A stretch of 64,000 nucleotides of DNA from Streptomyces yatensis (GTDB lineage Bacteria; Actinomycetota; Actinomycetes; Streptomycetales; Streptomycetaceae), in contig NZ_CP072941.1 in NCBI RefSeq assembly GCF_018069625.1, forward strand, positions 9,362,001 to 9,426,000. The letters are read 5' to 3'. The first letter of the stretch is position 1, and each line of letters opens with the position of its first letter. Both the position numbers and the translations under genes were made by a program. A model generated the notes under the pieces. The model searched no databases, was not told the origin of the DNA, and saw only the letters and a list, made by a program, of their open reading frames with translations. Positions 1 through 64,000 of this stretch are shown here, piece by piece.

Positions 1-3000
1 TCGGGATCTCGCCGCGTGAGGCGATCGCCATGGATCCGCAGCAGCGGCTGCTGCTGGAGGTCGCCTGGGAGGCGTTCGAGCGCGCCCATATGTCCCCCGC
101 CACGCTCAAGGGCAGCCGGACCGGCGTGTTCATCGGGACCAACGGCCAGGACTACGCCGCTCTGGCGAGCGGGGCTCCGCAGAGCGCGGAGGGCTACCTG
201 GGCACGGGCAGCGCCGCCAGTGTCGCCTCGGGCCGGCTGGCGTACACCTTCGGTCTCGAGGGCCCGGCGGTCACCGTGGACACCGCCTGTTCGTCGTCGC
301 TGGTCGCGCTGCATCTGGCCGCGCAGGCCCTGCGCTCCGGCGAATGCTCATTGGCCCTGGCCGGTGGCGCGACCGTCATGGCCACCCCGGCGGCCTTCCT
401 GGAATTCTCCCGCCAGCGCGCGCTGGCGGCCGATGGACGCTGCAAGGTGTTCGCGGCGGCTGCGGACGGCACCGGCTGGGGTGAGGGCGCGGGCATGCTC
501 CTGGTGGAGCGGCTGTCCGACGCCGAGCGGAACGGCCACCGGGTGCTGGCGGTGGTGCGGGGTTCCGCCGTCAACCAGGACGGTGCCTCCAACGGCCTGA
601 CGGCGCCGAACGGCCCGTCGCAGCAGCGGGTGATCCGCCAGGCGCTGGCGAACGCCCGCTTGTCCGCCACCGACATCGACGTCGTGGAGGCGCACGGCAC
701 CGGCACCAGCCTCGGCGACCCGATCGAGGCACATGCGCTGCTCGCCACGTATGGTCAGGAACGGCCCGAGGACCAGCCACTGTGGCTCGGCTCGGTGAAG
801 TCGAACATCGGGCACACCCAGGCGGCCGCCGGTGTGGCCGGTGTGATCAAGATGGTGATGGCCATGCGGCACGGCGTACTGCCGCGGACCCTGCATGTCG
901 ACGAGCCTTCGCCCCATGTGGACTGGACGGCGGGCCAGGTCGCGTTGCTCGTCGAAGCGCGGGAGTGGCCAGGGGACGGCGCTCCGCGCCGGGCGGGCGT
1001 GTCCTCGTTCGGGGTCAGCGGCACCAACGCCCATGTGATCGTCGAACAGGGGCCGGTGACGGCCCGGCCGGATGCGGTGGCCGGGCCGGAGGCGGTGGAC
1101 GGACCGGAGGTGGTGCCCGGGCCGTTGCCGGAGTCGGCGTCCGGGCCGTTGCCGGAGCCGGTCCCCGGGCCGTTGGCGGAGTCGGCGTCCGAGACGTTCC
1201 CGCAATCGGTCCCCGAGCCGCTGCCCGACCTGCACCGGAGGGCGCTGCCCCTACCGTGGGTGCTGTCCGGCGCCGGAGAGGCCGGGCTGAGGGGCCAGGT
1301 CGAACGCCTCGCGTCCTTCATCGATGCACATCCGGGGCTGGATCCCGCCGATGTCGGATGGACGCTGGTGGCCGCCCGTTCGCTTCAGTCGCACCGTGCC
1401 GTCGTGGTGGGCGCGGACCTCGTCGAACTACGACGGGGGCTGGACGCCATCGAGATCGGCGGCGCCGCCGCCCAGCCCGGCCGGGAGGTGGTGTTCGTCT
1501 TCCCGGGACAGGGTTCGCAGTGGGCCGGGATGGCGCTGGAGTTGATGGACTCCTCGCCCGTGTTCGCACGGCGAATGCGTGAATGTGCCGATGCGCTGGC
1601 TCCGTTCGCCGAGTGGTCGCTGTTCGATGTGCTGGCGGATGAACAAGCGCTGGCCCGTGTCGATGTCGTGCAGCCGGTGTTGTGGGCGGTAATGGTGTCC
1701 CTGGCCGAGCTGTGGCGTTCGTATGGTGTGGTGCCATCGGCGGTGGTGGGCCATTCGCAGGGCGAGATCGCGGCGGCGTGCGTGGCGGGCGCTCTGTCCC
1801 TGTCTGACGGAGCGCGGGTCGTGTCCTTGCGCAGCAAGGCGCTGCTGGCCTTGTCGGGCGAGGGCGGCATGGTGTCCGTACCGGTGCCCGCCGACCGGCT
1901 CCGCGACCGCCCCGGGCTGTCGGTGGCGGCGGTGAACGGCCCGGCGTCCACCGTGGTGTCCGGGTCGGTCGAGGCGCTGGACGCGGTGCTCGCGGAGTTC
2001 CCGAAAGCCAAGCGGATCCCGGTGGACTACGCCTCGCACTCCCCACAGGTGGAACGCATCCGGGAGGAGCTGGCGGACGCGCTGGCGCCGGTCCAGCCGG
2101 GCGCCGGGCAGATCGCGTTCCACTCCACGGTGACCGGGCGGCTCACCGACCCCCGCGCACTCGATGCCGACTACTGGTACCGCAACCTTCGGCACACGGT
2201 GGAATTCCAGAGCACCCTCGAAGCCCTGATGGGTCAGGGCCACACCGTGTTCGTCGAGGTGAGCCCGCACCCCGTGCTGACCGTCGGCATCCAGGACACC
2301 GCCGACGCCGTCGACACCGACATCGTCGTGACGGGATCGCTGCGCCGTGACGACGGCGGTCCCGTCCGTTTCCTCACCGCCCTCGCCGACCTCCACACCC
2401 ACGGCTTCGAGGTGGACTGGCGTCCGCTCTTCGCGGGCGCCCGGACGGTCGACCTTCCCACCTACGCCTTCCAGCGGGAACGCTTCTGGCTCGAACCCGT
2501 GCGGGCGGTGACCCAGGCGTCCGGTCTGGGGCTCGGCGATATCGAGCACCCCCTGCTGGGCGCGGTGTTGCCGCTGCCCGGGACCGAGGGCGGTGTGCTG
2601 ACCGGACTGCTCTCGCCGGCCGGACAGCCCTGGCTGGCGGACCACAGGGTGCGGGGCACGGTGGTCTTCCCCGGTACGGGCTTTGTCGAGCTCGCCCTGC
2701 AGGCCGGGCAGCACTTCGGCCACCCGGTGGTGGAGGAGCTGACCCTCCAGGCCCCGCTGGTGGTGCCGGACCAGGGCGGCGTCCAGGTGCAGGTGGCCGT
2801 CTCCGCGGCGGACGAGTCGGGCCGCAGGCCGGTCACGGTGCACTCGTGCCGCGCCGGGGAGTGGTTGCTGCACGCCTCGGGCACCCTCGGTGTCACAGAA
2901 GCCGGGGGCGCCACCGCGCCGACCCGGTCGCTGGAGGTGTGGCCGCCCGAGGGCGCGCGGCCCGTCGACGTCTCGGGGATGTACGAGGCGATGGCGGAGC

Positions 3001-6000
3001 GCGGCCACGGATACGGCCCCGCCTTCCAAGGGCTGCGCGCCGCGTGGACACGCGACGACGAGATATTCGCCGAGGTGACGTTGGAGCCGACGGCACAGGA
3101 CGTGGCGGCGCGGTGCGGTGCGCACCCCGCCCTCCTCGACGCCGCCCTGCACGGAGTGGGGCTCGGTCGTTTCCTCACCGAACCCGGCCAGGCCTATCTG
3201 CCGTTCTCCTGGAGCAAGGTGGCGTTGCACGCGGTCGGCGCCTCCGCCATCCGCGTGGTGCTGTCCCCGGCCGGTCCGGACGCGGTGTCGCTGGAGGTGG
3301 CCGATCCGACGGGTGCGCCCGTGCTGTCCGTGGCGTCGCTGGCGCTGCGTCCCTTGTCCGGCCGACAGATCGCGGACGCTCGGGGCATGGACCAGGACGT
3401 GCTGTACCGCATGGACTGGACCGAGACACCGCTGCCGACCGCCACGGCCGCCGAGGCACTGGTGGAGTTCAACGACCTCGTAGACGTCCTGGCAGACGAC
3501 CTGGGAGATGTCCTGGGAGACGACCTGGGACCGGTCGCCGTCGTCTCCGACACCGTCGTCTCCGACACCGCCGTCCCCGACGTCGTCGTGCTGCCCTGCG
3601 AGTCGGCCGGTGACGCGGTGTCCACCGTCCTCGGCCGGGTGCTGACGGCGATCCGGCGGTGGCTCGCCGACGAGCGCTGCGCCCGGTCGCGGCTGGCCGT
3701 GCTGACACGTGGCGCGGTGTCGACGGCTCCCGGCGAGAACGTCGAGGACCTCGGCGCGGCGGCGGTCTGGGGCCTGCTCCGCAGCGCGCAGGCCGAGCAT
3801 CCGGACCGCTTCCTCCTCGTCGACCACGACGGCCACCAGGATTCCGGTGCGGTGCTGGCCGCAGCGGTGGCTGCGGGCCATCCGCATCTCGCGCTGCGCC
3901 GTGGCCGTGCCCTGACGCCTCGGCTGGCTGCGCTGACCCCCTCCGCCACCGCTCCGGCCCCCGGGGACGGGACGCCGTGGCGGATGGATGTCACCATCCA
4001 GGGCACGCTGGAGAATCTGGCCGCCGTCCCCTGCCCGGAAGCCGCGGGTGTGCTCGGCGCCGGGCAGGTGCGGGTGGCGATGCACGCGGCCGGGGTGAAC
4101 TTCCGGGACGTCGTGGTCGCCCTCGGCATGATCCCCGGCCAGGACGTCATCGGCAGCGAGGGCGCCGGGGTGGTGCTCGACATCGGCCCGGGTGTGTCCG
4201 GCCTGACGCCCGGTGACCGGGTGATGGGCCTGTTCTCCGGCGCGTTCGGCCCCGTGGCGTTGACCGATCACCGGTTGCTGGCGCGGCTGCCGGAGGGCTG
4301 GTCGTTCGCCGACGCGGCGGCCACGCCGGTGGTGTTCCTGACCGCCCTGTACGGGCTGATGGACCTGGCCGGTCTCCGGTCCGGTGAAGCGGTGCTGGTG
4401 CACTCGGCCGCGGGCGGGGTGGGCATGGCCGCGACGCAGGTGGCCCGCTGGCTGGGCGCGGAGGTGTACGCCACCGCCAGCCCGGGGAAGTGGGACACAC
4501 TGCGCGCCGGCGGAGTGGCCGACGACCGGATCGCCTCCTCCCGCACTCTGGAGTTCGCCGAGCGCTTCGACCGGGTGGACGTGGTGCTGAACTCGCTCGC
4601 GGGCGAGTACGTGGACGCGTCGCTCGGTCTGCTCGCCGACGGCGGCCGTTTCCTGGAGATGGGCAAGACCGACATCCGCGACGGTGAGCGCGTCGCCGCC
4701 GAGCACGGGGTGCGCTACCAGGCGTTCGATCTCATGGACGCGGGCCCCGACCGGATCGGCGAATTGCTCCAGTTGCTGGTGTCACTCTTCGAACAGGGGG
4801 TCTTCACCGCGCTGCCGACCCGGTCCTGGGACGTCCGGCAGACGGGCGACGCGCTGCGTTTCCTCTCCCAGGCACGCCATGTCGGCAAGCTGGTGCTGTC
4901 CATTCAGCAGCCGCTGCGGGAGCGGGACACCGTGCTCATCACGGGCGGCACCGGCACCCTGGGCGGGCTGGTCGCCCGTCACCTGGTCGAACGGCACGGG
5001 GTACGGGACGTCGTCCTGGCCGGACGGCGGGGGCCGGACGCACCGGGCGCGACCGAACTCACCGCCGTACTGAGGGAATTGGGCGCCCAGGTACGAGTGG
5101 TGGCCTGTGATGTGGCCGATCGGGACGAGTTGGCCCGGCTGCTGGACACCGTGCCCGAGCTGCGGATGGTGGTGCACACCGCGGGCGTGCTCGACGACGG
5201 GGTGGTGGAGTCGCTCACCCCGGAGCGGGTGCGCGAGGTGCTGCGGCCGAAAGTGGACGCCGCATGGCATCTGCACGAGCTGACGGCCGGTCGTGAGCTG
5301 GCGGAATTCGTGGTGTTCTCCTCGGCCGCGGGTGTTCTGGGCAGTCCGGGACAGGGCGCCTATGCGGCGGCGAACGCCTGGCTGGACGCGCTGATGGCGC
5401 ATCGCCGGGCCGCCGGGCTGCCGGGTGTGTCCGTGGCATGGGGACTGTGGGCCGAGCGCAGCGGGATGACCGGCCATCTGTCGGACCGGGACCTCGCCCG
5501 GATGGCCAGGGCCGGTGCCACGCCGCTTGCCACCGATCAGGGGCTCCGCCTCCTGGACAGCGCCAGGGCGGCCACCGAGGCGGTCGTGCTGGCGACACCG
5601 CTGGACGCCGCGGCGCTGCGGGCACAGGCCGATGCCGGTGCGCTGCCCGCGCTCTTCCACGGTCTGGTCCGCGCCCCGATCCGCCGCGCGACCGGCGCGG
5701 GATCGGGCGACGACGCGTCCTCACTGCGCGACCGGATGACCGCCATGCCGGTCGCCGAGCGCGAACAGCATGTGCTCGACCTGGTCCGTACGCATGTGGC
5801 GACCGTGCTGGGGCACGGCACCCCCGCCGATGTCGACACGGCGCGTACCTTCGCGGAGACCGGATTCGACTCGCTCACGGCCGTCGAGTTGCGCAACCGG
5901 CTGCGCACCGCCACCGGGGTCCGGCTGCCGGCCACCGCGATCTTCGACTACCCGACACCGGCGGTCCTGGCCGCCTATCTCCTCCGGGAACTGGGCGGCA

Positions 6001-9000
6001 CCGTCGACGAGGCCGTGCCGACGCCCGCCGCCCCCGCGGACACCGGCCGCGACCCCGTCGTGATCGTCGGGATGGCCTGCCGCTATCCGGGCGGGGTGAC
6101 CTCGCCCGAGGAGCTGTGGGAGCTGCTCGACACCGGGCGTGACGCGATCTCGGACCTGCCCGACGACCGGGGCTGGGACCTGGACGGCCTGTACAGCGCC
6201 GATCCGGACAGCACGGGTACCTCGTACGTCCGCGCCGGTGGCTTTGTGTACGACGCGGGGGAGTTCGACGCCGGGTTCTTCGGGATCTCGCCGCGTGAGG
6301 CGCTCGCGATGGACCCCCAGCAGCGGCTGCTGCTGGAGGTGGCCTGGGAGGCGGTGGAGCGGGCCGGTATCCCGGCGGCGTCGCTGAAGGGAAGCCAGAC
6401 CGGGGTGTTCGTCGGCGCCGCATCGCAGGGCTACGGAACGGGAGCAGGCCAGGCGGCCGAGGGGTCCGAGGGCTATTTCCTGACCGGTGGCGCCGGCAGC
6501 GTGGTCTCCGGCCGGCTCTCGTACACCTTCGGTCTGGAAGGGCCGGCGGTCACCGTGGACACCGCCTGCTCGTCGTCGCTGGTCGCCCTGCACCTGGCGG
6601 CGCAGGCGCTGCGGTCCGGCGAGTGCTCGCTCGCCCTGGCCGGCGGGGTGACGGTGATGGCGAACCCGGGCATCTTCGTGGAGTTCTCCCGGCAGCGCGG
6701 ACTGGCCGCCGACGGACGCTGCAAGGCGTTCGCCGACGCGGCGGACGGCACCGGCTGGGGCGAAGGCGTGGGCCTGCTGCTGCTGGAACGGCTGTCCGAC
6801 GCTCGCCGCAACGGCCATCGGGTCCTTGCGGTCGTACGGGGCTCCGCCGTCAACCAGGACGGCGCCTCGAACGGCCTGACCGCGCCGAACGGACCCTCGC
6901 AGCAGCGAGTGATCCGGGCCGCGCTGGCCAGTGCCGGGCTGGCCGCCACGGACGTGGACGCGGTGGAGGCACACGGCACCGGCACCAGCCTGGGCGACCC
7001 CATCGAGGCACAGGCGCTGCTGGCGACCTACGGGCAGGAGCGCGAACGCCCGCTGCTGCTGGGCTCGGTCAAGTCCAACATCGGGCACACCCAGTCGGCC
7101 GCGGGGGTGGCCGGTGTGATCAAGATGGTGCTGGCGATGCGCCACGAGGTGCTGCCCCGGACCCTCCACCTGGACCGGCCGTCGACCCATGTGGACTGGT
7201 CGGCCGGTGCGGTGGAGCTGCTGACCGAGCCCATGGAGTGGCCGTCGGCCGCCCGCACCCGCCGGGCCGGGGTGTCCTCGTTCGGAGTGAGCGGGACCAA
7301 CGCGCATGTGATTCTCGAACAGCCCCCCGCGGAGCCGGGGGCCGATCCGGAACCGGCACCCGAGCCCGCCCCGGTGGTGCTGCCCTGGGTGCTGTCCGGC
7401 CGGGGTGAGCCCGGACTGCGGGCGCAGGCCGCCCGGTTGCGCTCTTTCCTGACCGCGCACCCCGGGCCCGACCCGGTGGACGTCGGCTGGTCGCTGGCCA
7501 CCACCCGTTCTGCGCTCTCGCACCGCGCCGCGGTGGTCGGCGCGGACCGGGCGGAGCTGCTGGACGGACTGGCCGCGCTGGCGGCCGGTGAGCCCACGCC
7601 GGGCGTGGTCCTCGGCACCGCCGGCCCCGGCCGGGTGGCCCTGCTCTTCGGGGGCCAGGGTGCGCAACGGGCCGGTATGGGACGAGAGTTGTACGAGACG
7701 TTCCCGGTGTTCGCGGCCGCGTGGGACGAGGTCCGCGCCGCGCTCGACCCGTATCTGGACCGTCCGCTCGACGAGGTGGTGTCCGACGCCACCGGCGCAC
7801 TGGACGCCACCGCGTATGCGCAGGCGGGCTTGTTCGCCCTCGAGGTGGCGCTGTTCCGGTTGGTGTCCTCCTGGGGGGTGCGCCCGGACTATCTGCTGGG
7901 GCACTCCGTCGGAGAGCTGGCCGCCGCGTATGTGGCCGGCCTCTGGTCGCTGGAGGACGCCGCCAAGGTGGTCGCGGCCCGTGGCCGCCTCATGGGCGCG
8001 CTGCCCCCGGGCGGCACGATGGTGGCCCTGGCCGTACCGGAGGACCAGGTACGGCCGTTCCTGACCGACCGGGTCGCCCTCGCGGCCGTGAACGGACCGT
8101 CGTCGGTCGTGGTGTCCGGGGACGAGGACGCGGTGAGCGGTGTGGCCGACGCACTGGCCGCCCGTGGGGTGAAGACGCGGTGGCTCCGGGTCAGCCACGC
8201 CTTCCACTCGCCGCTGATGGACGACATGCTCACCGCGTTCGCCGAGGTGCTCGGCACCGTGGACTTCCGCACCCCGCGGATACCGGTGGTATCCAACCTC
8301 ACGGGTTCGGTGGCGGGGGAGGAGCTGTGCTCTCCCGCGTACTGGGTGCGGCAGGTGCGTGAGACGGTGCGGTTCTCCGACGGGCTGGACCGGCTGCGCG
8401 AGCTCGGCACCGGCACCTTCCTCGAACTCGGACCGGACGGCACCCTCACCGCCCTGGCACAGGCCCAGATCACCGGAGCCGACGCCGAGTTCATCCCCAC
8501 CCTGCGCGCCGACCGGCCCGAGCCGGTCACGGTCACCACCGCCCTCGCCCAGCTGCACACCCACGGCGTGGAGCTGGACTGGGCCGCCGTCTTCCCCGGC
8601 GCCCGGCGGGTCGAGCTGCCGACCTACGCCTTCCAGCGCGCCCGCTTCTGGCTGGAGCCCTCCCGTACCCCCGGGGACGCGGCCGGTCTCGGGCTCGGCG
8701 CGCTGGACCATCCGCTGGTCGGTGCGACGGTGCCACTTCCCGACGCGGACGGTGTCCTCCTCACCGGCCGTATCTCCGCCGACGCGCACTCCTGGCCGAC
8801 CGGTCGGCGGGGCCTGGGCGTGCCCCTGTTCCCGGCGACCGGCTTCCTGGAGCTGGTGCTCCAGGCGGGGCTGCAGTTCGACTGCCGTACGGTGGACGAA
8901 CTCACCCTCCACGAGCCACTTGTCCTCCCCGAACGGGGCGGGGCCGAGGTGCAGGTGTCCGTCCGGGACGCGGACGAGTCCGGCCGCCGCCCGGTCACCG

Positions 9001-11135
9001 TCTACTGCCGCCGGGACGAGCGGTGGGTCCGCCACGCCACCGCCGTCCTCGGCGCGCACCGGCCGCCCGCGACGGCGCCGCACACCGAGACCTGGCCGCC
9101 CACCGGCGCTCGTCCGCTGGAGTCCACCGGGACACCGGCGTGGCGCCGCGACGACGAGATCTACCTCGACATCGAGCTGCCGGAGATGTCCGGGTCCGAG
9201 GCCGGGCGGTGGACCCTGCACCCCGCCCTGCTCGACCGGGCCCTGTGCGCGGAGGCGCTGGCCGGGCTGGTCACCGAGCCCGAGCGGACCCATCTGCCGT
9301 TCTCCTGGACGGGGGTCACCCTGCACACGGAGGGTGCCACCCGACTGCGGGTCACCCTCGCGCCCCTCGGCCCGGACACGGTCTCCCTCCAGGTGACCGA
9401 CGCCGCCGGTGCGCCCGTGCTGTCGGTGGACTCGCTGGTGCTGCGCCCGGTGTCCGGGCAGCGGCTGCGGCAGGCCAACGCGTCACTGTTCAGGACGGCG
9501 TGGACGGTGTGCGCTCCGCCGTACGAACCGGACCTCGGCCTCGTCCGGTGGGGGCTCGTCGGCGACCCGAAGGGCTGGAAACCGGACACGCTCGGCGCGC
9601 CGGTCGCGGTGTATCCGGACCTGGCGGCCATCGAGGACGTGCCGGACGTCGTGCTCCTCCCCTGCGTGTCCGAGGGCGCGACGGCGTCCGAGGTGGCCCT
9701 CCGCGCCACCGACGCCGTACGGACGTGGCTGTCCGAGGAGCGCTTCACCGCCTCGCGGCTGGTGCTGGTGACCCGGCGCGCGCTCGCCGTGGCGGGCGGC
9801 GAGGAGGTCGAGGACCTGGCCGCGGCCGCGGTGTGGTCGCTGGTCGAGGGCAGCCAGGCGGCCCACGCGGGACGGCTGACACTCGTCGACACCGATGCGT
9901 CCGATCTGCGGCTGCTGCCCGCCGCGGTGGCCGTGGGGAAGGGCCGGATCGCGGTCCGGGCGTCGGCGCTGCTGGTGCCCGATCTGGCCGCGGTGGCGGT
10001 CACCGAGCAGAACCCGCCCGCCTGGGATGCGGGCACGGTGCTGGTGACCGGCGGGTCGGCCATGGACGTGGCCCGGCACCTGATCGTCGAGCGAGGCGTG
10101 AACGACGTGGTCCTGGCCGGGGACGGCGACACAGCCGCGGACGGCGACATGGCCGGGAGCGGCCACGCAGCCCGGAACCGCGACGCGGCCGGGAACGGCG
10201 ACATGGCCGAGCTGGAAGCCCTCGGCGCGACCGTCCGGCTCGCCCCGTGCGATCCGGCGGACCGTCAGGCGCTGGCAGAGCTGCTGGAGACGATTCCGCG
10301 CCTGCGGAGCGTGGTGCACACCGTGGCCGAGGACCCGGAGCGGACCCCGGCCCACGCGCTCTCCCCGGAAGCCCTGCGGGCACGGCTGCGGTCGGAGCTG
10401 GAGGCGGCCTGGAATCTGCACATGGCCACGCGGGACCTGGAGCTGGACCGCTTTGTGCTGCTCACCTCCGCCGACGGGACACCGGGCCCCGCGTACGCCG
10501 ACGCGCTGGCCGCATACCGGAGGGCCCTTGGACTGCCCGCGGTCTCCGTCTCCACCGACCTGGGCCTCGCCCTGTTCGACGTGGCATGCGCCGGGCCCGG
10601 GGAGGCGGTCCGGGTCACCACCGCGACACCGGCCCCGGCACGCACCGAACCGGCCCGGCAGCCGGTCGATCAACCCGTGGCGGCCGAGGCATCCGCGGCC
10701 ACGCTGCTGGAGCGGCTGGCCGGGCGGTCGGAGGACGAGCAGGAGGAGATCCTGCTGGAGCTCGTCCGCGACCAGGTCGCGATGGTCCTCGGCCATCCGG
10801 ACGCCGCCATGGTCGACCCGGACCGGGGTTTCGTCGATATGGGCTTCGACTCGGTGGCGGCCGTGAAACTGCGCAACCAGCTGGCCCGCGCCACTCGGCT
10901 GGGACTGCCCGCCAGCCTCACCTTCGACCATCCCACGGCCGTCGAACTCGCCCGCCATCTGCGCGCCGAAATGCTGCCCGACGACGCGGCGGCCGCCATT
11001 CTCGTCCTCGAAGAGCTCAACAAACTCGACGAGTCGATCCTCGACCTCGATCCGTCAAGCGCGGCGCGGGTGCGGATCTCGACCCTGCTCCAGGATCTGT
11101 CCGCGAAGTGGATCGAGCGGACGGATCATCCCTGA
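1..11135 (+). CDS. Modular type I polyketide synthase, 3' part (two modules)
   Basis: The 5' end lies outside the window; the frame is open from base 3. Domains seen: partial KS (active-site TACSSS near 285) to about 1050; a Pro/Glu-rich linker; AT 1480-2400 with GHSQGE and YASH, which predict methylmalonyl-CoA; DH 2540-3370 with intact HxxxGxxxxP and DAALH; ER 3970-4900; KR 4920-5650 with LDD (B-type) and intact S/Y; ACP 5760-5990. The last module has KS 6050-7320, AT 7620-8530 with GHSVGE and HAFH (malonyl-CoA), a DH-like region 8700-9450 where the catalytic His is Arg, a degenerate KR 10030-10560 without the glycine-rich motif or Ser/Tyr pair, and ACP 10730-10970 (GFDS). The C-terminal 50 residues resemble a docking or dimerisation helix tail. 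There is no thioesterase, so the chain passes on or is released by a separate enzyme. The product is not identifiable. Confidence 0.97.
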
Positions 11136-11168
11136 CCACACATCCCTGACCACACATCCATGACCACA
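11127..11168. repeat. Three 14-bp tandem repeats across the PKS stop codon
   Basis: Three near-identical copies of CATCCCTGACCACA run from 11127; the third has A in place of one C. The PKS stop TGA at 11133-11135 is inside the first copy, and each copy carries its own TGA. This looks like replication slippage at the gene end and leaves the protein unchanged. Confidence 0.85.
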
Positions 11169-11242
11169 TACGAGCGGATAGACCACACCGCATCGTGCCT
11201 GACGCACCATCCGCCCCTGAGGCACAAACGAGGGAGTCAACA

Positions 11243-12436
11243 GTGAGCGAGACCGTGCCCCTTCCCGGGACCGTGAAGGCCGAACGGCGTTGTCCGTACG
11301 ACCCCCCGGAGAACCACCGCCGCCTGCGGGACGCGGGTGAGCTGGGCAAACTGGAGCTGCCCGGCGGCCTGGTGATGTGGTTCCTGACCAAGCACGACGA
11401 CATCAGGGCCATGCTGGCGGACTCCCGCTTCAGCGGCGCCAGGGTGCCGTTCCCGGCGATGAGCCCGGAGATACCGGCGGGCTTCTTCTTCTCCATGGAC
11501 CCACCGGACCACACCCGCTACCGCCGCACGCTCACCGCCGAGTTCTCGGTGCGCGGTGCGCGCGAACTGACCGGCCGGATCGAGCGGCTGGCCGACCAGC
11601 ACCTCGACGCGATGGAGGCGATGGGCACCAGCGCCGATCTCGTGGCGGCCTATGCCAACCCGGTGCCCGCGATGGTGATCTCCGAGATTCTCGGCGTGCC
11701 GTACACCTACCACCAGAAGTTCGACCACGAGGTACGCACGCTCAGGGAGACCGGCGGCGACGACCAGGCCGTCGGCGCGATGGCGACCGCGTGGTGGGAC
11801 GAGATGCGGGGATTCGTCCGCGCCAAACGGGCCGAGCCCGCGGACGACATGATCAGCAGGCTGCTGCACGGCGAGGTCGAGGGCGGGGCGCTGACCGACG
11901 AGGAGGTGGTCGGCATCGCCATGACCATCATTTTCGCCGGTCATGAACCGGTGGAGAACCTGATCGGCCTCGGTATGCTGGCGCTGTTCGAGGACCGTGA
12001 GAAGCTGACCCGGTTGCGTGAGAACCCCGACCTGCTCGACGACGCCGTGGAGGAGTTCCTCCGCTACTTCCCCGTCAACAACTTCGGCACCGTGCGCACC
12101 GCCACCGAGGACGCCGTGATCAACGGTCATCCCATCGCGAAGGGCGAGATGGTGGCCGGTCTGGTGTCCACCGCCAATCGGGACCCCGAGCGCTTCGCCG
12201 ACCCCGACCGCCTCGCCCTCGACCGGCCGCACACGTCCCATCTCGCGTTCGGACACGGTGTGCACCAGTGCCTGGGCCAGCAGCTGGCGCGGGTGGAGCT
12301 GAAGGTGCTCCTGCAGCGGTTGCTCGCCAGGTTCCCCGGCCTGCGTCTGGCGGTGGCCCCGGAGGAGATCCGGTACCGGGAGAACACCTCGTTCTACGGT
12401 GTCCATGAGCTGCCGGTGACCTGGGCGGCCGAGTAA
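11243..12436 (+). CDS. Cytochrome P450 monooxygenase
   Basis: A 397-residue soluble bacterial P450. The heme-binding signature FGHGVHQCLG carries the ligand Cys at residue 343, the ExxR helix is ETGG/EEFLRYF-like as usual, and the I-helix reads AGHEPVEN near residues 232-239. Most P450s have AG-x-(D/E)-T-T there, so the conserved Thr is replaced by Pro-Val. I chose the GTG at 11243 because AGGGAG lies six bases upstream; an in-frame GTG at 11195 has no such site. The gene follows the PKS on the same strand by about 107 bases, so a tailoring oxidation of that polyketide is the likely role. It needs external ferredoxin and reductase, which are not in the window. Confidence 0.93.
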   Translation: MSETVPLPGTVKAERRCPYDPPENHRRLRDAGELGKLELPGGLVMWFLTKHDDIRAMLADSRFSGARVPFPAMSPEIPAGFFFSMDPPDHTRYRRTLTAEFSVRGARELTGRIERLADQHLDAMEAMGTSADLVAAYANPVPAMVISEILGVPYTYHQKFDHEVRTLRETGGDDQAVGAMATAWWDEMRGFVRAKRAEPADDMISRLLHGEVEGGALTDEEVVGIAMTIIFAGHEPVENLIGLGMLALFEDREKLTRLRENPDLLDDAVEEFLRYFPVNNFGTVRTATEDAVINGHPIAKGEMVAGLVSTANRDPERFADPDRLALDRPHTSHLAFGHGVHQCLGQQLARVELKVLLQRLLARFPGLRLAVAPEEIRYRENTSFYGVHELPVTWAAE

Positions 12437-12519
12437 GCCCGGCCGGTGGCCGGAAGGCCAGGGGCGGGCGGCGGTGGCCGGCGCGCAGGGGAAGAGGCCG
12501 CGTACGCCGACGCCGGACC

Positions 12520-12951
12520 TCAGGCGCCGAGCCGGCCACCGGTCAGCCGTGCGAGCGGGCTGCGACGCCGGGCGGCGCGCCTGCGCAGGACCACCGCGGT
12601 GGCGCCCGCCGCGGCGGCTCCCGCGCCGGCGACGGCTGCCTGGACCTTCCGCGCCTTGAGCGCGACCCAGGCCGAACCGGCCGCCGCGGCCGCCTTCTTG
12701 GGGGCCTCGGCCGCCACGGTACGACCGGTGGCCACGGCCTTCTCAGCAGCCACATGGGCCTTGTCGGCGGCGACATGAGCGGTGTGCGCGGCCGTCGTCG
12801 CGGCGCTCGCGGCGGCGGTCTTCGCCGTGGTCTCCGCCTCACTCGCGGTGTCCTTGGCCTTTGCCGTTGCCTCCTTGGCCTTGGTGGTGGTGGCCTTCGC
12901 GTGAGCGTTGGCGCTCCTGACACTGGTGTGTGCGTTCTTCTTCTCGGTCAT
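12520..12951 (-). CDS. Ala/Lys-rich LEA- or histone H1-like small protein
   Basis: About 143 residues, very rich in Ala, Lys and Thr, with repeated KAKEATAKAK-like stretches typical of amphipathic LEA-like or H1-like helices. A short hydrophobic Ala/Gly/Val segment near residues 105-123 is followed by an Arg-rich end (RRRAARRR), which could anchor the protein to membrane or nucleic acid. I placed the start at the ATG at 12951; a GTG two codons upstream is possible and the ribosome site is weak. It has no clear partner among its neighbours. Low complexity makes the function call weak, but the codon pattern supports a real gene. Confidence 0.6.
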   Translation of the reverse strand: MTEKKNAHTSVRSANAHAKATTTKAKEATAKAKDTASEAETTAKTAAASAATTAAHTAHVAADKAHVAAEKAVATGRTVAAEAPKKAAAAAGSAWVALKARKVQAAVAGAGAAAAGATAVVLRRRAARRRSPLARLTGGRLGA

Positions 12952-13026
12952 GTCCACCGCGTTACCACTCGGCCCGGCAGCAAACCCGGGGCGCGGGGCC
13001 GTCGGCGCGGCGGGGCGCCCCTTGGC

Positions 13027-13440
13027 TCATCCGGTGCCCGTGCCGCGCCGCTGCTGAATCAGCACGAAACCTCCGGCCAGGGCGACCAGACAGACGCCGA
13101 CGATGACTCCCACGGCGGGCCACGGGGACCCGTCGTCCGACGTCGCCGCCTTGGAGGGCGACTTGCCGTCAGAGTTCGGCGCCCGGCTCTCCGGGTGCGG
13201 GGAGGCCGAGGGTGAGGCGGACGGGGTGGCGGGTTCGAGCTTCAGCGGCCGGGCGGGATACCGCGGCTCCGACTCGAACGTCAGTGTCACGTTCTTCGCC
13301 AGGGTGTGCGAGTCGGAGGCGCTCACCGCGGTGTGAGCCAGGGCGGGGGAGGCCGTGGCGAGGACGAGCGCCGACGCGGCGATGGCCAGGGCGCCGAACC
13401 GCGGCGCCCGCGGACGGGACGGCAGATGATGTGCGTTCAC
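13027..13440 (-). CDS. Short CopC-like secreted, membrane-anchored protein
   Basis: About 137 residues. It has an N-terminal signal peptide ending near SPALA-HTAV, a short segment resembling the start of a CopC/YcnJ copper-binding beta domain (HTAVSASDSHTLAKNVTLTFE), a Ser/Pro-rich linker, and one membrane helix near the C-terminus followed by QQRRG. The CopC-type fold is normally about 95 residues and here only about 35 are recognisable, so the domain is truncated or diverged. The start is the GTG at 13440, preceded by a strong AGGAGGAG seven bases upstream; the upstream in-frame codons are not needed. A His remains right after the predicted cleavage site, as in copper-binding CopC proteins. 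Confidence 0.7.
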   Translation of the reverse strand: MNAHHLPSRPRAPRFGALAIAASALVLATASPALAHTAVSASDSHTLAKNVTLTFESEPRYPARPLKLEPATPSASPSASPHPESRAPNSDGKSPSKAATSDDGSPWPAVGVIVGVCLVALAGGFVLIQQRRGTGTG

Positions 13441-13530
13441 GGTAGCTCTCCTCCTCATGGGGGACACCCGGCCCTCCGCACCCGAACACCGGGTGCGTTC
13501 ATCACGTGCGCCACACTTCCGATACGTACG

Positions 13531-13560
13531 GCCCGGACACGATGTTCACCGTGTCCGGGC
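13531..13560 (-). terminator. 11-bp perfect stem-loop after the PPOX gene
   Basis: GCCCGGACACG at 13531-13541 pairs perfectly with 13550-13560 around an 8-base loop. It lies 45 bases past the stop codon of the PPOX gene on the minus strand and before the next gene. It has no T-run, as is common for Streptomyces terminators. Confidence 0.75.
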
Positions 13561-13604
13561 AGGGAAACCACCGGCCCGGGGAAGGAGGAAGTTCCGGCGG
13601 GTGG

Positions 13605-14114
13605 TCAGCTGGTGGCCATGTCGAGGGCGGTTCCGTACAGCCGGGACACCTGGATCCTGATCACCACCCGCCGGTCCGCCACCAACTGCTCCAGGAAGGC
13701 CGCTTCCTCGCGCGGATCGGCGAAGCCGGGCGTCATGGAGAGCAGTTCGCGCCCGACCGCGTCCCCGGGGACTGCCGTCACCTCCGATACCTCCGCTTCG
13801 CCCTCGGCGACGGCGAACGACCAGCCGTCCGGCGCGCCCACATGCACGGCGGCATGGGGATCGCGCCGCAGCTGACGCACCTTGAGCCGGTCGGCGGTGG
13901 AGGAGATGCGCAGCACCCGCTCCTCCGGACTCCAGTGGTGGATCACGGTCGACAGATGGGGATGGCCGCTGCGCCTGACCGTGGCGAGCACCCCGAACCG
14001 CTGGTCCCGCAGCATCAGCGACAGCTCGTCCTCGGTGAGCACCCGGGGCGCGGGTCCGGCTCCCGGTTTCGTTCCTGCGTCGTTCGTCGGGCTGGTGGTC
14101 TCGGTCGTCGCCAT
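13605..14114 (-). CDS. PPOX-class F420/FMN-dependent flavoprotein
   Basis: A 169-residue split-barrel protein of the pyridoxamine 5'-phosphate oxidase-like superfamily. The core pattern (RFGVLATVRRSGHPHLSTV, then ERVLRISS, LKVRQLRRDP and AAVHV) is that of actinobacterial PPOX-class F420-dependent oxidoreductases. A disordered 25-residue N-terminus rich in Thr/Pro/Gly precedes the barrel. The ATG at 14114 starts MATTETT. It sits 38 bases downstream of the MFS gene on the same strand and is probably co-transcribed with it. Substrate unknown; FMN, F420 or heme binding cannot be separated by eye. Confidence 0.88.
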   Translation of the reverse strand: MATTETTSPTNDAGTKPGAGPAPRVLTEDELSLMLRDQRFGVLATVRRSGHPHLSTVIHHWSPEERVLRISSTADRLKVRQLRRDPHAAVHVGAPDGWSFAVAEGEAEVSEVTAVPGDAVGRELLSMTPGFADPREEAAFLEQLVADRRVVIRIQVSRLYGTALDMATS

Positions 14115-14152
14115 GAGGGCGCACCTTTCGTTCGGAAGGGGGGAAGAGGAGG

Positions 14153-15643
14153 TCAGATGGTGGTGACGGGCGCGGCGGGCGGGTTGGCCTTCCGCGGCGC
14201 GGCGGGGCGCTTCGGCGCGGGCCCTCGCAGCACGGTGAACGCCACGGCGAAGGCCGTCACGATGAGCCCCGCTCCGACGGCGAAGGCCAGGTGGTAGCCG
14301 CCGGTCAGCGCCTCGGCCCGGCCCTTGCCCCGGGTGAGCAGCGCGTCGGTGCGGCCGGCCGCCAGGGTGGACAGCACCGCGACGCCCAGCGCCATGCCGA
14401 TCTGCTGCGTGGTGTTGAACAGCCCGGAGACGAGCCCGGCCTCGTCCGCCTTCGCATCGGACATCCCGAGGCTGGTCAGCGCGGGGAGGGCCAGTCCGAA
14501 GCCGGCGGCGAGCAGCATGACCGGGAGGAGGTCGGGGAGGTACCGGGCGTGCACCGGGACGCGGACGAGGAGTCCGAGGACCCCGGCCAGCAGCGTCAGC
14601 CCGGCCAGCAACACCGCGCGGTCGCCGAGGCGGGCGCTGAGCCGCGCGGAGACGCCGAGTGACACGGCACCGATGGCGAGGGCGGCCGGGAGCATGGCCA
14701 AGCCGGTCCTGGTGGCACCGTATCCCAGCACATTCCGCAGATAGAGGGCGACGAGGATCTGGAACGAGAAGAGCGCGGCCACCATCAGGACCTGGACCAG
14801 GTTGGCCCCAGCGACACCGCGCGACCGCAGGATCCGCAGGGGCATCAGCGGGGTCCGGGCGGTGGCCTGGCGGACCAGGAACAGGGCGAGCAGGAGGAGC
14901 GAGACGGCGCCGAGGCCGAGCGTGTGCGCCGCCGTCCATCCGTAGTCCGCCACCTTGACGACGGTGTAGATGCCCAGCATCAGCCCGGCCGTGACGAGCA
15001 GGGCGCCGAGGACGTCGGCGCCGGCCGCGAGACCGGGCCCGCGGTCGGCGGGCAGGACGGATATGGCAACCGCGAGCGTCAGCAGTCCGATCGGCAGATT
15101 GATCAGGAAGATCCAGTGCCAGCTGAGCGCGTCGGTGAGAAGGCCCCCGAGCACCTGGCCGATCGAGGCTCCGGCGGCGCCGGTGAAGCTGAACACGGCG
15201 ATCGCCTTTGCGCGTTCGGCGGGTTCGGTGAAGAGGGTGACGAGAATGCCCAGGCTGACCGCGGACGCCAGCGCGCTGCCGACCCCCTGCAGAAACCGGG
15301 CGGCGATCAGTGCCGCGGGGGAGGTGGCCACGGCCGCCAGCAGCGAGGCCGCGGTGAACACCGCGGTGCCGGCCAGGAACATCCGCTTGCGGCCGATGAG
15401 ATCGCCGATTCGGCCCGCGAGCAGCAGCAGACCGCCGAACGCGATCAGATAGGCGTTGACGACCCAGCTCAGCCCGGCGGGGGAGAACCGCAGATCACTC
15501 TGGATGGCGGGCATGGCCACGGTCACGATGCTGCCGTCGAGGATGACCATCAACATCCCGGTGGCGATGACCCCGAGGGCCAGTTGGCGTGATCGGGGGA
15601 CGCGGGAAGAGGGCGGGGCGGACTCGGACGCGGTGGCGGACAT
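14153..15643 (-). CDS. MFS drug efflux transporter, DHA2 (14-TM) type
   Basis: A 496-residue integral membrane antiporter. It shows the DHA2 hallmarks: LDGSIVTVAMPAIQSDL in helix 1, the A motif GRIGDLIGRKRMF, and the C motif region GAAGASIGQVLGGLL. About 14 hydrophobic segments are visible. The ATG at 15643 has AGGAG eight bases upstream, but that site is buried in a perfect 15-bp hairpin. The MarR gene upstream on the same strand is the likely regulator. The substrate is unknown; this family exports hydrophobic antibiotics and dyes by proton exchange. Confidence 0.93.
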   Translation of the reverse strand: MSATASESAPPSSRVPRSRQLALGVIATGMLMVILDGSIVTVAMPAIQSDLRFSPAGLSWVVNAYLIAFGGLLLLAGRIGDLIGRKRMFLAGTAVFTAASLLAAVATSPAALIAARFLQGVGSALASAVSLGILVTLFTEPAERAKAIAVFSFTGAAGASIGQVLGGLLTDALSWHWIFLINLPIGLLTLAVAISVLPADRGPGLAAGADVLGALLVTAGLMLGIYTVVKVADYGWTAAHTLGLGAVSLLLLALFLVRQATARTPLMPLRILRSRGVAGANLVQVLMVAALFSFQILVALYLRNVLGYGATRTGLAMLPAALAIGAVSLGVSARLSARLGDRAVLLAGLTLLAGVLGLLVRVPVHARYLPDLLPVMLLAAGFGLALPALTSLGMSDAKADEAGLVSGLFNTTQQIGMALGVAVLSTLAAGRTDALLTRGKGRAEALTGGYHLAFAVGAGLIVTAFAVAFTVLRGPAPKRPAAPRKANPPAAPVTTI

Positions 15644-15644
15644 G

Positions 15645-15681
15645 CGGTCACTCCTGTCGGTAGACGCGACAGGAGTGACCG
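15645..15681 (-). promoter_or_regulatory. Perfect 15-bp hairpin covering the MFS ribosome site
   Basis: CGGTCACTCCTGTCG at 15645-15659 and its exact complement at 15667-15681 flank a 7-base loop. The arm nearest the start codon contains the CAGGAGTGACC ribosome-binding region of the MFS gene, so folded mRNA would hide it. It could alternatively be a protein operator for the adjacent MarR regulator. Confidence 0.8.
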
Positions 15682-15796
15682 TAGCAGATGGTTTTGTTGC
15701 AGACTATTTGTTTCGGCTCTACTTGTGGCTCGGCTCGTGGCTCGGCTCGTGGCTCAGCCCGTGGCTCCAGGTGTGGCGTGGCTCCGGCTGCGGTTG

Positions 15797-16285
15797 CTAC
15801 TTCTCGCTCTGGCGCGCCCGTCGGGCCGGGCGGGGGCTCTCGGCGGGTGCGGCCAGATGCCCCTCCGTCAGCCGGGTCAAGGCCCGTAGCAGGGCGGCGC
15901 GTTGGGTCTCGGGGAGCGTCTGCAGCGCCTCCCGGTGGACGCGGTCCACGATGCTCTGGCTCTGCTTGGCGATCCGCGCGCCCTCCTCGGTCACCGCGAT
16001 GATCCGGGCCCGGCGATCCCGGGTCGAGGCGCGCCGCTCCGCGAGACCCGCCTTCTCCAGTGCGTCCACCGTCACCACCATCGTGGTCTTGTCCATGTCG
16101 CCGATCTCGGCGAGCTGTGCCTGGGTGCGCTCTTCCTCCAGGGCGTGGACCAGTACGCAGTGCATCCGTGCCGTCAGTCCGATCTCGGCGAGTGCGGCCG
16201 ACATTTGGGTGCGCAGGACGTGGCTGGTGTGGTCGAGGAGGAAGGACAGGTCCGGTTCGTTCTGGGTGGGCGCCATCGCGGTCAT
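15797..16285 (-). CDS. MarR-family transcriptional regulator
   Basis: About 162 residues with the MarR winged helix: LTARMHCVLVHALEEE, the recognition helix region DKTTMVVTVDALEKAGLAERR, and the wing RRARIIAVTEEG. The start is uncertain; I used the ATG at 16285 (MTAMAP), while an upstream codon at 16303 is also in frame. It lies 153 bases upstream of the MFS pump on the same strand, the usual arrangement for a ligand-released repressor of an efflux pump. Confidence 0.9.
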   Translation of the reverse strand: MTAMAPTQNEPDLSFLLDHTSHVLRTQMSAALAEIGLTARMHCVLVHALEEERTQAQLAEIGDMDKTTMVVTVDALEKAGLAERRASTRDRRARIIAVTEEGARIAKQSQSIVDRVHREALQTLPETQRAALLRALTRLTEGHLAAPAESPRPARRARQSEK

Positions 16286-16348
16286 GTGGCCCAGGATAAG
16301 CAATTCGATCCGTACTGGATTATCCGGAACCGTCCATCCCCGGCGGTG

Positions 16349-17203
16349 TCAGCCGTTGCGGTAGAGGGTGGTGAGCAGCTCGATCGCGGTTTGGGTGGCG
16401 GGATGCGGGTCGTCCCGCCACCAGGCGAGACGCACCGCGATCGGCTCGGCGTCGCGGACCGGCCGGTAGGCGATTCCGGGCCTCGGGTACTGGTTGGCGG
16501 TGGACTCCGCCGTCATGCCGACGCAGCGGCCCGCGGAGATCACCGTGAGCCAGTCCTCCACGTCGTGGGTCTCCTCCGTGGCCGGACGGGAGTCGGGTGG
16601 CCACAGCTCCGCGGTGGTGGTGCCGGTCCGCCGGTCGACCAGCAGGGTGCGTCCGCTGAGGTCGGCCAGCCGGACCGAGCGGCGCCTGGCGAGGGGGTCG
16701 TCGGCGGCCACGGCACACAGCCGTCGCTCCAGCCCCACGATCGCGGAGTCGAAGCGGCGCTCGTCGAGGGGTCTGCGCACGACGGCCAGGTCACAGACGC
16801 CCTCCGCCAGCCCGGCGGTCGCGGAATGCACACGGACGAGGTGCAGATCCGTCTCGGGGTACGCCTGGGCCCAGCGGCGCTGGAAGGCGGGGGTGTGGCG
16901 GCCGAGCGCGGACCAGGCGTAGCCGATCCGCAGATGTGCGTGGCCCGATATGGCCTCCCGGATCAGGCCGTCCACCTCGGCCAGCACCCGCCGGGCGTGT
17001 GCCACCACGCGCAGCCCGGTGCCCGTCGGGGTCACCTCGCGAGAGGTCCGCCGCAACAGCCGTGTCCCCAGGGCGCGTTCGAGCGAGGCCAGGGTCCGCG
17101 AGACGGCGGCCTGGGAGACTCCGAGCGCGATGGCGGCGTCGGTGAAGGTGCCCTCGTCGACGATCGCCACGAGGCAGCGCAGTTGCCGCAGCTCCACATC
17201 CAT
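16349..17203 (-). CDS. LysR-family transcriptional regulator
   Basis: A 284-residue LysR regulator. The N-terminal helix-turn-helix reads VELRQLRCLVAIVDEGTFTDAAIALGVSQAAVSRTLASLERALGTRLLRR, shown here only to identify the family block, and a periplasmic-binding-like effector domain follows from about residue 90. The ATG at 17203 begins MDVELRQ; earlier in-frame codons would add a non-conserved extension. It is divergent from the EamA transporter gene at 17272, the classic LysR arrangement, so that transporter is the likely target. The effector is unknown. Confidence 0.9.
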   Translation of the reverse strand: MDVELRQLRCLVAIVDEGTFTDAAIALGVSQAAVSRTLASLERALGTRLLRRTSREVTPTGTGLRVVAHARRVLAEVDGLIREAISGHAHLRIGYAWSALGRHTPAFQRRWAQAYPETDLHLVRVHSATAGLAEGVCDLAVVRRPLDERRFDSAIVGLERRLCAVAADDPLARRRSVRLADLSGRTLLVDRRTGTTTAELWPPDSRPATEETHDVEDWLTVISAGRCVGMTAESTANQYPRPGIAYRPVRDAEPIAVRLAWWRDDPHPATQTAIELLTTLYRNG

Positions 17204-17271
17204 GCGTCCAGCGTATAGATAAGACACCGAACGCATTATGCGCATGTGTGGGTCCGGCGCACGATCGACGC
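17204..17271. promoter_or_regulatory. LysR/transporter divergent control region
   Basis: 68 bases separate the two start codons. They contain the 8-bp palindrome ATGCGCAT at 17238-17245 inside an AT-richer patch (GATAAGACACC, GCATTATGC). A LysR site (T-N11-A type) is expected here, but none is unambiguous. Confidence 0.45.
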
Positions 17272-18270
17272 ATGCGACCAGCTCCCGCGTCACGTATCGC
17301 CGCCGCACGATCGACGGGAACCGCACACCGGATCCCACCGACCCCCGCCTCCGACCCGGGCCCCGGCCTGGATGCGGACCTGGGGCCGAGCACGAGCCCG
17401 AGCCCGAGCCCGGACCCGGACCCGGATCAGCAGCCGACCGGGCGGCGGTTCGCCGGTGTGGCCACGATGATCGGCAGCGGACTGTCCAACCAGACCGGCG
17501 CCGCGATCGGCTCCCACGCCTTCCCCGTCCTCGGCCCGGTCGGGGTCGTCGCCGTCCGCCAGTACGTGGCCGCGATCGTCCTGCTGACCGTCGGCAGGCC
17601 CCGGCTGCGGAGCTTCACCTGGTGGCAGTGGCGGCCGGTGATGGGGCTTGCCGTGGTGTTCGGCACCATGAACCTCTCCCTGTACACCGCCATCGACCGC
17701 ATCGGCCTCGGGCTGGCGGTGACCCTGGAGTTCCTCGGCCCGCTGTGCATCGCGCTGGCCACCTCACGGCGCCGGGCGGACGCGTGCTGTGCGCTGATCG
17801 CGGCGGCCGCCGTGGTGACACTGATGCGCCCACGGCCCTCGGCCGACTACCTGGGCATGGGCCTCGGGCTGCTGGCCGCCGTGTGCTGGGCGTCGTACAT
17901 CCTGCTCAACCGCACCGTGGGCCGACGGGTCCCCGGCGCCCAGGGGTCGGCGGCGGCCGCGGGGCTCTCCGCCCTGATGTTCCTGCCGGTCGGGATCGCC
18001 GTCGCCGTCCATCAGCCGCCGACCGCGAGCGCCGTGGCGTACGCCGTCACCGCGGGCGTCCTCTCCTCGGCCGTGCCGTACCTCGCGGACCTGTTCACCC
18101 TGCGCCGGGTGCCCGCCCAGGCGTTCGGACTCTTCATGAGCGTCAACCCCGTCCTCGCCGCCCTGGTCGGCTGGGTCGGCCTCGGGCAGAACCTGGGCTG
18201 GACGGAGTGGACGAGCATAGGCGCCATCGTCGCGGCCAACACACTGAGCATCCTCACCCGGCGCGGCTGA
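17272..18270 (+). CDS. EamA/DMT-family transporter (RhtA-like)
   Basis: About 332 residues with ten hydrophobic helices in two EamA repeats. Recognisable blocks are AIGSHAFPVLGPVGVVAVRQY, TMNLSLYTAIDRIGLGLAVTLEFLGPL (identified as the RhtA-type signature) and VPYLADLFTLRRVPAQAFGLFMSVNPVLAALVGW. The RhtA group exports threonine and homoserine. The N-terminal 60 residues are low-complexity, ending in alternating SPSPSPDPDPD encoded by hexanucleotide repeats near 17393-17430. I chose the ATG at 17272; a GTG at 17248 is in frame. The region upstream of the membrane core could also be mis-started. Confidence 0.85.
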   Translation: MRPAPASRIAAARSTGTAHRIPPTPASDPGPGLDADLGPSTSPSPSPDPDPDQQPTGRRFAGVATMIGSGLSNQTGAAIGSHAFPVLGPVGVVAVRQYVAAIVLLTVGRPRLRSFTWWQWRPVMGLAVVFGTMNLSLYTAIDRIGLGLAVTLEFLGPLCIALATSRRRADACCALIAAAAVVTLMRPRPSADYLGMGLGLLAAVCWASYILLNRTVGRRVPGAQGSAAAAGLSALMFLPVGIAVAVHQPPTASAVAYAVTAGVLSSAVPYLADLFTLRRVPAQAFGLFMSVNPVLAALVGWVGLGQNLGWTEWTSIGAIVAANTLSILTRRG

Positions 18271-18383
18271 AGGACCGCCTACCGCCGCGGACGGCCGGTG
18301 CGCCACACCGCTGACGGTTCCGTCCCGGCGGGCACGACGCCACCGCTCACCGCGCGGTGCTCGGATGTGGGGTGGAGGCTCAT

Positions 18384-18400
18384 GTCCACCCGGGGTGGAC
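18384..18400. promoter_or_regulatory. 7-bp inverted repeat before the two-component locus
   Basis: GTCCACC and GGTGGAC flank CGG, 47 bases upstream of the membrane-protein gene. A TTGACG hexamer follows at 18408, but no convincing -10 box. Operator or promoter element is inferred only from symmetry and position. Confidence 0.45.
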
Positions 18401-18446
18401 CTGTGGGTTGACGTGTGCGGCGGGGGCTCCGGCCGAGCATGGCGGC

Positions 18447-18968
18447 ATGGATATCAACGACTGGCTGATCGATATCGCCCTCGTGGGCATCGTGCTGCTG
18501 CAACTGCGTGGCCGACGGTTGACGGCGAAGGCGCTGCTGCTCCCGGTGGCGCTGGTGGCATGGGCGGCGACGAAGTACCTGCACGAGATCCCGACGTCGG
18601 GCAACGATCTCGTGCTGATCGTGGCCACGACGCTGATCGGGCTCGCTCTGGGCGCGGGGGCCGGGATGCTGACCCGGGTGTACCACAACGACGCCGGTGA
18701 GGTCATCGCGCGCGCCACGGCCATGGCGGCCGTGCTGTGGGTGGTGGGCTGCGGCTTCCGCATGGCCTTCCAGCTGTTCGCCACGCAGGGGGGCGACGAG
18801 GCGATCGGCCGCTTCTCGACCGACTACCACCTTGATCCGACGGCCTGGGCCCCGGCGATTCTCCTGATGGCGCTCGCCGAGGTGATCGCCCGCACCGCCA
18901 TCGTGGCCTGGCGTGCGCGGGAGGTGCTCCTCGGGGCGTCGGACCGGGGCCGGCTGGGCGTTCGGTGA
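18447..18968 (+). CDS. Integral membrane protein next to a two-component system
   Basis: 173 residues with about five hydrophobic segments (for example DIALVGIVLLQL, LLLPVALVAWAATKYL, LVLIVATTLIGLALGAGAGMLT). I do not recognise a named family; it resembles small actinobacterial membrane proteins of the CcdC/DUF1453 kind in size and topology only. The ATG at 18447 starts MDINDW. It stands just upstream of the histidine kinase gene on the same strand and may belong to the same operon, perhaps as a sensed target or accessory. Confidence 0.75.
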   Translation: MDINDWLIDIALVGIVLLQLRGRRLTAKALLLPVALVAWAATKYLHEIPTSGNDLVLIVATTLIGLALGAGAGMLTRVYHNDAGEVIARATAMAAVLWVVGCGFRMAFQLFATQGGDEAIGRFSTDYHLDPTAWAPAILLMALAEVIARTAIVAWRAREVLLGASDRGRLGVR

Positions 18969-19036
18969 GCGACGGGCCACGGTGTGCGCGGTGGCCCCCG
19001 GGACTGGGCAGGTCATGGGCGCGGCATGCTGGTCGG

Positions 19037-20299
19037 ATGAGTACTGGTGAACTCCGGTCGGGCCCCGGCGGACCGTCCGGCCGGTTGGATGTCAATGAGC
19101 CGACCGCGGAATGGGCCGTGGGCCTGCTCGCCTTGGGCGGCTTGATGTACGGGGCGGTGCAGGCGACACATCCCGGCCTCGACGCCCGCGGCCTCGTCGC
19201 GCTGGTGGCCACCGTGGGCCTGGGTCTGGGCTGGGTCGGCTGGCTGGTGGGGCTGCGGAGAGACCGGCCGACGGTCGGTGTGTGCTCGGTGGCTCTGGTG
19301 GCGGTCTGCGGCGGGGTGGCGGGGGCGTCGGCCTCCTTCGGCGCCGTGGTCGTGGGGGTGGCGGCGATGTGTGCCGTCATGCTGGTGGGGCTGCTCCCCG
19401 CCACGGCCCTGGCCGGCCTCGGCTTCGCGGCCACCGCCGTCGCCCTCGCCATCGACGGGCAGGACGTCACGAAGCTCGCCGCCGTGGGGGTGGGCGCGCT
19501 GTTCGGCCTGCTGCTGGGCGTCGTACGCCGCCAGCGCCGGGACCGGCTGCGATCCGAGGCCGAGCTGGCGGTGGCGTGGGAACGCGGCGCCGTCGAGCAC
19601 GAGCGCGCGGAGCTGTTCGCCGAGCGCAACCGGATCGCGCGGGAGGTGCACGATGTGCTGGCCCACACGCTGTCGGCGCTGTCGGTGCAGATCACCGCTC
19701 TTGATTCCATCGTCGAGGACGGCGCCGGCACCGACGAGGTGCGGGCCGCGATCGGCAGGTCCCGCCGCCTGGTCGTGGAGGGCCTGGACGAGACCCGCCG
19801 GGCGGTGCGGGCGCTGCGCGAGGAGCCGGTCGCCCTCGACGAACAGCTCACCGCCCTCGCCGCGGACGAAGGCGCCGACTTCCGGATCGCCGGTTCCGTA
19901 CGGCCGCTGCCACCGGCGGCCGGAATGGCCCTGCTGCGGGTCGTCCAGGAAGCGCTCACCAACACGCGCAAGCACGCACCGGGCGCCGCCGTCACCGTCA
20001 CCTTGGCCTTCGGTGAAGCGTCCACCCGTCTGACGGTCACCAATGAGGCGACGGTACGATCTGGCGTCGATCCGGCCGGAGAGCTTGCCGGGACCGGCGG
20101 TGGCTTCGGCCTCACGGGCATGCGCGAGCGTGTGGAACTGCTCGGCGGCACACTCGACGCGGGTCCCAAGGACGCGGGTCCCGAAGGCGCGGGTCCCGAG
20201 GACGCGGGTCCCGAGGACGCAGGTCCCGAAGACGCGGGTCCCAAGGGCGCGGCTCCCCAAGCCGGTGGCTGGAGTGTGGAAGCGGAGGTCCCGGCGTGA
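19037..20299 (+). CDS. DesK-like sensor histidine kinase
   Basis: 420 residues. Five or six membrane helices occupy about residues 25-160, followed by a HisKA_3 dimerisation helix with phosphoacceptor His205 (AREVHDVLAH), then an HATPase domain with the N box ALTNTRKHA and G box GGGFGLTGMRER. I start at the ATG at 19037 (MSTGEL); its ribosome site is weak. Oddly, seven 15-bp repeats near the C-terminus insert a DAGPE-type tract between the last ATPase glycine box and the final beta strand. It overlaps the response regulator start by a few bases, so the two are translationally coupled. Confidence 0.93.
   Translation: MSTGELRSGPGGPSGRLDVNEPTAEWAVGLLALGGLMYGAVQATHPGLDARGLVALVATVGLGLGWVGWLVGLRRDRPTVGVCSVALVAVCGGVAGASASFGAVVVGVAAMCAVMLVGLLPATALAGLGFAATAVALAIDGQDVTKLAAVGVGALFGLLLGVVRRQRRDRLRSEAELAVAWERGAVEHERAELFAERNRIAREVHDVLAHTLSALSVQITALDSIVEDGAGTDEVRAAIGRSRRLVVEGLDETRRAVRALREEPVALDEQLTALAADEGADFRIAGSVRPLPPAAGMALLRVVQEALTNTRKHAPGAAVTVTLAFGEASTRLTVTNEATVRSGVDPAGELAGTGGGFGLTGMRERVELLGGTLDAGPKDAGPEGAGPEDAGPEDAGPEDAGPKGAAPQAGGWSVEAEVPA
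20156..20260 (+). repeat. Seven 15-bp tandem repeats inside the kinase gene
   Basis: The unit GACGCGGGTCCCGAG repeats seven times with one to three changes per copy and encodes (D/G)AGP(E/K). Being a multiple of three it keeps the frame, so copy number could vary between strains without breaking the gene. Confidence 0.92.
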
Positions 20300-20931
20300 A
20301 GGTGGTCATCGTGGACGACCAGACCATCGTCCGCGACGGACTGGTCACCATCTGCGAGCGGCTGCCCGATGTCGAGGTGGTCGCCGCCGTCGGCGACGGT
20401 CGGCAGGCCCTGGCCGCGGTCGCCGAGCATTCCCCGGACGTGGTGCTGATGGATCTGCGCATGCCGCACATGGACGGCATCGAAGCCACACGGCACATCA
20501 CCATGGACCATCCCGGGACGCATGTCGTCGTGCTGACCACCTTCGTCGACGATGAATCCATCAACGCGGCGCTCACCGCCGGAGCCCTGGGCTACCTCAC
20601 CAAGGAAGCCGGGCGCGAGGACGTCGATCGGGCGCTGCGGGCGGCCGCCCGCGGGCAGGCCCTTCTGGACCCCGCCGTACACGCCCGCCTCGTCGCGCTC
20701 GCCCGGCAGCAGCCCACCGCCGGATCGCGGGAGCTGCCCGCCGGGCTGACCGCACGCGAGGCCGAAGTGCTCCTCTGCATGGCCAAGGGCCTGTCCAACC
20801 GCGAGATCGCCCGATCGCTGTTCGTCAGCGAGGCCACCGTCAAAACCCACGTCAACCGCGTCTTCGCCAAGACCGGCAGCCGTGACCGGGGCCAGGCCAT
20901 CGCCTACGCGCACCGGCACGGACTCGGTTGA
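20296..20931 (+). CDS. NarL/LuxR-family response regulator
   Basis: 211 residues. The receiver domain carries acidic residues DD at 7-8, phosphoacceptor Asp53 (VLMDLRMPHMDG), a Thr in VVLTTF, and Lys in LTKEAG. A C-terminal LuxR-type helix-turn-helix (LTAREAEVLLCMAKGLSNREIARSLFVSEATVKTHV region, about 150-205) binds DNA. The GTG start at 20296 overlaps the kinase stop (GTGA), so it is the cognate partner of the DesK-like kinase. Confidence 0.95.
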   Translation: MKVVIVDDQTIVRDGLVTICERLPDVEVVAAVGDGRQALAAVAEHSPDVVLMDLRMPHMDGIEATRHITMDHPGTHVVVLTTFVDDESINAALTAGALGYLTKEAGREDVDRALRAAARGQALLDPAVHARLVALARQQPTAGSRELPAGLTAREAEVLLCMAKGLSNREIARSLFVSEATVKTHVNRVFAKTGSRDRGQAIAYAHRHGLG

Positions 20932-20953
20932 GGCACGCCCAGGACGACACCGC

Positions 20954-21712
20954 TCAGCCGGCGGTTTCGAGCAGCGCCTCCGCCTCGGCGACCACCTCTG
21001 CCAGCGCGGCGGGCTCCGGCCGCAGCCCTGCCACGATCGTGTCGATACCGCGCAGACCCGCCCGCTGGAGGAGGCGCTTCTCGTTGGTGGCCCATTCACC
21101 GCGCGCCGCCAGCACCGCGTGCGCCGTCTGCAGGGCGGCGGTCGCCAACGCCCCCGCCACCTCGGTGGCCTGGCCACGTCCGACGTACGAGGCCGAGGCG
21201 TACCGCAGTGTCAGCGCCGCGCGCCCGCGCCACACCGGAGGCGCCGCCTCGCGCAGCGCCTCCGGGTACTCGGGGCGGGGCAGGGTGCCCCGCAGCACCT
21301 GGTTGAGGGCGAGTTCGGCCACCACCAGATAGCTGGGGATGCCCGCGAGGTGGAACATCAGCGGCTCCCAGTGGAAGCGGCCCTGCCGCGACTCGGCGAG
21401 TTCGTGTTCCACCAACTCCAGGTCGCGGTAGTGGACGTCCACGCGCCGTCCGTCGATCGTCAGCCAGGCGCCCCCGTTGAACACACCACCGCCCCACTCG
21501 CCGAGCTCGGAGACCTCGCCGGCCCAGCCGACGGCCCGCAGGTCGGCCGGGTCGAAGCCGCCCCGGTAGTACACGGCCAGGTCCCAGTCGCTCTCCGGGG
21601 TGTGGGTGCCTTGCGCACGCGAGCCCCCGAGGGTGACGGCGCGTACGGCGGGCAGGGCGGCGAGTCGCTCGGCGACCTCGTCGAGAAACGTGGCGTCGGT
21701 CAGGTCGGTCAT
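20954..21712 (-). CDS. Nucleotidyltransferase-domain protein
   Basis: 252 residues. The nucleotidyltransferase signature GGSRAQGTHTPESDWDLAVY sits near residues 25-45, with the two metal-binding acids in SDWD and a third in RRVDVHYRD. The C-terminal half is helical, like kanamycin-nucleotidyltransferase or DUF4037-type proteins. The ATG at 21712 (MTDLTD) matches the start of the conserved fold; longer in-frame codons upstream add unrelated sequence. It converges on the two-component genes with a 22-base gap. The substrate is unknown; such enzymes modify aminoglycosides, nucleic acids or small metabolites. Confidence 0.85.
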   Translation of the reverse strand: MTDLTDATFLDEVAERLAALPAVRAVTLGGSRAQGTHTPESDWDLAVYYRGGFDPADLRAVGWAGEVSELGEWGGGVFNGGAWLTIDGRRVDVHYRDLELVEHELAESRQGRFHWEPLMFHLAGIPSYLVVAELALNQVLRGTLPRPEYPEALREAAPPVWRGRAALTLRYASASYVGRGQATEVAGALATAALQTAHAVLAARGEWATNEKRLLQRAGLRGIDTIVAGLRPEPAALAEVVAEAEALLETAG

Positions 21713-21890
21713 ACGGATCCGATCGTGTGAAGTGGATGACGGGTGCTGCGGGCACAACGATCGGACGCCGGAGCACAGGCTCGGACGGCGTTCACGCGGA
21801 TCGCGATCGGTGCGCCGGGTCATCACTTCATGAGCCGACCTTACCGCCCCCGCCGGGACCCGGGCCCGCCGCGCCGGAAGACCGACGGAG

Positions 21891-21956
21891 GGCGGGCGGA
21901 CCACCGACGGTTGGCGGGCGGACCACCGACGGTTGGTGGCCGGACCACCGACGGAC
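21891..21956. repeat. Three 22-bp tandem repeats
   Basis: Two identical copies of GGCGGGCGGACCACCGACGGTT and a third with four changes lie between two minus-strand genes. They are 30 bases past the stop of the reductase gene and upstream of the nucleotidyltransferase. There are no spacers, so this is not a CRISPR array. Confidence 0.9.
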
Positions 21957-21986
21957 GGCGGGCGGGCGGCCCGGGCCAGGGGCGGT

Positions 21987-23069
21987 TCAGCCCTTCACCA
22001 GGCCCAGGCGGAACAGGCTCTCCGCGGTGTCGACGATGGTCGTCACCGGATCGCGCGGGGTCCAGCCGAAGGTGGCACGCGCCTTCTCGTTCCGCAGGAC
22101 CGGTACCTTCTCCGCCTGCCCGGCCGCTTCCCGCAGCGCCGGATCGGCGCCGGCGGCCTCCCGTAGCTCTTCGTCGCTCACCTCATGCATCGGTACCCGG
22201 GCGGCGCGCTCTCCGAGGTGCTCGGCCAGTATCCGAGCGATCCACAGGAAGCTGACGGCCCGTTCGCCGCTGGCGAGGAAGCGCTGCCCGGCCGCGGCGG
22301 GGTGGGTCATGGCCCGCAGATGGAGGTCGGCCACATCGCGCACGTCCACCATGCCGAAGTGCATTCGAGGGGCGGCCTCCATCGCCCCTTCCAGCATCGC
22401 CTTCACGAGCTCCGTCGAGGCGGAGAGCCGGGGGCCGAGCGCCGGACCGAAGATGCCGCTCGGGTTGATCACCGCCAGTTCGAGGCCGTCCCCCTCCTTC
22501 GCCACGAAATCCCAGGCGGCCAGCTCCGCGATGGTCTTGGACCGGATGTAGGGCGGGTTGTCGTCCGCGGGGTCGGTCCAGTCGCTCTCGTCGTAGGTGT
22601 CACCGTCCTTGGAGCTGTATCCCACCGCGGCGAACGAGGACGTCATCACGACCCTGCGCACACCGTGGTCCCGTGCGGCCCGCAGCACCCGCAGGGTGCC
22701 GTCCCGTGCGGGGACGATCAGCTCGTCCGCGTTTTCCGGCTGGACGGAGGGGAACGGCGACGCGACATGCAGAACGTGGGTGCACCCGGCCACCGCGTCG
22801 TCCCAGCCGTCGTCCGCCGTCAGGTCGGCGCCGACGATGTCGAGCCGCCCGCCCGGCTCGACACCGGAGGCCGCGACGGCCGACCGGACGCTCGCGGCGG
22901 CGCTCGCCGCCCGGCCGTGCGAACGGACCGTGGTGCGCACCCGATGGCCGCTCCGCAGCAGGCCACTGATCACATGGGTGCCGACATAGCCATTGCCTCC
23001 GGTCACCAGGACGAGTTCGCCACCACCAGGGTCGGTGTCAGCGGACACGGGGACAGTGTTGCCTTCCAT
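21987..23069 (-). CDS. NAD(P)-dependent aldehyde/dihydroflavonol reductase-like SDR
   Basis: 360 residues of the extended short-chain dehydrogenase family. The Rossmann motif VTGGNGYVGTHV is at the N-terminus, then VLHVASPFP, the catalytic Ser in MTSSFAAVG, and YxxxK as YIRSK. The DFR/cinnamoyl-CoA reductase subgroup (yeast Gre2-like) reduces carbonyls of aldehydes and ketones. The ATG at 23069 (MEGNTV) has AAAGGA five bases upstream. The MerR gene begins upstream on the same strand with a 33-base gap, so the two form an operon and the reductase is probably induced by a MerR-sensed compound. Confidence 0.9.
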   Translation of the reverse strand: MEGNTVPVSADTDPGGGELVLVTGGNGYVGTHVISGLLRSGHRVRTTVRSHGRAASAAASVRSAVAASGVEPGGRLDIVGADLTADDGWDDAVAGCTHVLHVASPFPSVQPENADELIVPARDGTLRVLRAARDHGVRRVVMTSSFAAVGYSSKDGDTYDESDWTDPADDNPPYIRSKTIAELAAWDFVAKEGDGLELAVINPSGIFGPALGPRLSASTELVKAMLEGAMEAAPRMHFGMVDVRDVADLHLRAMTHPAAAGQRFLASGERAVSFLWIARILAEHLGERAARVPMHEVSDEELREAAGADPALREAAGQAEKVPVLRNEKARATFGWTPRDPVTTIVDTAESLFRLGLVKG

Positions 23070-23102
23070 GAATTCCTTTGCATCCTTTCCGAAACGCACT
23101 GC

Positions 23103-23519
23103 TCACAGCGCGTCGATAACGCCCGTGATCTCGTCGATCGCCCGGTGCTCCGCATCGGTGTCGGCGCGCTCCCGCGCGTCCCACATCTCCGCCTTGAGCC
23201 GCAGATAGCGCAGACGGACCGCCATGAGCGCCATCTCCCGCTCCAGGCGCTCCGCATTGCGCCGGAAGAGGTCGCGCAGGGGCGCGGCGCCCTGCGCGCC
23301 CTCGTCGAGGTGGCTGAGGTAGGCACGCATGTCCTGCACGCTCATGCCGGTCGATCGCAGACACCCCAGCGCCTTGATCGTCTCCACCACGGTGGGGTGG
23401 TAGCGCCGGTGGCCACTGTCCCGGTCGCGGTCCACCGCGGGGATCAGGCCGATCTTCTCGTAGTAGCGCAGTGTCGGCTCCGAGAGGCCGCTCAGTCTCG
23501 ACACCTGCTGGATGGTCAT
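23103..23519 (-). CDS. MerR-family transcriptional regulator
   Basis: 138 residues. An N-terminal MerR winged helix (MTIQQVSRLSGLSEPTLRYYE) is followed by the GHRRY wing and a long dimerisation coiled coil (residues 70-130). I used the ATG at 23519 with GAGG seven bases upstream; two earlier in-frame ATGs exist. It has no metal-binding Cys cluster, so it fits the drug- or stress-sensing branch rather than metal sensors. It is the first gene of an operon with the downstream reductase. Confidence 0.9.
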   Translation of the reverse strand: MTIQQVSRLSGLSEPTLRYYEKIGLIPAVDRDRDSGHRRYHPTVVETIKALGCLRSTGMSVQDMRAYLSHLDEGAQGAAPLRDLFRRNAERLEREMALMAVRLRYLRLKAEMWDARERADTDAEHRAIDEITGVIDAL

Positions 23520-23570
23520 CGGGGAGCCTCGGACCTCTGTCCCTGTCGTTGTCATATGACGAGCATCCGA

Positions 23571-23595
23571 CACTTGAAGCGCTTGAGGTCAAGTG
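23571..23595 (-). promoter_or_regulatory. MerR-type operator/promoter
   Basis: CACTTGA and TCAAGTG flank 11 bases. Read on the minus strand it begins CACTTGACCTCAAG, with TTGACC as a likely -35 box. MerR regulators bind such dyads in elongated-spacer promoters, so autoregulation of the MerR-reductase operon is likely. Confidence 0.7.
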
Positions 23596-23633
23596 CGATC
23601 GACAGGCCGTGCCGAAACTGCCGGGCCGGTGGG

Positions 23634-25124
23634 CTACCGGGACGTCCCGGGCGTGGCGACGCCGGACGCCGGCGTGGGCGCGCCGGGGCGCCGTCCGGGC
23701 GTGGCGATGGGGATGTCGCGCATCAGGAGCAGCCCCCCGAGGGCGAGGAGCCCGGCGGCGCTTCCGCTCCAGGCGATGGTGGAGCCGATGGCCGGCGCGG
23801 TGGGCGCGGCCGTGCCGGAGTGGCCGATCAGGGACTGTGCGCAGGCCAGGCCGACCGCGCCGCCGAGCTGCTTGGTGAGCGCGGAGCCCGCGGTGGCGGT
23901 GCCCATGTCGGCGCGCGGGACGGAGTTCTGGGTGGCGATGGTGAGCCCGCCCATGGCCGGTCCGGTGCCGAGCCCGATGAGCAGCAGCAGGACGGACGTC
24001 AGCGCGAGCGGCGTCGTGGCCCTCAGCGCGACGAAGGCGGCGGTGCCGGCGGTGAGCAGCCCCGCTCCGGTCAGCAGGACCGGCTTGACGTGCCCGCTGC
24101 GCAGCACGGCGGCCGCGGTGAGCCGGTTGCCGAGGGTCATGCCGATGAGCAGGGGGAGCAGCAGCAGACCGGAGGCGGTGGCCGAATGGCCGCGGATGTG
24201 CTGGAAGTACAGCGGCAGGAAGATCCCCACCGGCAGGGCGGCGACCTGGAAGAAGAAACCGGCGGTCAGCAGGGCCGTGTAGGTGCGGTGCCGGAACAGC
24301 CGCAGGGGCAGGACGGGGACGGTGGCCCGCCGCTCGACCGGTACGAGCGACGCGAGCAGCGCCAGACCGCCGAGCAGACAGCCCATGACGGCCGGGTCCG
24401 TCCAGGCGGGGGCGTGTCCGGCGGTCGCGTTGCCTTTGAGGCTGAGGCCGGTCAGCGCCAGGGAGAGCCCGGCGGCGAGGAGGAGGATCCCCGCCGCGTC
24501 GAGCCGGCCGGACGGCGGGGCGGCGGGACGGCGGTCGGGCAGGGCCAGGGCGATGACGGCGATGGCGGCCAGCCCGAGGGGGAGGTTGAGCCAGAACGCC
24601 CAGCGCCAGCCGACGTGATCGGCGAGCAGCCCACCGAGGAGCGGGCCGCCGACCATGCCCGTGATCATCATGGTGGCCATCGCCGTCTGCATCCGGATCA
24701 GGCCCTGGGGGCGGGAGGGTGGGTGGAGGTCGCGGACCAGCGCCATGCCGAGGGTCAGCAGGGCTCCGGCGCCCAGGCCCTGGAGCGCGCGGGAGAGGAC
24801 CAGCGCCGGCATGGCGGCGGACAGGCCGCAGGCGACGGAGCCGATCAGGAAGACGATGAGCCCGCCGATCAGTAACCGGCGGCGGCCGTAGAGGTCGGAG
24901 AAGCGGCCGTAGACCGGCACGCTGACGGAGGAGGTCAGCAGATAGGCGGTGACGAGCCAGACGTACCAGGCGTCCCCTCCGCCGATCCGCTCGACGATGC
25001 GGGGCAGCGCGGTGCCGACCACGGTGCCGTCCAGCATGGCCAGGAAGGCACAGCCCAGCAGGGCGAGGGTGACCAGGGTCCGGCGACGGGGCGGGAGTTC
25101 GGCGTACGTGTCGGGTCCGGTCAC
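23634..25124 (-). CDS. MFS drug efflux transporter, DHA2 type
   Basis: 496 residues, about 14 membrane helices. Motifs: LDGTVVGTALPRIVERIG in helix 1, motif A as GRFSDLYGRRRLL, and a C-type segment MITGMVGGPLLGGLLADHVGWRWAFWLNLPLG, abbreviated here to the family block. The GTG start at 25124 overlaps the stop of the TetR gene upstream (GTGA), so repressor and pump are co-translated from one promoter. Confidence 0.93.
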   Translation of the reverse strand: MTGPDTYAELPPRRRTLVTLALLGCAFLAMLDGTVVGTALPRIVERIGGGDAWYVWLVTAYLLTSSVSVPVYGRFSDLYGRRRLLIGGLIVFLIGSVACGLSAAMPALVLSRALQGLGAGALLTLGMALVRDLHPPSRPQGLIRMQTAMATMMITGMVGGPLLGGLLADHVGWRWAFWLNLPLGLAAIAVIALALPDRRPAAPPSGRLDAAGILLLAAGLSLALTGLSLKGNATAGHAPAWTDPAVMGCLLGGLALLASLVPVERRATVPVLPLRLFRHRTYTALLTAGFFFQVAALPVGIFLPLYFQHIRGHSATASGLLLLPLLIGMTLGNRLTAAAVLRSGHVKPVLLTGAGLLTAGTAAFVALRATTPLALTSVLLLLIGLGTGPAMGGLTIATQNSVPRADMGTATAGSALTKQLGGAVGLACAQSLIGHSGTAAPTAPAIGSTIAWSGSAAGLLALGGLLLMRDIPIATPGRRPGAPTPASGVATPGTSR

Positions 25125-25753
25125 CTGGCCTCCCCGGGTGCCGCGAGCGCGCCGTTCAGGAAGAGGTCCACGACTTCCTCGGTGGTCAGCGGCTCGGGGG
25201 CACCCAGCCGCCCGGCCGACATCAGCGTCAGCTGGAAGGCGTCCGCGAGCCGTTCCGGGGCGAGCCGCAGACTGTCCCGGTCGGGCTCGAAGAGCGCGGC
25301 CAGCGCCGCGCGCGGCCGGGCCAGGCTCGCCTCGCGGTCCGGGAGGCGCCCGTCCTTATCGGGCTTGGGGGCGACACGTTCCAGCCGCCCGGCCGCCGCG
25401 AGCGCCCCGGCGACCGCGCCGATGCGCGCCATGTGCCCGCGCACCACATCGGCCGCCTCGGCGAGCCGGTCGGCCAGCGGCTGGTCCAGGGCGATCGACT
25501 CCAGATGGGCCACGGTGTCATCGGGCCGCACGGCCTCGGCCATACAGGCCGCGAGCAGGGCGTCCTTGTCCTCGAAGACGCGGAAGATCGTGCCTTCCCC
25601 GATGCCCGCGGCCCGGGCGATCTTCGCCGTCGTCACGGAGGCACCGTATTCGACGACCAGGGGCAGCGCGGCGGCGACGATCATCGCGCGGCGCTGGTCG
25701 GGATCCATGGCCGGCGCACGGCGCCGGGGCGGGGTGGAGGGGTTCTCTGGCAT
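25121..25753 (-). CDS. TetR-family transcriptional repressor
   Basis: 210 residues. The TetR helix-turn-helix is ASVTTAKIARAAGIGEGTIFRVFEDKDALL (residues 37-66); the ligand domain fills the rest. The ATG at 25753 starts MPENPS. It is the first gene of a two-gene operon with the MFS pump, and a perfect 22-bp palindrome lies 11 bases upstream of its start, so it should repress itself and the pump until a drug-like ligand binds. Confidence 0.93.
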   Translation of the reverse strand: MPENPSTPPRRRAPAMDPDQRRAMIVAAALPLVVEYGASVTTAKIARAAGIGEGTIFRVFEDKDALLAACMAEAVRPDDTVAHLESIALDQPLADRLAEAADVVRGHMARIGAVAGALAAAGRLERVAPKPDKDGRLPDREASLARPRAALAALFEPDRDSLRLAPERLADAFQLTLMSAGRLGAPEPLTTEEVVDLFLNGALAAPGEAR

Positions 25754-25764
25754 GCCGGTACCGT

Positions 25765-25786
25765 ACGGAGTGAGTACTCACTCCGT
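25765..25786. promoter_or_regulatory. 22-bp perfect palindrome, TetR operator
   Basis: Every base from 25765 to 25786 pairs with its partner around the central GTAC; the core is GGAGTGAGTACTCACTCC. It lies just upstream of the TetR-pump operon, as expected of an autoregulatory operator. Confidence 0.88.
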
Positions 25787-25864
25787 CAATGCGTTACGAC
25801 GAGTCACCAGGGGAGCGCGGGGCCCGACCACTTGGCCCCGCCCTGCTCGTCCGCCCCGGCCCGA

Positions 25865-28273
25865 TCACACGAGCCGCCACAGATGGTCGTCGGTTCCGTT
25901 GTCGTCGTACTGCACCACCTGGGCGCTGTTGGCGGTGGACATGCCGTCGACGCCCAGCACCTTCTGGCTGTTCTTGTTGAGGACGCGGAACCATCCGTCG
26001 CCGTTGTCCACCTTCCTCCAGAGGTGATCGGCCGTGCCGTTGTCCTCGTACTGGACGACGATGGCGCTGTTGGCGGTCGACATCCGGTCGACGCCCAGGA
26101 CCTTGCCGCTGTGGCCGTTGCGGATCAGGAACCAGCCGTCGCCCCGGTCGATCCACTGCCAGGCGTGGTCTCCCGTCGGCGTGTTGTCGTACTGCACCAC
26201 ACGGGCGCTGTTGGCCGTGGACATCTGGTCGACCGCCAGCACCTTGCCGCTGTGCTTGTTCCGCAGACGGCGGAAGGGCGGCTCCGGGGTCCAAGCCCGG
26301 CCGTCCGGCGTGGCCGTCGGAAAGCAGGTGACGCGCAGCCGGGCCGCGCCCATGGGGATGAGGGTGACCGTCTCGGCCGGTGTGTCGGCACGGGCCGGGC
26401 TCTGCTGCAGCGGGGTGACCACCTGCTCGTCGTCGGAGACCCACTCGGGGATGCGACGCGCCTGGGCGGTCATGCGGACCGGGGTGCCCTCGTGAGTGAA
26501 GGGATTGGCGGCGAGCGGACCGTCGTCGCGGGTGAGGACGGGAAGGGCTCCGGGGGCGAGGCCGTAGTTCCACGGCGTGGTGGCGTGCACTTCGTACTCG
26601 GGGAAGGTGTCGGTGCCGGCGTAGCGCACGAAGTCCTCGCCGATGCGCAGGGAGTACGTCAGCGGGCCGTGGTCGACACTGACCGCGCCGTGCTGGGCGG
26701 ACCAGGTCCGCAGGGTGGTGCGCTGCGGCAGGCGGATCGTCACCACATCGCCGTCCGTCCAGCTCCGGTCGACCTTGACGAAGGCCGGACCGCCGCGCGC
26801 GGCCACCGCCCGGCCGTTGACCTCGATACGGGGGTTCTCGCACCAGCCGGGGATGCGCAGATGGAGCGGGAAGGCCACCTTCTCGCGGGTGGCCAGGGTG
26901 AGCCTGATGGTCTCGTCGAACGGATAGTCGGTGTCCTCGGTGAAGGTGACCGCCGTACCGCCGGCCACCTTCGCGCTCACCTGGCACGCGGCGTAGAGGG
27001 AGGCGGCGAGCCCCTTGTCGGGAGTGGCCAGCCACAGCTCCTCGGCGAAGTACGGCCAGCCCATGCCGTAGTTGTGCGGACAGCAGCGGTACTGGTCGAC
27101 GCCCGGCTGGTACGACTGCATCGCGAAGCCGTTCTGGAACTGCCCCTGGGACTTCACCGCGTTGTTCAGATCGATGCTGTTCGCGCTGGTGATGTAGTGG
27201 GTGCCGGTGCCCTGGGGGTCGAGGGCGGCGGGCAGCATGTTGAAGGCCAGGTCCTCGCAGCGGTCCGCCCAGACCGGGTCGCCGGTGACCCGGGTCAGCA
27301 GCTCATGGCTGGCCATGAACTCGACGATGCCACAGGTCTCGAACCCCTGCCGGGGGTCCGCGAAACCGGGGCGGTAGTTCTCGTCGCCGGCGATGCCACC
27401 GCCCGGGAACTGGCCGTACGCACCGAGCACCGACGCATAGGTGCGGTAGGTCGCCTGTCTGAGCTCGGCGGAGCCGGTCAGCTGCGCGTACTGGGCGGGC
27501 TCGCGGAAGCCCTGGGCGATATTGACGTTGTGCGGGCTCGGGAGGTTGTCGACCCAATTGGCGCCGTACGTATGCATCTTGTGGACGAGGTCGAGGAGAA
27601 ATGCCTCGCCGGTGCGGCGGTACAGCCACATCGCGGTGTCGAGCCCGTCGCCCCAGCGGTAGGAGACCCAGCTGGAGTCGAAGGCGCCCGGCCCCTGCGC
27701 GTTCATGAAGCTCAGGAAGCGGGTCAGGAAGGGGATCACGCGCTGGTCGCCGGTGAACTCCTCATGGGTGCGCAGGGCCATGAGGAGGGGGAGGTACGGC
27801 CAGAAGTCGGGGCCACCGTTCAGCTTTGTCCGCAGGGAGCGCGGCCCGAAGAAGCCGTCGCTCTGCTGGGTGGCGAGGATGGCGTCGATCCATTTGCGGG
27901 AGTTCGCGAGCGCTGCCTGGTCACGGGTGGCCACGGCCAGCGGGACATAGCCACGCAGCCAGTAGGGCACCTCCTCCCAGCCGTCCTGGTCCGGGTGGGT
28001 CCAGCCGGTGGCATCGAAGTCGAGGAAGTGCGAGCGCTCCTCGTACCGGCCGCAGAGTCCATGGAGTTGGAGACGGAGCTGCTCGGCCAGCCATCCGCGC
28101 GGGGTGACGCTCCCGGACGGGAGCCGGTCGAGGGCGTCGGCCAGCGGGGCCCTCGGCCGCCGGGCCGGGGATGCCGAGGATGCCACGGCGGCCGGGGCCA
28201 GGTGGGCGGCGAGCGCGGGGGTGCCGAGGGTGAGGGCGCTGGTGCGGAGGAAGCGACGTCGGTCGAGGGGCAT
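25865..28273 (-). CDS. Tat-exported GH127-like glycoside hydrolase with ricin-type repeats
   Basis: 802 residues. It begins with a twin-arginine signal (DRRRFLRTSALTLG). A GH127/DUF1680 beta-L-arabinofuranosidase-like catalytic region spans about 45-640, with the cysteine nucleophile and zinc-site pattern E312-T-C314 and C397-C398-P-H-N, matching the Glu/Cys/Cys-Cys set known from HypBA1. Three ricin B-type (CBM13-like) repeats of about 45 residues close the protein, each with KVL(A/G)VDxMSTANSAxVVQY and an ending W. It probably acts outside the cell on arabinose-containing plant glycans, with the lectin repeats holding the substrate. It is followed, in the 28.3-28.5 kb gap, by a divergent methyltransferase gene. 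Confidence 0.9.
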   Translation of the reverse strand: MPLDRRRFLRTSALTLGTPALAAHLAPAAVASSASPARRPRAPLADALDRLPSGSVTPRGWLAEQLRLQLHGLCGRYEERSHFLDFDATGWTHPDQDGWEEVPYWLRGYVPLAVATRDQAALANSRKWIDAILATQQSDGFFGPRSLRTKLNGGPDFWPYLPLLMALRTHEEFTGDQRVIPFLTRFLSFMNAQGPGAFDSSWVSYRWGDGLDTAMWLYRRTGEAFLLDLVHKMHTYGANWVDNLPSPHNVNIAQGFREPAQYAQLTGSAELRQATYRTYASVLGAYGQFPGGGIAGDENYRPGFADPRQGFETCGIVEFMASHELLTRVTGDPVWADRCEDLAFNMLPAALDPQGTGTHYITSANSIDLNNAVKSQGQFQNGFAMQSYQPGVDQYRCCPHNYGMGWPYFAEELWLATPDKGLAASLYAACQVSAKVAGGTAVTFTEDTDYPFDETIRLTLATREKVAFPLHLRIPGWCENPRIEVNGRAVAARGGPAFVKVDRSWTDGDVVTIRLPQRTTLRTWSAQHGAVSVDHGPLTYSLRIGEDFVRYAGTDTFPEYEVHATTPWNYGLAPGALPVLTRDDGPLAANPFTHEGTPVRMTAQARRIPEWVSDDEQVVTPLQQSPARADTPAETVTLIPMGAARLRVTCFPTATPDGRAWTPEPPFRRLRNKHSGKVLAVDQMSTANSARVVQYDNTPTGDHAWQWIDRGDGWFLIRNGHSGKVLGVDRMSTANSAIVVQYEDNGTADHLWRKVDNGDGWFRVLNKNSQKVLGVDGMSTANSAQVVQYDDNGTDDHLWRLV

Positions 28274-28482
28274 CGTGCGGCTCCTGTCGGTGGGGTGCCG
28301 AGGAAGTGCCGAGGAAGTGCCGGGGGATGGTCAAGGACGACACGTCGTGCCTGACATCGTTGTCGGGCATCACAGCACGCCACCGGCGCCCTGTCCAGGT
28401 GCATGACAGGTCGGGGCGTGACAAGTGACTCAGTGCGACACGTACGACCGCCCTGCGCCGGTGGGGCTCTATGCTGAGGGTG

Positions 28483-29214
28483 ATGTCCGCACCCCAGGGC
28501 CCCACCTTCCGTGAGCTCGTCGTCCAGGCGCTGTCGTCCGTCGAGCACGGCTACGACCTGCTGGCCCCGAAGTTCGACCACACCGGATATCGGACCCCCG
28601 CTTCGGTGCTGGACTCGGTGACCGACGCTCTGCGCGGGCTCGGGCCCTTCGACAGCGGCCTCGACGTGTGCTGCGGAACCGGCGCGGGCATGGGTGTGCT
28701 GCGGCAGGTGTGCCGGGAGCGGATCACTGGCGTCGACTTCAGCGTCGGCATGCTGGCCGCGGGACGGGCCCGTGCGCCGATGGCGCCGGACGCCCCGCAC
28801 ACGGGTTGGGTACGCGCCGACGTACGCGCCCTTCCGTTCGGGCCGGTCTTCGACCTGGCGGTGAGCTTCGGGGCGTTCGGCCACTTCCTGCCGCGGGAGC
28901 TGCCTGGGCTCTTCACCCAGGTCCACTCCGTACTCCGCCCGGGCGGCCGGTTCGCCTTCCCGATCGGGGCACCGGCCCGTCCGGGATCCCGGCACTACTG
29001 GGAGCTCCTGGCGTTCGACACCGCGATGCGGGTGCGCAACGCGGTCTGGCGGCCGCGCTTTGTGATGTACTACCGGACCTTCCGGCTCGCGGAGGTGCGG
29101 GAAGAGCTGCTCCGGGCCGGGTTCGAGGTCGAACTGCGGGCGCTGGAGGAGCTCGGCCGGCGGGCGGACGGCAGCCCTCGCTGCCGACTGGTGGTGGCCA
29201 CCCGGCCGGTCTGA
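28483..29214 (+). CDS. Class I SAM-dependent methyltransferase
   Basis: About 243 residues with the Rossmann-like methyltransferase core: motif I as LDVCCGTGAGMG, an acidic end of strand 2 in GVDFSVGML, WVRADVRALPF (motif II region), and VLRPGGRFAF (motif III). I start at the ATG at 28483, preceded by GAGG; an ATG at 28471 is in frame. The substrate cannot be read from the sequence. It sits between two secreted-enzyme genes and shows no clear operon partner. Confidence 0.88.
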   Translation: MSAPQGPTFRELVVQALSSVEHGYDLLAPKFDHTGYRTPASVLDSVTDALRGLGPFDSGLDVCCGTGAGMGVLRQVCRERITGVDFSVGMLAAGRARAPMAPDAPHTGWVRADVRALPFGPVFDLAVSFGAFGHFLPRELPGLFTQVHSVLRPGGRFAFPIGAPARPGSRHYWELLAFDTAMRVRNAVWRPRFVMYYRTFRLAEVREELLRAGFEVELRALEELGRRADGSPRCRLVVATRPV

Positions 29215-29313
29215 GCGGGACTGTTGGCCACCGGCCGAAGCGAGCGAGACCCACGCGTACGCGGCGATCGCGGATCCATGGCGGCAACCCCAGCGCCGGT
29301 GGCGGCGACCTGA

Positions 29314-29332
29314 GGCTGACAACGTGTCAGCC
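29314..29332. promoter_or_regulatory. 19-bp dyad next to the peptidase ribosome site
   Basis: GGCTGACA and TGTCAGCC flank ACG, ending just before the AAGGGAG ribosome site of the peptidase gene. It could be an operator or a small mRNA hairpin that limits ribosome access. Confidence 0.6.
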
Positions 29333-29349
29333 ACTCAAGGGAGTTCACA

Positions 29350-30204
29350 GTGCGCTCATTCCTCGCGCGCCTGGCCACCGTGCTGGCCGCTCTGGCCGCG
29401 CTGGTCGCCGCGCCCGGTGCCGCGACGGCCGCCCCGTCGCGGGTCGCCGACGACTGGAACCCGCCCGCCAACCTGGTGCAGCCGCTCGGCGAAGTGTGGA
29501 ACCACGTCGAGTCGACCTACCCGGACCTCTACGGCTTCCGCAACTACGGCTGGGACCAGGTCATGGCCAACAGGGGAAGCGTCAACTACTGCGTCCGCTG
29601 GGAGTCCGACGCCCCCGTCAGCGCCGCGCTGCGCGACCGGATCCACGCCGCGGTGAAGCAGCAGTACGCCAAGTGGATGGCGGCCATGGTGGAGAACGGC
29701 AAGGGACACAACGCCTGGCCCTACACCAATGTCCCCGTCAACATCGTCGGCTGGGCCGTGAAGAACCGCTCCACACTCCAGTGGACCGACAACTCGGTCG
29801 ACATCTACGCCGGGAACCTCGACGGCGGCGGCGCCCCGCAGTGCTCCCCCGACTGCGGACGCTTCTTCCACCAGGACGGTAACTACTCGCGCTGCCCGGG
29901 CGGTGCGGCCCGCCACTACGACCAGTCGCTGTGGCTGACGAAGGGCTTCCAGGGCGGCGCCGGTGGGGACTGGGGTCAGCGTGTGGGGCAGGAGTACTTC
30001 ACCGGTGCGCTGAACCAGGACAACATCCACATCTACCTGCATGAAGTCGGCCACACCTTCGGCCTCGACGACTTCTACGACTGGACCCCGACCGGGCAGT
30101 GCTGCTTCCTCATGAAGGCGGGAAGCGCCACGCGGATCACGGAGTTCGACACGTGGATGCTCCGTGACTTCTGGCGCCATCTGAAGAGCCGCTACGGCCT
30201 CTGA
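29350..30204 (+). CDS. Secreted zinc metallopeptidase (metzincin-like)
   Basis: 284 residues. A signal peptide ends near GAATAA-PSR, giving a secreted enzyme. The zinc motif HEVGHTFGLDD at residues 231-241 has two zinc His and the metzincin-type GxxD extension; a downstream Met in CCFLMKAG could serve as the Met-turn. Several Cys residues may form disulfides. The GTG at 29350 is preceded by AAGGGAG. It may digest extracellular protein during growth on biomass, like its secreted GH127 neighbour. Confidence 0.85.
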   Translation: MRSFLARLATVLAALAALVAAPGAATAAPSRVADDWNPPANLVQPLGEVWNHVESTYPDLYGFRNYGWDQVMANRGSVNYCVRWESDAPVSAALRDRIHAAVKQQYAKWMAAMVENGKGHNAWPYTNVPVNIVGWAVKNRSTLQWTDNSVDIYAGNLDGGGAPQCSPDCGRFFHQDGNYSRCPGGAARHYDQSLWLTKGFQGGAGGDWGQRVGQEYFTGALNQDNIHIYLHEVGHTFGLDDFYDWTPTGQCCFLMKAGSATRITEFDTWMLRDFWRHLKSRYGL

Positions 30205-30239
30205 GCGGGACGGTGTCCGCACCCGCCCACCGTGCCCCT

Positions 30240-30560
30240 GGTCCTGTCAGCCGAGCCGTACCGTGCCTTCGGCGAGGCCCCTGCCCTGCCGGGCCGGTCA
30301 GCACATGGGGCACCGGCCGCAAGTCATCGGCGACCGGGCTCGGTTGGCAGACCAGGGCGAGCCGGCCCGGGGAGCGGCGCAGCGACCACCACGCAGGGTC
30401 GGCGTTCGCCTGCCACATCCACTGCCCGCCAGGCTCCGCCCGGGTGAACTCGTCGCCACTGGCGGGCGCGGCTCGACCCCGCCGGCCGGGTCCCGTCCAT
30501 CGTGACCACCGGCTCGGGCCCCACCCGGGCCAACGGCGCCACCGGCTGACCGGGCCGGCG
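30240..30560 (-). pseudogene. Relic of a GH43 beta-xylosidase C-terminal domain
   Basis: No intact gene lies between 30205 and 30582. On the minus strand, 30244-30470 encodes DEFTRAEPGGQWMWQANADP, then AWWSLRRSPGRLAL, which strongly resembles the start of the C-terminal beta-sandwich of GH43 beta-xylosidases (GLQWQWNANP...WSL...PG.LRL pattern). The preceding 80 bases continue in a different frame (GPEPVVTMDG), so at least one frameshift has occurred. No catalytic five-blade propeller remains. This is a decayed fragment of a once-linked hemicellulose gene. Confidence 0.7.
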
Positions 30561-30582
30561 CCGATATCGGCGTGACCTGCCC

Positions 30583-31785
30583 TCAGGCGGCGTCGTAGCG
30601 GGGGAGGGCCAGCGCCGAGTGCGCGTGCCGGCCCGCGCTGTTGAGCACGGGGGACGGGTCGCGCAGCGCCTCGTTGCGCCGGGCCAGGTCCTCGGGGGTA
30701 CGGGGAGACAGACCCGCGCTCCCCTCGGTGGCGAGTGCCTGGTTCATCTCCACGAATGACCGCAGGGTGCGCTCGTACCTCTCGTAGGCGTCGGCGTGGC
30801 CGGGGCTTGTGGCCAGCTCGCCGGCGAGGACGTACGCGCCGACCAGTGCCAGGCTCGAGCCCTGGCCGGAGAAGAACGACGGGGCGTAGGCGGCGTCGCC
30901 GACCAGGGCGACCCGGCCGGTGGACCACCGTGGCATATGGATCTGGCTGACCACGTCGAAGAAGAGGTCGTCGCTGGCGTGCAGGGCGGCGACCATGCGC
31001 GGGATCTCCCATGCGTACCCGGCGAACGTCCCGGCCACGAGGTCGCGCTGGGCGGCGGGGTCGCGGAAGGCGTCGAGGGGCGGGTCGGGGCGCAGGAAGC
31101 TGAGGAAGGCGTGGACGCGGTCGCCGTCGCGGGGTGCGTAGAGGACGGCGGTCCTGCCCGGTACGTTCCAGGTCAGACCCTCGTGGGCGAGCCCCAGATG
31201 GTTGGGCATGGTGAATCCGGCGAAGCTGTGGCCGAGATAGCGGTGGTAGGGCTCCTCGGGGCCGAAGACCAGGCCCCTGGTGTGCGAGTGGATGCCGTCG
31301 GCGCCGATGACCAGGTCGAAGGTGCGCCGGGCTCCGCCGCGGAAGGTCACGTCCACACCGCCGTCATGGTCGTGGAGGGTGGCGATGGAGTCGTTGAAGA
31401 GGAGTTCGACATCGTCGCGGATCGCGCCGTAGAGGATCTCGGCCAGCTCTCCGCGGGGGATTTCGAGGTCATGGCCTTCCTCGCCGCCGGAGAGGGCTTC
31501 GGGCCGGAGGTCGGCGATCGGACGGCCTTCCGCGTCGACGAAGGAGATCCGGCGGACGCCGACGTGGGCGTCCCGGAGCCGGGGGAGCACCCCCATGCGC
31601 CGGACGGCCTCGACCGCGGTGCCGCGGATGTCGATGGGGTAGCCGCCACCGCGTAGGGCGGCAGCTTTCTCGACGAGGGTGACCGCGAAGCCGTACCGGT
31701 GGAGCCAGTAGGCCAGCGCGGGACCGGCGATGCTGGCGCCGGAGACCAGGGCCGTGCGCTTCGGCGCGGTGTTCATGGCGCCCAT
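30583..31785 (-). CDS. FAD-dependent monooxygenase (TetX/PHBH-like)
   Basis: About 400 residues of the class A flavoprotein monooxygenases. GASIAGPALAYWLHRYG near the N-terminus is the FAD-binding GxGxxG-like loop, RRTFDLVIGADGIHSHTRG is the DG motif, and RVALVGDAAYAPSFFSGQGSSLALVGAYVLAGEL is the GD motif region. Its length and pattern fit the TetX/ZEP-like group that hydroxylates aromatic substrates. The ATG at 31785 has GAGAGGAG five bases upstream. It is divergent from the MarR gene and shares its operators, so it is likely induced by a phenolic or drug-like compound. Confidence 0.9.
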   Translation of the reverse strand: MGAMNTAPKRTALVSGASIAGPALAYWLHRYGFAVTLVEKAAALRGGGYPIDIRGTAVEAVRRMGVLPRLRDAHVGVRRISFVDAEGRPIADLRPEALSGGEEGHDLEIPRGELAEILYGAIRDDVELLFNDSIATLHDHDGGVDVTFRGGARRTFDLVIGADGIHSHTRGLVFGPEEPYHRYLGHSFAGFTMPNHLGLAHEGLTWNVPGRTAVLYAPRDGDRVHAFLSFLRPDPPLDAFRDPAAQRDLVAGTFAGYAWEIPRMVAALHASDDLFFDVVSQIHMPRWSTGRVALVGDAAYAPSFFSGQGSSLALVGAYVLAGELATSPGHADAYERYERTLRSFVEMNQALATEGSAGLSPRTPEDLARRNEALRDPSPVLNSAGRHAHSALALPRYDAA

Positions 31786-31826
31786 GGGCACTCCTCTCCG
31801 GCCCTCCTGCGGGGAAGGCCTGGCGC

Positions 31827-31843
31827 ATACCTAACTCAGGTAT
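31827..31843. promoter_or_regulatory. MarR operator copy 1
   Basis: ATACCTAACTCAGGTAT is a 17-bp dyad with one mismatched pair, 42 bases upstream of the FAD monooxygenase start. A nearly identical site lies 69 bases further on. Confidence 0.8.
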
Positions 31844-31896
31844 CCTTTTTGGTGGCGTAAATGGGCCCCAGGCGTGGGCGCGATGGGTTGACTATA

Positions 31897-31911
31897 TACC
31901 TAACTTAGGTA
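31897..31911. promoter_or_regulatory. MarR operator copy 2
   Basis: TACCTAACTTAGGTA is a perfect 15-bp dyad directly upstream of the MarR gene start. It shares the ACCTAAC(T)xAGGT core with copy 1. Confidence 0.85.
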
Positions 31912-31926
31912 GATGTGGAGGGCGGG

Positions 31927-32439
31927 ATGGCCGCCGAGGAACCGGAGGCCGAGCAGGGCGGCGAAGGCGGACACGACCTGCTGGCCATGCTGCCCCGCCT
32001 GACGCAGCTCAGCGCTGCCGTGAACCGGGGCCGCCTGACCGAGCGCGCCATGGAGGCCGCCGGTGTATCCGTGGACCGGCCCGCGATGTCGGTGCTGGTC
32101 ATCCTGCATGTGGCGGGCGGTCCTCTGCGGGTGGGGGAGATCGCCTCACGGATGCAGGTCGTCGGGCCCCATGTGACCCGGCAGGTGAACGAGCTGGCGC
32201 GGCGCGGACTGGTCCACCGGGTCGCCGATCCGGACGATCAGCGCGCTCGGCTCATCGAGCCGACCACCGAGGGAGCTGCGGCGACCGACCGCTATATGCG
32301 GACCGTCCTCGGATGTTTCGGCGACGCCCTCGCCGGCTGGAGCCCGCACGACCGCGAGGTCTTCGGCCGGCTTCTGGCCCGCTTCGTCGACGACCTCACT
32401 GCCCATCTGGACTCCTTCGACGACGATCGGCCCGCATGA
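31927..32439 (+). CDS. MarR-family transcriptional regulator
   Basis: 170 residues with a typical MarR fold: VSVDRPAMSVLVILHVAGGPLRVGEIASRM, the recognition helix near VVGPHVTRQVNELARRGLVHRV, and the wing DDQRARLIEPT. I chose the ATG at 31927, four bases after GGAGGG, over the GTG at 31915. It is divergent from the FAD monooxygenase; the two operator copies in the 141-base gap suggest it represses both genes until a ligand, probably a substrate of the enzyme, binds. Confidence 0.92.
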   Translation: MAAEEPEAEQGGEGGHDLLAMLPRLTQLSAAVNRGRLTERAMEAAGVSVDRPAMSVLVILHVAGGPLRVGEIASRMQVVGPHVTRQVNELARRGLVHRVADPDDQRARLIEPTTEGAAATDRYMRTVLGCFGDALAGWSPHDREVFGRLLARFVDDLTAHLDSFDDDRPA

Positions 32440-32440
32440 G

Positions 32441-32681
32441 TTACCGGGGCCGGTCCGCACTGCCCGCACGGTCGCTGCCCGCACGGCCCGGAGGGGGCAG
32501 GGCAGGGCGCAGGTAGTCGTCGAGGGCCGCCTGGTCGTGGGTGCGGATGGCGATGTGCCCGTCGGGGCGGACCAGGACGTACTCGCCCTCGGTGGCGGCG
32601 TACGCCCGCGGCGGTGAGGCCGGTCGGACCGGCGCCCACGACCAGCACGTCGCAGTCGGCGGCGGGGGCGATGGTGTCCAT
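32441..32681 (-). pseudogene. FAD-dependent aromatic hydroxylase reduced to its two ends
   Basis: The stretch 32440-32790 holds no intact gene. From the ATG at 32681 the minus strand encodes MDTIAPAADCDVLVVGAGPT then GLTA, the FAD-binding start of a PheA/MhpA-type hydroxylase. About 25 codons in, the frame shifts by one and becomes YAATEGEYVLVRPDGHIAIR, then a short tail to the stop at 32441. That is the C-terminal end of the same family. A gene of normally about 1.5 kb therefore lost roughly its whole middle in one deletion. It is divergent from the TetR gene at 32791, which probably once controlled it. Confidence 0.78.
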
Positions 32682-32737
32682 GGTGGCGCTCCAGGTGTCG
32701 GGACGGCGCGGGGTCGCGGAGGGCACGAGAACCCCTT

Positions 32738-32780
32738 GCGTACGTTGTACGCCTAAGAGTACAGCGTACGCTAGCGTACG
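32738..32780. promoter_or_regulatory. TetR operator pair (CGTACG-type dyads)
   Basis: GCGTACGTTGTACGC at 32738-32752 (6-bp arms) and the perfect 16-bp palindrome CGTACGCTAGCGTACG at 32765-32780 lie in the 109 bases between the TetR start and the hydroxylase relic. Both share GTAC-centred half-sites, consistent with two repressor dimers. Confidence 0.8.
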
Positions 32781-32790
32781 ATTGCTGCCC

Positions 32791-33510
32791 ATGGTGAACT
32801 GGGAGAAGGCCGCGCAACCGGCGAAGGCGGCACGAGCCGCCCTGTCCCACGAGGCCATCGCGACCGCCGCCATCGAGGTGGCGGACGGCCAAGGGCTCGA
32901 CGCGGTGACCATGCGGAAGGTCGCCGAGCACATCGGCGCGGGTGCCATGTCCCTCTATCGCTATGTCGACAGCCGCGACGACCTGATCACCCTCATGGTC
33001 GACCGGGTCAGCGCCGAGGCCATCGCCCCGCCCCCCACCGGCGACTGGCGTGCCGATCTCACCGAAGCCGCCCACCGGATCCGCCAGGTGACCCTGCGCC
33101 ATCCCTGGCTGGCCCGACACGCTCTCAACGCCGAGGACTTCGGGCCGGGCACGCTGGCGATGACGGAGTCCACCCTGGCCCTTCTGGACGGTCACGGGCT
33201 GGACACCGGCGACATGCTCGACGCCTGGCGGACCCTGCTCGCGTTCGTCCAGGGGCATGCCTTCGCCGAGGCCCGCCGGCACGAGGCCGGACAGCGCCGG
33301 ACCGGCGCGAGCGAGACCGGGGCGAGCGAAACCGGCGCGCCCGGGCCGTCGTTCCTGGACAAGGCCGCCGAGAGCGGTGCGTACCCGCTCTCCACGCGCG
33401 CCCTGCGGGAGGCCCCCCGGCCCCCCGATCCGCAGGACGCCTTCGACCGCCGTCTGGGCCATGTGCTCGACGGCCTTGCCCAGGCGTTCTTCGACCGCGA
33501 CCGGCGGTAG
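32791..33510 (+). CDS. TetR-family transcriptional regulator
   Basis: 239 residues. The helix-turn-helix covers LDAVTMRKVAEHIGAGAMSLYRYVDSRDDLI (about 38-68), and the C-terminal half is a TetR_C-type ligand domain with an internal GASETGASETGAP repeat. The ATG at 32791 follows the paired palindromes by ten bases, so it should autoregulate. Its divergent target is now only a hydroxylase relic, leaving it an orphan unless it controls genes elsewhere. Confidence 0.9.
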   Translation: MVNWEKAAQPAKAARAALSHEAIATAAIEVADGQGLDAVTMRKVAEHIGAGAMSLYRYVDSRDDLITLMVDRVSAEAIAPPPTGDWRADLTEAAHRIRQVTLRHPWLARHALNAEDFGPGTLAMTESTLALLDGHGLDTGDMLDAWRTLLAFVQGHAFAEARRHEAGQRRTGASETGASETGAPGPSFLDKAAESGAYPLSTRALREAPRPPDPQDAFDRRLGHVLDGLAQAFFDRDRR

Positions 33511-33522
33511 TAGCGGATCCTC

Positions 33523-33996
33523 TTACCGAGGCGCCCGGCCCGTCTCGACGAGCGCGGCCAGCTTGTCCAGGCTCATCCGGGTGCCCAGCTCGTTGTCGGC
33601 CGCCGGTACGGCGTCGGGGAGCCCCTCGTGCAGGATGTGGACGTCCGTGCCGCCGCCCGCCGCGTCGGTGAGCGTGGTCGTGATCGTCATCGTGGTGCGC
33701 AGGGCGGGGTCCGTGGTCTCGAACTCGGACACCTCGACCACCTGCTCGTCCGGCACCAGCCGGCTGAAGCGGCCGTGGTAGGTGTCCGTATGGCCGCCCG
33801 ACTTGCCGGTGCCCGCCGGGTCGTCGTAGATGAGGGAGATGCGGAAGGTCCCGCCTTCGCGGGGGTCGAACTCATGCACCCGGCAGGTCATGCCGTCGGG
33901 CACCCGCCAGGCCGCGACCGCGCTCGCGTCCAGGAGCGCCCGGTAGACGGCCGAGCGCGGAGCGTTCACACGTCGGGAGACTCGCGTGGCATACAT
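33523..33996 (-). CDS. SRPBCC/AHSA1-domain protein
   Basis: 157 residues, the full length of a START/Bet v1-like SRPBCC fold of the activator-of-Hsp90 (AHSA1) family. Recognisable blocks are RVNAPRSAVYRALLDASAVAAWRVPDGM at the start and the C-terminal helix GTRMSLDKLAALVE. It would bind a hydrophobic ligand in the cavity. It lies beyond the double terminator of the sdh operon and converges on the TetR gene with a 12-base gap; no partner is evident. Confidence 0.9.
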   Translation of the reverse strand: MYATRVSRRVNAPRSAVYRALLDASAVAAWRVPDGMTCRVHEFDPREGGTFRISLIYDDPAGTGKSGGHTDTYHGRFSRLVPDEQVVEVSEFETTDPALRTTMTITTTLTDAAGGGTDVHILHEGLPDAVPAADNELGTRMSLDKLAALVETGRAPR

Positions 33997-34007
33997 GCGC
34001 CCAACCT

Positions 34008-34056
34008 AGCGGCCGGGCGCCGGGCACATGAGCCGATTGCCCGGCGCCCGGCCGCT
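34008..34056 (-). terminator. 19-bp perfect stem-loop after sdhB
   Basis: AGCGGCCGGGCGCCGGGCA at 34008-34026 pairs exactly with 34038-34056 around an 11-base loop. It is the second of two strong hairpins after sdhB and stops just before the SRPBCC gene start. There is no T-run. Confidence 0.85.
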
Positions 34057-34065
34057 GGGTCGGGT

Positions 34066-34104
34066 GGCGGCGGAGGTCTTGCGTCCGGTGAGACCTCCGC
34101 CGCC
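34066..34104 (-). terminator. 14-bp perfect stem-loop after sdhB
   Basis: GGCGGCGGAGGTCT at 34066-34079 pairs exactly with AGACCTCCGCCGCC at 34091-34104, with an 11-base loop. It lies 57 bases past the sdhB stop, the first of two tandem hairpins ending the sdhCAB transcript. Confidence 0.85.
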
Positions 34105-34160
34105 GGGACACCCCATCCACGGAGCGTTGTCGAGGGGTGCCGTTCTCGGGGGAGTGCGGA

Positions 34161-34903
34161 TCAGCGCTTGACCTTGCGGGTCGCCCGCAGCCACTCCTTG
34201 TTCATTGCGGTGATGGAGAACAGGGGGATGCCCTTGGGGCAGGCCGTGGCGCACTCACCGGTGAGGGTGCAGCCGCCGAAGCCCTCGGCGTCCATCTGGG
34301 ACACCATGTCCAGCACCCGGGTCTCCCGCTCGGGAGAGCCCTGGGGCAGCACATTGAGGTGGTTGACCTTGGCCGAGGTGAACAGCATCGCCGCACCGTT
34401 GGGACAGGCCGCCACGCAGGCGCCGCAGCCGATGCACTCGGCGTGCTCGAACGCGAAGTCCGCGTCCGCCTTGGGCACCGGAGTGGCGTGTGCCTCCGGC
34501 GCGGCCCCGGTCGGGGCGGTGATGAAACCACCGGCCTGGATCACCCGGTCGAAGGCGGAGCGGTCCACCACCAGGTCCTTGATGACCGGGAAGGCGGAGG
34601 CACGCCACGGCTCGATGTCGATGGTGTCGCCGTCCTGGAAGGACCGCATATGGAGCTGGCAGGTGGTGGTGCGCTCCGGACCGTGGGCGTCACCGTTGAT
34701 CACCAGGCTGCACGCACCGCAGATGCCCTCGCGGCAGTCGTGGTCGAAGGCCACCGGCTCCTCACCCTTGACGATGAGTTCCTCGTTGAGGATGTCGAGC
34801 ATCTCCAGGAAGGACATGTCCTGGGAGACACCGTCGAGCTGGTAAGTGGCCATGGCACCGGGTGTGTCGGCGTTCTTCTGGCGCCAGACGCGCAGGGTGA
34901 GCT

Positions 34904-34907
<4 letters not shown>
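34161..34907 (-). CDS. sdhB: Succinate dehydrogenase/fumarate reductase iron-sulfur subunit
   Basis: 248 residues, the normal size. Cys58, 63, 66 and 83 form the [2Fe-2S] site (CREGICGAC), Cys158, 161, 164 start the [4Fe-4S] site (CIGCGAC), and Cys168, 213, 219 and 223 supply the remaining [3Fe-4S]/[4Fe-4S] ligands ([12 protein letters not shown]). It passes electrons from the flavoprotein to the membrane subunit. The ATG at 34907 overlaps the sdhA stop (ATGA). Succinate oxidation versus fumarate reduction cannot be decided from sequence. Confidence 0.96.
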
Positions 34908-36862
<1,955 letters not shown>

Positions 36863-36864
36863 GG

Positions 36865-37593
36865 TCAGCTCACCACTCCGGTCATGACACCGACGGGTAT
36901 CGAGATGAACCCGGCGGTGAGAAGAATCGCCAGCCCATTGGCAGTGGCCTTGAGGGCACGGTCACGGGTACGGCTGCCCGCGCCGAGGGTCTGCGCGGCG
37001 CTCCAGAAGCCGTGCTGGACGTGCATGCCCATGGCCAGCATCGCCACGATGTAGATGACGTTCCCGTACCAGGTGGAGAAGGTGTCCACCACGTTCTGGT
37101 ACGGGTGGCCCTCCTGGAATCCGCCACTGTGCGTGGTGCCGGTGGTGAGGTCCAGGATGTGCCAGACGATGAACAGGGCCAGGATCACCCCGCCCCAGCG
37201 CATGGTCCGAGTGGCATAGCTCGTCCGTGGCTTGGCGTGGACGTAAGCCTGCGGGCGGGCCTTGATGTCACGCTTGCTCAGCTGGTAGGCGGAAACACCG
37301 TGCAGGACCACCGCGGCGACCAGGACGATACGGGCGATCCACAGGCCCCACTGATGGTGCAGGACGGGCGCCCCCATGACGCGCAGCCAGTGTCCGTAGC
37401 CGTTGAACTCCCCGGGACCGAAGAAGATCTTCATGTTCCCGAGCAGGTGAACGCAGAGGTAACCGATCATGATCAGACCGGTCACGCCCATGACGATCTT
37501 CTTGCCGAGCGTCGATTGCCAGAATGTGAGCGCCATGGACGGCCGTCGCTCCGCCCGCGTCGGACGCTGCTCCGGCCGCGTTGTCAATGCCAT
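36865..37593 (-). CDS. sdhC: Succinate dehydrogenase cytochrome b subunit
   Basis: 242 residues with five membrane helices. His residues in the helices ([42 protein letters not shown]) fit a di-heme, quinone-reacting single-subunit anchor, so no sdhD is needed. I start at the ATG at 37593; a GTG two codons earlier and an ATG at 37536 are possible. It is the first gene of the sdhCAB operon. Confidence 0.94.
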
Positions 37594-37639
37594 GGACACG
37601 ACGGTAGAACCCGGCGGGTCGAAAGGGCCAAGATATGAT

Positions 37640-37671
37640 TCTGATCATCTCGATAGCCGGTACCTATCGAG
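37640..37671. promoter_or_regulatory. Dyads upstream of sdhC
   Basis: CTCGATAG at 37649-37656 and CTATCGAG at 37664-37671 flank seven bases. Next to it lies ATGATTCTGATCAT-like symmetry (37634-37648) in an AT-richer patch. The promoter and a regulator site of the sdh operon probably lie here; no regulator gene adjoins it on that side except the TetR of the next cassette. Confidence 0.5.
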
Positions 37672-37739
37672 GGCCGCTCGGATCCGGCCACGCTTGGGCC
37701 GACGGTCTCCCCGGCCGTCCTCCGGCCGGGTGAAAACGG

Positions 37740-38321
37740 TCAGCGGAAGCCCTCGCGGGTGATGCCGATGGCCTGCCGGAGCAGGTCCACGACATCGTGC
37801 TCACGGCGTTCGAGAGCCGTCTGCCCGACGACGCGGAAGGCGGCCAGCAAGGTCGCGGCGAGGACCTGGGCCCGCAGGGGAGTGTCCGGTCCGGCGGGGA
37901 GGCGCTCCTCGGCGGCCTCGGCGAGATCGCGCTCGGCGGCGGCGTAGGTGGCGACCAGTTCCGGGAGCAGCGCCGGATGCAGCCGCAGGGTCCGGTAGTG
38001 CTCCTCCTGCGCCGGGTCGGCGGCGAACTCGGTGCAGTGCTGCTCGGCCGCCCGGATCACCGCCGTCATCAGGGACTCTCCCGCCGGGCGGGCGCGGATC
38101 AGCTCGACCAGCCGGACCGTGCGCGCCCGGTCGTGATGCAGCAGCGCCTGTTCCTTGCTGGCGAAGTAATTGGAGAAGGTGCGCCGGGAGACGGTGGCGG
38201 CATCGGCGATGGCCTCCACCGTGAGGTGCTCGACGCCGTGCTCGGCGGCGAGGCGCACGGCGGCGTCGTGCAGTGACTGGCGGGTCGCCGCCTTCTTGCG
38301 TTCGCGCAGGCCGATAGTCAT
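37740..38321 (-). CDS. TetR-family repressor of the BVMO cassette
   Basis: 193 residues with the TetR helix-turn-helix LTVEAIADAATVSRRTFSNYFASKEQALL near residues 31-60. The ATG at 38321 starts MTIGLRERKK. It is divergent from the Baeyer-Villiger monooxygenase gene, and the 159-base gap holds a pair of 14-bp direct repeats. This arrangement suggests substrate-induced relief of repression of the catabolic genes that follow. Confidence 0.93.
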   Translation of the reverse strand: MTIGLRERKKAATRQSLHDAAVRLAAEHGVEHLTVEAIADAATVSRRTFSNYFASKEQALLHHDRARTVRLVELIRARPAGESLMTAVIRAAEQHCTEFAADPAQEEHYRTLRLHPALLPELVATYAAAERDLAEAAEERLPAGPDTPLRAQVLAATLLAAFRVVGQTALERREHDVVDLLRQAIGITREGFR

Positions 38322-38352
38322 CGCCGGTGAGCATACGGGATAAGGCCGATTC

Positions 38353-38383
38353 TTGCCCAATGGGAAACCTTGCGCAATGGGAA
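38353..38383. promoter_or_regulatory. Two 14-bp direct repeats, likely TetR site
   Basis: TTGCCCAATGGGAA at 38353-38366 and TTGCGCAATGGGAA at 38370-38383 are the same 14-mer with one difference, spaced 17 bp apart (start to start). They lie between the TetR and monooxygenase genes. Two dimers side by side on the helix would fit. Confidence 0.7.
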
Positions 38384-38480
38384 CGTTTTCTGTGAGGCTG
38401 AGCCCGCGCCGCCGATCAACGGACCTCTTGCGGCGCCGAGCCCCGCAGACCTTCCGACGCCAGAGGCACGAGGACCCCCT

Positions 38481-40307
<1,827 letters not shown>

Positions 40308-40356
40308 CACCGATGGATGTCACCCGATGGATATCACCCACTCCCAAGGAGCGACG

Positions 40357-41982
40357 ATGCACCCCAGCCGGTTCGACGGCACCGGCCGCGGCCAGGCCAC
40401 CAGCGACCGCATGGAGGTGCGCCGCCTCACCAGGGCGAACCGGCTGTGGGGTTCCAACGGCGTCACGTTCGGCCCCGACGGACGGCTGTACGTGGCGCAG
40501 TTCCTCGCCGGGCAGATCAGCGCCGTGGACCCCGCCTCGGGTGACGTCGAGGCGGTGGTGCCGCTCGACGGCCCGGTGGAGGCGCCGGACGACCTGGCCT
40601 TCGGGGCGGACGGCTCGATGTACATCGCCGATCTGACCCCCGGCCGGGTGTGGCGGCGCAGCCCGGACGGCGCGTACACCCTCGTCTCCGACCAGGTGTC
40701 GGTGCCCAACGGCATCACCTGCGTCGGCGACCGCCTCTTCGTCAACGAGATGAAGATGAACGGCCGGCTGATGGAGCTGTTCCCCGGCGGCGGTGACCCC
40801 GCGGTGCTGACCGACGGACTGGCCCTGGGCAATGCCATGCAGCTCGGACCCGACGGCTGCCTGTACTACCCGCAGATGATGCGCAACCAGGTCTGGCGGA
40901 TCCCGCCCGACGGTGGGGTGCCCGAGCTGGTCGCCGAGGAGGTGGACGACCCGGTCGCGGTACGGTTCGACCGGGGCGGTGTGCTCGTCGTCCTGTCCCG
41001 TGGCATGGCCGGTCTGGTGACCCGGATCGATCTGAACACCGGGGCCCGGACGGTCGTCGCCAGCGGCATCGTGGGGCTGGACAATGCCGCGTTCGACCAC
41101 GAGAACCGGATGTTCGTCTCCAGCTTCGCCAGTGGCGGGATCGCGGAGATGCACACGGACGGCAGGACCCGGGTGGTGGTCCCTCAGGGGTTCGACGGGC
41201 CGTTCGGCATCACGGTCGACCTCGGTGGCACGGTGTACGCGGCCGACCACTTCCGCCTGGCCAGCCCGGAGGTTTCGGGCTCCGGCTTCGGCTCCGGCGA
41301 GGATGAAGACGAGCCCGGTATCGTCACCCACGAGCTGATGTACGCCGTGCACAACGTCACCGCCGACGACGGCCTGCTGCACCTCACCTCACAACTCGGC
41401 GATGTGCGCACCCACGACCCCGTCAACAAGACCACGCGGGCACGCGCCACCGGGCTGGACCAGCCCACCGGGATCGCCGTCGCACCGGACGGCTCCCTCG
41501 TGGTGGCCGAGACCGGTGCGGGCCGCATCCTGCGCATCGACGACACCGACACCGTGAGCGTGCTCGCCGAGGGACTCGACCACCCCGTGGACGTCGCCAT
41601 CGACCGCGAAGGGCGCTGCTACGTCAGCGACGACCGACGTGGCGCGGTGCTCCGGCTGGAGGACGGCGTGGCGGTGGTCGTCGCTGACGGGCTCGGCGCG
41701 CCGCAGGGCCTGGCCGTGCGCGGGGATGAGCTGTTCACGGTGGAGGTCGCGCACCGGCGGCTGCGGGCGATCTCGCCGGCCACGGGAGCGAGCAGGATCG
41801 AAGCCGAGAACCTCGCGGTCGGCCTGCCGCCCGGGATCACGCGCACCGAACCCGAGCCGGTCCCCGGAGTCCCCGGCCGCCCGCGCCAGTTCGCCGGGCT
41901 CGCCGTCGCCCCGGACGGAGCTCTCCTCGTAGCGGCCAATGGGGAGGGGAGTGTGCTGCGGCTGAGCGGGCCCGCCGCGTGA
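40357..41982 (+). CDS. SMP-30/gluconolactonase-like beta-propeller protein
   Basis: 541 residues, made of repeated blades (GVTFGPDGRLYVAQF, DLAFGADGSMYIADL, GIAVAPDGSLVVAET, VAIDREGRCYVSD), the SMP-30/gluconolactonase/LRE or NHL pattern. It is about twice the length of a single six-blade lactonase, so it may be two propellers in tandem. Metal-binding acids (VPNGITC, E) are present, but the site is not assigned. The ATG at 40357 has AAGGAG five bases upstream. The likely role is to hydrolyse the lactone made by the BVMO just upstream; a strictosidine-synthase-like function is the alternative. Confidence 0.85.
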   Translation: MHPSRFDGTGRGQATSDRMEVRRLTRANRLWGSNGVTFGPDGRLYVAQFLAGQISAVDPASGDVEAVVPLDGPVEAPDDLAFGADGSMYIADLTPGRVWRRSPDGAYTLVSDQVSVPNGITCVGDRLFVNEMKMNGRLMELFPGGGDPAVLTDGLALGNAMQLGPDGCLYYPQMMRNQVWRIPPDGGVPELVAEEVDDPVAVRFDRGGVLVVLSRGMAGLVTRIDLNTGARTVVASGIVGLDNAAFDHENRMFVSSFASGGIAEMHTDGRTRVVVPQGFDGPFGITVDLGGTVYAADHFRLASPEVSGSGFGSGEDEDEPGIVTHELMYAVHNVTADDGLLHLTSQLGDVRTHDPVNKTTRARATGLDQPTGIAVAPDGSLVVAETGAGRILRIDDTDTVSVLAEGLDHPVDVAIDREGRCYVSDDRRGAVLRLEDGVAVVVADGLGAPQGLAVRGDELFTVEVAHRRLRAISPATGASRIEAENLAVGLPPGITRTEPEPVPGVPGRPRQFAGLAVAPDGALLVAANGEGSVLRLSGPAA

Positions 41983-42017
41983 GGTTCGCCGCCGGGCGGC
42001 CGCGCCGGAGCCGCCGC

Positions 42018-42992
42018 TCAGGAGAGGTCGACCCACACCTTTCCCGCCGCGGTGTACGCCGCGGTGAACGCCTCCTGGACGTCCTCCAGGGCATAGCCGT
42101 CGCTGACCACCGCCCCGAGCCGGGGCGGTGTCGGCGACTCCAGCGCGCTGACGGTCTGTGCGAAGTCCACCGGATGGTCGTAGATCATGCTGCCGATGAG
42201 GGTGATCTGCCCCGCCACCAGATCGCGGGGGGAGACCCCGAGAGGGGAGGTGTTCATCCCGATCAGAACGGCGGTGCCGGGTGTGGCGAGCCGTCGCAGC
42301 GCCTGCTCGATGACTCCGGGGGCGCCGGAGGTCTCGAAGAGACAGGGGAGGCCGTCCGTGTCCGGTGGCAGGGGCGTGGCACCCAGCGAACACGCGCGGT
42401 CGAGCCGGGCCTCGTTGGGCTCCTGGACGAACACCGTCACACCGTGGCCGACCAGCGCCTGACACAGCAGCAGACCCTGGGAACCGGCCCCGATCACCAG
42501 GCAGCTCTGCCCCGGCGCGATGCCCGAGCGCCGCATCGCCGCCCGGGCCACGGTCGCGGGTTCCACACAGACCAGGTCCTCCAGGGGCAGCCGCGGGGCG
42601 ACGGGCCAGACGAACGCGGCCGGCGCCACGACGTAGTCACTCAGCAGACCGGGAACGGTCAGTCCCACGGCGGCCCGGCCGGCGCAGGCCGACGTCCGTC
42701 CGGCTCGGCAGGGGGCACACGTCAGACAGCAGTAGTCCGGTTCGATGACCACGTCCTGGCCGGTGTGCAGACCGCTGACCGCACTGCCCAGCTCGACGAT
42801 CCGCCCCGTGCCCTCGTGGCCCAGGATCCAGGGCAGCCGCGGTGGCCGCCGGTGTCCCGCGTGCACCGCGAGATCGGAGCCGCACAGCCCCGTGCCCCGC
42901 ATGCGGATGAGCACGTCACCGGGGCCGCAGGACGGCTCCGGCACGGACACCACGGACAGCGCACCGGGCTCCGTCAGCACGGCGGCCCTCAA
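42018..42992 (-). CDS. Zinc-dependent alcohol dehydrogenase (MDR family)
   Basis: About 324 residues. The catalytic-zinc Cys in GLCGSDL, GHEGTG (second ligand), the structural-zinc cluster region CCLTCAPCRAGRTSAC, and the nucleotide fold VIGAGSQGLLLCQALVGHG are present. The start is unclear: I used the TTG at 42992, which gives LRAAVLTEPG, the normal family start; GTG at 42980 is an alternative. It oxidises an alcohol to a ketone or aldehyde with NAD(P), which could feed the BVMO. It converges on the hydrolase gene with a 35-base gap. Confidence 0.85.
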   Translation of the reverse strand: MRAAVLTEPGALSVVSVPEPSCGPGDVLIRMRGTGLCGSDLAVHAGHRRPPRLPWILGHEGTGRIVELGSAVSGLHTGQDVVIEPDYCCLTCAPCRAGRTSACAGRAAVGLTVPGLLSDYVVAPAAFVWPVAPRLPLEDLVCVEPATVARAAMRRSGIAPGQSCLVIGAGSQGLLLCQALVGHGVTVFVQEPNEARLDRACSLGATPLPPDTDGLPCLFETSGAPGVIEQALRRLATPGTAVLIGMNTSPLGVSPRDLVAGQITLIGSMIYDHPVDFAQTVSALESPTPPRLGAVVSDGYALEDVQEAFTAAYTAAGKVWVDLS

Positions 42993-43171
42993 GGGAACGC
43001 CCGCTTTCCGGAAAGACGCGCCGCCAGCATCATGCCAAGAGCGTGCCACACATGATCCGCGCGGCGATAGACCACGCACTGCCGCACCTGACCAAGTCTC
43101 ATCCGCCGCACATGACCTACGCGTACGCTGTGGACGCGATTGCCATACCGTGAGCAAGGAGTGGAACGGCC

Positions 43172-43801
43172 ATGTCGGACAGCACCCTGGCCCCCGATAT
43201 AGATCAGGCCCTGTACGCACTTTCCCCCGAGGGGCGGAAACTTCTCTTCACCGAGGCCAAGACGGCCTATGATTTCAGCGACAAGCCGGTGGGCGACGAC
43301 CGTCTGCAGGCCATCTACGAACTGTTCAAATGGGCCCCGACCTCGGCGAATATCAATCCGCTGCGCATTCTGTACGTGCGTACCGAGGAAGGAAAGCAGC
43401 GGCTGCTGACCGGGGTGGCGCAGCCCAACCAGGAGCAGACCGCCTCGGCTCCGGTCACCGCGGTGCTGGCCGCGGACACCCGTTACCCGGAGTATGTGCC
43501 GTTCCTCGCGCCGTCCAACCCGCAGTTACAGCAGATGCTGGAGGCCAACCAGGAGCTGCGCGAGTCCCACATGGACTTCAACGCGGTGCTCCAGGCGGGC
43601 TACTTCGTGCTGGCCGTCCGCGCCGCGGGGCTCGCCGCCGGGCCGATGAAGGGCTTCAACGCCGCGGCGGTGGACAAGGAGTTCTTCCCCGATGGCCGGT
43701 GGCGGTCGATTCTGCTGGTCAACATCGGCTACCCGGGCGCCGAAGCCTACCGGGACCGGCTGCCGCGGCCCTCGTACGAGCAGGCGGTACGGCTGGTCTG
43801 A
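43172..43801 (+). CDS. Nitroreductase-family flavoprotein (RutE/HadB-like)
   Basis: 209 residues, FMN-dependent nitroreductase fold of the malonic-semialdehyde-reductase (RutE) subgroup: WAPTSANINPLRILYVRT and GLAAGPMKGFNAAAVDKEFF mark the FMN site. It contains an in-frame TTA codon at 43526-43528, so its translation may depend on the late-development bldA tRNA. AAGGAG lies ten bases before the ATG at 43172. It borders the PKS cluster and ends in a hairpin terminator; a role there is possible but unproven. Confidence 0.9.
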   Translation: MSDSTLAPDIDQALYALSPEGRKLLFTEAKTAYDFSDKPVGDDRLQAIYELFKWAPTSANINPLRILYVRTEEGKQRLLTGVAQPNQEQTASAPVTAVLAADTRYPEYVPFLAPSNPQLQQMLEANQELRESHMDFNAVLQAGYFVLAVRAAGLAAGPMKGFNAAAVDKEFFPDGRWRSILLVNIGYPGAEAYRDRLPRPSYEQAVRLV

Positions 43802-43835
43802 CAGCAGTGAGGTGATGTAAGGCGCACACACCCAG

Positions 43836-43871
43836 GGGATCGGGTCACTTCATACGCGGTGACCTGATCCC
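43836..43871 (+). terminator. 13-bp stem-loop after the nitroreductase
   Basis: GGGATCGGGTCAC at 43836-43848 pairs with GTGACCTGATCCC at 43859-43871, with one G-U pair and a 10-base loop. It lies 35 bases past the stop codon, with TCTTCG following. Confidence 0.75.
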
Positions 43872-44095
43872 TCTTCGCGTCGGGCGGCGATCCCCTCGCC
43901 GTGCCGGCCTCGTTCGGCGGCGGTACGCCGAGCCACGTACGTGGGACCCCTCGAGGACCGTCGACTTTCGGCCCAATCGCCGGCCCCCTCCGCTCGTCCA
44001 CACCGCCCGTACGGTGCCCTCCCGTAGGGACGAGGGCCACACCGAGGCGGCCGAAAAGCGCGGCGTGATCGTTTCGTGATGTACGACTCACTCGC

Positions 44096-44125
44096 TTGAC
44101 AGCGCGGCGCACCGGGACCTACGCA
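44096..44125 (+). promoter_or_regulatory. Candidate sigma-70-type promoter for the LAL gene
   Basis: TTGACA at 44096-44101, an 18-base spacer and TACGCA at 44120-44125. It lies about 255 bases before the regulator start. The match is fair at -35 and weak at -10. Confidence 0.4.
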
Positions 44126-44379
44126 TAGGACCCGAGAGTGCCCCCATCCGGTGCATGTCGCAGCCCCACGCTGTTTACATGCTGTTGAAACAAAAGACTC
44201 CGGCCCGGCTCGTATATTTCCCTCACCCATTCTCTTCCCCGGCGGGACGCCGCGGGCATCGAGGGTGGGCGACGCGCTTGTGCCGCCGAGGAGTTCTGCC
44301 TGCTCGTCATGCGCTTTCGCGCGGACATGCCCTATGAGCGGCCGCGCGGATTGAGGAATTTCAGAAAGCTGGGGTGCCT

Positions 44380-47262
44380 GTGAGCTTGATGGAATGCCAC
44401 GATGCAACGGCCGACGCCGGTCGGCCGGCGATCGGTTTCCGGAGGGACCACGAAGGCCAGGGAAACGAGGGGGATCGCGGGCCCGGCGGCGGACCCCCCG
44501 ACCTGGTCGAGCGCGACGACATCCTGGCCGGCCTGGGCGGGCTGCTCGCCGATGCCTCCAGGGGCAAGGGGCAGCTGGCCGTCGTGGACGGGCCGCTGGG
44601 CAGTGGCAAGAGCCGGCTGGTGCACGAGTTCCTCGAAACCCTCGAACCGGACGGCGCCTTGGTCCTGAGGGCCACCGCCTCGCTCCGGGAACATCTGCTG
44701 CCGTTCGGCGTGGTGACCCAGCTCTTCCACGGCATGACGATCCCGCCGCCCAGCCGGGACCGAGTGCGCGCCCTGCTCACCTCGGCGGTCGAACACACCG
44801 GCATCGACGGGGAGTTAGCCGGCGGCGACTGGGAGGTCCACGTCGTCGACGTCTTCCAGAAGCTCACCATGGAGCTGGCCCAGCTGGCCGAGACCACCCC
44901 CTTGGTGATCTGGATCGACAACGCCCACTACCTGGACCCGCCCTCCCTGCACTTCCTCGCCGGCATCGTCCCGTGGCTGCACTCCGCCCGCATCCTGGTG
45001 CTGCTCACCGACGACCACACGCTGCGGTGGCCGCGCTCGCCCCTGCTGGCCGGACTGCTCTCGCAGAGCCCCAACGCACACCGCATCCCCCTGAGCCCCT
45101 TGAGCCGCGGCGCGGTCGACGCCCTGGCCGTCCGGCTGCTCGGACCGCACATCGCCTCCCCGCGGCTGACCGCCGAGCTCCACCGCATCAGCGGCGGCAA
45201 CCCCCTGGCGGTCCAGGCCCTGATCATCGATCAGCAGGCCGGTGGCGCATGCTATCCGGACGGCTACGGACGGGCCCTGCTCGACCTCGTGACGCACTCC
45301 CGGCCGTCGATGCTGTCCGTGGTGCGCGCCCTCGCGGTACTCGGCGGTGCGGCCTCGGTGACCGACGTGGCCCGGCTGGCCGGGGTGGACGCCACGGTGA
45401 CCAGCTGGGCCCTGCACGCCCTGGTCGGCGCCGGACTGCTCACCAAGGGCCATGCGTTCCGCCATCCGGTGGCCGCCACCGCCGTACTGGACGACATGCC
45501 CGCCGACAGCCGGGCCGCACTGCACCGCGCCGCCGCCGAGCTGCTGCATGAGGCCGGTGCGCCCGCGCTGACGGTGGCCGGGCAGTTGATGAGCGCCGGG
45601 GACCCCCGTGCCGACTGCGCCACCGAGGTGCTGGTGACGGCCTCCGACGAGGCGCTGGCGGCCGGCGATGTGGGCACCGCGCTCGGCTGCCTGGACCTCG
45701 CCCAGCGCACCCGGACCGACGACCCCACCGCGGCGCGCATCCGCGCCCGGCTCAGCCGCCTGGAGTGGCAGCTGAAACCGCAGGTCGCCGTCCGTCATCT
45801 CCGTCCCCAGCTACGCGACTTCACCGCGGGCCACCTGGACCGGCAGGATGTCTCCGAGCTGGTGCTCGGTCTGGCCAACGCCGGTGCGCTCACCGAGCTG
45901 ACCGCCCTACTGGACGCCCTGCGCACCCGCTCCCACCAGGGCGCCGGCTCCGGAACCGAGGACCTGCGCCCCCTGACGAACTGGGCGGCGATGGCGTACC
46001 CCCTCCACACCGGGCTGCGGAAACTGGCCCAGTCGGTCGCGGCGGCCACCCCCGAGGCCGCCCCCTGCCACGACCCCTGGCTGCCCTCGGCGGTCACCCT
46101 GGCCGACGACCTGATCCGCGGACGCGACGACCAGCTGGTACACCGCGCCGAACTGCTGCTGCGCACCTTCCACCTCGACCACGGCTCACTGTGGAACGCC
46201 GAGGCCGGAGCCCTCGCCCTGCGCGCGCTGCTCTCCGCGGGTCGCCCGGACGAGGTCGTGGCCTGGTGCGAAAAGCTCGAGGCCGAGGCCGCCGCCCACC
46301 ATGCCGTCGCCTGGCAGGGGAAGTTCCTCGCCCTCCGCGCCGAGGCCCATCTGCGGCAGGGAGACCTGATCCGCGCCCACGACCTGGCGGCCCGCGCCAT
46401 GGCCCTCGTAGCGCCCCAGGGCTGGGGGATCGGCCTGGCCGGGGTGCTGGGCTGCGCCATCCTCGCCGCCACCCGGTCCGGCAGGCTGGAGCAGGCGGAG
46501 AAGTACGTGGCTCAGCCGATACCCGAACCGGTCCTGCACAGCCGCCACGGCGCACACTATCTGCACGCCCGGGGCCACTACCGGCTGGCCACCCACCACC
46601 CGCAGGCCGCGCTCGCGGACTTCCTCGCCTGCGGCAGATTCGCCGAAACCTGGCACGCGCCCGGCGCCGACGCGGTCTCGTGGCGGACCAGCGCGGCCGA
46701 GGCATGGCTGGCACAGGACGACCAGGACCAGGCCAAACGTCTGGTACGGGAACAGATAGCCCGGCTGTTCCCGGGCCCCTCCCGGGCCCGCGGGCTGTGC
46801 CTGCGCACCCTGGCGGCGGTCAGCCGGGTCACCCGCCGCCCGCAACTGCTCACCGAGGCCGTCGACATGCTCAAGGACAGCGGCGACGACTACGAACTGG
46901 CCCGTGCGCTGATCGACCTCAGCATCGCCTTCAAGGACACCGGGGACCAGCGCAATGCCCGCCGGGTGGCCCACCGCGCCTGGCATCTCGCGAAGCAGAC
47001 CGGCGCCGAGCACCTGTGCCGGGAGGCCGCTCTCGACCCCATCGCTCCCGAGGCCGAGCTGGCAGCGCAACAGCGCCAGGACGGGCTGTCCGCCCTCACC
47101 ACGCAGGAGCGCAGGATCGCGCTACTGGCGGCCAAGGGCTACACCAACCGCGAGATCGCCGCCAAGCTCTACATCACCGCGAGCACGGTCGAGCAGCACC
47201 TCACCCGGGTGTTCCGTAAAGTCAACGTCAAGCGGCGGCAGGATCTGCCGCATTTCCTCTAG
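44380..47262 (+). CDS. LAL-family LuxR transcriptional regulator
   Basis: 960 residues. A Walker A motif GPLGSGKS at about 71-78 and a Walker B-like VIWIDNAHYLD mark the N-terminal ATPase; a long helical repeat region follows; a LuxR helix-turn-helix closes the protein (LTTQERRIALLAAKGYTNREIAAKLYITASTVEQHLTRVF, given only to identify the block, about residues 908-950). These large MalT-like regulators activate many polyketide clusters. Leu146 is encoded by a TTA codon at 44815-44817, so bldA control is likely. I chose the GTG at 44380, six bases after GGGG; 44374 and 44389 are alternatives. The probable target is the PKS transcribed beyond it. Confidence 0.95.
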   Translation: MSLMECHDATADAGRPAIGFRRDHEGQGNEGDRGPGGGPPDLVERDDILAGLGGLLADASRGKGQLAVVDGPLGSGKSRLVHEFLETLEPDGALVLRATASLREHLLPFGVVTQLFHGMTIPPPSRDRVRALLTSAVEHTGIDGELAGGDWEVHVVDVFQKLTMELAQLAETTPLVIWIDNAHYLDPPSLHFLAGIVPWLHSARILVLLTDDHTLRWPRSPLLAGLLSQSPNAHRIPLSPLSRGAVDALAVRLLGPHIASPRLTAELHRISGGNPLAVQALIIDQQAGGACYPDGYGRALLDLVTHSRPSMLSVVRALAVLGGAASVTDVARLAGVDATVTSWALHALVGAGLLTKGHAFRHPVAATAVLDDMPADSRAALHRAAAELLHEAGAPALTVAGQLMSAGDPRADCATEVLVTASDEALAAGDVGTALGCLDLAQRTRTDDPTAARIRARLSRLEWQLKPQVAVRHLRPQLRDFTAGHLDRQDVSELVLGLANAGALTELTALLDALRTRSHQGAGSGTEDLRPLTNWAAMAYPLHTGLRKLAQSVAAATPEAAPCHDPWLPSAVTLADDLIRGRDDQLVHRAELLLRTFHLDHGSLWNAEAGALALRALLSAGRPDEVVAWCEKLEAEAAAHHAVAWQGKFLALRAEAHLRQGDLIRAHDLAARAMALVAPQGWGIGLAGVLGCAILAATRSGRLEQAEKYVAQPIPEPVLHSRHGAHYLHARGHYRLATHHPQAALADFLACGRFAETWHAPGADAVSWRTSAAEAWLAQDDQDQAKRLVREQIARLFPGPSRARGLCLRTLAAVSRVTRRPQLLTEAVDMLKDSGDDYELARALIDLSIAFKDTGDQRNARRVAHRAWHLAKQTGAEHLCREAALDPIAPEAELAAQQRQDGLSALTTQERRIALLAAKGYTNREIAAKLYITASTVEQHLTRVFRKVNVKRRQDLPHFL

Positions 47263-47267
47263 CCTCG

Positions 47268-48914
47268 TCATTCCAGCAGCCCGGACCTGAACTGACCGAC
47301 CAGCGCGGTGAGTTCACGGGAGGTGCGGGCCGCGCCGTAGATGTGGTGGTCCGGGCGTACCAGCAGGAACCGCGCCCGCGCCGCTCTCAGCAGCGGCAGA
47401 TACACCTCGTCGACATCGACGACGGCACCCGCTGCCGCCTCGGCGTCCCCCGCCACCATGTGCACCACAGGTGTGCCGAGCCCGGTGAGGAAGGTGAGCT
47501 GAGACTCCTCCAGCGCGGCGGCCGGATCCGCCGACCCCAGCAGCACCGGACCGGTGCCCACCACCTCGTCGAACAGCCCGGTCACGCCCTCGCGCCGCAC
47601 CCGGCCCTGCGGCATGACCTCCCCGGCCGGCGGCACCGGCGCCGTGCCGATCCCGGTGTACAGCAGACCGGTCCGCAGCGGCGGACCCGCGCCCCGCCGC
47701 CTGCCCCGGCCGGTGTCCGCGCTCACGCCCGCGAGCAGCGAGGCGTCCCGGCTCGCGGCGGTGGCGGCGTCGGTCACGCACAGCACCCTGCCCAGCCGTA
47801 CCGCGGTGTCGATGGCCTCCCGCACATGGTCGACGCGCTCACGCGGATAGCTGTCCAGCAGCCGCTCACCGGCGGCGCCCCGCAGCACCAGGTCCAGTTT
47901 CCAGGACAGATTGAGCACATCCCGGATGCCCGCGCACATGCCCTGACCGGTGAACGGTGGCATGAGATGGGCGGCGTCCCCGGCCAGCAGCACCCGCCCG
48001 CGCCGCCATTCGTCGGCCCAGGCGGCCTGGAAGCTGTAGACGGTGTGCCGCTGCAGCGTGGCGTTCTCCGGGGTGACATCGAAGCGTTCCAGCAGGCGCC
48101 AGGCCGTCTCCGCCCGGTTCAGCTCGGCCACGCTCTCCCCGGGCAGCCGCATGAACTCCCAGCGGCGCCGCCCCGGACCGCTGCCCACCGCCGTCGTCGG
48201 CCGGTCCGGATCGCAGTGCTGCACATTGAGCGGGGAGAACACCCGCGGTTCATGGAGCACCACATCGCACAGCAGCCAGTCGAAGGAGAAGCCGAGATCC
48301 GTGGTGCGCACCCCGATGTGGTCGCGGACGAAGCTGTTCGCCCCGTCGCAACCCACCACCCAGGAGGCGGCGCACCGCAACCGCCCACCCGCCGTATCGG
48401 TCGCCGTGAGCTCGACCCCGGCGCCGTGGTCCACCAGGTCCGTCGCGCCGTAACCGCGCAGCACCCGCAGGTTGGGCAGCCGCTCGGCGCGGGCGCACAG
48501 TACCGCCTCCAGCGCCGGCTGGTGGATGGTGGTCGTCTCCGGCCAGCCGTGCGCACCGCGCTCGGCCAGCTCGACCCGCAGCAGGGACCTGCCCTCGGCA
48601 TTGCGCCAGTCGTAGGCGTCGGCCGGCAGACCGATCTCCGGATACGAGCCGGCCACCCCCAGCGACGCCAGGGTCCGGGCCGTCTCACCGTCGAAGCTGG
48701 TCGCCCGGGGCAGCGTGTACGGGTGCTCCCACCGCTCCACGACCAGCACGCGCCAGCCCCGGGTGGCCAGCAGGATGGACAGCACCTGGCCGATGGGTCC
48801 GTAGCCGACGATGAGCACGTCTGCTTCCGGCGCATCCGCTTCTGGTGTGTCCGGCTCCGGCGTGTCCGTTTTCGGCGTGTCCGCTTGTGGTGTGTCCGGG
48901 CCCGCAGGGCACAT
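47268..48914 (-). CDS. FAD-dependent aromatic hydroxylase, Rif-Orf19-like
   Basis: 548 residues of the class A aromatic hydroxylase (MhpA/PheA-like) family, including the C-terminal thioredoxin-like domain ending FLLVRPDHHIYGAA. FAD motifs are VLIVGYGPIGQ (Gly37-Gly42), VVGCDGANSFVRDHIG (DG motif) and VLLAGDAAHLMPPFTGQGMCAGIRD (GD motif). The first 30 residues are five DTPxx repeats. In rifamycin and hygrocin clusters a homologous enzyme next to the PKS hydroxylates the AHBA ring so that the naphthalene can form, which is the likely role here. It is convergent with the LAL gene (5-base gap) and divergent from the PKS. The ATG at 48914 follows a GGAGGAGGGAAG stretch. Confidence 0.9.
   Translation of the reverse strand: MCPAGPDTPQADTPKTDTPEPDTPEADAPEADVLIVGYGPIGQVLSILLATRGWRVLVVERWEHPYTLPRATSFDGETARTLASLGVAGSYPEIGLPADAYDWRNAEGRSLLRVELAERGAHGWPETTTIHQPALEAVLCARAERLPNLRVLRGYGATDLVDHGAGVELTATDTAGGRLRCAASWVVGCDGANSFVRDHIGVRTTDLGFSFDWLLCDVVLHEPRVFSPLNVQHCDPDRPTTAVGSGPGRRRWEFMRLPGESVAELNRAETAWRLLERFDVTPENATLQRHTVYSFQAAWADEWRRGRVLLAGDAAHLMPPFTGQGMCAGIRDVLNLSWKLDLVLRGAAGERLLDSYPRERVDHVREAIDTAVRLGRVLCVTDAATAASRDASLLAGVSADTGRGRRRGAGPPLRTGLLYTGIGTAPVPPAGEVMPQGRVRREGVTGLFDEVVGTGPVLLGSADPAAALEESQLTFLTGLGTPVVHMVAGDAEAAAGAVVDVDEVYLPLLRAARARFLLVRPDHHIYGAARTSRELTALVGQFRSGLLE
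48823..48897 (-). repeat. Five 15-bp tandem repeats at the hydroxylase 5' end
   Basis: Five copies of a unit like GCTTCTGGTGTGTCC on the plus strand encode DTPQA, DTPKT, DTPEP, DTPEA and DAPEA on the minus strand. They form a flexible, acidic tail ahead of the FAD domain and are in frame. Confidence 0.88.
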
Positions 48915-49137
48915 CCGCTCTTCCCTCCTCCGGTGCGGTGAACCTATCAGCGGGTGCCGCGCGGCCTACGGAGAGCGGCCGAACCGACCACGGATAAGGG
49001 GGGCTTGGCGATCACCAAGTAAGGGGGGATGAGGGGGGTGAATCAGGGGATTCTTCTAGTTTTCCGGTGTGAAGCTGGAGTGGGTGAAGCCGCTGACACA
49101 TCACCCGCAACCCTGACCGCAGGGAGGGGAGAGGTGC
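48915..49137. promoter_or_regulatory. Divergent hydroxylase/PKS control region with MalT-box-like site
   Basis: TAAGGGGGG at 48995-49003 and again at 49020-49028 frame the 16-bp dyad CTTGGCGATCACCAAG at 49004-49019 (one mismatched pair). The second repeat runs into GGGGATGAGG at 49025-49034, an exact match to the E. coli MalT box GGGGA(T/G)GAGG, and GGGGATTC recurs at 49047. The neighbouring LAL regulator is MalT-like, so this is its most likely binding site. Confidence 0.65.
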
Positions 49138-52100
49138 ATGCTGCGCGCCGAACTGATCCGCCCGATCCAGGACCTCCTCACCGAGCAGAGCCGCCGCTTC
49201 GGCGACAAAACCGCCTACATCGACGCCCGTCGCGCCATCAGTTACCGCGAACTGGAGGTGCGCACCCGCCGCCTCGCCGGCCATCTGGCCGGACTGAGTC
49301 TGCTGCCGGGTGACCGTGTGGCCATGTACCTCGGCAATCGCGTCGAGATGGTGGAGAGCTACTTCGCCGTCGTCCGCGCCGGTGGCATCGGCGTCCCGGT
49401 CAATCCGCATGTCTCCCAGGCCGAGTTGGAGCATCTGCTCTCCGCCGGCGGCAGCCAGGTCGTCATCACCGACTCCGCCCACCTGCCGCTGCTGCGCCGG
49501 TTGTCACCCGGGACGAGCCCGCCGACCGTGCTGGTCGTGGGGGAGGATCCGGTCCCCCCGGGCTGTCTGTCCTACGAACGGTTCGCCACCACCGAGCCGG
49601 GCACACCGGCCCGCGACGACCACGGGCTCGACGACATCGCCTGGATGCTCTTCACCTCCGGCACCACCAGCAAGCCCAAGGGCGTGCTCGCCACCCAGCG
49701 CAACTGTCTCTGGTCGGTCGCCGCGTCGTACGTACCCGCGCTCGGCCTCACCGCCGAGGACCGCGTGCTCTGGCCGCTGCCCCTGTTCCACAGCCTCTCC
49801 CACATCGTGTGCGTGCTGGCCGTGACGGCTGTCGGAGCGACCGCCCGGATCACCGACGGACACTCCGCCGAGGATGTGCTGGAGCAGTGGGGCCAGGAGC
49901 GCTCCACGGTCATCGCCGGGGTCCCCACGCTGTACCACTTCCTCGTCCGCGCCTCCAAGGCGCCCGGGTTCACCGCCCCGGAGCTGCGGGTGGGCCTGGT
50001 CGGCGGCGCCGTGACCACCGCGGCGCTGCGGCGCTCGGTCGAGGAGGCCTTCGGGGCGCCGCTCATCGACGCGTACGGCAGCACCGAGACCTCGGGTTCG
50101 ATCGCCATCAACTGGCCGACCGGGGCCCGGGTCGAGGGCTCCTGCGGACTCCCCGTCCCCGGCCTCGCCCTGCGGGTGGTCGACCACCGCACCGGCCTGG
50201 ACGTGCCCGACGGGACCGAGGGCGAGGTGTGGGTCCGCGGCCCGAACATCATGGCCGGCTACCACAACCAGCCCGAAGCCACCGCCGAGGCGCTACGGGA
50301 CGGCTGGTTCCACACCGGCGACCTCGCCCGCCGCGACCGGGACGGCTATCTCACGGTCACCGGGCGGCTCAAGGAACTCATCATCCGCGCCGGGGAGAAC
50401 ATCCACCCCGTCGAGGTGGAGGACGTCCTGCGGATGGCACCCGGCGTGGCCGACGCCGCCGTGGTCGGCAAGCCGCACGAGGTGTTCGGCGAAGTCCCCG
50501 TGGCCTTCATCGTCCCGGCGCCCGGTGGCTTCGATCCGGCCCAGGCGCTCGCCCTGTGCCGGGAGAGGCTGTCGTACTTCAAGGTCCCCGAGGAGCTGTA
50601 CGAGATCGCGCGGATCCCGCGCACCACGACCGGAAAGGTCACCCGGCACCGGCTCCTGGACGGCCCGGCACGGCTGCGCGCGGTCGGCAACACCTACCAC
50701 GACGCGCTCTTCCGCACGAACTGGATCCCCCAGCCGACCGCCTCCCAGCCGACCGCCTCCCAACCCCGGCCCGGTCGGTGGGCCCTGCTCGGACAGCCGG
50801 ATACGGGGCTCGTCGGCCTGTTGCGGGCCACCGGCATCGAGCCGGTCGAGCACCTCGACACGGATGGGCTGGGGGCGGCGGTGGCCGCCGGAAGCAGCCC
50901 CCCGCCTGCCGTGGCCCTGCTAGCGGCTGTTGTGGATACCGCGGCCGACGCCACCGCTCAGGGTTCCGGGCGCGCCACCGCGACGGAGGTGGTTCTGAGG
51001 GAAGTCGAGACGTGGCTCGCCTCCGCCGAACTGTCCGATGCGCTGCTGGTGGTGCTGACCCACAGTGCCGTGGCCACCACCACGGGCGAGGACCTGCGGA
51101 ATCCGGGACAGGCCGCGCTGTGGGGGCTGGTGCGGTCCGTGCAGGCCGCTCATCCCGGCCGTATCGCCATCGTCGACCTCGACGAGCCGGATGACGAGGC
51201 GTCTGTCTCCGCCCTGGTGGCCACGGTGGCCTCGGGAGAGCCACAGAGCGCGGTGCGCTCGGGCGTGGTGCTGCTGCCACGGCTCGAACGGGTGGCGCTG
51301 GACGCGGGCCTGGGTGTGGGCGTGGGGCCGGATGTGGGCCTGGGCGTGGGCCTGGGCTGGGACGCCGAGCGGGACACCTCCGTGGCCTTCGACCCGCACG
51401 GCACCGCGGTCGTCACCGGAGTGGACACCCGGCGCGGCGCCGCCATCGCCCGGCACCTGGTGGCCGGTTACGGTGTCCGCCGACTGCTGCTGATCGCCCC
51501 GCCAGGGCAGGGCGGGCGGGCGGCTGAGCTGTGCGCCCAGCTCACCGACGCCGGGGCCGATGTGCGGCTCGTCGAATGCGACCTGGACAACCGCACGAAG
51601 CTGAGGCGCGCGCTGGCCAAGGCGGGGAGCTCCTTGAGCGTGGTCGTGCATGCCTGGGAGGCCGTGGACGAGCCGTCCGACGCGCGAGTGGCCGCCGAGG
51701 CCAGAACACTCCACGAGCTCACCCGGAACGCCGATCTCACCGCGTTCGTACTGTCCTCCTCGACCAAGGGGCTGCTCGGCGCGGCGGGGGAGACCACCGA
51801 GGCGGCCTCCGCCGCCTTCCTCGACGCCTACGCGCAGCATCTGCGCATGCGCGGGATACCGGCCCAGTCCATCGCCTGGGGGCCGTGGGAAGGGGAGACC
51901 GACGAGACGACCGGTGCCCTGAACCCGCAGCAGGCGCTCGCGGCGCTGGACGCCGCCCTGGCCGTGGACCAGGCCCAACTCGTCGCCATGAAGCTCGACT
52001 CGACGGCCGTGCCCACCGGGACGTCCTCCCCGCTGCTGCGGGACCTGATCGACGTCCCGGCCCGTACCGCCACCGTGGACGAGGCCGCCGCGGTCGCACT

Positions 52101-55100
52101 GCGGGAGCGGCTCACGGATGCGCACGAAGCCGACCGGGGCCGGCTGCTCACCGACCTCGTCCGCGCACACCTCGCCGACCTGCTGGGCCTCGCCGACAAG
52201 GAGGCCGTCGAGCCCGAGCGGGCCTTCACCGACCTCGGCCTGACCTCGATCACCGTGGTGGAGCTGCGCAACCGGCTGAGCGAGGCCACCGGGCTCCGCC
52301 TGCCCGCCACCTCCGCCTTCGACCATCCCACACCGCTGGCGTTGGGGGGCATGCTGCGGCGGGAGCTGCTCGGCGGCGGTAGTACGGCAGTGGCATCGGG
52401 GCCGCCGACCGCTGCGGTTTCGGCTCCTGCTTCGGCCGCGGGCTCTGGCGCGGGCGACGATCCGATCGCGATTGTGGGGATGGCCTGCCGATTGCCGGGT
52501 GGGGTCGGCTCGCCGGAGGAGTTGTGGGAGCTGGTTCTGGCAGGGGGTGAGGGGATCGGGGAATTCCCGGCGGATCGGGGGTGGGATCTGGAGAACCTCT
52601 TCGACCCGGATCCGGATCACGCGGGGACGAGCTATGCGCGGCGGGGCGGCTTTCTCTATGACGCCGGGGAGTTCGACGCGGGGTTCTTCGGGATTTCGCC
52701 GCGTGAGGCGCTGGCGATGGATCCGCAGCAGAGGTTGCTGCTGGAGACGTCGTGGGAGGCGTTGGAGCGGGCCGGAATCGATCCGGGCTCGTTACGAGGC
52801 CAGGACGTGGGCGTCTTCGCCGGGATGATGCATCAGAGCTACGGAGTCGGCTCCACCGAAGGAGCGGACACACCGGCCGGTCTGGAAGGCCACCTGATGA
52901 CCGGCACCTCGGCGAGCGTGGTGTCGGGTCGGGTGTCGTATGTGCTGGGGTTCGAGGGTCCTGCGGTGACGGTGGATACGGCGTGTTCGTCGTCGTTGGT
53001 GGCGTTGCATTTGGCGGCGCAGGCGTTGCGGTCGGGTGAGTGCTCGATGGCGCTGGCCGGTGGGGTGACGGTGATGGCCGGGCCGGACGCCTTCGTGGAG
53101 TTCTCCCGTCAGCGTGGGCTTGCAGTCGATGGGCGGTGCAAGTCGTTCGCGGCCGCGGCGGATGGCACGGGGTGGGCCGAGGGTGTGGGTGTGTTGGTGG
53201 TGGAGCGGTTGTCGGATGCGGAGCGTCTTGGGCATCGGGCGTTGGCGGTGGTGCGGGGTAGTGCGGTGAATCAGGATGGTGCGTCGAATGGGTTGACGGC
53301 GCCGAATGGTCCGTCGCAGCAGCGGGTGATCCGGCGGGCGTTGGCGGTTGCGGGGCTGGTGGCGGCCGATGTGGATGCGGTGGAGGCCCATGGGACGGGT
53401 ACGCCGTTGGGTGATCCGATCGAGGCGCAGGCGCTGTTGGCGACGTATGGCCAGGATCGGTCTGAGGGGCGTCCGTTGTGGTTGGGTTCGTTGAAGTCGA
53501 ATATTGGTCATGCGCAGGCGGCTGCGGGTGTGGCTGGTGTGATCAAGATGGTGTTGGCGTTGCGGTATGGGGTGTTGCCGAGGACGTTGCATGTGGATGA
53601 GCGGTCGTCGCAGGTGGATTGGTCGGCGGGTGCGGTGGAGCTGCTGGCCGAGGAGCGGGTGTGGCCGGAGGTGGGGCGTCCGCGTCGGGTTGGGGTGTCG
53701 GGGTTTGGTGTCAGTGGGACGAACGCGCATGTGATTTTGGAGCAGGCTCCGGACCGGTCGGGGGATGGTGTCCCGATGCCGGAGGTGCCGGGTGGTGTGG
53801 TGCCATTGGTGGTGTCGGGGCGTGGTGATGCGGGGTTGCGGGCGCAGGCGCGGCAGTTGCTGGGCTTCGTCGAGGGCCACCCGGGTGTGAGTGTGGTGGA
53901 GCTGGGGGCGGCGCTGACGTCCGGTCGGGCAACGTTGTCGGACCGTGCGGTGGTGGTGGCTGGGGACCGGGCTGAGGCGTTGGCGGGGCTGGCGGCGGTG
54001 GCGGAGGGCGGCGGGGCAGGCGCGGCGGATGTCCGGGGCCGGGTGGTGTTTGTTTTCCCTGGTCAGGGGGCGCAGTGGGTGGGTATGGGTGCGGAGTTGC
54101 TGGAGTCGTGTGGGGTGTTCGCGGAGGCTTTGGGGGAGTGTGCGGGGGTGTTGGATCCGTTGACGGGGTGGTCGTTGGTGGATGTGGTGCGGGGTGTGGG
54201 GGTGGGTGGGGTGTCGTTGGATCGGGTGGATGTGGTGCAGCCGGTGTCGTTTGCGGTGATGGTGTCGTTGGCGCGGGTGTGGTTGGCGGCTGGTGTGGTG
54301 CCGGGTGGGGTGGTGGGTCATTCGCAGGGGGAGATTGCGGCGGCGTGTGTGGCGGGTGGGTTGTCGTTGGAGGATGCGGCGCGGGTGGTGGTGTTGCGGA
54401 GTCGTGCGATCGCGGCGGGGCTATCGGGTCGTGGGGGGATGGTGTCGCTGGCGGTGGGGGAGGACGAGGCTGGGCGGCTGGTTGAGGGGTGGTCGGGCCG
54501 GGTGGAGGTGGCGGCGGTGAATGGGCCGTCGTCGGTGGTGGTGGCCGGTGAGGTGGAGGCTCTGCGGGAGCTGGTGGCGGAGTGCGAGGGTGCGGGGGTG
54601 CGGGCGCGGTGGGTGGATGTGGATTACGCCTCGCATACAGCACAGGTGGAGGCGGTGGAGGAGGAGCTTGCCCGGTCGTTGGCGCAGATCCGGCCGGTGT
54701 CGTCCCGTATTCCGTTCTTCTCGACGGTGGAGGCGGGATGGGTGGATACGGCGCAGTTGGACGCCGGGTACTGGTACCGCAACCTGCGGAGTACCGTCCG
54801 GTTCGCGCCGTCCCTCGAGCGTCTGCTGGAGGAGGACTTCCGGGCGTTTGTTGAGGTGAGTGCGCATCCGGTGCTGACGATGAGCATCGAGGCGGCAGCG
54901 GAGCAGGCGGACGCCGGGCCGGTCGTGGTGACCGGCACCCTCCGCCGGGACGAGGGTGGCATGCGTCGCGTGCTCACGTCCCTGGGCGAGGCGTACGTAC
55001 GCGGTGTCCCCGTCGACTGGACCGCGCTGCTCGGCGACATCCCGGCGCATGCCGCGCTGGAGCTGCCGACCTACGCCTTCCAGCACCAGCACTACTGGCT

Positions 55101-58100
55101 CAAGAGTGGCCACCGATCCGGTGAGGTGACCGCCGTCGGTCTCGCCGGTGCTCAGCACCCCCTGCTGGGCGCATGGGTGGAACTGCCCGACACGGACGGG
55201 GTGTTGTTCACCTCCCGACTGTCGCTGAGCACTCACCCATGGCTGGCCGACCACACGGTGGCCGGTGCGGTCGTCCTCCCAGGATCGGCCTTTGTGGAAC
55301 TGGCGGTACGTGCCGGTGACGAGGTCGGCTGCGGTGTCGTCGACGAATTGCTGATCGAGGCCCCGCTCGTGCTGACGGAGAGCATGAGCGTGCAGCTCCA
55401 GGTGGTCGTCGGTGGGGCGGACGACTCCGGCCGGCGACGACTCACCGTCCACTCCCGGCGGCAGGGCAACGGGTCGGACGGGACGGACTGGACCCGACAC
55501 GCCACGGGCACCCTCGCCGAGACCACCACCGCACCCGATATCGACCTTGCGCTGTGGCCGCCGGCCGGAGCCACACCCGTCGATGTGGACCAGGTGTACG
55601 ACGACATGGCACAGGGCGGACGGGGCGTCGGTCCGGCATTCCGTGCCCTGCGCTCGGCGTGGACCCGTGGCACCGACATCTTCGCCGAGGTGGAACTGGC
55701 CGACGACCAGCACGAGGAAGCGGAGCGCTGCACACTGCACCCCGCACTGCTGGAAGCCGTATGCCACGCCGTCACACACGCCGACACACATGCTGACACT
55801 TACGGTGAGGCATTGGCGCTGCCCGTCGCCTACCGCGCGGTGTCGCTGTCCGCGACCGGGGCGACCGCACTCCGTGCCCGGATCAGCCCGGACGGTCACG
55901 GGGGTGTGGCGCTGGAGCTGGCGGACTCCGCAGGTCGGGCGGTCGGCTCCGTGGGCTCGGTGATGTCGCGGCCACTCCCCGCCGACGAGCTGCTGTCGGG
56001 CGCCGGGACAGATCCGCAGGACGGACTGTTCCAGGTGGAGTGGTGCCCCCTCCCGGTCGCGTCGGCCGCATCCGCCCTCGCCACCTCGGATCCGGCGACG
56101 GCGACGGTCACGAGCCCGGCCGAATTGACGACGCTCACCGCCCACGGGAACGTACCGCCCTTCCTCTGCGTGGACTTGGCGGACACCACGCACGGCCTCC
56201 GGGCGCTGACCGCGCAGGCGCTGGAATGGGTCCAGGCGTGGCTGGCCGTGCCGGAGACCGATGCGCGGCTGGTCATCGTCACCCGCGAGGTCACCGACCC
56301 GATCTGTGCGGCGGTCTGGGGGCTCGTGCGCTCGGCACAGTCGGAGGCCCCGGACCGGCTGGTCCTGGTGGCGATGGACGAGGACGCCGCCTCCGGCGCG
56401 CTGCTGCCCGCCGCGCTGGCCACCGGCGAACCGCAGATCGCCATCACCGCCGGGGCGGCATCCGTACCGAGGCTCGTGCGCGCGACGCGGGATGAGGAAG
56501 GGCCACGGCGGCCGCTGGACCCGGCGGGTACGGTTCTCGTCACCGGTGGCACGGGTGCACTGGGCCGGCTGTTCGCCCGGCACCTGGTGGCCGAGTACGG
56601 CGTGCGCAACCTCCTGCTGGTCAGCCGCCGTGGCGGTGCCGCCGAAGGTATGGCGGAGCTGGAGTCCGAACTGGGCGCGCTGGGCGCGTCCGTACGCACC
56701 GTGGCCTGCGACATCGGTGACCGGACCGCGGTGGCGGAGCTGCTGGCCGCGCTTCCCGGCGAGGCTCCCCTGACGGCGGTCGTCCACACCGCCGGGGTCC
56801 TGGACGACGGCGTGGTCACCGCCATGACACCCGAACGGCTGGACACCGTCCTGCGCCCCAAGGCGGAGGCGGCCCTCATCCTGCACGAGCTGACGCGCGA
56901 CATGGACCTCGCGGCGTTCGTGGTGTTCTCCTCGGCCGCGGGCGTCTTCGGCAACCCCGGACAGGCCAACTACGCGGCGGCCAACGCCTTCCTGGACGCA
57001 CTGGCCCGGCAGCGCGGGGCGGCAGGGCTCCCGGCCACCGCGCTCGCCTGGGGCCACTGGGCGCTCAGCAGCGAGATGACGGCCCATCTCACCGCGGCCG
57101 ACCTGCGCCAGCACGCCCGGCGCTTCGGGATGACCGCCCTGTCGGAGCAGACCGGTCTGGCGCTGTTCGACGCCGGTCTGCGCAGCGCCGCGCCCGCACT
57201 GGTGGCGGCCCGCTTGGACCTCGCGGGCCTGCGCGCCCACGCCACTACCACCCCGGTCGTCCCTCTGCTGCACAAGCTGGTGCCGCCAGGCCGCCGGGTC
57301 GTGAGCCGTACGGAATTGCCGCGGACCGACCTCGTACGACGGCTGGAGTCAGCGGACCCCGCCGAACGGGAGCAGATGCTGCTGGACCTGGTCACACGCC
57401 ATGCCGCCCAGGTGCTCGGGCACTCCTCGGCGGACGGTCTCGCCGCCGCACGTGCCTTCCGGGATCTGGGCTTCGACTCACTGACATCCGTGGAACTGCG
57501 CAACCGGCTCAACGCGACCACCGGGCTCCGGCTGCCCTCGACCCTGCTCTACGACCACCCCAGCCCGCGGGCCCTCACCAGCCATCTGCACACCGAATTG
57601 CTGGGCTCGCCGAGCACCCCCGCCGCCCCGGCACCTGCGGACAAGGCATCGGACGATGGCATCGCCATCGTGGCGATGAGCTGCCGCTTCCCGGGCGGGG
57701 TGAACAGTCCCGAGGACTTCTGGCGCCTGATCAGCGAGGGCGGTGATGCCGTCGGCGACTTCCCGGACGACCGTGGCTGGGATCTGTCGGCGCTCTACGA
57801 CCGCGACCCGGACCACCCCGGCACCTCCTACGTCCGGCACGGCGCCTTCCTGCCCGATGCCGCCGGGTTCGACGCCGACTTCTTCGGGATCTCACCGCGT
57901 GAGGCGCTGGCGATGGATCCGCAGCAGCGGCTGCTGCTGGAGACCTCATGGGAGGTGTTCGAGCGGGCCGGGATCGACCCGACCACGGTGGGCGGCAGCG
58001 CCATCGGCGTGTTCACCGGCATGAACACCCAGGACTACGCGATCCGCCTGCGCCACGTTCCGGACGAGGTCGAGGGACACCGGATCACCGGCGTCTCCGC

Positions 58101-61100
58101 GGCCGTCCTGTCCGGGCGCGTGGCCTACGCCCTGGGCCTGGAGGGTCCCGCGGTGACGGTGGACACGGCGTGTTCGTCGTCGTTGGTGGCGTTGCATCTG
58201 GCGGCGCGGGCGTTGCGGTCGGGGGAGTGCTCGATGGCGCTGGCCGGTGGGGTGACGGTGATGGCCGGGCCGGACGCCTTCGTGGACTTCTCCCGCCAGC
58301 GCGGACTGTCGGTCGACGGCCGGTGCAAGCCCTTCGCCGCCGCGGCCGATGGCACGGGGTGGGCCGAGGGTGTGGGTGTGCTGCTGCTGGAGCGGCTGTC
58401 GGACGCGGAGCGGAACGGCCACCAGGTGCTGGCGGTGGTGCGGGGCAGTGCGATCAACCAGGATGGTGCGTCGAACGGTCTGACGGCGCCGAACGGACCG
58501 TCGCAGCAGCGCGTCATCCGGCAGGCACTGGCCAGTGCGGGTGTGTCGGCCGCCGAGGTGGACGTGGTCGAGGCGCACGGCACGGGAACGGCACTGGGCG
58601 ATCCCATCGAGGCGCAGGCCATCCTCGCCACCTACGGACAGGACCGCGACCGGCCACTGTGGCTGGGCTCGGTGAAGTCCAACATCGGCCATGCCCAAGC
58701 CGCCGCGGGTGTGGCCGGTGTGATCAAGACGGTCATGGCGATGCGGCACGGTGTCCTGCCGCGTACGCTGCACGTCGACGCACCCACCCCGGAGGTGGAC
58801 TGGTCGGCGGGTTCGGTGGAACTGCTGACCGAGGAACGGCCCTGGCCGGAGGCGCAACGCCCGCGCCGGGCCGGAGTGTCCGCGTTCGGCGTCAGCGGCA
58901 CCAACGCCCATGTGATCGTCGAGCAGGCGCCTGCCACTGCCACCGAGCCCGCCACTGCCACCGCCCCCGAGCCCGTCGCGGCGGACCCGGACGCGCTCCC
59001 CGCCATACCGTGGGTGATCTCGGCCAGGAGCGCCGACGCGCTGTTCGGCCAGGCGGCCCGGCTCGCGGACTTCGCCCGCCGGCACACGGAAGTCGACCCG
59101 GGCGACATCGCCCACTCGCTCATCACCACACGAGCCGTATTCGACCACCGGGCCGTGGTCGTGGGCGTGGGGCGTGCGGAGTTGCTGAGCGGGCTGGACG
59201 CCATCATGGGGCCGAGCGATGGTCCGGTCGCGCGAGGTGTGCCGAGTCCCGGCAGGCTGGCGGTGCTGTTCACCGGACAGGGCAGCCAGTACGGGGGCAT
59301 GGGCCGGGAGCTGCATGCGCGCTATCCCGTGTTCCGCGAAGCCTTCGACGCGGCCTGTGCGCAACTGGACCGGCATCTGGTCGACGCCGGGCATGTCGCG
59401 CACCCCGTCCGGGACGTCGTGTTCGCCGAGCCAGGATCCCCCGAAGCGGAACTGCTCGACCGGACGGTGTACGCCCAGGCGGGGCTGTTCGCGCTGGAGA
59501 CCGCGCTGTTCCGGCTGTACGCGTCCTGGGGAGTGCGCCCCGACGCCCTCGCCGGCCACTCCGTAGGAGAGCTGACCGCGGCCCATGTGGCGGGCGTGCT
59601 GTCACTCGATGACGCCGCCGCGCTGCTGGCCGCGCGCGGGCGGCTGATGCAGGCCCTGCCCGCTGGCGCGATGGTCGCGCTCAACGCTCCCGAGGCCGTG
59701 GTGCGGTCTCTGCTGGCCGATGAACCGGGCGCCGTGGACATCGCCGCGGTCAACGGGCCCGCTTCCGTCGTCGTCTCCGGCGACCAGGACGCCGTGGTGG
59801 CCGTCGAGCGGAAATGCGCCGCCGAGGGGTACCGGACCAAGCGGCTGCGGGTCAGCCATGCCTTCCACTCCGCGCATATGGACGGCATGCTGGAGGCGTT
59901 CCGCGCCGTCGCCGCCGGGCTGTCGTACGCGCCTCCGACGGTGCCCGTCGTCTCCAACGTCACGGGCGACTGGGCCACCCCCGACCAGCTGTGCTCCCCG
60001 GACTACTGGGTCGAGCACGCCCGCAGGACCGTCCGTTTCCTCGACGGCGTCAGTGCGCTCCACGCCGGGGACACCACGACGTTCCTGGAACTGGGCCCCG
60101 ACGGTGTCCTCACCGCCATGGCGCAGGAAGCGCTGGGCGACGGTGCCGACCCGGCCATGTTCGTGGCCACGTTGCACGGCGAACAGGCCGATCCGGTCGC
60201 CGCCGTGGCCGCGCTCGCCCGGCTGCACGTCCGTGGCGTTCCGGTCGACTGGACCGCGCTGCTCTCGGGGGCCTCTCGGCGCAGGGTCGACCTGCCGACC
60301 TACGCCTTCCAGCACCGGCGGTACTGGCCCGACGCCCCCGTATCGGACGCCACTACGGCAGGTCAGCTGCTTCCCGCACGACGGTTGCCGCCGGAGGAGG
60401 CAGTGACCCCGGGCGGCGGCACCACGGCCTTCGCCGAGCGACTGAAGGCCGGCACGGAGGCCGAGGGCCACCTGCTGGCCCTGGATGTGGTGCTGAGCAG
60501 CGCGGCCGCGGTGCTGGGACATGACGACGCGTCGACGATCGACGGCGAACGGGCCTTCCAGGAACTCGGCTTCGACTCCCTGAACGTGGTCCGGCTCCGC
60601 AACCGCCTGCGCGACCTGACCGGCGCCGAGCTGCCGACCACACTCGCCTTCGACTATCCGACACCGGCCGCGCTCGCGTCGTTCCTGCACGCCCGGCTTC
60701 TCGGACGGGACACCGGCCCGACCGGATCGGCATGGGCGGCGAGCGACCCCACGGAGCCCATCGCGATCGTCGGGATGGCGTGCCGGTTGCCGGGCGGCGT
60801 GTCCTCGCCGGAGGACCTGTGGGAGCTGGTTACGGCCGGGGGCGAGGGCATCGGGGATTTCCCCGTGGACCGTGGCTGGGATCTGGAGAACCTGTTCGAC
60901 CCGGACCCGGACCACGCCGGGACCAGTTATGCGCGGCGAGGCGGATTCCTCTACGACGCGGCCGAGTTCGACGCCGACTTCTTCGGGATCTCACCGCGTG
61001 AGGCGCTGGCGATGGATCCGCAGCAGCGGCTGCTGCTGGAGACGTCGTGGGAGGCGTTGGAGCGGGCCGGGATCGACCCGGCCTCGCTCCGCGGCCATGA

Positions 61101-64000
61101 CATCGGTGTCTTCGCCGGAATGGTCAACCACGACTACGCCAGCCGCCTCGACACGGCTCCCGACGGCTCCGAGGGTTACCTCATGACCGGCGGCGCGGGA
61201 AGTGTGCTGTCGGGTCGGGTGTCGTACGTGCTGGGGTTCGAGGGTCCTGCGGTGACGGTGGATACGGCGTGTTCGTCGTCGTTGGTGGCGTTGCATTTGG
61301 CGGCGCAGGCGTTGCGGTCGGGTGAGTGCTCGATGGCGCTGGCCGGTGGGGTGACGGTGATGGCCGGGCCGGACGCCTTCGTGGAGTTCTCCCGTCAGCG
61401 TGGGCTCGCCCCGGATGGCCGATCCAAGTCGTTCGCGGCCGCGGCGGATGGCACGGGGTGGGCCGAGGGCGCGGGCGTGCTGCTGGTGGAGCGGCTGTCG
61501 GATGCGGAGCGTCTTGGCCATCGGGTGTTGGCGGTGGTGCGGGGCAGTGCGGTGAATCAGGATGGTGCGTCGAATGGGTTGACGGCGCCGAATGGTCCGT
61601 CGCAGCAGCGGGTGATCCGGCGGGCGTTGTCGGTTGCGGGGCTGGTGGCGGCCGATGTGGATGCGGTCGAGGCCCATGGGACGGGTACGCCGTTGGGTGA
61701 TCCGATCGAGGCGCAGGCGGTGTTGGCCACGTATGGCCAGGATCGTGAGCGGCCGCTGCTGATGGGTTCGTTGAAGTCGAATATTGGTCATGCGCAGGCG
61801 GCTGCGGGTGTGGCTGGTGTGATCAAGATGGTGTTGGCGCTGCGGCATGGGGTGTTGCCGAGGACGTTGCATGTGGATGAGCCGACCCCGCAGGTGGATT
61901 GGTCGGCGGGTGCGGTGGAGTTGTTGACCGGGGAGCGGGCGTGGCCGGAGGTGGGGCGCCCGCGCCGGGCCGGGGTGTCCGCGTTCGGGGTCAGCGGCAC
62001 CAACGCCCACGTCATCCTGGAACAGCCCTTGGACGTACCCGAGCCCGCCCCCTCTGCTCCGCAGCCGCCCGGTGGTCTGGCGCTTCTTCCGGTGTCCGGG
62101 CGAGGCGAGGGCGCGCTGCGTGCTCAGGCGCAGAGGTTGCTGTCCTTCCTGGTTCAGCGGCCGAACCAGGATCTCGGCGAGGTCGCGCTCGCGTTGGGTT
62201 GTGGTCGGGCGGGGTTGTCGGATCGTGCGGTGGTGGTGGCGGGGGATCGGGAGGAGGCGTTGGCGGGGTTGGGTGCGGTGGTGCGGGGTGAGTCGTCTGC
62301 GGGTGTGGTGTCGGGTTCGGTGGTGCGTGGTCGGTTGGGGGTGTTGTTCGCTGGTCAGGGGTGTCAGCGGGTGGGGATGGGGCGTGGGTTGTATGAGGTG
62401 TTCCCCGTGTTCCGGGAGGCTTTTGATGTGGTGTGTGAGGCGTTGGACCGGGAGTTGGGTGCGGGTGGTGTGTCGGGTTCGGTGCGGGAGGTGGTGTTCG
62501 GGGATGGGGAGCTGTTGGAGCGGACGGTGTTTGCTCAGGCGGGGTTGTTTGCGGTGGAGGTGGGGTTGTTCCGGTTGGTGGAGTCGTGGGGTGTGGTGGT
62601 GGATGTGGTGGGTGGGCATTCGGTGGGTGAGGTGGCGGCGGCGTATGTGGCGGGTGTGGTGTCGTTGGCGGATGCGGCGGTGTTGGTGGCGGCGCGGGGT
62701 CGGTTGATGGAGGCGCTGCCGGAGGGCGGTGCGATGGTGGCGGTGGGCGCGGGTGAGGAGGAGGTGCGGCCGCTGCTGGTGGCAGGGGTGGACATAGCGG
62801 CAGTGAACGGGCCTGCGGCCGTGGTCCTTTCCGGCGATGAGGAGCCGGTGTTGCGGGTGGCGGAAAAGCTATCGGCGCGGGGGTGTCGGACGAGGCGGCT
62901 GGCGGTTTCGCATGCGTTCCACTCGGCCCATATGGAGCCGATGCTGGAGGAGTTCCGGGCAGCGATCGCTGATCTGTCGTTCTCGGCGCCGGTGATCTCC
63001 TTGGTGTCGAACGTGACGGGTGCGTTGGCGGATGCGGAGACGGTGTGCTCGCCGGAGTACTGGGTGGAACATGTGCGTTCGGCCGTGCGGTTCTCGGATG
63101 GAGTGCGAGCACTCGCCGACTACGGAGTGAGCGCGTATCTGGAGCTCGCGCCGGACGCGGTGTTGTCCGCGATGGTCGGTGACTGTCTGCCGGAAGAGTC
63201 GGCGGCCGCGGAGTCCGTGGTGGTGCCGTCCCTGCGGCGGGAGGGCGATGAGGTCCGTGCGCTGTTGTCCGCCGTCGCCCAACTCCATGTGGCAGGCGTA
63301 CGTATCGACTTCGGCGCCCTGTTCGGCGGTGCCGTTCCGCCCGTCCACCTCCCCGATCTGCCCACGTACGCCTTCCAGCGTGCGCACTACTGGCTCCATG
63401 ACACCCGGCCCGCCGCTCACCAGAGCCCCGACTCCTCCGACGACACCGACGACGCCCGGTTCTGGGCCGCCGTCGAACGCGAGGACCTGGGCTCGGTGGC
63501 CGAGGCGCTGGACCTGGCCGACGGCGAGGACGACCGCGCCGCGCTGGACGCCGTGGGCGGCGCGCTGGGCGTGCTGTCGGACTGGCGACGCAAGCGCGGT
63601 GAGAAGTCCGCGGCCGACCGGCTGCGCTACCAGGTCACCTGGAAGCCGCTTCCCGGTGCCGCCTCCGGCGTACCCACCGGCACCTGGCTGGTCGTCCTGC
63701 CGTACGGCTGCCGCGACGAGGACTACGCGGCCCAGGTGGCCCCGGCGCTGAATCGCCAGGGTCTGCGCACCACGACGCTACGGCTCGGCGGAGCCGAATC
63801 GGCGGACCGCGTCGCCCTCGCCGAGACGCTGCGTGGCGTGCTGGCGGACCATGAGGACATCGGTGGAGTGCTGTCCTTGCTCGCGCTCGACCAGCGCAAA
63901 CGTCCCGGCTCCGCGACGCTCACCGAGGGTGTCGCGGCCACCTTGGCCCTGGTGCAAGCTCTCGGCGACCTGGGCTCCGGCCACCGTCTGTACTGCGCCA
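49138..64000 (+). CDS. Ansamycin-type polyketide synthase, loading module plus modules 1-3 (partial)
   Basis: 4954 residues in the window; it runs off the end. The loading module has an acyl-adenylating domain 49138-50690 ([22 protein letters not shown]), a KR-like region 50700-52000 without the glycine-rich motif or Ser/Tyr, and an ACP 52120-52360 (GLTS instead of GxDS). Module 1: KS 52465-53745, AT 54040-54990 with GHSQGE/YASH (methylmalonyl), DH 55150-56000, KR 56530-57060 with LDD and intact Ser/Tyr, ACP near 57470. Module 2: KS, AT 59255-60180 with GHSVGE/HAFH (malonyl), ACP, no reduction. Module 3: KS, malonyl AT 62330-63230, KR region starting at 63600. The ATG at 49138 follows AGGGAGGGGAGAGG. 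A TTA codon at 52792 lies in KS1. The aromatic starter is probably AHBA, inferred from the neighbours. Confidence 0.96.
52922..53120 (+). repeat. Near-identical KS tract shared with module 3 (copy 1)
   Basis: About 199 bases match 61208-61406 with a single difference seen (TAT versus TAC). Similarity continues with scattered changes to about 53650. Codon ends here are unusually T-rich (GTG TCG GGT, GGT CCT GCG), unlike the C-ending flanks. Confidence 0.85.
61208..61406 (+). repeat. Near-identical KS tract shared with module 1 (copy 2)
   Basis: The counterpart of 52922-53120, at an exact offset of 8286 bases. High similarity extends to about 61930. A shorter, less perfect copy is in module 2 near 58140-58270. 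This indicates recent recombination between modules. Confidence 0.85.

Follow-up and report, generated by a model that had tools for sequence, protein, structure and literature searches.

The window, the whole 64,000-nucleotide stretch of DNA that was analysed (G000:C1:9362001-9426000, forward strand), lies in a single-contig genome of 10,360,357 bases and carries the first third of a gene set spanning 71 kb. The genome segment covered was 9302001-9562000, flanks included, with genes called by a simple GC-frame script and starts therefore approximate. Genes, domains, extender motifs and synteny are observed directly. The first 11 kb of the window hold the end of another large polyketide synthase (PKS), with NRPS condensation domains upstream, and are consistent with a meridamycin neighbour.

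Gene content of the locus

The conserved part of the cluster has its edge at a gene for a zinc-binding alcohol dehydrogenase (42018..42980, minus strand; Pfam ADH_N/ADH_zinc_N), followed by the core gene for a nitroreductase-fold flavoprotein of the malonic semialdehyde reductase family (43172..43801, plus strand; NCBIfam NF003768, 241 bits against a cut-off of 152). A first-pass annotation had the cluster start at 43172; a core gene does lie there, but the conserved cluster begins one gene earlier, at the dehydrogenase. The next gene (44380..47262, plus strand) encodes the LAL-type transcriptional regulator that the same annotation had described, with an AAA_16 domain and a C-terminal GerE/LuxR HTH, and is syntenic in relatives.

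Next to the PKS, where an MhpA-like hydroxylase had been proposed, an MhpA-like FAD aromatic hydroxylase was confirmed (47268..48818, minus strand; NCBIfam NF004829, PRK06183 subfamily, scoring 610 bits where the cut-off is 390). Homologues at 52-56% adjoin amide synthases in other genomes. Counting the own genome, 14 of the 120 relatives have a match at E <= 1e-100; at E <= 1e-60, so do all 13 genomes that contain the named loci (13 of the 16 loci entered). In a PDB search, the closest solved structures were angucycline-type oxygenases (E 8e-28). Rif-Orf19 oxidises the AHBA ring, and a similar role is proposed here by analogy, the likeness being at family level only.

The first PKS gene (49138..64000, plus strand, continuing to 65622 outside the window) is a single open frame of 5494 aa, with domains assigned by Pfam for residues 1-2700 and from motifs for the remainder. 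The adenylation loading module read in the first-pass annotation is present: AMP-binding (E 1.5e-89) and AMP-binding_C cover residues 15-500 (49180..50637, plus strand), and the PP-binding domain of the loading ACP covers residues 1007-1072 (52156..52353, plus strand), with a KR-like stretch between the AMP-binding region and the ACP. We infer that the adenylation domain activates AHBA. The three modules that follow also carry the extender motifs anticipated for them. Module 1 (52459..57627, plus strand, end approximate; Pfam and motifs) is a KS-AT-DH-KR-ACP module with the methylmalonyl motif YASH, and its DH is probably inactive because it reads LHPALLEAV, as against LHPxLLDxA in the other DH domains. 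Module 2 (57655..60747, plus strand, limits approximate; motifs) is a non-reducing KS-AT-ACP module with the malonyl motif HAFH, in which no KR was found. Module 3 (60748..64000, plus strand, on to 65622, start approximate; motifs) is a KS-AT-KR-ACP module, likewise with HAFH; its KR is predicted to be inactive, since Ile occupies the active-site Tyr position (SSVASVWGGGGQGLIGAANA, compared with the module 1 counterpart).

Beyond the window, where Pfam covered PKS 2, PKS 3 and just the first part of PKS 4, the assembly line continues as follows in genome coordinates. PKS 2 (9427651-9434271; Pfam and motifs) holds module 4, KS-AT(VASH)-DH-ER-KR-ACP, and PKS 3 (9434353-9439896; Pfam and motifs) holds module 5, KS-AT(HAFH)-DH-KR-ACP. 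PKS 4 (9439915-9446441) corresponds to module 6, KS-AT(YASH)-DH-ER-KR-ACP, in two open frames split inside the AT, while PKS 5 (9446468-9454867; motifs) combines module 7, KS-AT(YASH)-ACP, with module 8, KS-AT(HAFH)-DH-KR-ACP.

The AHBA synthase and amide synthase genes, whose search downstream had been recommended in the first-pass annotation, are present: these and the other AHBA genes lie 29-49 kb beyond the end of the window. The amide synthase (9454919-9455677; Acetyltransf_2) matches GdmF best (5e-49), the next matches being NATs (2e-22), and the only other Acetyltransf_2 member found in the genome is located at 4529133. It is followed by a luciferase-like monooxygenase of the LLM superfamily (9455747-9456973), which scores under the cut-offs of all 25 families shown, and by a P450 (9457070-9458269). 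Nine called genes (9458251-9468867) separate the P450 from the AHBA genes. The first of these correspond to AlkB, Oxygenase-NA, an O6-methylguanine methyltransferase, a weak RsbA-type match and trypsin, and the rest to a pyridine nucleotide-disulphide oxidoreductase, PepSY-TM, one gene without a match and sigma-70. This block is not assigned to the core, because the six AHBA genes directly follow the P450 in S. fumanus.

The six AHBA genes (9469399-9475227, ~11 kb past the P450) encode, in order, an AHBA-associated phosphatase (TIGR01454, 358 bits against a cut-off of 247), a GFO/IDH oxidoreductase, AHBA synthase, a type II dehydroquinase, a ROK kinase and a DHQ-synthase-like enzyme; as a set, though not in this sequence, they represent the RifK, L, M, N, G and J types. 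Among structures, the AHBA synthase aligns best with the RifK-type 1b9h (E 2.9e-189), the first different enzyme following at 4.6e-57. Its family was searched as PF01041, which fits, whereas PF12897 was the wrong family. No aminoDAHP synthase gene was found near the cluster, the two PF01474 loci of the genome lying 1.4-1.9 Mb away. A benzoate loader, considered as an alternative, is ruled out by the AHBA genes and the amide synthase.

Predicted product and biosynthetic route

The complete line comprises a loading A-ACP and eight modules on five PKS polypeptides, with extenders in the order propionate, acetate, acetate, alkyl (VASH), acetate, propionate, propionate and acetate. By the usual PKS logic, the beta-processing domains of each module act on the unit that the preceding module has added. 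Read in this way, the domains predict a C2=C3 double bond (module 8), a C5 ketone (module 7), a C7 methylene (module 6), C8=C9 (module 5), a C11 methylene (module 4), a C13 ketone (module 3, KR inactive) and another ring ketone (module 2), with predicted methyl branches at C4 and C6 and an alkyl branch at C10. With ethylmalonyl at module 4, the carbon count is 7+3+2+2+4+2+3+3+2 = 28; with the other extenders as assigned, a total of 28 requires an ethyl group at C10.

Hygrocins of formula C28H31NO8 are described with a C5-O-C6 lactone, a C7 oxygen, an 8E alkene, a C10 stereocentre whose substituent the excerpt does not name, methyls 4a and 6a and a C13 ketone (excerpt of PMC9686540). The predicted C5 ketone, C8=C9, C13 ketone and C4/C6 methyls fall where these published positions lie. 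One mismatch is observed: a C2=C3 bond is predicted from module 8, but the double bond of hygrocins is at C3=C4, and their C2 is bonded to C19 (same excerpt). We interpret this as migration of the double bond when the ring closes. Also recorded in that excerpt are hygrocin T, with 27 carbons, and methyl esters with 29, and the related hygrolansamycins carry an ethyl branch at C-8 in the numbering of that paper (excerpt of PMC9668088).

In the proposed route, the clustered aminoshikimate genes would provide AHBA, which the loading module would adenylate, and the eight modules would add the units in the order given above, with ethylmalonate as the fourth. The FAD hydroxylase would oxidise the ring, so that the second naphthoquinone ring can close, and macrolactam release of the chain would fall to the amide synthase. 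The luciferase-like monooxygenase may catalyse a Baeyer-Villiger oxidation of the C5 ketone, placing oxygen between C5 and C6, a step proposed for divergolides and hygrocins (excerpt of PMC9668088), and the P450 may hydroxylate C7. Each enzymatic step, as well as ethyl rather than isobutyl at module 4, is deduced from enzyme family and chemistry.

The AHBA pathway genes, the adenylating loading module and the RifF/GdmF-type amide synthase are those of an AHBA-derived ansamycin, and the MhpA-like hydroxylase, at family level, is that of a naphthalenic one. The eight modules giving a C28 skeleton (with ethyl at module 4 assumed) and the luciferase-like monooxygenase agree with a hygrocin. The cluster is thus very probably of the hygrocin type, making a naphthoquinone ansamycin by the route proposed, with ethylmalonate at module 4. 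The first-pass annotation, which had suggested a hygrocin/divergolide-type naphthalenoid ansamycin that uses acetate at module 3, had read the right antibiotic class from ~22 kb of the 71-kb gene set, and both the downstream genes and the whole line fit hygrocin.

Distribution and competing interpretations

Forty called genes (g028-g067) were used as tblastn queries. Two relatives, G096 and G055, each contain 39 of the 40, missing the DHQ-synthase-like AHBA gene and a MerR gene, respectively, with matches mostly at 87-99% (lowest 81.5%) and the order unchanged. In S. fumanus, 19 of the 40 queries, representing 18 genes when the split module-6 gene is counted once, form a compact cluster at 70-97% with the same module order, VASH at module 4 included. 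This comparison defines a core of 18 genes, comprising the alcohol dehydrogenase, nitroreductase-fold flavoprotein, LAL regulator, hydroxylase, five PKS, amide synthase, luciferase-like monooxygenase, P450 and six AHBA genes. Since gene order is kept in other species, the pattern is not due to chance. G230 has 14 of the 40 genes in a different arrangement (AHBA genes 54-75%, hydroxylase 54%, amide synthase 46%), and its PKS matches could stem from any PKS gene.

At the left edge, the zinc alcohol dehydrogenase is kept at 77% adjoining the S. fumanus cluster, while g028-g032, further out, have no match; the nitroreductase-fold gene shows 96% and 99% identity in two relatives and 80% in S. fumanus. 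These two genes thus persist in a compact cluster from which their five next neighbours are absent, and it is tentatively suggested, as a rather unlikely case, that their products carry out a tailoring reaction not yet described for hygrocin-type ansamycins.

The loading-module homology check proposed in the first-pass annotation returned, among the 120 of 935 matches listed, seven closest relatives that are all Streptomyces (86-96%). The best, at 96%, is Streptomyces antimycoticus, and the next six, at 86-91%, include S. malaysiensis, S. asiaticus and S. rapamycinicus. The named ones all belong to one clade, which we take to be that of S. violaceusniger and in which the strain is placed on this basis. 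Relatives near 59% in the same listed set include S. olivaceus and S. fuscichromogenes, whose genomes carry amide synthase, luciferase-like monooxygenase and AHBA synthase genes. The amide synthase was found at 16 loci in named genomes (six at 95-96%, four at 83-85%, two at 57% and four at 36-39%). Among 295 sampled Streptomyces genomes, 20, the own genome included, contain a match at E <= 1e-30, and three besides the own carry a 96% amide synthase.

Hygrocin-type regions are on record for several species of this clade. The S. rapamycinicus NRRL 5491 genome contains a hygrocin A/B antiSMASH region (11,099,441-11,181,894) directly preceded by meridamycin (10,976,611-11,092,238) (excerpt of PMC9206652). 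S. melanosporofaciens STM-2 has regions 2.10, hygrocin A/B (91%), and 2.11, meridamycin (77%) (excerpt of PMC13047742), and S. malaysiensis 8ZJF-21 a hygrocin A/B region with 96% similarity (excerpt of PMC9131080). The hygrocin BGC is described as common in the rugose-spore lineage (excerpt of PMC8407293). The cluster is of an already known kind, known and common in this clade, and its discovery value is accordingly small.

The extender of module 4 separates a hygrocin from a divergolide-type product, for which the same line would take isobutylmalonyl-CoA at this module. VASH is found at the same module in divergolide AT4, which takes isobutylmalonyl (excerpt of PMC6490886), and one strain yields both divergolide O and hygrocin C (excerpt of PMC9668088). 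VASH has also been called ethylmalonyl-specific, and its placement in one tested AT left activities unchanged (excerpt of PMC6090053). AT4 shares 147/289 and 147/290 identical positions with the methylmalonyl AT1 and AT7, compared with 255/289 between AT1 and AT7; AT6, with its split gene, was left out. Genes for a CCR (DivR) and a FabH (DivS) belong to the divergolide cluster itself (excerpt of PMC6490886), whereas here no CCR or ketoacyl synthase III lies within 0.5 Mb of the cluster. Genome-wide, both CCR matches above the family cut-off (2.81 Mb and 1.32 Mb) are 6.6 and 8.1 Mb from it, and the five ketoacyl-synthase-III loci (1.38, 3.10, 3.84, 7.13 and 9.97 Mb) are all elsewhere, the nearest 0.5 Mb away. 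The second CCR has one of these loci at a distance of 57 kb, which makes a remote supply conceivable; one CCR is near a methylmalonyl-CoA-mutase-family gene and the other beside NDP-hexose genes (8/12 and 2/11 called genes typed). With no clustered CCR/FabH, ethylmalonyl and hence hygrocin is favoured, and a divergolide-type product is considered improbable.

A further point concerns the module-6 gene, whose open frame is split in AT6; in G055, too, this AT is interrupted, though not at quite the same position. The breaks could mean that the gene has decayed in both strains, or that its many repeats were misassembled. As the gene is frame-interrupted in the assembly, the strain may not make the product; a decayed, non-producing cluster, with a real frame break and a line that stops after module 5, is possible but doubtful. 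The remaining 17 core genes have open frames with near full-length alignment to relatives, the module-6 gene is a single open frame in G096 and S. fumanus, the relatives examined besides G055, and the AT6 region and module 7 have exact repeats of 194-197 bp in common, which make assembly errors there likely. Decay would be compatible with the hygrocin-type assignment as to kind. A rifamycin-type or wholly new naphthalenic ansamycin is, in turn, highly improbable. Rifamycin biosynthesis likewise uses AHBA loading, an MhpA-like hydroxylase and RifF-like release, but rif has ten modules and propionate at module 3, against eight modules and HAFH (acetate) here. In addition, the luciferase-like monooxygenase directly follows the amide synthase, and the new scaffold that the first-pass annotation had kept as an alternative is not needed, the whole chain fitting hygrocin.

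Comparison with known ansamycin clusters

The rifamycin (rif) system resembles this cluster in its 1b9h-family AHBA synthase and in the amide synthase and MhpA-type hydroxylase families, and differs in extender pattern and module count. In the S. olivaceus and S. fuscichromogenes loci (L025, L024), the amide synthase (57%), luciferase-like monooxygenase (78-79%) and P450 (56-57%) have counterparts. Gene order differs, however, and their hydroxylase adjoins the AHBA synthase (L074, L075). These loci may make olimycin, as surmised from the title of a study on OvmO (cited in PMC9686540) and from the identity of the olimycin producer.

The divergolide (div) cluster, BGC0001119, has the VASH AT at module 4 in common with this one, and divergolide, like the hygrocin type, is an ansamycin with a proposed Baeyer-Villiger step (excerpt of PMC9668088). 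It differs in having DivR/DivS for the isobutylmalonyl extender, this cluster being without a CCR or ketoacyl synthase III nearby. The hygrocin (hgc) cluster was described from Streptomyces sp. LZ35 (MIBiG BGC0000075, with hgcF listed; PMC11213898). No hgc-named protein occurs among the 120 of 935 loading-module matches listed, nor among the 37 amide synthase homologues listed from 699 candidates at E <= 0.001. Compared by description and by published hygrocin structures, the present cluster has no established difference from hgc, the module-6 gene being interrupted in this assembly, and resembles it in the amide synthase, in the predicted naphthoquinone ansamycin product and in a predicted carbon skeleton and functional groups that equal those of published hygrocins.

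Repeated and interrupted modules of the hygrocin-type PKS

The acyltransferase domains of modules 3 and 8 are identical at all 290 compared residues, and the underlying DNA contains an exact repeat of 667 bases at genome positions 9424318 and 9451185. This identity points to recent gene conversion or duplication. Beyond the window end, the module-6 PKS gene (genome 9439915-9446441) is present as two open frames, with the break located inside the AT. The gene is also broken in G055, a relative with a syntenic cluster, where the AT break point is slightly shifted compared with S. yatensis. A single frame was observed in G096, the second syntenic relative, and in S. fumanus.

Shortened loci were observed around amide synthase matches in other Streptomyces. 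For S. iranensis DSM 41954 (L014, 1-10756; G342:C3:221342-222886), the distance from the hydroxylase to the amide synthase is only ~12 kb. Here, one 3310-aa open stretch joins loading-module sequence directly to two modules like 7 and 8; this short PKS represents either a real deletion or an assembly collapse. In S. samsunensis DSM 42010 (L018, 8217-10753), a partial match to the LAL regulator (residues 1-553) lies immediately upstream of the amide synthase. No PKS was found between the two in this locus, which is free of N, and the PKS is apparently missing or collapsed.

AHBA genes and the preceding block

Nine called genes (genome 9458251-9468867) separate the P450 from the AHBA genes in S. 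yatensis, three of them of the DNA-alkylation-repair type (AlkB, Oxygenase-NA and O6-methylguanine methyltransferase). This block had no match within the 90 kb examined around the S. fumanus cluster. Two class II DAHP synthase loci were identified (genome 7516174 and 8057197), both distant from the cluster, so that no dedicated clustered gene of that family is available for the aminoDAHP step.

Genes flanking the core

A flavin monooxygenase related to the pentalenolactone D synthase PtlE (window 38481-40307; 740 bits, below the cut-off of 1100) falls beyond the core as delimited by S. fumanus. Further left, window 1-12436 encompasses the end of a separate modular PKS of 8990 aa, followed by a P450, and condensation domains are located upstream of this PKS (genome 9296473-9301023). 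This arrangement fits the meridamycin neighbour reported for related strains.
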